Below, in pieces: positions 1 through 36,183 of a stretch of DNA of 36,183 bases. Positions within the stretch are counted from its first letter, which is position 1; the number at the start of each line of letters is the position of its first letter. The stretch covers positions 1 to 36,183 of the forward strand of contig CAIOAT010000034.1 in NCBI GenBank assembly GCA_903856085.1, written 5' to 3'. Under the pieces are notes generated by a model. It was not told where the DNA came from and searched no databases. It was given only the letters and a program-made list of their open reading frames with translations. The stretch comes from Candidatus Omnitrophota bacterium (GTDB lineage: Bacteria; Omnitrophota; Omnitrophia; Omnitrophales; Aquincolibacteriaceae). The position numbers were made by a program, and so were the translations under genes.

Positions 1-234
1 GGGAGATTATTTACGGGAACTCACGGGAACGGAATATTAGGCGCAACCGGAAATGCCACAGGCGCTGAAGTTTCCACTTGGCCCGGCACCAGCGCGCTTG
101 GCTCGGGCTTTCGCGGCGGTAATTGGACCTATGGTACATCGTACGCCCGTGTCTCGGACCGTAACATCGCGGCTAACACGGATTACGTTCGGAACATCGG
201 TAACGGCGGCCGTTGTGCGAGGACTTCCCCTTAG
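1..234 (+). CDS. DGR target protein, C-type-lectin/FGE-like C-terminus (5' end outside window)
   Basis: This frame is open from base 1 to a TAG at 232-234 and gives 77 residues; the start lies upstream of the window. The visible end carries GSGFRGGNW, then a segment rich in S, R and N, and closes with GGRCARTSP. That pattern (GxRGGxW ... R ... GxRCAR) is typical of the formylglycine-generating-enzyme-like C-type lectin fold used by diversity-generating retroelement (DGR) targets. Bases 98-226 form the variable repeat. Eleven residues differ from what the template at 889-1017 would encode: nine template Asn codons became T, Y, Y, I, D, Y, V, I and G, one Asp became Gly and one Lys became Arg. 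The protein is probably a ligand-binding or surface protein with a diversified binding face. Its N-terminal domains and export signal cannot be seen. Confidence 0.85.
   Translation, partial: GRLFTGTHGNGILGATGNATGAEVSTWPGTSALGSGFRGGNWTYGTSYARVSDRNIAANTDYVRNIGNGGRCARTSP
98..226 (+). repeat. DGR variable repeat (VR)
   Basis: This 129-bp stretch aligns without gaps to 889-1017 (offset 791). The two differ at 13 positions (128, 130, 134, 142, 167, 181, 184, 187, 188, 197, 199, 200, 221), and the template base is A at all 13. Replacements are six G, six T and one C. The first 23 bases of the template have no A and are unchanged here. The 3' part (201-220) is identical in both copies and would serve as the initiation of mutagenic homology; the first non-adenine mismatch is C227 versus T1018, just past it. 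The repeat ends five codons before the target stop codon, the usual VR position. Confidence 0.95.
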
Positions 235-286
235 TTTTTTGCTCTTTTGATCTTTTAGTTTTGTTTTTTTTAACGTCAGTTCAAGT

Positions 287-301
287 CCCGCCGATGGCGG
301 G
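287..301 (+). other. GC-rich stem-loop between VR gene and avd
   Basis: CCCGCC (287-292) and GGCGGG (296-301) form a perfect 6-bp stem around the loop GAT. It lies about 50 bases after the target stop codon and about 20 before the avd start, preceded by a T-rich run (235-271). It could be the DNA hairpin often found downstream of a VR, although it is farther away than usual, or a structure in the avd leader. No T-tract follows, so it is not a standard terminator. Confidence 0.4.
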
Positions 302-322
302 GCGAAGGAAAAATAAAAATAG

Positions 323-661
323 ATGCAAAAAATAACTCCGGTTGTCGAAAAGCATTACAGGTTGATTCTCTGGATACTTCCCAAAATTGCGAATTTTCCG
401 AAAGACCAGCGGTTTCTGCTGGCGGACCGGATCGAGAGAATTTTGCTTGACATCCTGGAGATGTTGATCGAAGCGGTGTATTCGAAAAATAAAAGGGAGG
501 TCTTGATCAAGGTTAATCTAAAACTGGATGTTTTGCGTTTCATGATGAGGATTGCCAAAGATATGAAGTATGTCAGTTTGCCGGGTTATGATTATTTTTG
601 TCAGCTGACCCTCGAGATCGGCAAAATGGTCGGGGGATGGCTTAAGGCATCTGTTCTTTAA
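323..661 (+). CDS. avd: Avd-like DGR accessory variability determinant (four-helix bundle)
   Basis: This 112-residue basic protein is predicted to be almost entirely alpha-helical, with repeated patterns of hydrophobic and Lys/Arg residues (for example KHYRLILWILPKIANFPK near the start). It fits the Avd / 23S-intervening-sequence four-helix-bundle family in size, composition and position between VR and TR. In known DGRs, Avd forms a barrel-shaped pentamer that binds the reverse transcriptase and the template RNA and is needed for mutagenic homing. A purine-rich GAAGGA at 304-309 lies upstream of the ATG, with AT-rich spacing. The family call rests on sequence pattern plus the DGR context. A stand-alone four-helix-bundle protein of the same superfamily is the main alternative. 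Confidence 0.85.
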   Translation: MQKITPVVEKHYRLILWILPKIANFPKDQRFLLADRIERILLDILEMLIEAVYSKNKREVLIKVNLKLDVLRFMMRIAKDMKYVSLPGYDYFCQLTLEIGKMVGGWLKASVL

Positions 662-675
662 AATAAAAACCAGGA

Positions 676-699
676 TCCTGACGTTTACGGATGTCAGGA
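676..699 (+). other. Stem-loop in the avd-TR interval
   Basis: TCCTGAC (676-682) pairs perfectly with GTCAGGA (693-699) across a 10-base loop, 14 bases after the avd stop codon. The left arm overlaps a 10-bp palindrome, CAGGATCCTG (671-680). In a DGR this interval is transcribed as the 5' part of the template RNA, so the hairpin could be part of its fold. No T-run follows it. Confidence 0.5.
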
Positions 700-742
700 G
701 CGGCCACATGAAAGGGGAAGTCCAGACGCTATTCCTCGATCT

Positions 743-790
743 GTCATTGCGAAGGGGTTTCTTCGGTTTCTTCGACATCTTTGCAATAAC
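743..790 (+). other. Long imperfect stem-loop upstream of TR
   Basis: GTCATTGCGAAG (743-754) pairs with CTTTGCAATAAC (779-790) in 11 of 12 positions, counting one G-T pair. The 24-base interior contains two copies of TTTCTTCG (758-765 and 768-775). No gene of normal size occupies 662-1115. The segment holds this hairpin, the one at 676-699, TR, and the inverted repeat before the reverse transcriptase. A structural role in the template RNA is inferred. An unrelated dispersed hairpin element is the alternative. Confidence 0.45.
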
Positions 791-888
791 GGATGGAAAA
801 AGAGGCGGATATCTGGCGGAGGTTTTTTAACACGAAGCTTCTGCTTGATATGGCGATTAAAGCAAGGTGTAGCGTCGTAAAAGGGTTG

Positions 889-1017
889 TTGGCTCGGGCT
901 TTCGCGGCGGTAATTGGAACAATGATACATCGAACGCCCGTGTCTCGGACCGTAACAACGCGGCTAACACGAATAACAATCGGAACAACAATAACGGCGG
1001 CCGTTGTGCGAAGACTT
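889..1017 (+). repeat. DGR template repeat (TR), non-coding
   Basis: TR is the unchanging copy of the repeat at 98-226. It contains 36 adenines by hand count, concentrated in AAC/AAT triplets in the target frame (912-1000), the arrangement that yields the widest range of residues after A-to-N change. Thirteen of the 36 are altered in VR. TR lies between avd and the reverse transcriptase on the same strand, the classic order. Open frames across it are incidental. Confidence 0.95.
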
Positions 1018-1031
1018 TCCCGGATTGAGTG

Positions 1032-1096
1032 AGCGGGTGAACGGGTAAATGGGTTAACGGGTTGAGCCCGCACACTCGCTAACGCGTTCACCCGCT
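1032..1096 (+). repeat. Inverted-repeat element between TR and reverse transcriptase (element A, copy 1)
   Basis: AGCGGGTGAACG (1032-1043) and CGTTCACCCGCT (1085-1096) are a perfect 12-bp inverted repeat enclosing 41 bases. A smaller hairpin sits inside (CGGG 1058-1061 with CCCG 1067-1070). The left 29 bases match 21802-21830 at 27 positions, so this is one copy of a dispersed element. Here it begins 14 bases after TR and ends 19 bases before the reverse transcriptase ATG. In studied DGRs, RNA just 3' of TR helps prime cDNA synthesis, so it may have been taken up for that role. Confidence 0.75.
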
Positions 1097-1115
1097 AACC
1101 GATAGGTGAAAATCG

Positions 1116-2183
1116 ATGAAAAAGATCAGCAACGTTTATCATGAGATTATTTCAAAAGAGAACCTTTATCGCTCGGCGCATCTGGCCGCCCGTGGCAGGC
1201 GCTATGGGGACGCGGTGGCTGATTTTAACTTTAACCTTGAAGAAGAGATGGGGACATTGCATAGAGAATTGGCGGATAAAACCTATCGCCACGGAAAATA
1301 TCGTATGTTTACCATCTACGACCCCAAACAACGGAATATCGCTGCCGCGCCTTTCAGGGACAGGGTCGTGCATCACGCCGTGCATGATGTGATCGAACCG
1401 TTCATTGATAAAACTTTTATCCACGATTCCTATGCTTGCCGGAAAGGCAAAGGGACGCATATCGCCGTGGACAGGACGCAAAGCTTCCTGCGAGCCAACC
1501 GGTTTTGCTTGCACGGCGACGTGAAAAAGTATTTCCCTTCCATCGACCACGGCGTGCTTAAAGAAATACTCGCGAAAAGAACGACAGATAAGGATCTCTT
1601 ATGGCTTACCAACGGGATCATTGATTCGGCAAGGCAAGTCATGGATACTTCGGACCCTTGCGATGGCGGCGGCAAGGGTTTACCCATCGGCAGTCTGACG
1701 AGCCAGTTCTTCGCGAACCTTTATCTGAATGAACTGGATTATTTTGTTAAATTTGATTTGCGCCGGCGTTATTATCTCCGCTACATGGACGATTTTCTTC
1801 TTTTTGGTAATGACAAAGAGGATTTGTTCGAGGTTAAAATCAAGATAAGGGATTTCTTGAAAAACAAACTTGCTCTCGATCTCCACGAAGGCAAGTCGCA
1901 GGTTTATAAGACCCGAAACGGGATCAAATTCCTGGGGTTCAGGATCTATGAAGATCATAGAAGGCTCGCGTCGGATAATGTGAAGCGGTTCAAAAAGCGG
2001 CTTAAAAGGTTCGCTTATGACGCTGAAAACGGCAGGATCGACGCGGAAAAAATAAGCGATTCCGTCCGTTGCTGGGCGGCGCATAGTCGGTATGCCGATA
2101 CAGGTGGCTTGCGACACAGGACAAGTGACGGTTTAGCGCATAGTCGACTGAAGAGCCTGCTTGTGAATGTCTTGTTGAATTGA
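1116..2183 (+). CDS. DGR-type reverse transcriptase
   Basis: This 355-residue protein has the ordered motifs of group-II-intron-like/DGR reverse transcriptases: HGDVKKYFPSIDH at about residues 133-145 (first catalytic Asp), LPIGSLTSQFFANLYL at about 190-205, the catalytic YMDD box in LRYMDDFLLFG at about 222-232, and IKFLGFRIY at about 270-278. The SQ within the IGSLTSQ segment is characteristic of DGR enzymes. It lacks maturase and endonuclease domains, and its length is normal for the family. It would copy the TR RNA while misincorporating opposite adenines, together with Avd. AGGTGA (1104-1109) sits six bases before the ATG. The C-terminal end contains an in-frame direct repeat of GCGCATAGTCG (2079-2089 and 2136-2146). 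An ordinary retron or intron RT is unlikely given the TR/VR pair. Confidence 0.95.
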   Translation: MKKISNVYHEIISKENLYRSAHLAARGRRYGDAVADFNFNLEEEMGTLHRELADKTYRHGKYRMFTIYDPKQRNIAAAPFRDRVVHHAVHDVIEPFIDKTFIHDSYACRKGKGTHIAVDRTQSFLRANRFCLHGDVKKYFPSIDHGVLKEILAKRTTDKDLLWLTNGIIDSARQVMDTSDPCDGGGKGLPIGSLTSQFFANLYLNELDYFVKFDLRRRYYLRYMDDFLLFGNDKEDLFEVKIKIRDFLKNKLALDLHEGKSQVYKTRNGIKFLGFRIYEDHRRLASDNVKRFKKRLKRFAYDAENGRIDAEKISDSVRCWAAHSRYADTGGLRHRTSDGLAHSRLKSLLVNVLLN

Positions 2184-2197
2184 AAAAAACCGGGTGT

Positions 2198-2236
2198 TTG
2201 ACACAATCTTGACAAGCACTTGACTTCGGTATGACA
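2198..2236 (+). promoter_or_regulatory. Direct repeats spaced by 11 bp upstream of the giant gene
   Basis: TTGAC begins at 2198, 2209 and 2220, and a related TGACA begins at 2232, so the units recur about once per helical turn. The block lies 15 bases after the reverse transcriptase stop codon and about 100 bases before the giant gene. Eleven-bp direct repeats are typical binding sites of OmpR/PhoB-type regulators. The TTGACA units could also be sigma-70 -35 boxes, but no convincing -10 box is seen at 16-18 bp. Function is inferred. Confidence 0.35.
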
Positions 2237-2285
2237 ACTTTTTGGGTGGAGTAAGGGATACTTGTTGTAGGGACAGCATGAACGG

Positions 2286-2321
2286 AGTGTCAGAGCATCA
2301 AAGTGTCAAAGCTATGACACT
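2286..2321 (+). repeat. AGTGTCA inverted-repeat element (element C, copy 1)
   Basis: AGTGTCA recurs at 2286-2292 and 2302-2308, and the second copy pairs with TGACACT at 2315-2321 across a six-base loop. The element ends just before the AAGAAGG ribosome-binding site (about 2325-2331) of the giant gene. The same units recur in the spacer after that gene (16657-16731). Confidence 0.55.
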
Positions 2322-2338
2322 AAAAAGAAGGTGTTACG

Positions 2339-5300
2339 ATGAAACGAATGAAGTTCGCGATTCTAACGATGGCGCTTGTGATGACAGCGCTCGCGGTGCC
2401 AGCGTACGCCGAATACACAGGAGGTATCGCGTCCGGGTGGTCTTACATGGAGGCGTCGCGGTCGGTAAAGCTGATAAGAGCAGGCATGACGATATCGGCA
2501 ATATCGAGGTCGACGAATGTCGTCTCGGTCACGTTGACGGGCGCCTACCCGAACAGCAACCTGAAAACAGGACAGAGGATTGTGATATCGGGCGTGACGG
2601 GTTTTAACGGTCTTTTTACGATCACCGCCGTGACCGACCAGCTTCATTTTAGCTACGCCGAAACCGCGGCGAATGCGTCCGGGACAACGGATGGCAGTTC
2701 GATCGCGGGAGGCGACTATACTTCGCTTGTGTCTTGGGAAGCCGCGGAGGGAGGGGATCTTGTCTCGATCGGTAAGGTTGCTATAGCCGAATGTTACAAT
2801 GATTGGGCGGGCGGGCTTGCCGAGAATCTCATCATCATGGGAAACACGACCGATGCCTATCACTATCTTGAGGTTACCGTTCCGGCTAGCGAGCGCAACA
2901 ACGGAACCCCGGGAACCGGCTTTCAAATCTCCGGATATCTTACCCTGGCAGATAACGAAAACGTGCACCTCACGTATCTCGAGGTGACTGGCATGACCTC
3001 CGTAACAGCCGGGACGATAACAGAACAGGGCAGTTTATATACGGGCGGCCTCTCGGTCGCGCCCGCCGCGACCATCAACATCGTAGGCGCTTCTTCGCAA
3101 TATCGCGGCGGACAAAATGCCGGCTGGACTTACGCAGAGATGTCCGATACTGCGCTGGACTCGGTAGCGATCGATGCTATGAAGATCATCCGAGCAGGCC
3201 AGACGATATCGGCGATATCGAGGTCGGCGAACGTCGTCTCGGTCACGTTGGCGGCTGCCTACCCGAACAACAACCTGAAAGTCGGGCAGAAGATAACGAT
3301 CAACACGGGTTCGGGCGGGACCGCGTCCTTTAACGGGACGTTTGTCATCGCTTCAGTAACCAGCCAAGCCCTCTTCAGCTACGCACAGACTGGTGTCGGT
3401 GTGGCGGGGACCCTCGGGACAAGCCCTTGGGCCGGGGGAGATTATGCCACTTTGAGTGGTTGGGAGACCGCCGAAGGAGGCGACCTCGTCTCGGGGAACA
3501 GGCGTGCGACCGCCGAATGTTACAACGATTGGGGAGCGGGCGGCCTCTCCGACAATCTCACTCTCTCCGGCAATACGACTGACGCGACGCGTTATTTAAG
3601 GATCTCCGTGCCGCCAAGCGAACGGCATAACGGGACGACCGGAACGGGTTTTAAACTCGCCGGCACGCTGACTGTCTCAGACAGCGGATACGTAACGGTC
3701 GAATATCTTGAGGTGAGCGGCCTGACCACGATTTCGGCCGGAACGCTTACCGATTTTGGCTCGCTCTATACAGGGGGATTGTCAGCCGCTTCGGGCGTGA
3801 CTCTCAATCTCGGAGGTTCGGGCTTTACCAATTGGGGAACGGTGACTTTGAATGCCGCGTCCACCGTTGTCTATACGGGCCGGATAGATAATTCCCGATC
3901 CACCGTCACCCTGATCAATGCTCCTCACGGAAATATTACGTTGAACTATCCTTACGGGACCTTCAACCTTCCGGCCAATTTTACGATCAACGGAAATCTC
4001 GTCATAAACGCTCTTACCACTTTGGATGTGAGGAGCTTGAACCAGGCCTCCACTTATAACATTGCCTGCGCGGGCAATTGGACGAATAACGGGACATTCA
4101 TCTACTCCATAGGCACGGTCACTTTAACAAGCGGTGGCAACCACGCCCTATCCGGTTCCAATACCTTCTATAAATTAACGTGCGATATTTCCGGCGACAC
4201 CACGGGACGGATGCTCACATTCGCCGCCGGCACGACGCAGACGATCGTCTCGGGCGGGACGCTCACGCTGAAAGGCGGCTCAGGCAAGGTCCTGACCATT
4301 GCTTCGAGCGCTTCGAGTGCCGCTTACCTGATCGTAAACAGCGCAGCAACCGCAGTCATGGGCTACTTGAGCGTAAGCTATAACGACGCTTCGGGCGGGA
4401 AGTTGTTAGCTCCCACGAATTCAAGCAGCGGCGACGGTGGAAATAATGTGAACTGGAACTTTGACGCCGCAAACACGACCCGCTGGTTAGGCGGCACTTC
4501 GACGGCCTGGGCCACAGCTGCGAATTGGTCGGCCGGTAGTCCGGATGCTACAAAAACCGCGGTCATCGACGGAGCTGGAACCTATCAGCCCACAGTGTCG
4601 AGTCCTGCCAGCGCCAAAGCTGTTTACGTGAGCGGTTCGTCCACGCTTACACTCAACGCTCTTTTGACCACGGCAGGCGTCGTGCAGTTAAATACCGGCG
4701 CCACGATCGACGCCTCGGGCGCCAGCGGGGCCGTCACGGTCGGCGGCAATTACACTCAAAGCGGCGGCACCTTCACCGGGGGAGCTACGAATTGCACGTT
4801 TAACGGAAATTTTACAAAGGCAGGCGGCACGTTTACGGCTCCGACCACGGCGACATTCACGGGCGCGGCATCTGCTCTGACAGCCAACGGCCAGACATTT
4901 AACGCCATGACCGTCAATAAGAATGACGGAGCAATCTTCACCGTAGTCAGCGGCACCACGATTACGGCGAACGGGGCGCTGACTCTTACGGACGGTTCGC
5001 TCAATACCGGCACCGTGAATGCCAAAGGCGCGGTTTCGGTCGCTTCCACGTTTGACGGCGGCACGGCAAATTTAATTTTAAATAGCGCAGGCGCGCAGAC
5101 AGTGACGCTTGGCGCGGGCAGCGCGTTGCCCAACGTCACGTTTAATAATTCCAATCTCAGCGTGACGCCGGCCGGAAGTTTATCCTTTTACAGTCTCACA
5201 TTGACCTCAGGGACTTATTACTCCAGCTCTTATACGACCACGATCACCAGCGGGGATTTTACCGTGAACGGCGGAACGTTTGACGAAGGCACAGGCACGG

Positions 5301-8300
5301 TCGCGTTCACCGGTGCCGGTGCCAATCAGACCCTTACCGCCGATGCAGAGGTATTTAATAATCTTAGCTCCAACAAGCCGGGTTATGCTCTGATCATCGC
5401 CGGCGGTACAAGCGTTACCACCCACGGGACATTGACGCTAACGGACGGTTTACTCAATACTGGCACCGTCAATGCCCAAGGTCCAGTCTCGGTCGTTTCC
5501 ACGTTTGACGGCGGCACGGCGGCGATTACACTTTCCGGTACTGCTGACCAAGCCATCACTTTGGGCATGGCGACGCCTTTTACCGGTGCTCTTACGGTCA
5601 ATAAAGATTCCGGCACAGTCACGAGTGCCGGCGCATGGACCATCCCCGGTGCGGTGGCCATCACAAAGGGCGTGTTGTCGCTTGGGGGTGATACCACATT
5701 CCAGGATAACGTCACCATCGCCTCCGGAGGGACGCTTTCCGCGACGACGGGCGGGAAGACGATCCGGTTCAAGCAAGTCAAAACACTGACTGTCAATTCC
5801 GGCGGCACGCTCAATCTCTACGGCGCTGCAGGAAGTCTCCTCACGCTCACCAATAACACCGGCGATGGCGTGAACAAATGGAAGATCAACGCAGCGTCTG
5901 GCAGTGTTTACAATATCGATTATGTCAGCGCTTTTTATTCGGACGCTTCGACCTATCCGAAAATTTATACCAGCGCGCAGTCGACGGTAGACGCGAGCTG
6001 TGTCAACTGGGACAGGACTAATTCCACCTGGACATGGGTCGGCGGCGCGTCCGGTGCCACTACGGACTGGAATACGCCTACGAACTGGAGCCCTCAATCG
6101 GTGCCCGGAGCCGGTGCGGATGTGAGCATCCCGCTCACGACCTATAAGCCGGTGCTTTCCGTTTCGACCTCCATAAAATCGCTCACGATTGATGGTGCAG
6201 GGGTGAATCTTACCACGAACGCGGGGGCCAACCTCACGGTGACCGGGAACGTGACTCTGACAAACGGAGGCGAGCTGAAACTCAATTCCACGACATTCAC
6301 TTGCGGCGGGAACGCGAACTTCAGCGCGGGGACGCTCACCGAAGACACGTCCACGATCGTGATGAACTCAGGTGGTGCGGCGACATTGACGCTGGACGGC
6401 GACGCGACGGTGAATAATTTTACGTGGAGCGGCGCGGGCACTCTGAATTTCGGCGCGGCGAATGTGACGGTGACCGGCGTCTGGACGCAATCGTCAGGCA
6501 CGGTGAATGCACCGAGCGGGACGCTGACTTTTACCACGAGTAACTTTACGCGCTCCGGCGGCGTGTTCAACGCCGGTACCGGGACGGTCGCGTTTACCGG
6601 AAGCGGCGCCGGCCAGTCCATCACGGCCGATACGCAGGTTTTTAATCACCTTCGCTCCGACAAGAATGGTTACAGTCTGACCGTTACCGGCGGCACCAGC
6701 ATTGAAGTGGACGGGACATTGACACTGACCGATGGAACGCTTGATACCGGTACAGTGAACGCGAAAGGCACGGTCGCGGCTGCTTCCACATTTGATGGAG
6801 GAACAGCAGCCCTGATTTTGAATGGCTCAGGCGCGCAAACCTTTACGCTTGCCGCGGGAAGCGCACTGCCCAACGTCACGTTCAATAACGCCAATCTTAA
6901 TGTGACGCCGGCCGGAAGTTTGTCCTTCTACGGGCTTACGTTGACTGCGGGCACTTATCACTGTAGTTCTTACACAACGACGATCACGGGCGGGGATTTT
7001 AACGTGAACGGCGGCACGTTTGACGAGGGTACAGGCACGGTCGCGTTTACCGGGGCCGGTGCCAATCAGACGATCACCGCTGATGCTGAGGTATTTAATA
7101 ACCTTAGCTCCAACAAACCGGGTTATGCCCTGATCGTTGCCGGCGGCACCAGCATTATCACCAACGGGACCTTGATGTTGACGGATGGTTCTCTCAATAC
7201 CGGATTGCTCTACGCCAAAGGGGCGGTCTCGGTCGCTTCCACGTTTGATGGCGGCACGGCGGCGATCACTCTTTCCGGTACGGGCGCCCAGGCCATCACG
7301 CTCGGAGGCGGCACATTCCCGAACGGCGCTTTCACGATCAACAAGACCTCCGGCACTGCTACCTCCAGTGGCGCGTGGACGATCCCCGGGACGACGACGG
7401 TGACGCAAGGTGCTCTTTCGACCGGCGCGGCGACGACTTTTACCGGCGCGGTCTCGGTTGCATCGGTGGGAACGCTTTCCGCCTTAAGCGATGGTACTTT
7501 CAGCAGTACCGTGGCAGTTGCTTCCGGCGGCTCTTTCTCCGTTGCGGGCAATGCTATTTTTGGAGATATGGTCAACTCAGCGGGCGTATCTTCGATCCAG
7601 GGCACTGCCGCTTTCAATAATGCCGTGACTTGCAGCGGCGCGCTTTCGGTTACCGGGGATGCGACCTTCAGCAATACGGTCGGCGGCGCGGGTGCGCTCT
7701 CGTTTGCCGGCAACACTACGTTTAACGATGCCGTGACGATTGCGTCGGGTGGTATCTTTTCGCACACCACCGGCGGCAAGACGCTTAAATTCAAGGAAAA
7801 TAAAGCTGTGAATATCCAATCTGGCGCGACTCTTACATTGAGGGGCGCGTCGACCAGCAATTTGCTGACCGTGGATCGCACCGGCAGTTCGGGACAGTGG
7901 AGTTTGACGATGAACGGCGGCTACGAGTTTTCTTATCTCAACGTAAAAAACTCACTTGCCTCAACCGATGTCTATGCCACAAGCTCCACGGACGGATTGA
8001 ATAATAACGTTAAGTGGCATTTCGTGGACCTGGTGACCTGGAATGGAAGCAGTTCCACGGACTGGGGGACCAAGGCCAACTGGACTCCTGCGGTTGTTCC
8101 CGGCGCGGGGACGGATGTTGTGATCCCGAGTACCGGGACCAAGCCCACGCTTGGAGTGGCGGCGACGATCAAGTCGCTCAACCTTTCTCAAGCGGGAAGC
8201 CAGCTCACTTTGGGTGCGAACCTTACGGTGCTCGGCGATATCACGAACGTTGGAACACTTTTACCGCAGTTGTATACGCTCACCTGCGGTGGAAATTTTG

Positions 8301-11300
8301 ATACCGGAAGCGGCATGCTCACAGCCTCCACATCGACCTTGATCATGAACGCCGCAAGCGGCACAAAGACGGTAACGCTTGGGGCTAGCGGCCTGAACCA
8401 TCTTACCTTGAACGGCGCGGCCGCGTTTAATTTCGGAACGGCGGACGCCACGCTCTCCGGCAATTTTACGATTTCAAGCGGCACCGGCACGGTGACTGCT
8501 CCGAGTGGGACGATTACATTCACCGGCAATAGTTCCACGGTGGACGTCCAGACTTCATTCGCAGTGAACGGCCTTACCATAAACAAGACCTCGGGCCAGA
8601 CGCTCACGATCGCCTCGGGCGATACGCTGACGGTGGCCGGAACTCTCACTCTTACCGACGGCGCGGTTGGGACGGGTACGTTGGACGCAAAGGGCGCGGT
8701 TTCCGTGAGCGCGGGATTTGACGGCGGGAACGCGGCTCTCCAACTTTCGAGTATTACCGCCGACCAGACGTTGAATGTCGCTTCTAGCGGCGTGGTGCCG
8801 ACGGGAAATATGACGATCAATAAGAGCGGCAAGGCCGCGACGATCAGCGGTTCATGTGCTCTGAATAATGTGACCTTAAGTGCGGGCACGCTTTCGTTCG
8901 GTGCCGGATCGACCTACACATTCACTGCGGGGAAGACACTGAATGTCGGCGTCGGGACAATCTGCAATTTCACGGGCACGAATGCTTCCAACAGGGTGAC
9001 GCTGCGCAGTTCCGTGACGGATTCACCCTGGAATTTGACCAAGACCGGCACGGTGAACGCCCTTTATGTGGATGTCAAGGATTCCAACGCCTCCGCCGTG
9101 GTGATCGCCAATAACTCCGTCAATTCCGGAGGAAATACCAACTGGTCGATTCTGGATCTAACGAACTGGGATCTCGATCTCAACGCCGGCACGATGACTT
9201 TCGTCTTCGGTTATCCGGTCGATGCGGGAACGCTAGCCGCCAACCTGAACGTTACTGTGCAAAATTCGAATGGGTCGCATAGTTATGTCCTGACCGGCGG
9301 CGCCACCGCCTCCCCGAACGGCACGACGATCGTGATGAATCTGAATGCCACGGACCTGAACGCGATCAAGGCGGATGAGAATATCGGGAAATCGGCAGCG
9401 AACAGTTATATCACGATCACAAGCAGTCTGATCCAGAGCACAGCCGGCAACAATGTCAGCGAGATCCTGACGCCGAAGCAGGTTCGGAATTACACGGCGG
9501 ACGCGACGGCCGCGGCGTTCGCGAGCTGGGTGCTCGATATGAATAATCATACCCTGACGCTCAATTTCAGCGAAAGCGTGAAGGCGTCCAGTTGGACGCC
9601 CTCTGCGGTGACGTTGCAAAACACCGCTTCCGCGCCGACGAAAACTTATGTCCTAACCGCGGGCTCCACCACGGCCAGCGCCAACGGAACGCAGCTTGTG
9701 GTCACGCTTTCTCCGACGGATTTTAACGCACTTGTGGATTTCACCGGCGGCGGCCTTTGCGCGTTGCAGGGGAACAGTTATATCACGATGACTTCTTCGG
9801 CGGTCACGGACATGGCCCCGACTCCGAACAGTTTGACGGCGGTGACGACGGGGATCCAAGCCGCCTACACTTCGAACACTGCTTCTCCCACCGAGTTTTA
9901 TGTCACAACTTCGGGGGCATCGTCGACTTCCGTCACTGCGGGGACGGCCAAGCAGATCACTTTGAAGGCGTACGACAGTTCCGGCTATCGCGTGCCGTAT
10001 TACAGCGGAGACAAAACACTGACCTTTTCCGGTGCCGCGAATTCTCCGAAGGGCGACGTTCCTTCCGGAAGGAACAAGACCGGCGCGGACATCAATTTCG
10101 GGTCGAATACGGTCATTAATTTTTCGAACGGTCAGGCGTCGAGTTTTCTGGTGCTTTATTGCAAGGCGGTTTCGGGATCTCCCGCCCTGGTCAAAGCGGC
10201 GGAAGGGACGAGCGTCATAACGCAGGATGCGCGAGGCCTGAGTGTCACGGTGGATCCGCAGGTCAAGAATAACCTGGCATTCTCCCAGGAGCCCTCTTCC
10301 ACAGGCATCATCAACGTCGCTTTGGCGACGCAGCCGAAAGTGATCGTGAGAGATATGTTCTGGAACAAGGTGGATACGGACGGCGACAGCGTTACGATCT
10401 ACGCGTATGATCCCGCGAACGACCAGCCCGTATCGAACATGACGCTGACGGTCACGACAAACCCCGTCACGGCGACTGCGGGAACGGCGACCTTCGCTGG
10501 CGTAAAATTCGATACTCCGACGACCATCTATTTGTTTGCGGACTGCAACGGCGTTACGTCGGCTTCCTCCGGTCATATTACATTCAGCAATTCCGCGACG
10601 ACGACCGTGGACGCGGCGACGGCGGCTGTTCCCGATTTCGGTCTCATTCCCACGAACGATACTTTTGGCACGAGGTTCGATGTGCTGAAGTTCAAGATCA
10701 CGGATAAAGGCGGCGATACGACCGATACGAAGATCGACCGGATCAAGATTGCTTTCGGCGGGACCGGCGGAAACGCAAGCGGCGACATCGCGTGGGCGGG
10801 GTTGTATAAGGGTGCCACGCAACTCGCGACGGCGACGGGAGCGGCGATCACCAACTCCCAAATCACATTCGGCACGATGGGCGCGGTCATGGACACCATT
10901 ACCGATACGGGGTCAGGCTCTTCCACCGAATACACGGTCTCTATCTATATGAAAAACAGCAAGCTCGCCGCCACGGAAAATGATACCTATACGTTCACGA
11001 CCAATGAGACGCTTGTGGATGTGCACGCGACCGGTTCTTCGCTGATGAAGACGGATAGTTCCGGCGCCATCGCGACGGTGACCGGGACGATCGTGGTCAA
11101 CCAAACGCATTGGGAGATCGTCGACGCTTCCTCCGGGAGTTCGTCCTTGAGCGTGACGGCGGGCGCGGACAAGGAGCTTATCCTGCGCGCCGTGGACGCA
11201 AACAAGAACGTGGATAAGGATTACGGCGATCCCGTAAACGGAAATTTTATGAGCCTGGTCTTTAACGGTCTTTCGACGATCGGCATCAATCACCCTACCA

Positions 11301-14300
11301 TTGAAGGTACCTATTTCGGGAATGCAACGATCATAAAATTTTATGGCGGCACTACGGTCAATCCGTCTACCGGTCTGTCCACCGGCGCGACCCTGAAAGC
11401 CTTCAAGCGGGAGACGGCCAATATATCGATCTCTTCTCCGGTCAATCCGGGAACCGGGTTGCCTTACCTTATGCACACGGTTTCGGCGGATGTGGCCGCG
11501 GGAAGCCCGAGCGTGCTTTCGAAGACAAGCGGTGATGCTCAAGTGGGCAAGACCTCCAAGGCATTGCCGAATCCGATCCTTGCAACGGTGACGGACACTT
11601 ACGGCAACACGGTTTCTGGTCAGACGATCGCGTTTGCGGTTTCGGGGCCGGGTTCGCCTTCCGTCAATCCGACGAGCGCTTTAACGGATTCGAACGGCCA
11701 GGCAGCGACCATTCTTACTTTGGGTTCCGCCGATGGCTCTAACACGACAGTGACCGCCACACCGACAGGTTACGGCACACCGCAGAATTTTACGGCCACG
11801 GGCCGCACGCCGCGAGGCATCTATATCGTCAGCGGAGACGGGCAGTCGAAGATTATCAATCTTAATCTGGATAACCCGCTCGTGTGCAAGCTGGTCGATG
11901 TTGCGAGCGGAGACGGAAACCCGATTCCGAATGAGACGGTGGCGTTCAGTTTCTCGTCGGTTCCTTCGGGCGCGCTGAATCAATCGGTCGCGCCCTCAAC
12001 AGCCGTGACGAATTCAGGAGGTCAGGTTTCGACGACTTCGGTTCAAATGGGCACTGTGACCGGCAATTACCTCGTTCGGGCCACTTACGGCGCACTCACG
12101 AAAGATTTTACTGCGACCGCGACGTCACCCGGAGCGACGAAGATCGTACTGACCGGTCCGGGGTCAGTGACCGCGGGCTCGCCTTCGACGGCATTTACGA
12201 TCACCGCGAGAGACAATTTTGACAACGCGGTCGCGGTCGCTCAAAACACGGTCCTGGGACTGACCACGTCGCCGGCGAGTACGGGCGCGTTCTACAGCGA
12301 CAGCGGATGCACGATTCCCCTGAATCCCATACAGGTGACCATTGCAAACGGCGCAAGCACAGCCCAGTTTTTCTATAAAAATACTGCGGCGGGGAATGTG
12401 ACCTTGATCGCGACGCGGACAAGCGGGCAGTCTTTGCCGGATGGCGCCGTGAGCCAGCAGGCGATCACGATCATTCCCGCCAACATCAACTATTTAATTG
12501 TCGGAGCGGCAGATATGAGCACGGTGACTGTCGGCGTCGCGAGGACCTTTACGGTCACCGCTTACGACCAATACAATAATCCGTCGACGAACGCGGGCAC
12601 TGTCAACGTGACGTTCGATACGGCAAGTTCATCGCCTTCGGGACAGGCGCCGACCGTGAATAATATCGCCTTTGGAAGCTCGACGCCTCTTGCTTTCGGT
12701 TCAGGCAACGGTCAAGTAACAGCCTCGTTAAAACTCTACAAGGTCGAAAGCGTTGTAATCAAAGCGACCGCCGGTTCTGCCGTAACCTCCGACGCGAACG
12801 ACCTGCACTTGACGGTGAAACACGGGACCGCGGACCACGTGAAATTGGACGGTAATATCACTTCGCCCCAAGCGGCGGGCACCCAATTCAATTTTAACGC
12901 GAATTTGATCGTCGTCGATCCTTACGGCAATCTTTGCGATACCACCAACGGTGGCACGGCCTATTCCGGAGCTAAAGACATTACATGGTCCCTGAGTGGC
13001 ACGGCGAATTCGCCGGACGGTCTGTCCCTCGACGCGTATGATACGCCCGTCACTTTTACGAACGGTAGTTCTTCGCCGACGGTGCTTAAAGCGACTCTTT
13101 ACCGCGCGCAGAACACGAAGATCCTTATGGATATCTCGACACTGCCCAAGACTGTCGCGAACGAACAGTCCAACACGATCACAGTTACGGCCGGAGCGAT
13201 CAACAAACTTAATTTTGACGTGCAGCCTCCTTTGAACGGAACCACGGCACAACTCTTGTCGCCTCAGCCGCGGGTGGCGGCGGGTGATCAGTACGGCAAC
13301 CCTTGCAGTGCGGCTTCCGGTAGCATCCACTTAGAGGCCGTCAGGGACGTAAGCGATAATCCCGCGAACGGGACATTAAGCGGCACGGCGACGCAGGCGT
13401 TGAGTAACGGGGTGGCGACTTTTAACGATATCAGTTATCCATATCCAGAGCAGATCCTATTGAAGGCGACGGTTGCGGGCGTAAGCCTCTCGCCGATCTA
13501 CTCGACGCCGACGACATTTGCCACCACGACCGACCTCGGCGTGGCGGCCTTATCAGTGGGGGAGAAGACCGCGGCCAACATCACCGGCCTGGTTTCTTCC
13601 GTTGCGAACGCCGCCGTGAGCAAGGTGCCGGTCTACGGATTTAAAATAACCGATGCAGGTTTGGATGGCCGCGACGGCATGATCCAGAAGATCGTGGTCC
13701 ATCGCGGGGCGGGTGATACGGCGGGCGATTGGACGGCCTATATCTCGGATGCCTGGATCACGGACGGCACGACGGTTCGGCTCGGAACGGTCGGCGCGAG
13801 CGCGATCACGTTCGGAGACGGGACAAGCAATATCTTTACGGTTCCCAACAACAACACTCTGGCTCCGAAAACCTACGTCCTGAGCGTGGTCCTGAAAAAT
13901 CCGGTTCCCACAGGTGCGGACGGCAAGGTGCTGGGATTCACCCAGACCGCCGGTGCCGACATTACGGTGGATGCGGCGCTGGGTTCGACCTTTGCCGCGA
14001 CTTCCGCGATCACCGGAACTTCAACGGTCACGGTCGTTGCAACCGATCTTAAGATCACAGGCAGTGCAAATTCCATGGCCTCGGGGGATAGCGTGACCCT
14101 TACGATCAAGGCAATCGACGCGAACGGCAATATCGATAAGGAATACACGGGAGAGAAAGGGCTTATTTTCAGCGGCGCGAATGTTTCCGCAAATAACACC
14201 AGCCCCACATGCACGGATACCGTCGGATCGTCAAGGTCCTTCGGCCCGACCACAGGGGATTCCACGCTTGTCGCTTTTGCGAACGGCGTGAGTAGTTCGT

Positions 14301-16651
14301 CTAACACACTCCAGCTTGTCATGAAACTTTACAAAGCCGAAGTCGCCACGATCTCCGTGTCGGATACGGTGCTCAGTGCTTCGACTGCAAGCAAGTTCGC
14401 GATCACGGTGAGCGGCGGCGCGGCGTCCCAGCTTTTCTGGGACACACAGCCGGTTTCGATGGTCGCGGCCAACGCCCCGTGGAAGCCTTTCGTTTTGAGC
14501 GTTGCGGACGCTTACGGCAACACGTCCTCCAGTACGTCGGACATCACCGTCACGCCGTCCGGTAACGGCGTGCATACCGGTGCGGCAGCCATGGCGACTG
14601 TCACGGCGTCCGCAGGTCTGGCGACGTTCAATAATTTCTCCGTATGGTGCGATTCCTATCCCGGCGCGGTGACGCTGAACGCGACCGCGCAGGGCGTTAC
14701 AGCCTCAGGACCGTCGAGCGCGGTTCAGGTGGATCAGACCTATGCGATCGAATTGAACGTCAAGGACACGGTGACCGCGACGCATCTTGCGGGAGTGTCG
14801 CTCAAGGTGCAACAAACGGTCAACGGGGTTACGACCACGGTGTATGGCCCTGTCACGGGCAACAGTCCGTTCAACCTGAGCCTGCCTTACGGGACTTACA
14901 CATTCATCATGACGCTTGATAAATACATGGATTACACCACCGAAGAGGTCGTTGGCGCAACGGCGGACGGTGGCGACGGCACCTACGACAACGTGATTCA
15001 CTGGACCCGATACATGACGACTCTGGCCGAGGCGACGGCCGACTACCGGGTGATGCCGAGTTTTGTTTATGATGAGGATAATGATGATCTTTACATACGC
15101 TTGTGGCTGGAGCGGCGCGGCAAGCTCATTTTGAACACAGGCACGAATATTCTCGGCCGGGCGCTGGTGAGTGTGTATGACGATGTCACTCAGGCATGGC
15201 TTCCCACCATCGAACTTACCCCGCCACTGTCTTCGGATACGGTCAACGGGACCTACGTGCGTAAGTTATCGGGCATCGTGACGAGCGTGGCAAACGGTTT
15301 CGGCAAGACCCTGACGTCGGGCAAGACGTATTTTGCCAAGTGCCAGATCTATTACGGCGGTCCTTTGGGAGATAGCACTCTTTACGAAGCAGGCGCCACA
15401 TTCACAGTGACCAACACGCAGAAAGTCGGAAACGAGATCATCAGCAAATTGGGAGTTCCAACCGGCCAGACCCTGGGTGGAATGATGACGTCTGTGCAAA
15501 CGGCGGTGGCCGGCGTCAGCACCAAGGTTGACACCACAACCGCCAAGGTGGATGCCATTGGGACGCAGGTGGCTACTGTGAATGCGAATGTTGCCAGTAC
15601 GGGTACCAAGATCGATACGGTCCAGGGTACGGTGGGCGCTATTCAAACCGATGTTAGCACGACTTTACCGGCCAAGGTCCTGGCGAATATGGAAAAGGGA
15701 GTGATGAGTGAAATCCTTACGCGTTATACGGTTCTGAGGGAGGATGACGAGGTCAAGATAAGATACCGTACTGCGAGCGGCCTTAAACCTGCATTGACTA
15801 TCTTCAAGCCGGATGGGACCATTTTGGCGGATTATAACGGCGTCAAAATGACGGAGATCAACAAAACGGGTATCTATGAATACTCGGTGACGGCGAAAGC
15901 TTCATGGGGAATCGGGGATTTTACGGTCCAATGTTCCGAGTCTACCAAGGGTTCTACGGATAGCATGGTTTTGACAGTGAAGGCGCTTTATACCGCAGGG
16001 GCCGGCGTGCAAGAGTCGATCGACGCTGTGGGAGAAGCCGTGTCCAAGGTGTATGGGCGGCAAGGTTCCATCCAGGATCTTTTGGGAACCTCTGCCGACG
16101 GTCTCAACAAAGGCAGCATCTTTGGGAGGGTGAATGGTTTTAACACAAAGTTGGACGGCTTGAATCTTACTACCGTTTCGACGGACGCGAAGAATGCCCG
16201 GGAGAATGCGGAAAATATTTACAGTGAGATCAAGAATCTAACGGGCAGCATGGGAGATGTGAAAACTCAGTCCGTGGCTCTCAAACAGTTATTAAGTCAA
16301 CTCGACGAGATGCGCGCCAATCTTGCCAAGGCATCCAAGAGCCTTGCCGCCGTGGGCGCCTCTTCCGGTGGCGGAGGGGAAGTGACGGTCTCAGGTGGCA
16401 CGACCACGATCGTTAATGGATCGGGAGTGTCGGGAAGCGGACTTAACGCGACGGATGAGAAATCGCTGTCAGCTCTTCTGAAGGACGCGAAGGGATTAAA
16501 GAAATCCGGAGCTTTGGGCGTAACGGAAGTAGAGGCCCGAGATCTTAATAACAAGATCGAGGCGTTGACCGCGCTCGTGAAGGTTCTCGGTCAAATGGTT
16601 CAGAATACGGGCAACAAGCCGATTATCGAAGGCTGGTTCGAGCAAGAGTGA
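2339..16651 (+). CDS. Giant exported beta-rich repeat protein (4,770 aa)
   Basis: The ATG follows a good ribosome-binding site (AAGAAGG, spacing 7). Residues 1-24 are a clear signal peptide ending in PAYA. Two tandem units of about 238 residues follow (roughly 25-500), each holding an ISRSxNVVSVTL...FNGxFxI...FSYAxT beta module. From about 500 to 2270 come parallel-beta, haemagglutinin-like repeats (LTLTDGxLNTGTVxAKG), opened three times by a WxGxxxxW...NW...P module. Next are SbsA-like and invasin/Big-type Ig-like modules (for example ATVTDTYGNTVSGQT). Residues from about 4,360 onward carry a predicted coiled coil rich in V, T and D heptads, a small beta domain and a second helical stretch. 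The composition is rich in T, G, S, A and N. There is no C-terminal membrane helix or sorting motif. It is most likely a cell-surface or released adhesin/filament, possibly exported through the downstream secretion system, but its function is unknown. Confidence 0.85.
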   Translation: MKRMKFAILTMALVMTALAVPAYAEYTGGIASGWSYMEASRSVKLIRAGMTISAISRSTNVVSVTLTGAYPNSNLKTGQRIVISGVTGFNGLFTITAVTDQLHFSYAETAANASGTTDGSSIAGGDYTSLVSWEAAEGGDLVSIGKVAIAECYNDWAGGLAENLIIMGNTTDAYHYLEVTVPASERNNGTPGTGFQISGYLTLADNENVHLTYLEVTGMTSVTAGTITEQGSLYTGGLSVAPAATINIVGASSQYRGGQNAGWTYAEMSDTALDSVAIDAMKIIRAGQTISAISRSANVVSVTLAAAYPNNNLKVGQKITINTGSGGTASFNGTFVIASVTSQALFSYAQTGVGVAGTLGTSPWAGGDYATLSGWETAEGGDLVSGNRRATAECYNDWGAGGLSDNLTLSGNTTDATRYLRISVPPSERHNGTTGTGFKLAGTLTVSDSGYVTVEYLEVSGLTTISAGTLTDFGSLYTGGLSAASGVTLNLGGSGFTNWGTVTLNAASTVVYTGRIDNSRSTVTLINAPHGNITLNYPYGTFNLPANFTINGNLVINALTTLDVRSLNQASTYNIACAGNWTNNGTFIYSIGTVTLTSGGNHALSGSNTFYKLTCDISGDTTGRMLTFAAGTTQTIVSGGTLTLKGGSGKVLTIASSASSAAYLIVNSAATAVMGYLSVSYNDASGGKLLAPTNSSSGDGGNNVNWNFDAANTTRWLGGTSTAWATAANWSAGSPDATKTAVIDGAGTYQPTVSSPASAKAVYVSGSSTLTLNALLTTAGVVQLNTGATIDASGASGAVTVGGNYTQSGGTFTGGATNCTFNGNFTKAGGTFTAPTTATFTGAASALTANGQTFNAMTVNKNDGAIFTVVSGTTITANGALTLTDGSLNTGTVNAKGAVSVASTFDGGTANLILNSAGAQTVTLGAGSALPNVTFNNSNLSVTPAGSLSFYSLTLTSGTYYSSSYTTTITSGDFTVNGGTFDEGTGTVAFTGAGANQTLTADAEVFNNLSSNKPGYALIIAGGTSVTTHGTLTLTDGLLNTGTVNAQGPVSVVSTFDGGTAAITLSGTADQAITLGMATPFTGALTVNKDSGTVTSAGAWTIPGAVAITKGVLSLGGDTTFQDNVTIASGGTLSATTGGKTIRFKQVKTLTVNSGGTLNLYGAAGSLLTLTNNTGDGVNKWKINAASGSVYNIDYVSAFYSDASTYPKIYTSAQSTVDASCVNWDRTNSTWTWVGGASGATTDWNTPTNWSPQSVPGAGADVSIPLTTYKPVLSVSTSIKSLTIDGAGVNLTTNAGANLTVTGNVTLTNGGELKLNSTTFTCGGNANFSAGTLTEDTSTIVMNSGGAATLTLDGDATVNNFTWSGAGTLNFGAANVTVTGVWTQSSGTVNAPSGTLTFTTSNFTRSGGVFNAGTGTVAFTGSGAGQSITADTQVFNHLRSDKNGYSLTVTGGTSIEVDGTLTLTDGTLDTGTVNAKGTVAAASTFDGGTAALILNGSGAQTFTLAAGSALPNVTFNNANLNVTPAGSLSFYGLTLTAGTYHCSSYTTTITGGDFNVNGGTFDEGTGTVAFTGAGANQTITADAEVFNNLSSNKPGYALIVAGGTSIITNGTLMLTDGSLNTGLLYAKGAVSVASTFDGGTAAITLSGTGAQAITLGGGTFPNGAFTINKTSGTATSSGAWTIPGTTTVTQGALSTGAATTFTGAVSVASVGTLSALSDGTFSSTVAVASGGSFSVAGNAIFGDMVNSAGVSSIQGTAAFNNAVTCSGALSVTGDATFSNTVGGAGALSFAGNTTFNDAVTIASGGIFSHTTGGKTLKFKENKAVNIQSGATLTLRGASTSNLLTVDRTGSSGQWSLTMNGGYEFSYLNVKNSLASTDVYATSSTDGLNNNVKWHFVDLVTWNGSSSTDWGTKANWTPAVVPGAGTDVVIPSTGTKPTLGVAATIKSLNLSQAGSQLTLGANLTVLGDITNVGTLLPQLYTLTCGGNFDTGSGMLTASTSTLIMNAASGTKTVTLGASGLNHLTLNGAAAFNFGTADATLSGNFTISSGTGTVTAPSGTITFTGNSSTVDVQTSFAVNGLTINKTSGQTLTIASGDTLTVAGTLTLTDGAVGTGTLDAKGAVSVSAGFDGGNAALQLSSITADQTLNVASSGVVPTGNMTINKSGKAATISGSCALNNVTLSAGTLSFGAGSTYTFTAGKTLNVGVGTICNFTGTNASNRVTLRSSVTDSPWNLTKTGTVNALYVDVKDSNASAVVIANNSVNSGGNTNWSILDLTNWDLDLNAGTMTFVFGYPVDAGTLAANLNVTVQNSNGSHSYVLTGGATASPNGTTIVMNLNATDLNAIKADENIGKSAANSYITITSSLIQSTAGNNVSEILTPKQVRNYTADATAAAFASWVLDMNNHTLTLNFSESVKASSWTPSAVTLQNTASAPTKTYVLTAGSTTASANGTQLVVTLSPTDFNALVDFTGGGLCALQGNSYITMTSSAVTDMAPTPNSLTAVTTGIQAAYTSNTASPTEFYVTTSGASSTSVTAGTAKQITLKAYDSSGYRVPYYSGDKTLTFSGAANSPKGDVPSGRNKTGADINFGSNTVINFSNGQASSFLVLYCKAVSGSPALVKAAEGTSVITQDARGLSVTVDPQVKNNLAFSQEPSSTGIINVALATQPKVIVRDMFWNKVDTDGDSVTIYAYDPANDQPVSNMTLTVTTNPVTATAGTATFAGVKFDTPTTIYLFADCNGVTSASSGHITFSNSATTTVDAATAAVPDFGLIPTNDTFGTRFDVLKFKITDKGGDTTDTKIDRIKIAFGGTGGNASGDIAWAGLYKGATQLATATGAAITNSQITFGTMGAVMDTITDTGSGSSTEYTVSIYMKNSKLAATENDTYTFTTNETLVDVHATGSSLMKTDSSGAIATVTGTIVVNQTHWEIVDASSGSSSLSVTAGADKELILRAVDANKNVDKDYGDPVNGNFMSLVFNGLSTIGINHPTIEGTYFGNATIIKFYGGTTVNPSTGLSTGATLKAFKRETANISISSPVNPGTGLPYLMHTVSADVAAGSPSVLSKTSGDAQVGKTSKALPNPILATVTDTYGNTVSGQTIAFAVSGPGSPSVNPTSALTDSNGQAATILTLGSADGSNTTVTATPTGYGTPQNFTATGRTPRGIYIVSGDGQSKIINLNLDNPLVCKLVDVASGDGNPIPNETVAFSFSSVPSGALNQSVAPSTAVTNSGGQVSTTSVQMGTVTGNYLVRATYGALTKDFTATATSPGATKIVLTGPGSVTAGSPSTAFTITARDNFDNAVAVAQNTVLGLTTSPASTGAFYSDSGCTIPLNPIQVTIANGASTAQFFYKNTAAGNVTLIATRTSGQSLPDGAVSQQAITIIPANINYLIVGAADMSTVTVGVARTFTVTAYDQYNNPSTNAGTVNVTFDTASSSPSGQAPTVNNIAFGSSTPLAFGSGNGQVTASLKLYKVESVVIKATAGSAVTSDANDLHLTVKHGTADHVKLDGNITSPQAAGTQFNFNANLIVVDPYGNLCDTTNGGTAYSGAKDITWSLSGTANSPDGLSLDAYDTPVTFTNGSSSPTVLKATLYRAQNTKILMDISTLPKTVANEQSNTITVTAGAINKLNFDVQPPLNGTTAQLLSPQPRVAAGDQYGNPCSAASGSIHLEAVRDVSDNPANGTLSGTATQALSNGVATFNDISYPYPEQILLKATVAGVSLSPIYSTPTTFATTTDLGVAALSVGEKTAANITGLVSSVANAAVSKVPVYGFKITDAGLDGRDGMIQKIVVHRGAGDTAGDWTAYISDAWITDGTTVRLGTVGASAITFGDGTSNIFTVPNNNTLAPKTYVLSVVLKNPVPTGADGKVLGFTQTAGADITVDAALGSTFAATSAITGTSTVTVVATDLKITGSANSMASGDSVTLTIKAIDANGNIDKEYTGEKGLIFSGANVSANNTSPTCTDTVGSSRSFGPTTGDSTLVAFANGVSSSSNTLQLVMKLYKAEVATISVSDTVLSASTASKFAITVSGGAASQLFWDTQPVSMVAANAPWKPFVLSVADAYGNTSSSTSDITVTPSGNGVHTGAAAMATVTASAGLATFNNFSVWCDSYPGAVTLNATAQGVTASGPSSAVQVDQTYAIELNVKDTVTATHLAGVSLKVQQTVNGVTTTVYGPVTGNSPFNLSLPYGTYTFIMTLDKYMDYTTEEVVGATADGGDGTYDNVIHWTRYMTTLAEATADYRVMPSFVYDEDNDDLYIRLWLERRGKLILNTGTNILGRALVSVYDDVTQAWLPTIELTPPLSSDTVNGTYVRKLSGIVTSVANGFGKTLTSGKTYFAKCQIYYGGPLGDSTLYEAGATFTVTNTQKVGNEIISKLGVPTGQTLGGMMTSVQTAVAGVSTKVDTTTAKVDAIGTQVATVNANVASTGTKIDTVQGTVGAIQTDVSTTLPAKVLANMEKGVMSEILTRYTVLREDDEVKIRYRTASGLKPALTIFKPDGTILADYNGVKMTEINKTGIYEYSVTAKASWGIGDFTVQCSESTKGSTDSMVLTVKALYTAGAGVQESIDAVGEAVSKVYGRQGSIQDLLGTSADGLNKGSIFGRVNGFNTKLDGLNLTTVSTDAKNARENAENIYSEIKNLTGSMGDVKTQSVALKQLLSQLDEMRANLAKASKSLAAVGASSGGGGEVTVSGGTTTIVNGSGVSGSGLNATDEKSLSALLKDAKGLKKSGALGVTEVEARDLNNKIEALTALVKVLGQMVQNTGNKPIIEGWFEQE
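2411..3830 (+). repeat. Tandem duplication of the N-terminal ~238-codon unit
   Basis: Sequence around 2491 (GATATCGGCAATATCGAGGT) recurs with few changes at 3205, an offset of 714 bp or 238 codons. Matching landmarks include AYPN, the FNG/FSYA beta module, AECYNDW, and SLYTGGLS at the end of each unit. The two copies make up the start of the mature giant protein. Confidence 0.7.
4800..7440 (+). repeat. Intragenic duplication with a 1,740-bp period
   Basis: Lines of sequence from about 4800 to 5700 match 6540 to 7440 at an offset of exactly 1,740 bp (580 codons). For example, GGCACGGTCGCGTT at 5296 recurs at 7036, and GTGACGCCGGCCGGAAGTTT at 5162 recurs at 6902. Divergence is mostly synonymous or conservative, so this looks like an older unequal-crossover duplication. 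After about 7440 the second copy carries extra short beta repeats before the two resume similarity (5701 region versus about 7721). Confidence 0.75.
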
Positions 16652-16656
16652 GACAG

Positions 16657-16731
16657 AGTGTCAGAGAGAAAAAGTATCAAAGTGTCAGAGAAGTAAAGTG
16701 GTTCACTATGAAACTTTGACACTGTGACACT
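16657..16731 (+). repeat. AGTGTCA inverted-repeat element (element C, copy 2)
   Basis: The 102-bp spacer after the giant gene holds AGTGTCAGAG at 16657-16666 and 16681-16690, then the complementary TGACACT at 16717-16723 and 16725-16731. The arms can pair in several registers. No T-run follows, so this is a dispersed repeat or partial attenuator rather than a clear terminator. It shares its units with 2286-2321, so the two elements bracket the giant gene. Confidence 0.55.
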
Positions 16732-16753
16732 CAAGGGGCGTCAAGACCATTCT

Positions 16754-18127
16754 ATGAAAAGAAAAACGGCGGGATTACTGTTGCTTGCGGCGTGCCTCCT
16801 TCTGTTTACCGCCGGCGAAGCTTGTGCGGCGGTGAAACTGAAGATCGCCGTGGTCAACCCGTCTTCGACGGAAAAACAGTTGTCTCCCGTCCGGTATGAT
16901 CTTCCCAAAGGTATCGGACCCGATCAGATCCTGGATATTGGCGATCTGGCGTTGAAGTATGACTTTGATAAGGGCGTTTATTACCTTGAGGGCAGTCTGG
17001 AACTGGCTCCCTCCGAGCGAAAGGTGCTCGAAGTTTTGCTTCGTGATGTCTGGGCCATTCCGAAAAAGGACCTGGTGAGTTTAAAAGACCACGCGGCATT
17101 GTTGACCCGTAAACTCAAGGACACCAAACATTTTGAAGCGGGCAACGCGATCGCAAAGAATATCAATGCTCAGCTGGATGACATGATCCAAAGAGAGAAT
17201 GACGGGGCTTTGCCCATCAAAGACCGGATCAACCAGTATTATGAGGATGTGGTGGCTCTTAATGCCGCTAAAGAAAATATAGGAATGCTTGAAAATCTGG
17301 TCCTCGATACCGGGGGGATCGTGGAGGAAAGGGTGCAGGTTCCTACGACGCTCGCCGTGCCCGTCGCTTCCGCGAAAGGGGGGGGACGCCAGCCGGCTGC
17401 CAACGTCATCGACCTGAAAGTGAAAGTCACCAATCCCTCAAAGACCGCGAAGATGAACGCGCCGGTAAAATTCCTGCTTCCGGCGGAGGTGAGCCCGCGG
17501 TATATCCTTGATACGAACGGCCTCGAAATGGCTTATGATTTTGAGAAGGAGTGTTTTTCTCTTTATAAGGCGGAAGTGGAATTGGCTCCGGGAGAGACGA
17601 AAGAGTTCGCTGTCAAGATCCAGGATATGTGGAGGATCGCCAAGGTCGAAATTGATGCGTTGAAATCTCATACCCACAATATCATGGTGCTGCTCGAGGG
17701 GAGCGAACATTACGCTCGGGCCAAGCATTCCGCCGACAAGATCAATGCGAACATGGATCTGATCCTTAAAACCCAGGGCGCCAAGGTGTCCGCCATGGAA
17801 CATATCGCCTATTACCGGGACAACATGAAGCTGCTGAATACAGCCAAGCAAGAGATCGCGGAATTGGAGAGGCTTGTCAGTCAGCGGGGCACAAGCGCGG
17901 GCGTGACGGTGAAATGGCCGGAAGAGGCCGGCGGCGGATCGATGTCACAAAGGAAGAGGGGTTTTGAAGGGATCGACCTGATCGCTCGATCCATTTTTAA
18001 AGGAAAGGCCCCGACCATTGCGACGACCTGGAAGATCATTTATTTGATCCTCGCTTTTTTGGGAATTGTCGCCGCTTTCTTTTTCTCATTATGGTATATT
18101 CAACTCAAGAAAAAATCTGAAAAGTAA
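16754..18127 (+). CDS. Exported two-domain protein with C-terminal membrane anchor, unknown function
   Basis: I chose the ATG at 16754 because it gives a clean signal peptide (MKRKTAGLLLLAACLLLFTA..., cleaved near ACA); a GTG 30 bases upstream is in frame but would place ten extra residues before it. The 457-residue product contains the same domain twice, at about residues 30-190 and 205-385. Each copy starts KxxVxNPSxTxKxxxPVxxxLP, continues with a YDFxK block, LAPxE, and DxWxI, and ends in a helical, probably coiled stretch. A single hydrophobic helix follows (about 424-448) with a short basic tail, so most of the protein is outside the cytoplasmic membrane. Its stop codon overlaps the epsilon-subunit start by one base, tying it to the ATPase genes. 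No known family is recognised. A link between the membrane ATPase and the giant protein is speculation. Confidence 0.7.
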   Translation: MKRKTAGLLLLAACLLLFTAGEACAAVKLKIAVVNPSSTEKQLSPVRYDLPKGIGPDQILDIGDLALKYDFDKGVYYLEGSLELAPSERKVLEVLLRDVWAIPKKDLVSLKDHAALLTRKLKDTKHFEAGNAIAKNINAQLDDMIQRENDGALPIKDRINQYYEDVVALNAAKENIGMLENLVLDTGGIVEERVQVPTTLAVPVASAKGGGRQPAANVIDLKVKVTNPSKTAKMNAPVKFLLPAEVSPRYILDTNGLEMAYDFEKECFSLYKAEVELAPGETKEFAVKIQDMWRIAKVEIDALKSHTHNIMVLLEGSEHYARAKHSADKINANMDLILKTQGAKVSAMEHIAYYRDNMKLLNTAKQEIAELERLVSQRGTSAGVTVKWPEEAGGGSMSQRKRGFEGIDLIARSIFKGKAPTIATTWKIIYLILAFLGIVAAFFFSLWYIQLKKKSEK

Positions 18128-18357
18128 TGTTTAAAGCGATCGTGATCACTTCCAGTAAGGTGTTGTTCGAGGGGGATGTCCGGAGTGTTTTTTTGCCCGG
18201 ATCGACCGGAGAATTTGAAGTCCTGGAACTGCATAAGCCGATCCTGAGTCTGTTGCGTCAAGGGGACGTAGTCATTAACGGTGACAGGAAGATCCCTGTC
18301 AAACGCGGCGCGATGCGGATGTCCGGGGATGAACTTGTCGCGGTGGTGGAAGAGTAG
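18127..18357 (+). CDS. atpC: F-type ATPase epsilon subunit, short form
   Basis: The 76-residue product matches the N-terminal beta-sandwich of epsilon (KxxxITSSKVLFEGDVxSVxLPGSTGEFEVL, then a closing GAMRMSGDELVAVVEE). The usual protein is about 130-140 residues; the two C-terminal helices that give inhibitory control are absent. The start overlaps the stop of the preceding membrane-protein gene by one base, with no clear ribosome-binding site, which suggests translational coupling. In canonical operons epsilon is last, after beta, whereas here it is first. Epsilon would connect gamma to the c-ring. Confidence 0.85.
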   Translation: MFKAIVITSSKVLFEGDVRSVFLPGSTGEFEVLELHKPILSLLRQGDVVINGDRKIPVKRGAMRMSGDELVAVVEE

Positions 18358-18358
18358 T

Positions 18359-18402
18359 CAGGGTACAGGAAAATCTGAACCCTGAACGCTGAATCCTGAA
18401 AA
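18359..18402 (+). repeat. Dispersed CTGAA-rich element (element B, copy 1)
   Basis: This 44-base block fills most of the atpC-atpFH gap. It matches 19170-19214 at all but a few positions, sharing ACAGGAAAATCTG and CCTGAACGCTGAA. TCAGGG near its start can pair with CCCTGA further in. It ends just before the GGGAGA ribosome-binding site of the next gene. Confidence 0.7.
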
Positions 18403-18412
18403 GGGAGATCTT

Positions 18413-19204
18413 ATGCTGATCCAGATATTTGTTGTGCAGGTGGTGACGTTCCTGGCGATCGTCTTTGTACTCAGGCGTTTTTTGTATAAAGAATCAGCCA
18501 AAGAGATGTTCCATTTGAAGACGCTTAAGGAAGAGACCGCGGTCAAACAGAAAGAACTTCAAGAGAAGATCGAACAGGCGAAGAGCGCTTATGATGAAAA
18601 GATGGCCGATGCGGAGAAAAGTTCGAGCGTGATGCGTGCAAAGTCTGAAGCGGAGGCGAAAGATCTCAGGGAGAAGATCCTGGCCAAGGCCAAAGAGGAC
18701 GCCGGAAATATCATGAAAGCGGCGTTCAACGCTAAAGAGAAAATGCGTGAAGAAATCGCCTTAGAGATGAATCATAAAGTCCCCTTGCTTGCCGCACGTA
18801 TTTTCTCGGCGGTTCTTTCCGAGGACGCCAGGGAGTTGACCCATAAAGAATTAGTCAGAGATGTGATCGAGAAGATCAAACGATTAGAGAAGACGACTTT
18901 TAAGACTCCTGTGGACCATGGGGAGATTGTTGCGGCCTATCCCTTGTCCACTGCCGACAGATCTGAAATAGAATCGGTCATTCGTCTTGGTTTGGGATAT
19001 GAGGTCCCTTTGACCGAGAAAAAGGATGACAAGATCGCGGGCGGCATCGTCATCAAGCTTGGCTCTATTATGATTGACGGAAGTCTTGAGAACCGGATGC
19101 GGCAGGCTGAACGGGAACTCGGGGGGAGCTTGTCTGTAGAGAGAGAAACGCCCGAACGGGGTGCAGGGATCAGGGAACAGGAAAATCTGGACCCTGAACG
19201 CTGA
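18413..19204 (+). CDS. atpFH: F-type ATPase b-delta fusion subunit
   Basis: The 263-residue protein starts with one transmembrane helix (about residues 3-22, FVVQVVTFLAIVFVLRRFLY), continues as a long charged coiled coil typical of subunit b (about 30-130), and ends in a delta-like domain whose signature GGIVIKLGSIMIDGSLENRM is at about residues 205-224. Joined b and delta subunits occur elsewhere, for example in mycobacteria. This would be the peripheral stalk holding alpha3-beta3 against rotation. GGGAGA sits about seven bases before the ATG. The final dozen codons (GIREQENLDPER) are read from repeat element B, so the tail is probably a non-conserved addition. Confidence 0.9.
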   Translation: MLIQIFVVQVVTFLAIVFVLRRFLYKESAKEMFHLKTLKEETAVKQKELQEKIEQAKSAYDEKMADAEKSSSVMRAKSEAEAKDLREKILAKAKEDAGNIMKAAFNAKEKMREEIALEMNHKVPLLAARIFSAVLSEDARELTHKELVRDVIEKIKRLEKTTFKTPVDHGEIVAAYPLSTADRSEIESVIRLGLGYEVPLTEKKDDKIAGGIVIKLGSIMIDGSLENRMRQAERELGGSLSVERETPERGAGIREQENLDPER

Positions 19205-19214
19205 ACCCTGAAAA
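19170..19214 (+). repeat. Element B, copy 2, overlapping the atpFH stop codon
   Basis: This is the second copy of the element at 18359-18402, carrying TCAGGGAACAGGAAAATCTG and two CCCTGA motifs. TCAGGG (19170-19175) can pair with CCCTGA (19192-19197 or 19206-19211). It spans the last codons and the stop of the b-delta gene. Confidence 0.7.
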
Positions 19215-19232
19215 TTCTAGAGGTTCATTTGC

Positions 19233-19445
19233 ATGCGTAACGCTTTAATCCTTTTGGTGCTTTTTGCGACCATTCTTGGTCCTTCCCTGGTCATTGCGGC
19301 GATCAGTTATGCTTCGATACACGCGCTGGGCAGGAATCCGTCAGCGGCACCCAAGATATTGATCGCGATGATCGTTTCGCTTGTATTCGCCGAAAGCATT
19401 TCGGTGATCGCCTTGCTGGTATTGTTTCAACTTTTCGCGAAATAA
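19233..19445 (+). CDS. atpE: F-type ATPase c subunit (ring proteolipid), divergent
   Basis: The 70-residue product is a two-helix hairpin. The polar loop is GRNPSAAPK, and the ion-binding carboxylate is Glu54 in VFAESISVIALL. The length is slightly below the usual 75-90. Two departures stand out. The glycine-rich packing motif of helix 1 is replaced by GPSLVIAAISYASIHAL. The Gln needed by Na+-type c subunits (Gln32 of Ilyobacter tartaricus) aligns with Ile, which argues for protons. The gene lies between b-delta and alpha, with a GAGG at about 19219. Confidence 0.85.
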   Translation: MRNALILLVLFATILGPSLVIAAISYASIHALGRNPSAAPKILIAMIVSLVFAESISVIALLVLFQLFAK

Positions 19446-19458
19446 GGATGATGGCACG

Positions 19459-20925
19459 ATGGATATTGAATCTGTAAGTATCAGCGAAGTCGGGCGCGTT
19501 AAAGAGATCAGGCAATCCATTGTCAAAGTGGAAGGGCTCCCGAACTGCATGCTGGGGCAACTGGTGACCTTTGCTAACGGCATGAAGGGCTTTGTCATGG
19601 GGTTTAATCCCAGCGAGGTTTTGGTGCTTCTTTTGGGTGTGTCCCAGGGAATTAAAGCAGGGGATGCAGTGTCTTTAAGGGAAGAATCCTTCAAGGTGCC
19701 GGTAGGGAAAAAATTTTTAGGCAGGATCATTAACTCTCTTTGTGAGGATCTGGACGGGAAAGGCGCGATCGAGGAGGATTCATTCGCCGATATCTTCCGA
19801 GAGGCACCGGCCGTTCTCGACCGGGAGCCCGTTAACGAGATGATGGTGACAGGGATCCGGATCATCGATTCGATCCTCCCGATAGGCAAGGGGCAGAGGC
19901 AGCTGATCATCGGTGATCGAATGACGGGAAAGACTTCGATCGCCCTTGATACGATCTTGTATCAAAAAGACAAAGACGTCCTGTGCGTCTACTGCTGCAT
20001 CGGAAGCGCTTACGCCGCTTTCGAAAAGGTGGTGAGTCTTTTAAAGGAAAAGGGAGCGCTCGATTATACGATCGTTGTGGCGGCACTTGCTTCTTCTCCC
20101 ATCGGGGAGCAGTACCTGGCTCCGTACACGGCCTTGGCTTTGGGCGAGTACTTTATGCACGCCGGCAAGGATGTTCTGGTCGTTTTTGATGATCTCACCA
20201 AACATGCCTGGGCCTATCGTGAGTTATCCCTTCTTCTGGAGCGGCCTCCCGGGCGCGAAGCTTACCCCGGAGATATTTTTTATTTACATGCCCAACTTAT
20301 GGAGCGGGGCGCTCATTTGTCCGCGAAACAGGGCGGGGGTTCCATGACGCTTCTTTCGATCGCCAATACCTTGCAGGGGGATATTTCCGGATTTATACCC
20401 ACGAATCTTATCTCGATGAGCGATGGACAGATCTATCTCAACGCCACTCTTCTCGGAGAAGGATTCAAGCCCGCCGTTGATCTAGGACTTTCTGTCTCGC
20501 GTATCGGGACCAAGATCCAACCCAAGGGGCTGCGAGAGTTGACGAAGGATCTTGAACTGAAATATATCCGGTACCGGGCACTTTTGAAAGCTACGAGGCT
20601 GCGTTCCGGGATTTCCGAGGAATTAAGCGCACGCCTGCGGCACGGCGAGAAGCTCGAAAAGCTTTTCATCCAGGAACGGAATAGTCCCTCGTCCCTTGCG
20701 GAGCAGCATATTCTGTATTTTGCGTTCCGGGAGGCGTTTTTCGATAAGCTGACGAACGAGCAGTTCGAGCAATTTCAAAAGAATATCTTTCCGTTCGTCG
20801 GAGGTGTGATGCCGTCTGTTGTGAAAAACATAGAGAGGGGCGTCGTGTTTACGAGTGAAGAGGAAAAAGAGCTCAGAAAGTGTATGACGGTTTTTTGTCA
20901 TGCTCAATGGGATGACGGGGTGTAG
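19459..20925 (+). CDS. atpA: F-type ATPase alpha subunit
   Basis: The 488-residue protein has the nucleotide-binding P-loop GDRMTGKT at residues 152-159 (the usual Gln is Met here), the alpha hallmark ERPPGREAYPGDIFYLHAQL, and the arginine finger in LSVSRIG (about residue 348), which acts on the neighbouring catalytic site. Alpha subunits are normally about 500-510 residues, so this one is complete though divergent. It starts 13 bases after the c subunit gene and its stop codon abuts the gamma start, in line with co-translation. Conserved residues suggest a functional non-catalytic partner of beta. Confidence 0.95.
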   Translation: MDIESVSISEVGRVKEIRQSIVKVEGLPNCMLGQLVTFANGMKGFVMGFNPSEVLVLLLGVSQGIKAGDAVSLREESFKVPVGKKFLGRIINSLCEDLDGKGAIEEDSFADIFREAPAVLDREPVNEMMVTGIRIIDSILPIGKGQRQLIIGDRMTGKTSIALDTILYQKDKDVLCVYCCIGSAYAAFEKVVSLLKEKGALDYTIVVAALASSPIGEQYLAPYTALALGEYFMHAGKDVLVVFDDLTKHAWAYRELSLLLERPPGREAYPGDIFYLHAQLMERGAHLSAKQGGGSMTLLSIANTLQGDISGFIPTNLISMSDGQIYLNATLLGEGFKPAVDLGLSVSRIGTKIQPKGLRELTKDLELKYIRYRALLKATRLRSGISEELSARLRHGEKLEKLFIQERNSPSSLAEQHILYFAFREAFFDKLTNEQFEQFQKNIFPFVGGVMPSVVKNIERGVVFTSEEEKELRKCMTVFCHAQWDDGV

Positions 20926-21810
20926 ATGCCGGGTTCTCAGGAGTTAAAAGAAGATTTGAAGTTCAATACCGAACTTACGGATCTCCTGGAGATCATGAAG
21001 AACGTTGCCGTTTTCCAGTATCGTTCTTTGCTGAAGCAAAGAGAAAGATTCCACCGGCTTTCCGGACTTTTGAGCGGTTTTTTCAGGATGTTAGATATCA
21101 ACAAGACGGCCCACAAGTTCATCCGACCGGGGATCGACAAGCCCGTTTTCATGATGATCACTTCCGATGAGGGCTTTATGGGGGACCTTAATTTTCAGGT
21201 GGTGGATTCAGCGATCTTGCGAGCGGAGTCCGGGGCGGCTGATTTCATCGTTATTGGAGAGTCCGGCGAAAGGTATTTGAAGGATCTCGGAAAAAAATAC
21301 ACTTCGTTCAAGGGTGCCGCGGATGCGGAAGGCCGCTGCGCACTCGCCAAAGAACTTAAAGAGTACATTACGAAGGGCATTATGGAAGATCGTTTCGGCA
21401 GCGTCAGCATTTTTTATCCCAATCCGGTCTCTTTTCTGCTCCAAAAAGTGGAAGTCATGGAGCTTTTTCCGCTCACAACACTTTTCTCTCACGAGAATAA
21501 AGCCGAGACCGATCTTGCGCCTATCATGGAATCGCCGGAAGAAGGTATCCTCGAATATCTTGCGGAAGCATTTATCGAACACAAGCTGATCGAACTTTTT
21601 GAGGACAGTAAACTTTCCGAGTTCGCCGCCAGAGCCGTTCACCTTGAAAGAAGCGGTCAAGAGCTTGAGGATAAGAGAAAACAATTACAAAGGCAATATT
21701 TACACGCTGCTCACGAACTGATCGACAAAAATACCCGGGAGCTTTTCTCCTCCCAGATCATCATCAAACATAAAATAAACGATGCGGAGAGGTTATCGGT
21801 TAGCGGGTGA
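20926..21810 (+). CDS. atpG: F-type ATPase gamma subunit, strongly divergent
   Basis: The 294-residue protein has the length and helix-Rossmann-helix plan of gamma. The best match is ITSDEGFMGDLN at about residues 66-77, corresponding to the canonical ITSDRGLCGGLN. The N-terminal helix keeps only a trace of the TKAMEMVAA segment (LLEIMKNVAVFQYRSLLKQ). The C-terminal helix ends LFSSQIIIKHKINDAERL instead of the usual RQASITQEL...EIVSGA. Position between alpha and beta supports the call. It would be the rotating central shaft. The ATG directly follows the atpA stop codon. Confidence 0.85.
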   Translation: MPGSQELKEDLKFNTELTDLLEIMKNVAVFQYRSLLKQRERFHRLSGLLSGFFRMLDINKTAHKFIRPGIDKPVFMMITSDEGFMGDLNFQVVDSAILRAESGAADFIVIGESGERYLKDLGKKYTSFKGAADAEGRCALAKELKEYITKGIMEDRFGSVSIFYPNPVSFLLQKVEVMELFPLTTLFSHENKAETDLAPIMESPEEGILEYLAEAFIEHKLIELFEDSKLSEFAARAVHLERSGQELEDKRKQLQRQYLHAAHELIDKNTRELFSSQIIIKHKINDAERLSVSG

Positions 21811-21890
21811 ACGGGTTAATGGGTGAACGGATTCATGGGGAAGCGGGTTGGCGGGTTCAACTCGCACGCCCGTACACCCGAGCACTCGCA
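21796..21890 (+). repeat. Inverted-repeat element between atpG and atpD (element A, copy 2)
   Basis: AGCGGGTGAACGGGTTAATG begins at 21802, and 27 of its first 29 bases match 1032-1060. GGGTGAACGGG (21805-21815) can pair with CCCGTACACCC (21869-21879) with one mismatch. The element overlaps the last codons of atpG and fills most of the 98-bp gap, the longest inside the ATPase cluster, ending just before the atpD ribosome-binding site. Confidence 0.75.
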
Positions 21891-21899
21891 AACCAGTGA

Positions 21900-23315
<1,416 letters not shown>

Positions 23316-23323
23316 GAGTTTGT

Positions 23324-25030
23324 ATGCCGATAAGATTAGGCGAGGCTTTGGTCGAAGGGAAATTGATTACGAAAGACGAGCTCGACATGGCTCTCGCGGA
23401 GCAGCAGAAAACAAAAGAAATGATCGGGAAGATCCTCGTTAGGCTCGGCTTCGTGACGGAGAAGGCCATGCTTCAGACCCTTGCCAAACAGCAGGGCATA
23501 CACTTCGTGGAACTGACGACTCGCGTGATCGAAGACAAGGTTTTGAAAGCTGTCCCCGGAAAATTCGTGTGGCATTACAAGATCATGCCGGTAAGCCTTG
23601 ATGGGGATCTCCTGACGATAGCGCTTGCGGATCCTTTCGATATGTGGCCCATTGACGATCTTGAGACGCATCTCGGATTAAAAGTGGGAAAAGTCCTGGC
23701 GACTCCTGCCGATATCGAGGCGGCGATAAAGAAATATTACGGGGTGGGTGCAGAAACGATTGACCGCCTGTTATCGGACGAAGTGCGTCCTGCCGGAGAA
23801 ACGGAGCGTGCTGCTGATGAGAAAATTGAAGACATCGAAAAGCTCGCGGAGTCAGCTTCGGTCGTAAAGCTCGTCAACCAGATCTTGCAGGAAGCCATCA
23901 CGGAAAGGGCCACGGATATTCACATTGAGCATTACCGAGGCGAACTGGTCTTGCGATACCGGATCGACGGTATTTTGTACGACGCCTCAGTGAGTGAGAA
24001 GATCAAATATCTCCATTTAGCCATCGTTTCGAGGATCAAGGTCATGTCGGGTCTGAATATTGTCGAGCGCAGACTCCCTCAGGACGGTCGTGCCAAGGTC
24101 AAGATAGGAACCCATGAGTATGAACTTCGCATCTCCATCATTCCGACGCTTTACGGCGAGAATATTGTCATAAGGGTTTTGCCCACGACGATGCTGTTTG
24201 ATATTGCGGATCTGGGGGTTTCCGCGAACGATCGGAGCATCATTGAACATTTACTGAAAAAAGTGTACGGCATTATTTTTGTCACGGGTCCGACGGGAAG
24301 CGGTAAGACCACGACTTTGTACGCTTGTCTTAGCAAGTTGAACTCGCGCGAAAAAAAGATCGTTACGATCGAAGACCCGATCGAATACGAGCTGAGAGGG
24401 ATCTCGCAGACACAGATCAACACAAAGATCGATCTTACATTCGCGCAGATGCTCAGAAGCATGCTGAGGCACGACCCTGACGTGATGATGGTTGGAGAAG
24501 TCCGGGACCGGGAAACGGCGGAGGTCACGATCCAGACCGCGCTTACCGGACATCTGGTGTTCTCCACACTTCATACGAACGACGCGGCGAGCGGCGTGAC
24601 CCGTTTAATCGATATAGGGATCGAACCGTATCTGATAGCCTCTTCCGTGATAGCGTTCCTGGCTCAGCGGCTTGTCAGAGTCATATGCAAGGACTGCAAA
24701 GAGCAGGTGACGCTTTCCGATCTTGGATTTAAAGAAGACCAGTTAAAAGCCGAAGGGTTTCATGCGGATCCGGACACCCTTGTCTATCGCGGTAAAGGAT
24801 GTAAGTCCTGCAATCAATCCGGTTACAAAGGGCGAGCGGCCATCTATGAAATATTATTGATCAACGAAGCGATCAAGGAACTCATCTTAACAAAGGCGCC
24901 TTCTCACGTGATAAAAGAAAAGGCCGTGAAGCTTGGCATGCACACATTAAAACAGGACGGATGGGATAAGGTTCTGGCCGGCATGACCACTCCCGAAGAG
25001 GTTTTGAGAGTGACGCAGTTGGAAGGATAG
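23324..25030 (+). CDS. gspE: Type II secretion / pilus assembly ATPase GspE (PilB family)
   Basis: The 568-residue protein starts with an MshEN/GspE N-terminal domain (about 1-145, with LVxxGxIT...LGFVTE repeats). The secretion ATPase domain follows: P-loop GPTGSGKT at 322-329, a Walker B region DPDVMMVGEVRD near 385-396, and the conserved STLHTNDA. Two Cys pairs (near 455/458 and 493/496) make the zinc-binding C-terminal lobe. It acts on the cytoplasmic face, driving pseudopilus assembly through GspF. AGGAG at about 23312 overlaps the atpD stop codon, so gspE is probably transcribed with the ATPase genes. PilB of type IV pili is the nearest alternative. Confidence 0.95.
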   Translation: MPIRLGEALVEGKLITKDELDMALAEQQKTKEMIGKILVRLGFVTEKAMLQTLAKQQGIHFVELTTRVIEDKVLKAVPGKFVWHYKIMPVSLDGDLLTIALADPFDMWPIDDLETHLGLKVGKVLATPADIEAAIKKYYGVGAETIDRLLSDEVRPAGETERAADEKIEDIEKLAESASVVKLVNQILQEAITERATDIHIEHYRGELVLRYRIDGILYDASVSEKIKYLHLAIVSRIKVMSGLNIVERRLPQDGRAKVKIGTHEYELRISIIPTLYGENIVIRVLPTTMLFDIADLGVSANDRSIIEHLLKKVYGIIFVTGPTGSGKTTTLYACLSKLNSREKKIVTIEDPIEYELRGISQTQINTKIDLTFAQMLRSMLRHDPDVMMVGEVRDRETAEVTIQTALTGHLVFSTLHTNDAASGVTRLIDIGIEPYLIASSVIAFLAQRLVRVICKDCKEQVTLSDLGFKEDQLKAEGFHADPDTLVYRGKGCKSCNQSGYKGRAAIYEILLINEAIKELILTKAPSHVIKEKAVKLGMHTLKQDGWDKVLAGMTTPEEVLRVTQLEG

Positions 25031-25120
25031 TCTTAAATCTGAATTTTGAAAATTTTGATCGGTCGTGGCGAGCTACCGTGTGGAGCGCAACGATCTAGCG
25101 AATCATCGGGAAGAATAATA

Positions 25121-26362
25121 ATGACGATATATCACTACACCGCCAAAAAAGGTCCCTCGGAAATAGTCGAAGACGAGGTTGAGGCCGAGTCCCGGGACAA
25201 AGCCGTTGCCAGAGTCGAGGCCATGGGCTATTTCCCGATCAAGGTCGTTGAGGTGACGTCGGCTCAGACTCCTGGCGAGATCCAGGAAGAGGCTCTTTCG
25301 GCAAAAGAACCTCGTTTTGTCTCGAGGGTGGGTTCCCGTTCCCTGGATACCTTTATATGGCAATTGGCGAGTCTCATGCGATCGAGCATTCCGCTTCTGC
25401 GGGCTTTAACGCTGATAGCGAAGCAAACCAAACACAAAGTGTTGAAGGCCGTCGTCGAGGATCTTGGGAACCGGATACGCCAGGGAGAATTGCTGTCGGA
25501 GGCGATGGGTAAATATCCGGATATCTTCAATAACCTTACGATGAGCATGATACGTACCGGAGAAAAGGGCGGCTCTCTCGATGAGGTTCTTTACAAATTG
25601 GCGGATCATCGGGAAAAAGAGCAGGAAATGAAACGCAAGATCCAATCGGCTCTGGCTTATCCGATGATGGTGGTGGCGACGGGGGTGGGGACCATTTTTC
25701 TGATGTTCACCTTCTTTTTGCCGAAATTGACAAAGTTATTTTCCGGCATGAAACAGGAATTGCCTCTACCTACGAAACTGCTTATCGCTGCGAGCGGATT
25801 CATGTCCCACTATTGGTATGTCTTCATTATCGGCCTTGTCTTCCTTGTCGCGATGATCACAAGGAGGACATCCGGAAGTAAAAAGAAACTTACCCTGGAT
25901 GCATTGACGCTATGGATTCCTTTTATTAACAAATTCGTAACCACTTCAGAAATGGCCAGGTTCTCCCGGTCGTTGGGGCTATTGCTCAAAAACGGAATAC
26001 CGATCCATGAAAGTTTGCTTCTTGCGACGAATACTGTCGATAACCTCATATTGAAGGCACGACTTGTGGAAGCCTCCGAGGCTATTATCAACCGGGGATG
26101 CACTCTCTCGGAAAGCTTTAATCGTTCGGGGATATTCCCTGAATTTCTGTTAAGCATGATCGCGGTGGGTGAGGAAAGCGGTAAGCTTGAAGAGTCGCTT
26201 GAACAAATAGCATCTTCGTATGAAAAAGAAGTGGATCAGACCATCAAAGTTATGGTGTCTCTGGTAGAGCCTCTCTTGATCCTCTCGGTAGGCGGGATCG
26301 TCGGGTTTATCGTTTTTGCCATGCTTCTTCCCATCCTCAATATGGGCGGCATGGGGCAGTGA
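25121..26362 (+). CDS. gspF: Type II secretion inner-membrane platform protein GspF
   Basis: I chose the ATG at 25121 because MTIYHYTAKKGPSEIVEDEVEA is the usual GspF opening; an upstream in-frame start would add 25 unrelated residues. The 413-residue product has the two repeated GspF domains (FIWQLASLMRSSIPLLRAL, and MARFSRSLGLLLKNGIPI), each with RTGEKGG/VGEESGKL-type turns, and three hydrophobic helices (about 145-170, 195-220 and near the end). It anchors GspE at the membrane. The 90-bp gap before it contains no other gene. The stop overlaps the next start as GTGA. Confidence 0.93.
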   Translation: MTIYHYTAKKGPSEIVEDEVEAESRDKAVARVEAMGYFPIKVVEVTSAQTPGEIQEEALSAKEPRFVSRVGSRSLDTFIWQLASLMRSSIPLLRALTLIAKQTKHKVLKAVVEDLGNRIRQGELLSEAMGKYPDIFNNLTMSMIRTGEKGGSLDEVLYKLADHREKEQEMKRKIQSALAYPMMVVATGVGTIFLMFTFFLPKLTKLFSGMKQELPLPTKLLIAASGFMSHYWYVFIIGLVFLVAMITRRTSGSKKKLTLDALTLWIPFINKFVTTSEMARFSRSLGLLLKNGIPIHESLLLATNTVDNLILKARLVEASEAIINRGCTLSESFNRSGIFPEFLLSMIAVGEESGKLEESLEQIASSYEKEVDQTIKVMVSLVEPLLILSVGGIVGFIVFAMLLPILNMGGMGQ

Positions 26363-27195
26363 TCCCGGCATTCAGGAAGCGAGGGGTAGGATCCGGGGAA
26401 TACATTTTCCCGGAGCTTCGGTGCTTTTTGGGAATGGTAGTGGCGCTTCTTTTTCTTTTGCGCCCCGCGGTTGCAGAAGAGGCTTGGCAGGAAGTTAAGG
26501 GCGAGAACTTCGTGGTTTTTTATCTGGAGGATGCCGTCTTTGCGCAGGAAGTGCTGACTCAAGCCGAGCGATATTATCAGGGGATAGCCTCCGACCTGGG
26601 GTATTCGAGGTATGACAATTTCTGGCAGTGGGAGAACAGGGCGAAGATCTATATCTACAGGAACCATGAAGAGTTTTTAAAAGCGACCGGCAAAAAACCA
26701 TGGATCCACGGGACCGCGTTCTACAACAAACGAGAGATTGTAAGCTACAAATGGGGGCAGGGTTTTCTGGATGTGTTGTTGCCTCACGAACTTTGTCATC
26801 TTATTTTCAGGGATTTTGTCGGATTTAAGGGAGAGGTTCCGCTGTGGCTCGATGAAGGGGTTGCCCAGTGGGAAGAGGCCGGGAGGCGAAAGTGGGCCAT
26901 CGGTACAGTGAAGACTTTGATCGAGAAGAAGGCCTATATGCCGCTTGGGGAATTGATGCGGATCGGGTCTGACAGTGAAAATGATCCTGTTCTTTCTGCC
27001 AAGCTGTACTCGCAGGCGGCGACCCTGGTTGGGTTCCTGATGGAAAAGTATGGTCAGTCGAGGTTCGTCTCGTTTTGCCGGGAGTTGCGCGACGGGAAAA
27101 GTGTCGACGAGGCCTTGGCATTTGTTTATACCGACTCAATACCCGATACGGGATCACTGGAAGAAAAATGGTTACAACATTATGGAGGAGCCTGA
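26359..27195 (+). CDS. Exported gluzincin-type (HExxH) metallopeptidase
   Basis: Translation likely starts at GTG 26359, overlapping the gspF stop as GTGA, with an in-frame ATG at 26434 as alternative; both retain a signal sequence (GMVVALLFLLRPAVA). The 278-residue protein has the zinc motif HELCH at about residue 141 and a third-ligand motif WLDEGVAQWEE about 25 residues later. That is the layout of the peptidase MA-like families. It would act outside the cytoplasmic membrane. Its place inside the pseudopilus operon, translationally coupled to gspF and one base before gspG, suggests processing of secreted or pilus components. No specific substrate is shown. Confidence 0.8.
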   Translation: MIPAFRKRGVGSGEYIFPELRCFLGMVVALLFLLRPAVAEEAWQEVKGENFVVFYLEDAVFAQEVLTQAERYYQGIASDLGYSRYDNFWQWENRAKIYIYRNHEEFLKATGKKPWIHGTAFYNKREIVSYKWGQGFLDVLLPHELCHLIFRDFVGFKGEVPLWLDEGVAQWEEAGRRKWAIGTVKTLIEKKAYMPLGELMRIGSDSENDPVLSAKLYSQAATLVGFLMEKYGQSRFVSFCRELRDGKSVDEALAFVYTDSIPDTGSLEEKWLQHYGGA

Positions 27196-27196
27196 T

Positions 27197-27679
27197 ATGA
27201 AAGAAATACCAAGTGACCGGGGGGCAAGGTTCAGAATAAAACACGCGGCTTCCCGCACCCTGTGCTTTGTAGAAGCGGGGTTTACGCTTATTGAGTTGAT
27301 GATCGTTGTGATCATCATTGCGGGGCTGGCAGCGATGGTCGCACCGCGCCTGGTCGGACGGACCGACCAGGCCAAAAGGGCCATTGCGAAAGCCGATATC
27401 AGCTCGAATCTGTCCATGGCCCTGAAACTGTATTATCTTGATAACGGAAGATATCCAACGACCGACCAGGGGCTTGCCGCACTGATAGACGCTCCTACCT
27501 CGGCGCCTGTTCCGGCCAAATGGAGTGGTCCTTATCTGGAAACTCTTCCTGAAGATCCTTGGGGGAATCCGTACAAATACAGATATCCGGGGACTTCCAA
27601 CAAGACGACCTACGATCTTTATTCTGCAGGCGCTGACGGAATTGAAGAGACCGACGATGACATTAAGAATTGGAAGTGA
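27197..27679 (+). CDS. gspG: Type II secretion major pseudopilin GspG
   Basis: The ATG at 27197 follows GGAGGA (27184-27189, spacing 7); the longer in-frame reading lies inside the peptidase gene. The 160-residue protein has the prepilin cleavage site EAG/FTLIELMIVV, with Glu5 present, and the GspG fold signatures YPTTDQGLAALI, LPEDPWGNPYKY, PGTSNKTTYDLYSAGADG and DIKNWK. The leader before the cleavage site is about 31 residues, much longer than the usual 6-10. GspG is the main shaft subunit, processed by a prepilin peptidase not found in this window. Confidence 0.95.
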   Translation: MKEIPSDRGARFRIKHAASRTLCFVEAGFTLIELMIVVIIIAGLAAMVAPRLVGRTDQAKRAIAKADISSNLSMALKLYYLDNGRYPTTDQGLAALIDAPTSAPVPAKWSGPYLETLPEDPWGNPYKYRYPGTSNKTTYDLYSAGADGIEETDDDIKNWK

Positions 27680-28205
27680 TGATCCGAGCTCGAGGTGTGA
27701 AGAAAAAAACACTCTGCTCGTTGAAAAAGGATTTACCCTTATCGAAGTGCTCCTGGCTGTTAGCATTTTAGCGATAGGATTGGTAGGCATACTTCGGGCT
27801 TATGCCACATCGACAAGCGCGATGGAAAAATCCCAGTATGACATGGACGCGGTTTTTTTATTAAAAACAGCCATGGGGCAGATGGAAGAGAAGGCCCTTA
27901 CCGAAGGAAATATTGTTCCGGGTGTCTCGGACGGCGTATTCGCATCTGCCGAGGAAGCCGACCTTGACATGAAGCATTCCGACCGTTGGCTTTGGAATCA
28001 AGAGGTCCAGAAGATGGACCTTCCATCCAAAAAAGTTAAACATGATTTTGCGGATAAAGAAAAAAAATCAGACGCGGAGAAAGAAAAAGAAGCCGACTTT
28101 TTTTTAAATAAGCTGAAACTTATCGTCGTGAACTCCGCAAGGATTCCGTTGAGAGAGGTTAGTTTGGAAACCTATGTGAGGACAGAGAGTGCCAAGAACT
28201 CATAA
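27657..28205 (+). CDS. gspI: Minor pseudopilin, GspI-like
   Basis: I chose the ATG at 27657, which overlaps the gspG end by 23 bases and follows GAAGAGA; a start further upstream would lie deep inside gspG. The 182-residue product carries a prepilin signal VEKG/FTLIEVLLAVSILAIGLVGILR after a 25-residue leader. The body is longer than a usual GspI (about 120-130) because of a highly charged Lys/Glu/Asp insert near residues 120-148. Order after gspG fits GspI or GspH; the ALLAVSIL-type helix and length of the globular part favour GspI. Confidence 0.8.
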   Translation: MTLRIGSDDPSSRCEEKNTLLVEKGFTLIEVLLAVSILAIGLVGILRAYATSTSAMEKSQYDMDAVFLLKTAMGQMEEKALTEGNIVPGVSDGVFASAEEADLDMKHSDRWLWNQEVQKMDLPSKKVKHDFADKEKKSDAEKEKEADFFLNKLKLIVVNSARIPLREVSLETYVRTESAKNS

Positions 28206-28935
28206 GACAAAGGGTTTTACACTTGTCGAACTGATGCTGGTGGCGGTGCTGCTCGGGATCGTAGGTTTGGCGATCGTTGCGACTTTTGCCGGCGGATTGA
28301 AGATATTCGACAGAATGGAAAGTTATACGGCGGCCAAAACGGATGTTCTCCTGTCCATGGAGAAAATGGAAAAGGATCTGAGGAGTACATTCCCGGTTAA
28401 AGGCGTAGGCTTTATCGGGGAAGCTAAAAAAATGACTTTTCCTGCGATTTTGAGGACGGTTTCCGCTAAAGGCCAGGCGGAGGAATCACTGGGTTCGGTT
28501 TCTTATTACCTTGATAATGCCGGGGATGTCAGGGCTCTTTCCAGAGAAGAAAGAACATATATTCAAGCTGTTCAAAAAGGAAGCTCCGAGCACGGGGATA
28601 TTGCGGTGCTCGCCCCGATCGAGGATCTCAATTTCCAGTATTTTTCTTATGATCCGGAAGCGGAAACTTACAGCTGGGTCAATCTATGGGATAAATCCGA
28701 ACCAAAAGAAGATCAGAAAGAAGAAGGTAAAGCTCCGAAAGGTGTTATCGCCTTGGAGAACAGGCCCGAGGATATTCCTCTCGGGGTCAGGATCAAGATC
28801 AGTTATAGGGATGGCGACAAGACTCTCACGTTGAATCGGACGGTGTTTATTAAAACGGCCGTATCTCTCAACTTGGCCAAGAAAAAGGCGAAAGCTGAAA
28901 AACATAATTCCAAAAAGGTTGAAAGTGAACAGTAA
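28189..28935 (+). CDS. gspJ: Minor pseudopilin, GspJ-like
   Basis: Translation starts at GTG 28189 (GAGG just upstream), overlapping the previous gene by 17 bases. The 248-residue product begins with a short leader and KG/FTLVELMLVAVLLGIVG, followed by a conserved long helix with LLSMEKMEKDLRSTF, and a globular part with GSVSYYLDNAGDV and LNFQYFSYD. That matches the GspJ pattern and size. A Lys/Glu-rich insert (SEPKEDQKEEGKAPKG) lies before the last strands, and the C-terminus is lysine-rich. It would sit at the pseudopilus tip with GspI and GspK. Confidence 0.85.
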   Translation: MPRTHKTKGFTLVELMLVAVLLGIVGLAIVATFAGGLKIFDRMESYTAAKTDVLLSMEKMEKDLRSTFPVKGVGFIGEAKKMTFPAILRTVSAKGQAEESLGSVSYYLDNAGDVRALSREERTYIQAVQKGSSEHGDIAVLAPIEDLNFQYFSYDPEAETYSWVNLWDKSEPKEDQKEEGKAPKGVIALENRPEDIPLGVRIKISYRDGDKTLTLNRTVFIKTAVSLNLAKKKAKAEKHNSKKVESEQ

Positions 28936-29914
28936 AGGGAGCGTTCTCATCATGGTTTTGTGGAGCCTTTTCTTTCTTGCGATGCTTGCTGTGGCCGTCT
29001 ATGCCAATGTTTTGCCGCATGCGGAACTTTCGAGCAAATTGATGGAAAAGACAAAAATGCATTATTTCGCGAATGCCGGAGTGGAGCGGGCGATCTTTGA
29101 GGCGGAAAATGACGACACAGAGCTATACGACAGCTTGTACGATTCATGGAGCAACAATGATGCGGCTTTTAATAATGTAGCCATCGACGGTGGTACATTC
29201 AGCGCCATTAAAGATGGGGCAGTGCCCGGTGATAAGCCGCAATACGGTCTTACGGATGAAGAGGGGAAGATCAATATCAACAAGGCGTCACAACAGGTTC
29301 TAAAAAATTTATTTGAAAAGGTCGCTCAAGTAGAACCCGAAGAGGCAGACGCTATCGCAGATTCGATCATTGATTGGCGGGACGAGGATGACGTCGCTCA
29401 TAAAAACGGCAAGGAGGATGACTACTACCGGTCGCTGGAGCACCCCTATCATTGCAAAAACAGTGATTTTGAAGTCAATGAAGAGCTTCTCGAAGTTGGA
29501 GGAGTGACACCCGAGATGTTTAATAAAATTAAAAATTATATTACGGTCTACGGCGAAGGAGCGGTCAATGTGAATACGGCTAGCATTCCGGTCATGTTGA
29601 GTCTTGGCATGGATGAGGGGCTGGCTGAGAAAATTATCAATTTTCGAGCTGTCTCAAGCCCGAGAAAAGAGGGTGCGGCCACGGAGGGTGTTTTTACGGA
29701 TGCCTCGTCGATCATAGAGCTATTGACCAAGGTCGAGTCCCTTTCCGGAGATGAGGTCGCTCAGATGCAACGCATCGTACCGTTGCTTGGCGTGAGAAGC
29801 GACAATTTTAAAGGCAACATTACGGGTTCCTACGTCCATGAGGGCAGAGTTGAGACAATCGTGTTTGTGTATGACAGAAAAGAACGAATCGTGAAGTCCT
29901 GGAGAGAAACATGA
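28925..29914 (+). CDS. gspK: Minor pseudopilin GspK
   Basis: GTG 28925 is preferred over TTG 28919 because AAAAAGG (28912-28918) is six bases from it. The 329-residue product has a prepilin-like start (NSKG/SVLIMVLWSLFFLAML) without Glu5, as expected for GspK, and the helix-hairpin-helix-like module GKININKASQQVL...DSIIDWRDEDD. A second NVNTAS repeat follows at about 205-215. GspK caps the pseudopilus tip. The start overlaps gspJ by 11 bases. The length is normal for the family. Confidence 0.9.
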   Translation: MNSKGSVLIMVLWSLFFLAMLAVAVYANVLPHAELSSKLMEKTKMHYFANAGVERAIFEAENDDTELYDSLYDSWSNNDAAFNNVAIDGGTFSAIKDGAVPGDKPQYGLTDEEGKININKASQQVLKNLFEKVAQVEPEEADAIADSIIDWRDEDDVAHKNGKEDDYYRSLEHPYHCKNSDFEVNEELLEVGGVTPEMFNKIKNYITVYGEGAVNVNTASIPVMLSLGMDEGLAEKIINFRAVSSPRKEGAATEGVFTDASSIIELLTKVESLSGDEVAQMQRIVPLLGVRSDNFKGNITGSYVHEGRVETIVFVYDRKERIVKSWRET

Positions 29915-29933
29915 TGGATGGAGGACGAGCTTT

Positions 29934-31427
29934 ATGGCGAATTTTATAATAACTGGTTTTCTGGAAAGTATGAAATTTCAGAAAATCAGTTTTAATTCGG
30001 GTATTGCCGGAGTGGAGATAGGGAGCGATTGGTTAAAGATCGCGCAGAAAGAACGCGCAAAGAATGAGCATGCTTTTTACCGCGTTAGTCTTTTGAAGCT
30101 TGCCCAGATCAAGGATGACGTCGCTACGGCGATCATGGGGAGTTTTCGGCTTCTTTCGTTTAATAAACAGCATGTGGTGGTCTGTATACCCCGCCATCTG
30201 GTTACCGTTCGCATGTTGGATCTGCCTTCGACCAATGTTAGGGAAATAAGTGACATGATCGATCTGCAGATTGGGAAACAGACGCCTTATGCGAAGGAAG
30301 ATATAGTTTTTGCGCACAAGATTGTAGAAGCCGGAGCGTCCGGATACACGAAGGTGATGCTGGCCATAGTGACTCGTAATATTGTAAGTGAGCGCATGGG
30401 TGCGTTGGCAAAAGCGGGCCTGAACTTAAAAAGAATCGCGATCAGTAGCGAGGGGGTCTGCAACTGGTTTCGAAGGGCTTATCTGGCGGATATGAAATTG
30501 CAGAGTTCTCAGGCGATCATCCTGCTAGACGTGGATTCCAACTATTCGGATTTCATAGTGATGCGTAAAGGGAAAATGGTCTTTACCAGAAATATCCTCA
30601 TCGGCGCGAATCATCTCACGCAGGAAACGGCGGGTAGACACGAGAAATTTTCGGAAGAACTGAAACAGTCTTTAGAGCGATACCGAGGTTTGGAAAAAAA
30701 CGTAGAAATTGTAAAAACGTATTTAAGCGGGTCAGGGCCGAACATCAAGGGGCTTGATGGGATCCTCAATGCGGCTCTGGGGATTTGTGTTGAGAATGCG
30801 GATCAGCTCAAGAATCTTCATTTGCGCGGCATGGAGGAGAACCTGCGAAATGAGGAGTTAAAGTTTGTTTCGATAACGCCGCTTCTCGGCGTCACCATGG
30901 ATGATGGCGAGCCGTGTATGGATCTTACCCCCAATGAGGTGAAGATCCAAAATTTAATGGAGCGCAAGACGAAGCAGCTCACGGTTATGGGAATATTGGT
31001 CGTCGCTATTGTGACCGTTCTCTCATTTCTTTGTCTGACCAGTTTTAACACTAAGAATGCTTATTTGGCGACTTTAAAGAAAAAGATGTCAAAAATAGCC
31101 ATGCAGGTCGAGGGTATCGATAAAATGCGCGCTGTGATTGATATGGTGGAGGGGCGTCTGGACTCTCGCGGGTCATCCCTGGAGTGCCTTAGTGAGATAT
31201 ACAAGATAACACCCAAGGAGATATCTCTTACGGATATTGATATAGAAGAAAAACAATCCGTGGTTCTGAAGGGGCATGGATTTGCGATGTCGGACGTTTT
31301 TAAATACGCTAAGATGCTTGAGGATTCGGAGATGTTCGAGAATGTGAAGACCCCTTCCATAAGGGTCAAGAACGAAAAGGACGCGAAATACGCGGAATTC
31401 GAAATTAACTGTGCTTACCAAAAATAA
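29934..31427 (+). CDS. gspL: PilM-PilN-like fusion, GspL-type assembly protein
   Basis: The 497-residue protein joins an actin-like cytoplasmic domain (about 20-340: GIAGVEIGSDWLKIAQ, then ILLDVDSNYSDFIVMRKG) to a transmembrane helix (about 349-371, LTVMGILVVAIVTVLSFLCL) and a periplasmic PilN-like coiled-coil plus ferredoxin-like domain (about 372-497). GspL has this same arrangement, so it is the probable link between GspE and the periplasmic parts. GGAGGA precedes the ATG by about ten bases. Separate PilM and PilN proteins fused secondarily are an equivalent reading. Confidence 0.85.
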   Translation: MANFIITGFLESMKFQKISFNSGIAGVEIGSDWLKIAQKERAKNEHAFYRVSLLKLAQIKDDVATAIMGSFRLLSFNKQHVVVCIPRHLVTVRMLDLPSTNVREISDMIDLQIGKQTPYAKEDIVFAHKIVEAGASGYTKVMLAIVTRNIVSERMGALAKAGLNLKRIAISSEGVCNWFRRAYLADMKLQSSQAIILLDVDSNYSDFIVMRKGKMVFTRNILIGANHLTQETAGRHEKFSEELKQSLERYRGLEKNVEIVKTYLSGSGPNIKGLDGILNAALGICVENADQLKNLHLRGMEENLRNEELKFVSITPLLGVTMDDGEPCMDLTPNEVKIQNLMERKTKQLTVMGILVVAIVTVLSFLCLTSFNTKNAYLATLKKKMSKIAMQVEGIDKMRAVIDMVEGRLDSRGSSLECLSEIYKITPKEISLTDIDIEEKQSVVLKGHGFAMSDVFKYAKMLEDSEMFENVKTPSIRVKNEKDAKYAEFEINCAYQK

Positions 31428-31439
31428 CAGGGATTCAAG

Positions 31440-31982
31440 ATGATTATGGGCGGCTTTTTTTCTAAATTATCGAAGAAGGAAAGAGCTGGGTTGATGGTAG
31501 CCGGCTTTATCGTCATGGCTGTGTTTGTCGATAGGCTCGTCATAAGCCCTATAAGCGCAAAGCTTCAGCGCATTAGCCGAGAAATAACGTTGAGTGAGAA
31601 AAAATTAAGTCATGATCTTCGTAACATTCATAGCAAAGAGTTCATCGAGAGCGAATATAAAAAATATAAGGACTTCGTCAAAAAGAGCCCCGTTTCCGAT
31701 GAGGAGAATGTTTCGAATATGCTTGCGGAGATCGAAGGGCTGGCACGTACGGCGGGTGTCAATCTTGTCGACATAAAACCGCAAGTTTCAAAACAGTTTG
31801 ATTTTTACAAGGAATATGCTGCGGAGGTGACGATTGAAGGTCAGATGGAACAAATTATTGTTTTTCTGCACAAGCTGGGCTCTGCCCAGCTACTCAGGGC
31901 TGTAAAAGTTCGCCTCGGGTTAAAACAGAAAGACTCATCTGTGGTGAAAGCGTTTATGCTGGTGACTAATATTTCCATGTAA
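31440..31982 (+). CDS. gspM: GspM/PilO-like inner-membrane assembly protein
   Basis: The 180-residue product has a short cytoplasmic start, one transmembrane helix (about 17-37), a coiled coil (about 38-85) and a small alpha/beta domain, the PilO/GspM plan. It lies 12 bases after the gspL-like gene and would pair with it. A second in-frame ATG two codons downstream is an alternative start. Sequence conservation in this family is low, so the call relies on topology and position. Confidence 0.75.
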   Translation: MIMGGFFSKLSKKERAGLMVAGFIVMAVFVDRLVISPISAKLQRISREITLSEKKLSHDLRNIHSKEFIESEYKKYKDFVKKSPVSDEENVSNMLAEIEGLARTAGVNLVDIKPQVSKQFDFYKEYAAEVTIEGQMEQIIVFLHKLGSAQLLRAVKVRLGLKQKDSSVVKAFMLVTNISM

Positions 31983-32065
31983 ATCTTCAAAGGGATCTCT
32001 TCGCGCTTTTTAAGGAGATCGAGTGTTTTGCTTTTGGGGCGTTAGCTGAACGGGGGACGGTATAC

Positions 32066-32848
32066 ATGAAAGAAGCGAAGACCATTTTAGTTATGGATGA
32101 TGAGCCTGAATACGTGGAAATGATGAAGCAATTTCTTGAAGAGGCGAGCTATCATGTTGTGACCGCCCATGACGGTGAAGCAGCGCTTAAAATTATTCAT
32201 AATCTGCGACCGGATCTCGTGATCATGGACGTTAATATGCCCCACATGAACGGTCTTCAGTTTTATCGCGAGATCTCTACGGCCCATGGCCTTGCAAAAT
32301 TGCCTGTTCTGGTCATTACGGCACGAGGAGACCTGGAACCTCTTTTCAGGGAACTGGAAGTAGAGGGATTTCTCACTAAACCCTTCCCGATCCCCACGCT
32401 TTTAAATGAGATCGAAACGATCTTCAATAAGAAAAAAGAAAAAATGGTCTTTCTTATAGACAACAAGGAACTTCCAAGCACTTTGGCGATTGCCGAGACT
32501 CTTCGTGGAGAACGTTATCGCGTGTTCGTCTCGGAGGATCTGGCCGATTTGAGGCATGAAGTGGCCGCGGGAAATAGGCCTGATTTTGTGGTCATGGAAT
32601 ATGAACGTTCGGGAAAAGAGAACGGGTTTTTCATCTCTGAAATAAATAAAATACTTTCCTCAAAGGCCACCGATGACTCGCTTTTCCCTAAGGTTCCGGT
32701 CATCGTTTATACTTATTCGGGGCAAGATTGCAAGGAGAAGAGTCTTGCGGACGGAGCGGACAAATACATCGGACGTCCCGGAAGCTATGATGCCGTTATC
32801 ATTGCGATAAAGGAAGTTGAGATCGCAAGAAGAGATAATCGCATCTAA
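32066..32848 (+). CDS. Tandem receiver-domain response regulator
   Basis: The 260-residue protein has a complete receiver domain (about 6-120) with the acidic pair in VMDDEP, phosphoacceptor Asp in VIMDVNMPH, Thr in VITARG and Lys in LTKPF. A second, degenerate receiver follows (about 130-255): its phosphoacceptor position reads VVMEYE, with Glu for Asp, and the conserved Lys appears as Arg in YIGRPGS. There is no DNA-binding output domain. It probably regulates by protein contact. It lies 83 bases after gspM, and no partner kinase is present. Confidence 0.85.
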   Translation: MKEAKTILVMDDEPEYVEMMKQFLEEASYHVVTAHDGEAALKIIHNLRPDLVIMDVNMPHMNGLQFYREISTAHGLAKLPVLVITARGDLEPLFRELEVEGFLTKPFPIPTLLNEIETIFNKKKEKMVFLIDNKELPSTLAIAETLRGERYRVFVSEDLADLRHEVAAGNRPDFVVMEYERSGKENGFFISEINKILSSKATDDSLFPKVPVIVYTYSGQDCKEKSLADGADKYIGRPGSYDAVIIAIKEVEIARRDNRI

Positions 32849-32868
32849 ATAGGGAGCGACGTGGTGGA

Positions 32869-33300
32869 ATGAAAATCAATGTAGTGCTTTTCCTTGCGGT
32901 TTGTCTCGTATGTGCTTTTTCCCGCTGCGGTCTAGCTCAGGACTATGACGATTCCCAAAATACGGAGGATTCGAACAAACCCTATAGCGAGGGGAAACCC
33001 TACGGCGAGGGAGAATCCTACAACGAGGGAAAACCCTATGGCGAGGGATCGCATGCTTCCGTGGAAGTTCCGCCCGGCATGGAGTTGGTCAACATCGGTG
33101 GCATCCGGATGATCATTCCGCAAGGAACGAAGGTCGAAAAGAAAGGCAGCCTTTTGGTTATGGAAGGCGTCGACGAGTTTGTTGCTAGGAATCTCAAGGA
33201 GATGATGGCGCAGCTCGAGAAGATGGAAGCAAGCCAGAAGGATGTCAGAAAAATGGTGGATGACCTTAAACAAGAAGTGTCGGACTTGCGAAAAAAATAG
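32869..33300 (+). CDS. Small exported protein with hexapeptide repeats and a coiled coil
   Basis: The 143-residue product has a signal peptide (about 1-23, ending GLAQ). Four tandem hexapeptides follow (KPYSEG, KPYGEG, ESYNEG, KPYGEG), then a compact beta segment PPGMELVNIGGIRMIIPQGT, and a C-terminal coiled coil (about 100-143). No family is recognised. It starts 20 bases after the receiver gene and may be co-transcribed with it. The structure suggests a periplasmic or surface scaffold. Confidence 0.7.
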   Translation: MKINVVLFLAVCLVCAFSRCGLAQDYDDSQNTEDSNKPYSEGKPYGEGESYNEGKPYGEGSHASVEVPPGMELVNIGGIRMIIPQGTKVEKKGSLLVMEGVDEFVARNLKEMMAQLEKMEASQKDVRKMVDDLKQEVSDLRKK

Positions 33301-33322
33301 CTTTCAACTATTGCTTGAAAGC
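33300..33322 (+). other. Stem-loop after the hexapeptide-repeat gene
   Basis: GCTTTCAA (33300-33307) and TTGAAAGC (33315-33322) form a perfect 8-bp stem with a seven-base loop, beginning at the last base of the stop codon. No T-run follows, so intrinsic termination would be weak; it may stabilise the upstream mRNA. Confidence 0.45.
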
Positions 33323-33378
33323 ATGATGGAAAGTTTCCGATCTATTCGGCGCTAAGCATCTTGAGCAGAGGAGACGAA

Positions 33379-33747
33379 ATGTGCAACAGGGGAGTTTTGA
33401 GGATGCATCTAGTGCTGGCCGTGAGTATTTTTGTCCTGTTTTTCATGGCCGTAGCCTGCGGAAGGGCCTCGGCGGATGATCCAGTCCTGAAAACTGTTTC
33501 CGGGAAGGTTATTGATATAGATTCGGTCAAATCAATGATCACCGTGCGCTTTGATGATCCTATCACAGGAGAGGCGAGTGAGATTGATATCATTGTCCCC
33601 GAGGCAGCCAAAATTATGAACGGCGCTGAAACAGAATCTTTTTTAGATATGGAGCAATTTGATCCGGTTACGGTTACTTATTATGATGATGGCGCAAACG
33701 GCTTAAAAGCCAAAGAAATATTAGAACTTAACCCAGTCAATGGATAA
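33379..33747 (+). CDS. Small exported protein, unknown function
   Basis: I chose the ATG at 33379 because GAGGAGA (33368-33374) sits just before it; an in-frame ATG at 33403 is the alternative. The 122-residue product has a signal sequence (LVLAVSIFVLFFMAVACG) whose Cys could be a weak lipobox. The mature part is a small beta-rich domain opening with VSGKVIDIDSVKSMITVRF and holding VTVTYYDD. It resembles small OB-like or DUF5666-type domains, but I cannot name a family. It is the last plus-strand gene of the large operon-like block. Confidence 0.6.
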   Translation: MCNRGVLRMHLVLAVSIFVLFFMAVACGRASADDPVLKTVSGKVIDIDSVKSMITVRFDDPITGEASEIDIIVPEAAKIMNGAETESFLDMEQFDPVTVTYYDDGANGLKAKEILELNPVNG

Positions 33748-33841
33748 TTTGTAAATGTTCACGAGCCATCCCCTGGATGCTAATGGCAATCCTCGCGAGT
33801 TGGGGAATACGGGTCAGTAAAATATATCTTTAATCGGTTGG

Positions 33842-34054
33842 CTAATGGCCGTTTTCTTCGAGTCTCTTGAGAAGTTCCCAGCCCTTGAGCCCGAGTTTCT
33901 GGGCGAGCAAATCCAGTTTTTCAATAGAAATGGATGCTTCTCCTCTTTCGATTCTCCCTTGGTAACTTCTGTCAATTCCCGCCAGAGCAGCAAACTCGTG
34001 CTGCGGAAGTCGTTTCTCGATACGTAATCGCCTAATCAGAAGCCCCAATCGCAT
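33842..34054 (-). CDS. XRE-family helix-turn-helix regulator
   Basis: The 70-residue product is nearly all HTH domain: LIRRLRIEKRLPQHEFAAL, then AGIDRSYQGRIERGEASIS, and a closing helix LDLLAQKLGL. The start at 34054 has GGAG eight bases upstream; an in-frame ATG at 34084 would add ten residues. It is the only confidently called minus-strand gene in the window, convergent with the operon and divergent from the LacI-type gene. Such single-domain regulators bind DNA as dimers. The 94-bp gap between it and 33747 shows no gene. Confidence 0.85.
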   Translation of the reverse strand: MRLGLLIRRLRIEKRLPQHEFAALAGIDRSYQGRIERGEASISIEKLDLLAQKLGLKGWELLKRLEENGH

Positions 34055-34113
34055 CTCTTTTTCTCCGACCGGTTCTCTCGCCATGAGGGTATAGTAAATG
34101 TAAAAAATTGTTC

Positions 34114-34139
34114 TGTCTACGGCTTATAAGCCGTAGACA
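34114..34139. promoter_or_regulatory. 26-bp perfect palindrome between divergent regulators
   Basis: The half-site TGTCTACGGCTTA is followed at once by its exact reverse complement, with no gap. It lies 59 bases upstream of the XRE start (34054) and 49 upstream of the LacI-type start (34189). A perfect palindrome between divergent regulator genes is a likely operator for one or both products, though longer than most LacI sites. As RNA it would also form a strong hairpin. Confidence 0.6.
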
Positions 34140-34188
34140 TAGAGTCGATCAGGTGTTATCTTTATTTTATTAACGTTTGGAGGAAGTT

Positions 34189-35274
34189 GTGAAAAAAGAA
34201 CTAAAACATTTAATTCCGAAAAGGAAACCTGCGCTTCACGATGTGGCGAAAGCGGCCGGAGTTTCTACCATGAGCGTGAGCCGTTTTCTAAATGCGAGGA
34301 AGCGGATGGAACTCTCCTCAGAAACGAGAGCGAGAATCGAACTCGCGATCCAAAAGCTTGCCTATGAGCCAAGTCCTTTCGCGAGAAAACGAAGCGCCCG
34401 AGCGAAGTTCACATTCGGTCTTCTAACGTCTCTTTCCAAAGAGATCATGAAATCTGGTTATCATATGGGCATTCTTGGCGGTATTGTAGACCGCGTGTTC
34501 CATACCGGTCACGCCATCAAGTTTTTCAATTCCGCGGATCGTCCTTATGACCGTCTTGAAGAGATTTTTTATGAGCAGCGGGTGGACGGCCTTCTTGTCA
34601 TTACCTGGAGAATGGAGCCGAGCCTTATCCGTCTTGTTGAAAAAACAACACCCATCCTTCCCCTTGTGATCTTCAATGATTTTAACTCCAATCTCAAAAC
34701 CAATATTCTCTATACGGATGTTCGGGAAGGTATGAAAACCGCCGTTTCGTATCTTGTAGGAAAAGGCTACCGGAAGATCGGTCTTATCAAAGCTCCTTCC
34801 GAGGTTCTTTTCAAAAAGGGAGGTAGCTCCGGGACGATTCCTTCAGTCGATATTCAGGATAAGCTCGCCGGGTTTTTGGACGGCCTGAAGAATGAACACC
34901 TTCCTGTCAAAAAAACGTGGATTCGCGAGTGTCCGTCTTACCATGAGTCAGATGCTTATGAGGTCATGAAGTCATGGATTCAAGGGGAAAACCTCCCACA
35001 GGCCATTCTCTGCACCAATGACGAGATGGCTATGGGTGTTCTCAAAGCCTTAAAAGAAGCGAAGCTCTGGTGTCCTGAAAAGATTGCGTTAATGGGTTTT
35101 GATGATATTGACCGCGGCAGGTTCACTTCTCCTTCGCTTACGACGATGCGCCAGCCGCTTCATCAGATGGGGGAGGACGCGGTGGATTTACTCATTGATC
35201 GGGTTCAATACCCCGAGAACAAACAGATCCAGAAGAAATACAGCGCGGAACTCGTGATCCGCCAGACGGCTTAG
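34189..35274 (+). CDS. LacI-family transcriptional regulator
   Basis: I chose GTG 34189, preceded by GGAGG (34179-34183). The 361-residue protein has the LacI HTH (HDVAKAAGVSTMSVSRFLN) near residues 19-37, a hinge-helix region (YEPSPFARKRSA) and a full periplasmic-binding-type sensor domain with the conserved LCTNDEMAMGVLKAL, IALMGFDDID and LTTMRQPLHQMG. A short basic leader precedes the HTH. It probably responds to a sugar or nucleoside. No transporter or sugar-metabolism gene is adjacent, so the target is unknown. Confidence 0.93.
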   Translation: MKKELKHLIPKRKPALHDVAKAAGVSTMSVSRFLNARKRMELSSETRARIELAIQKLAYEPSPFARKRSARAKFTFGLLTSLSKEIMKSGYHMGILGGIVDRVFHTGHAIKFFNSADRPYDRLEEIFYEQRVDGLLVITWRMEPSLIRLVEKTTPILPLVIFNDFNSNLKTNILYTDVREGMKTAVSYLVGKGYRKIGLIKAPSEVLFKKGGSSGTIPSVDIQDKLAGFLDGLKNEHLPVKKTWIRECPSYHESDAYEVMKSWIQGENLPQAILCTNDEMAMGVLKALKEAKLWCPEKIALMGFDDIDRGRFTSPSLTTMRQPLHQMGEDAVDLLIDRVQYPENKQIQKKYSAELVIRQTA

Positions 35275-35300
35275 CTGGTTTTAAAGCAAAAATTTTTTGT

Positions 35301-35344
35301 CCGCTTCAGTAAGGACTTTTAAAAAGTCCGGGAACTTGAAGCGG
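35301..35344 (+). other. Nested double hairpin after the LacI-type gene
   Basis: CCGCTTCA (35301-35308) pairs with TGAAGCGG (35337-35344), and inside it GGACTTTT (35313-35320) pairs with AAAAGTCC (35322-35329). Both stems are perfect 8-mers. A T-run (about 35293-35298) precedes rather than follows the structure, which would suit a terminator read from the opposite strand. It sits in the 141-bp gap before the zinc-ribbon gene. Confidence 0.5.
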
Positions 35345-35415
35345 AGGAAGGCGAGTGACTTGGCTGCGGCACTTTAGGCAAGCACTCTGAAGAAAGAAGG
35401 TGGACCGAAAGAAAA

Positions 35416-35769
35416 ATGGAGACACAGCAACAGTTAAAACCGAAACCGGTGAATAAAAAGGAGGATCATTTGCCGGGTGAGATGCATGTGCTGCGGTGCC
35501 CCAACCCGGAATGCGGGAAGGCTCATTTCAGTGTTGTTAATTCCATGATTGAGGGCGCGCACTTCAAACCTTCCTGTCTAAGCTGCGGAGAGAGTGACCA
35601 CATGAAGTATTACCTGGTCTATGCGGCTGGGGGGAAGATGCTGCTCCAGGCATGCTGCGGTGTTTGCGGAAAAGAACATTCCGTGTTCTTTCCAGGCATC
35701 CGCAGGATCTGTGAGCGGTGCGGTTGGGAGGGCGAGTTTTTCCTTATATTCCAGAAGGTAACGTCTTGA
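35416..35769 (+). CDS. Small zinc-ribbon protein, unknown function
   Basis: The 117-residue product has four Cys-pair motifs: CPNPEC (about 33-38), CLSC (about 56-59), CCGVC (about 79-83) and CERC (about 97-100). They imply two zinc ribbons. The first 20 residues are polar and probably disordered. There is no signal peptide, so it is cytoplasmic. No family is recognised. Its nearest neighbours are a regulator and an insertion sequence, which says little about its role. Confidence 0.65.
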   Translation: METQQQLKPKPVNKKEDHLPGEMHVLRCPNPECGKAHFSVVNSMIEGAHFKPSCLSCGESDHMKYYLVYAAGGKMLLQACCGVCGKEHSVFFPGIRRICERCGWEGEFFLIFQKVTS

Positions 35770-36044
35770 TCCCGTTTTTTTAGTTCACTTTGGATCTCTA
35801 CCGCCATCCGTTACCTGTACGGATAGGGGGTGTACCGATCCAATTTTCAAAAAAATTCAGACTCGGTTCCGTTTTGCTTTGCTTTTGCGTTTAGTTTTTT
35901 GATTCTTCTTTTTCCCCAACCTCTGATGTCATCTTGAGTTCCGAACGTTATTCGCCCGCATTTTTAAAGCGTCCTTCCCTCACCCTGTCCAGCCCTGCGG
36001 AGCTGTACAGACTCCCGACCACCGTCTCTCTTCTTAGGGAAGTT
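35770..36044. other. Gene-poor stretch before the insertion sequence
   Basis: These 275 bases hold T-rich runs (around 35775, 35895 and 35912) and no convincing gene on either strand. A short minus-strand frame crosses into the insertion-sequence end but has no recognisable product. I see no tRNA, terminator or repeat here that I can support. Confidence 0.5.
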
Positions 36045-36183
36045 TGATCTTCCCCCGAAAAAGTGGACACAACGAAGAGTTGGTGACAGCATGAAAGCCA
36101 GCTCATCAGACGGGGGTGTCCAATGGAAGGCGAAGGCATCAAGAAAAAGCGTTTTGACAGGGATTTTAAGCTCTCAACAGTCA
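36045..36183 (+). mobile_element. Left end of a probable IS3-family insertion sequence (cut by window)
   Basis: TGATCTTCCCCCGAAAAAGT begins at 36045 and is followed by GGACAC, resembling the terminal inverted repeats of many IS3-family elements (TGxxCTxCCCCxxxAAxxGGACA style). The first transposase frame opens 78 bases in. The right end is outside the window, so the inverted repeat and target duplication cannot be checked. Confidence 0.5.
36123..36183 (+). CDS. Transposase OrfA, N-terminus only
   Basis: The ATG at 36123 follows GGGGG (36112-36116). The 20 visible codons read MEGEGIKKKRFDRDFKLSTV, matching the basic opening (KKxRFxxxFKLxxV) of IS3-family OrfA helix-turn-helix proteins. The rest lies beyond the window. 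The visible piece is too short to assign a subgroup. Confidence 0.5.
   Translation, partial: MEGEGIKKKRFDRDFKLSTV

Follow-up and report, generated by a model that had tools for sequence, protein, structure and literature searches.

A recently active, cellular diversity-generating retroelement in Omnitrophota with a predicted lectin-type target

Natural activity of diversity-generating retroelements (DGRs) is already documented, and many DGRs are phage-borne (PMC8144416). In phage DGRs, a hairpin or cruciform with a 4-nt GRNA loop is found 4-34 bp after the variable repeat (VR), and this structure is needed for BPP-1 homing (PMC3240598). The global DGR survey names Omnitrophica once, within the PVC group, and our literature search, of incomplete coverage, found no work on DGRs specific to Omnitrophota.

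Here, we describe a DGR at the start of a contig of 36,183 nt, which is analysed at its full length (referred to as the window) and represents the entire contig C34 of a 2.36-Mb, 50-contig Omnitrophota genome. Compared with the BPP-1 DGR (Avd-RT-TR, Mtd target), it is alike in the A-specific exchange between template repeat (TR) and VR, in Avd and the DGR reverse transcriptase (RT), and in an FGE-type target whose 3' end holds the VR. In contrast to BPP-1, whose target is a tail fibre, the window DGR is chromosomal, its target is probably a secreted cellular protein, and a T-rich tract follows the VR in place of the conserved GRNA-loop hairpin. Thermus TaqVP and Treponema TvpA are single-domain proteins, whereas the window target, for which unlike these two no structure has been solved, carries additional N-terminal sequence ahead of the FGE domain. 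All DGR parts, the adenine-only exchange, differing VR alleles over an unchanged TR and a conserved gene context are present. The DGR is genuine, recently active and cellular; the mechanism is already known and DGR activity as such is not new. Our findings contribute a cellular, lineage-specific DGR of Omnitrophota for which natural VR alleles are known over a single template and which, in three families, neighbours the gene of a giant surface-type protein. We assign a probability of roughly 93 % to the reading that a chromosomal, recently active DGR rewrites the VR of a secreted FGE/C-type-lectin-type gene, with a likely role in attachment.

Repeat pair, target gene and VR alleles

All features lie on the forward strand. 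The window opens with the 3' end of the target gene (positions 1-234, 77 codons and the stop), which is cut by the contig start, followed by avd (accessory variability determinant, 323-661, 112 aa), the TR (889-1017) and an RT gene (1116-2183, 355 aa, intact), i.e. the order target-VR, avd, TR, RT given by a sequence-only reading of this DNA. Avd scores 106 bits with NF033474, an NCBIfam equivalog model with a curated cut-off (80), and matches bAvd (PF22296) at 2.2e-20, while the RT shows the motifs LPIGSLTSQ and YMDD and matches RVT_1 at 1.3e-20. The locus is a complete DGR, comprising Avd, an intact DGR-type RT, a TR and the 3'-terminal part of a target gene.

The VR (98-226) aligns with the TR over 129 nt without gaps, and all 13 mismatches fall on TR adenines, exactly as had been noted from the letters alone (A>T 6, A>G 6, A>C 1; hypergeometric P about 1e-8). 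The TR contains 36 adenines and 14 Asn codons in the target frame, and recounting by translation agrees with the 11 altered target residues counted before, nine of them from Asn (the others from Asp and Lys, one each). By computation, around 7e18 protein versions are reachable from the TR over 18 codons, and none of the reachable codons is a stop. Two further VRs of the window species are available, one on a public contig matching the window over its full length (CAIXBR010000018.1, 5825 bases; L028) and a third on contig C1 of the window's own genome, which ends in it. Differences from the TR are located at adenines in 18/18 cases in L028 (P 2e-12) and in 23/24 cases in C1 (P 3e-15), the single exception being the synonymous C1001G. 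Strict adenine-only divergence, as originally claimed, thus holds for the window VR and L028 but not for C1.

One of the 13 window differences is of another kind. The codon AAG at TR 1012 reads AGG (Lys>Arg) in 3/3 VRs of the window species, i.e. at position 221 in the window, close to the VR 3' end, and its counterpart is also found in most other clade members (L029-L032, L034 and L035). Because the same change recurs across alleles and species, we read it as the probable 3' limit of copying (IMH versus IMH*-like), a fixed boundary difference and not a mutagenesis event, so that about 12 of the 13 changes would be mutagenic. By analogy with BPP-1, we infer that the RT, together with Avd, would copy the TR transcript into cDNA and misincorporate bases opposite TR adenines, and that this cDNA would then take the place of the VR in the neighbouring secreted FGE/C-type-lectin-type gene, at its 3' end, as far as the fixed boundary near position 221. 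As the TR would remain unchanged, new alleles could repeatedly be drawn from one template.

The full target gene, which had been expected beyond the contig start, was recovered from the same MAG, on its contig C1 (14876-16444, corresponding to L004 6877-8445). It encodes 522 aa with a signal-peptide-like N terminus, and we infer secretion and surface exposure of the product. In a profile search, the FGE-sulfatase domain PF03781 (E 2.7e-15) covers residues 228-519 with the VR inside; the VR is therefore placed by profile at the C terminus of a predicted C-type-lectin-fold target, in agreement with the lectin fold proposed in the first reading. AlphaFold2 models were unusable, both for the whole target (pLDDT 36) and for the FGE domain (pLDDT 29). 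A DUF2341 protein gene is located upstream of the C1 target, and a relative of it upstream of the DGR of Velamenicoccus archaeovorus.

C34 and C1 overlap by 121 exactly matching bases, ending at the first VR difference, which we interpret as an assembly-graph branch; this is consistent with, but no proof of, a single locus. The longest identical run between TR and VR is only 30 bases, too short for this repeat alone to interrupt a long-k assembly. Among the clade contigs, 8/14 end within about 220 bases of a VR compared with 0.65 expected, a descriptive figure since both the list and the distance limit were chosen post hoc and some of the distances were typed in manually. In L031, the assembly has reduced the second VR to two N. 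These contig ends fit hypervariable VRs breaking assemblies. Alternatively, the C1 and C34 VRs might belong to two paralogous targets served by one TR, which would affect the C1 copy only, is compatible with the main explanation and is in our view tenable, if rather doubtful. In Velamenicoccus, two targets are identical over the 963 bp upstream of the VR while their VRs differ at 13 positions, all of them TR adenines, other relatives carry two or three targets, and C1 differs from C34 and L028 outside the A sites too (C1001G, an AAG insertion and one G>A). Against this, the genome assembly holds one target 5' part only, and the C1 target is the sole FGE-domain gene found in it, although identical copies could be collapsed. 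The evidence for activity drawn from L028 and the window is independent of this question.

The alignment of L028 with the window spans 5,816 positions and contains 21 differences, of which 16 are found in the 129-base VR (12.4 %) and five in the other 5,687 bases (0.09 %; Fisher P 2e-23 for the enrichment in the VR). All 16 VR differences are located at TR adenines, and they change 12 codons with no synonymous change. The TR is identical; outside the VR, the two differences in avd are synonymous, and the single one in the RT exchanges Glu for Asp. Since L028 and C34 are colinear from the VR through avd, TR and RT into the giant ORF downstream, the VR difference lies at one site in any case. 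The concentration of differences in the VR, at TR adenines and over an identical TR, indicates that the VR has been rewritten from a single template since the window and L028 strains parted. The A-position polymorphism to be sought in related sequences is thus present, and the past or current accelerated evolution put forward in the sequence-only reading is supported by differing VR versions over an unchanged TR with nearly invariant flanks.

L028 was deposited in an Elusimicrobia-labelled bin (AlinenLipids_bin-3311), but is probably mis-binned, since the ATPase of that bin, only 74 % identical to that of the window genome, identifies the bin as another organism. With 99.9 % identity outside the VR, we assign L028 to the window's species. 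Mis-binning of the window itself was also considered and rejected: by tetranucleotides, C34 16652-36183 lies at a distance of 0.109 from the genome core, inside the core range (0.082-0.127), and C34 fits its genome in composition.

A decayed DGR, with a VR that was diversified in the distant past and has since become fixed, is very unlikely. Only three VR sequences are known, and the RT of one relative (G063) is frameshifted in its assembly; however, RT and avd of the window are intact, and a divergence of 12.4 % in the VR against 0.09 % elsewhere needs diversification after strain separation. Identical VRs and a frameshifted RT had been named beforehand as marks of a relic, and neither was found for the window DGR.

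Relatives, cis elements and identity of the RT

The VR-avd-TR-RT order with A-specific exchange is also found in L029-L035, G378, G384, G174, G063 and G095, i.e. in ten or more other loci of Omnitrophota. Among 384 sampled Omnitrophota genomes, 18, including the window's own, contain an RT match at 1e-40, and none of the other 17 belongs to the window's genus or family. In the RT tree, the Omnitrophota sequences (10 rows) form a single clade with a support of 99 and no viral contig inside. The DGRs of V. archaeovorus LiM (accession number NZ_CP019384) and other Omnitrophota share the RT clade, the gene order and the giant ORF downstream with the window, with targets about 56 % identical to the window target. 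Velamenicoccus differs in having two targets, the second between the RT and the giant ORF, and F-type ATPase genes elsewhere in its genome. Its targets (L032, 3475-5202 and 7417-8970) differ in their N-terminal parts, followed by the identical stretch before the VR, and the pair looks like the product of recent gene conversion or duplication with subsequent separate diversification of the VRs. In G063 (L221, G063:C3:40000-59999, around 8604-9678), the RT frame is broken near residue 186, while TR/VR and avd look intact, which represents either an assembly error or an inactivated DGR.

That the element is prophage-borne and diversifies a phage tail protein is highly improbable: while many known DGRs reside in phages, as mentioned above, the window carries ATPase and pilus genes and no recognised phage gene, the RT clade is without a viral member, and the closest phage RT is about 41 % identical. 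Likewise, a search of viral contigs for relatives of the target found none.

The sequence following the VR differs from that described for phage DGRs. No GRNA-loop hairpin was found within 34 bp after the window VR, although this feature was described for phage DGRs and is not taken as obligatory. A potential hairpin with an 8-bp GC-rich stem and a 3-nt loop lies 58 bp past the VR (285-303) but is not conserved in relatives, where a search for a conserved hairpin after the VR found none. Directly 3' of the target stop, a tract of 62 % T (235-284) is present, and similar tracts occur after the targets of relatives. The 50 bases past the target stop contain 42-62 % T in all targets examined, whereas the median across all long ORFs of these loci is 30 %, and when 50 ORFs were ranked by the T content after their stop, the top five were all DGR targets. 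The T-rich tract is possibly a cis element for homing, or a mere transcript tail. After the TR, an inverted repeat of the GGGTGAACGGGT type is located at 1029-1099. Because a similar copy lies between the ATPase gamma and beta genes (21794-21833), it is probably an interspersed intergenic repeat.

The RT itself has the BPP-1 DGR RT as its top PDB match (8ub7_A, E 8.5e-51). A chance or gene-conversion repeat beside a group II intron or defence (DRT) RT has a negligible probability, since group II maturase and DRT models do score on the window RT but far below their cut-offs (148 versus 300 for the maturase; 57.6 versus an NCBIfam cut-off of 200 for the best DRT model, Drt3a, which leaves the RT outside the antiviral DRTs), its best structure match is a DGR RT, and both Avd and adenine-only exchange are characteristic of DGRs. 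A search of Rfam gave no match. A second RVT_1 gene is found on C1 of the same genome (G000:C1:1016-1708) in a 610-codon open frame, and possibly encodes a group II intron protein.

Downstream neighbourhood and possible role in attachment

Downstream of the RT, the window encodes a giant repetitive protein of 4770 aa (2339-16651), which is rich in T, G, A and S and has a signal-peptide-like N terminus, followed by a 467-aa protein of unknown family (16724-18127), which adjoins the giant ORF in several relatives too. A second F-type ATPase set (epsilon, b/delta, c, alpha, gamma, beta; 18127-23315), the other set being located on C13 (G000:C13 223371-226478), and type IV pilus/type II secretion genes (PilB-like, PilC-like, pseudopilins, PilM/N, PilO; 23324-31982) follow. 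A homologue of the giant ORF lies directly 3' of the RT, or of the RT and a second target, in the window, L029, L030, L032, G079 and G174, i.e. in 6/9 clade members with enough sequence, belonging to families f1, f21 and f27. Near the RTs of G063, G378 and G095 no such homologue is present, the remaining clade contigs being too short to judge, and no giant ORF was found within the stretches examined around more distant DGR-type RTs of Omnitrophota, some of them in the same genomes.

F-type ATPase/pilus loci and giant ORFs of Omnitrophota have been described as signs of symbiosis or predation and connected by others with attachment to foreign cells, a 'symbiotic' locus being defined by a non-respiratory (type 2/3) F-type ATPase whose genes lie no more than 10 kb from those of a type IV pilus (PMC10066038). 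The window resembles these F-type ATPase/type 4a pilus loci in the second ATPase set, which adjoins the pilus genes and is a candidate for the type 2/3 class, and in the giant ORF. It differs in that a DGR heads the locus and in that its giant ORF (14.3 kb) is below the 20-kb limit applied there. In a text search of that study, diversity-generating elements turned up only in one reference title.

Considering this neighbourhood, the target is most likely a variable binding protein through which the bacterium attaches to surfaces or to other cells, acting with the giant protein and perhaps with the pilus/ATPase system; this cell-attachment role is a hypothesis. It is tempting to speculate that the DGR is built into a cell-attachment locus in which the pilus/ATPase machinery works jointly with the giant secreted protein and the hypervariable FGE-fold protein, a combination that we regard as conceivable but somewhat short of probable. 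If true, a predatory or epibiotic nanobacterium would keep altering its binding range by rewriting one recognition surface. In an enrichment culture, V. archaeovorus was seen to attach to other cells and prey on them (PMC10066038). Since it also carries the same cassette, with two targets, DGR-diversified recognition of prey or surfaces is directly testable in this organism.

The downstream genes also bear on the history of the locus within the phylum. In G063, a member of another family, the order giant ORF, 467-aa gene, ATPase, PilB and PilC is kept, and alpha, beta and PilB are 72-82 % identical to those of the window, compared with only 47-58 % for the ATPase and pilus proteins of the window's congener G001 (window 16652-31982). 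This closer relationship to G063 than to the congener suggests that the ATPase/pilus locus was transferred or differentially retained within the phylum.

Follow-up and report, generated by a model that had tools for sequence, protein, structure and literature searches.

The first kilobases of this contig raise the question of which RNA structures beside the TR of a DGR belong to its template RNA, and in what order they stand along the chain. The window, by which we mean the whole stretch of 36,183 nucleotides analyzed, starts inside a DGR target gene that is cut by the contig start and continues with avd, TR and the gene for the reverse transcriptase (RT). The initial annotation had proposed strong hairpins on both sides of TR, by analogy with the Bordetella system. 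In our analysis, the best explanation of the whole, to which we assign a probability of about 0.78, is that the DGR is active and that its template RNA carries the parts of the usual DGR RNA in circularly permuted order. This reading draws on the order of the parts, the covariation of two helices, two complementarities, the activity seen in VR and a single RT clade, all of which are read from sequence.

The window element is a DGR with avd, TR and RT, as had been claimed, and it has been recently active. TR and VR differ at TR adenines, an Avd is present, and the RT is of the DGR type, grouping in a tree with the BPP-1 bRT and other DGR RTs. Over 2.3 kb, 20 sites distinguish the window from L003, another assembly of its species. 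Sixteen of these lie in VR, where 16/16 face TR adenines, and TR remained invariant while VR varied, which argues for recent activity. Both assemblies share the few differences between VR and TR that lie at or beyond TR position 1012. About 55 nt past VR lies a small G+C hairpin, CCCGCC-gat-GGCGGG (287-301); a hairpin downstream of VR is described as an aid to homing in BPP-1 (PMC3240598). Directly after the RT follows an ORF of 4770 aa (2339-16651), relatives of which are found downstream of the RT in L004, L005, L006 and L007 (best pieces 42-50% identical); its first 1400 residues have no match in Pfam.

Table 1. Features of the DGR cassette, in coordinates of the window.
Feature	Position	Strand	Remarks
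VR, 3' end of target gene	98..230	+	A-specific mismatches relative to TR; 16 strain differences at TR adenines
IMH-like VR 3' end GGACTTCCCCTT	221..232	+	12/12 complementary to linker 712-723
avd (accessory variability determinant)	323..661	+	Pfam PF22296 bAvd, E 2.2e-20
CCAG, module start	670..673	+	C, C and G invariant in 12/12; follows TR 3' end in canonical DGRs
Hairpin P1 (676-685/690-699)	676..699	+	change on both sides in 6/10 pairs; 96.7% of cells paired
Linker AAGGGGAAGTCC	712..723	+	putative pairing with TR 3' end 1013-1021 and VR 221-232
A724, presumed priming adenine	724..724	+	invariant in 12/12; directly 5' of strand y
Strand y of long-range helix P2	725..736	+	change on both sides in 7/8 scored pairs; 91.7% of cells paired
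Variable hairpin P2a (second stem-loop of the initial annotation)	743..790	+	hairpin in relatives at this place, sequence not conserved
Hairpin P3	808..851	+	from folds of window and relatives; positional counterpart of the Rfam RT-14 terminal hairpin, homology putative
Strand x of P2, directly 5' of TR	865..876	+	covariation; own-versus-foreign pairing
TR, 36 adenines in 133 nt	889..1021	+	identical in second strain L003
IMH*-like TR 3' end GACTTTCCC	1013..1021	+	putative pairing with linker 714-722
3' hairpin, strong fold	1029..1099	+	not a conserved DGR part; imperfect copy elsewhere on the contig
DGR reverse transcriptase	1116..2183	+	PF00078, E 1.3e-20; within all-permuted clade of 13 RTs

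The RNA module between avd and TR

All three hairpins of the initial annotation were found where it had placed them, and the perfect 12-bp inverted repeat (1032-1043/1085-1096) lies within an imperfect one of 33 nt (1029-1061/1067-1099). Folded as RNA, the region 662-1115 is more stable than its dinucleotide shuffles (z -4.2, 0/100 as stable). Taken singly and compared with 200 such shuffles each, the 5' hairpin (10 bp, loop UACG) reaches z -2.3 (5/200 as stable), the long hairpin in which 743-790 sits z -2.8 (4/200) and the 3' hairpin z -5.5 to -5.9 (0/200); TR itself (890-1020) stands at z +0.9 against dinucleotide shuffles. By folding energy alone only the 3' hairpin is exceptional, whereas comparison with relatives inverts the ranking, the 5' hairpin being conserved and the 3' hairpin not. 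Two helices had been overlooked, namely the long-range helix 725-736/865-876 (P2) and the helix 714-722/1013-1021, which joins a linker to the TR end. When 664-1024 was folded without constraints, P1 and 714-722/1013-1021 were present in the MFE as well as the centroid structure, and P2 in the centroid only.

In the closest loci, the interval from avd to TR holds a common module that consists of CCAG, hairpin P1, a linker ending in GTCCAG, and strand y. The partner of y is strand x, which immediately precedes TR in these loci, and the stretch separating the two strands contains two hairpins whose sequences vary. Covariation was evaluated in an alignment of 12 loci (A2), in which the pieces were joined and the middle was left out. 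For P1 and P2 together, 13/18 pairs carry changes on both sides, and 94.4% of the cells are paired, compared with 35-54% in slid versions of the structure. Four of five covariation measures were reached by 0/500 shuffles, and the measure of further pair types by 17/500. When corrected covariation was ranked over all 3570 column pairs, the top 5 were all structure pairs and 8/18 structure pairs fell within the top 50; 10/18 rank below 50, several of them because they hardly vary. Enforcing P2 on the 5' region costs nothing relative to the free fold in 7/12 loci, and the free fold is better by 1.6-4.1 kcal/mol in 5/12. Scans for x and y on single loci are often unremarkable, 8/60 shuffles being as good as the window.

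Judged by this comparison, the 5' hairpin is part of a conserved RNA module in the avd-TR interval, while the hairpin at 743-790 is conserved in position only. The proposal that flanking hairpins are parts of the DGR thus stands for 676-699, is reduced to position for 743-790, the sequence of which is not conserved across the relatives in which P1 and P2 covary, and fails for the 3' hairpin. More generally, the RNA beside TR is structured, as the initial annotation had it, and it is conserved and covarying; close homologues retain P1, and the nearest RT relative (L238) lacks the 3' hairpin. Searches of the genome gave no large family for either variable hairpin, and the window has no match to any known Rfam RNA family.

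Order of the module relative to TR

Searches with the RT yielded 77 loci from genome contigs and 68 from viral contigs. A covariance model built from 12 permuted loci only (R1) was run on the fetched RT loci and matched, outside its own type and at E up to 0.3, L047, L011, L018, L065, L193 (twice), L023, L084, L086, L087 and L101. The match begins 7-50 nt after the called TR end in L047, L011, L018, L084, L086, L087 and L101 (L084 and L086 being near copies); in L065 it lies 3' of a TR-like stretch seen by eye, in L193 it marks a module without a trusted TR, and in L023 it is unrelated. Matches just past TR ends suggest that the same module lies 3' of TR in other DGRs, and hairpin P1 is also found there in canonical DGRs. 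R1 gave no match on the BPP-1 spacer (best 5 bits), so that homology to BPP-1 rests on the shared layout and on intermediates. The model comparison is one-way, from the permuted R1 to canonical loci, the canonical modules being misaligned by MAFFT.

These matches bear on a rival idea, in which the 5' module would be a cis-regulatory or avd-mRNA element in its own right, serving for example in attenuation or processing, and would resemble a DGR spacer by chance. Its location in the intergenic gap between avd and RT and its several stable hairpins would suit such an element. However, the module has pairing partners in x, next to TR, and in the TR 3' end, it covaries, an invariant A adjoins y, and R1 finds modules beside TR in other DGRs; we consider a separate regulatory element very unlikely.

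In canonical loci y pairs with x across TR, as do AGGTTGTTTGATC and GATCAAACAACCT in L047. This pairing was evaluated by an own-versus-foreign test, in which the own x of each locus was scored against the x of all other loci. With y sought 3' of TR, own-x pairing over 81 distinct non-permuted loci reached z 11.7 (0/20000 permutations), compared with z 1.2 when y was sought 5' of x. For 16 permuted loci the values are z 5.7 with y 5' of x (0/20000) and z 0.19 with y 3' of TR (8449/20000), the window thus showing no structured module directly 3' of TR of the kind that marks a canonical DGR RNA. At the level of single non-permuted loci, the own x ranks in the best 5% for 29/81, with 4 expected (BPP-1 rank 0.18); y starts 50-60 nt past TR in 19 of the 29. 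The pairing tests cover loci with a called TR and additionally L239, in which TR was placed by its core sequence; L034, L040 and L073 (TR calls taken as spurious) and L008 (TR interrupted) were set aside. L003 was left out of the counts as belonging to the same species, and near-identical loci were removed before the 81-locus test and the 34-locus test described below. The canonical label was given by eye to L017, L018, L082 and BPP-1 in the tree, and to L017, L082 and BPP-1 in the canonical linker tests.

The usual order, as read from these comparisons, is x-TR-module, the module consisting of CCAG, P1, linker, priming adenine, y and two hairpins; the order in the window is module-x-TR. Drawn as a circle, the two are one molecule that has been opened at different places. 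Three helices are retained through the rotation, namely P1, P2 (x with y) and the one between linker and TR 3' end, only the order along the chain being changed. The Bordetella-like arrangement of the initial annotation therefore has to be given up, since the module lies 3' of TR in Bordetella and 5' of TR in the window.

That the rearranged order is an artefact of assembly or binning seems extremely remote. Most of the loci do come from metagenome assemblies, and an N-run whose flank is duplicated occurs in L193, a locus of another type, but the same order occurs in two assemblies of the window's species, in NZ_CP019384.1 (L007) and in 15 further loci (L008 with a weak model match, E 0.071).

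Within the Omnitrophota sample of 383 genomes (the phylum of the genome of L004), 13 genomes have an RT match at E 1e-75 or better. Of 57 further genomes, ranging from the genus of the window to its phylum, one has a match at 1e-30, with 41% identity and an RT outside the permuted clade. R1 matches 16/383 genomes of the sample at E 4e-4 or better, and 12 more have weaker matches. Loci from 15 of those 16 genomes were checked, the complete genome NZ_CP019384.1 (L007) among them, and each has the order avd, module, TR; the sixteenth genome (G371, locus L236), in which no RT or Avd was found, is unclassed. A pattern scan of viral contigs returned 4 stretches, none with a DGR RT, an Avd or a TR.

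In a tree of 76 RTs, from which L240 was left out because its RT is split between frames, the 13 permuted rows, a clade of Omnitrophota RTs, form one side of one branch with support 99/94 and no canonical row inside. The canonical order is spread over the rest of the tree, which suggests that the permuted order is probably derived and arose once. A tandem copy followed by partial loss would yield it. The duplicated stretch of L193 was considered as a tandem intermediate and rejected, since it spans an N-run; this N-run lies between duplicated flanks (L193:1132-1231), next to a canonical-looking module, and is probably a scaffolding artefact.

Several permuted loci show peculiarities of their own. 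In L008 (760-1065) TR is interrupted by a stretch that has the inverted ends GGTCTCCGACCCTC / GAGGGTCGTTGACC and whose ORF by eye resembles a small GIY-YIG protein. The 6.2-kb contig of L237 (G062:C66) carries avd, module, TR and VR with no RT match, and L234 has only short RT pieces; the RNA of these two loci may be served in trans or be decaying. The RT of L240 (2824-3898, reverse strand coordinates) matched as two pieces in different frames, owing either to decay or to a sequencing error. Riboswitches of the c-di-GMP-I class lie upstream of the DGR in L004 (3028-3105, about 280 nt before the target gene) and in L005 (3214-3291).

As to the host, the window carries an ATP-synthase operon with a fused b-delta subunit (18413-23315), of which the genome has a second copy. 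The beta subunit is 82% identical to that of G086 in the Omnitrophota sample, at most 63% to those of the five same-genus genomes searched and 49% to its own second copy. These identities suggest that the contig may not belong to the bin, and that it may have been misbinned or laterally acquired.

The hairpin between TR and the RT gene

If the hairpins of the window mirrored the Bordetella arrangement, with structures on both sides of TR, the 3' hairpin would be the spacer that binds RT-Avd and supplies the primer. A strong hairpin is indeed present 3' of TR. When the stretch between TR and RT was compared with mononucleotide shuffles in 17 cassettes including the window, a strong fold was found in 6, namely the window, L004, L005, L009, L242 and L202 (z -3.7 to -5.6); it is weaker in L008 (z -2.4) and not clearly beyond shuffles in the 10 others (z -1.5 to 2.0). 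In L202, L235 and L237 the stretch folded was set at 110 nt from the TR end. Cassettes having such a hairpin show no relation in its sequence, and L238, the nearest relative by RT, has none clearly beyond shuffles. Moreover, TR reaches to a few nt from RT in L010 and in L234 (RT fragmentary), there is no x/y pairing 3' of TR, and the canonical module is found 5'. A binding spacer in the form of the 3' hairpin was rejected on its strength in only 6/17 cassettes and its unrelated sequences, and we regard a mirror of the Bordetella layout as highly improbable.

The 3' hairpin of the window has an imperfect copy at about 21794-21890, between atpG and atpD, with matches in 21794-21833 at E 2.5e-6 and 5.6e-5. 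Half of its array, with the second arm absent, is present on contig C1 of the same genome, and a search for further copies in the genome gave no large family. The 3' hairpin of L242 we take, from its letters, to have the look of a dispersed repeat. In the window, the 3' hairpin is best read as an intergenic element, and it would be dispensable for the mechanism proposed below. It might instead be functional as a 3' end block, a terminator or a nuclease shield that offsets the loss of a structured 3' spacer. Hairpins of unrelated sequence recurring at the same place in 6/17 cassettes, with one more weaker, speak for such a role, but 10/17 have no hairpin clearly beyond shuffles and that of the window has its imperfect copy elsewhere on the contig; we therefore think it rather doubtful.

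Linker, priming and comparison with known systems

The linker of the window can form 9 bp with the TR 3' end, one of them G-U, and is complementary to VR at 12/12 positions. In 15 permuted loci, own linkers exceed foreign ones at z 5.4 for the TR end and z 6.4 for the VR end (0/20000 each). In 34 canonical loci, with the linker segment anchored just before y, the corresponding values are z 4.6 (TR, 1/20000) and z 6.1 (VR, 0/20000), and control segments shifted by 16 or 20 nt gave z -1.4 to 1.3. An earlier and looser canonical test, before anchoring at y, had given z 1.8 (TR end) and z 3.7 (VR end). In BPP-1, TAGGTGGTCA forms 10 pairs (one G-U) with TGACCACCTG of VR and 7 (one G-U) with TR. The VR score exceeds the TR score in 10/15 permuted loci (4 reverse) and in 21/34 canonical loci (12 reverse), so that the preference for VR is modest. 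At the level of sequence, the linker that precedes the presumed priming adenine is thus complementary, whichever the order, to the TR 3' end and, on average, more so to the VR 3' end (IMH).

In BPP-1, the spacer 3' of TR folds and recruits bRT-Avd, and an internal spacer adenine primes cDNA at the TR 3' end (PMC12875486). The same paper describes the entry of cDNA into VR as not understood, and a trailing RNA of conserved structure is mentioned elsewhere (PMC8867640). At position 56 the BPP-1 spacer has an A, which by our scoring is either the first base of y or adjacent to it, and to which A724 would correspond in the window. Work by Handa and colleagues from 2018 reportedly identified A56 as the BPP-1 priming adenine, with a joint that is most likely 2'-5'.

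By analogy with Bordetella, RT-Avd would bind the module of the window and the linker would hold the TR 3' end. A724, about 290 nt 5' of the TR 3' end at which copying would start, is then the candidate primer of cDNA synthesis, which would proceed from an internal hydroxyl as in retrons. RNA linker and cDNA would be joined in a single strand with complementarity to VR, in which the linker is the part that reads the IMH. We offer tentatively, at somewhat less than even odds, the proposal that one DGR lineage runs on a circularly permuted RNA in which an upstream branch adenine primes cDNA in a retron-like manner, and that in DGRs generally the adjoining linker is an RNA guide that pairs with the target IMH and is continuous with the cDNA, making target choice RNA-guided. 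The role of the IMH in entry into VR is part of the same poorly understood step, and the complementarity of linker and IMH offers a simple hypothesis for both target choice and direction. The permuted order fits priming from an internal hydroxyl more easily than priming from nicked RNA, which must run into TR. As a natural permutation, it would show which RNA contacts matter and which chain connections do not. A literature search whose scope took in few subscription papers found no paper on permuted DGR RNA or on pairing between spacer and IMH.

BPP-1 shares with the window the avd-TR-RT cassette, the TR/VR repeats, hairpin P1, a linker that runs up to the presumed primer A, and complementarity of this linker to the VR 3' end. 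It also has a candidate y to partner the x next to TR, a pairing that is not significant when BPP-1 is taken by itself. Its module lies 3' of TR (L233 2055-2187), where the Rfam family RF03022 (Phage_DGR) matches directly after TR, while that of the window lies 5' of x and TR. A second family, RF02921 (RT-14), has matches immediately 3' of TR in L083 and L084, comprising P1, two hairpins and y as an unpaired strand. The family shares with the window P1, linker, single-stranded y, P2a and P3 in the same order; it differs in that the module is 3' of TR in its matches and that the Rfam model is without P2, because x falls outside the model. Neither RF03022 nor RF02921 has a match above the curated cut-off in the window or in the 14 other permuted sources searched. 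Since the Rfam DGR families match only 3/22 of the non-permuted sources searched, this says little about the permuted ones. The permuted modules point to DGR RNAs missed by current Rfam models.

The loci L011 (Saganbacteria), L047, L012 and L017 (Neomarinimicrobiota) share with the window GTCCAG before y and the x/y helices, formed in L047 by the strands given above. They differ in having the module 3' of TR, and TR downstream of RT. Retrons (msr-msd) would share with the window, if A724 primes, a branch nucleotide 5' of the template in the RNA; for retrons, 2'-OH priming at a guanosine is described (PMC8867640). The window differs from them in its DGR-type RT, its Avd and its target gene, and in that the presumed priming base is an A and not a G.
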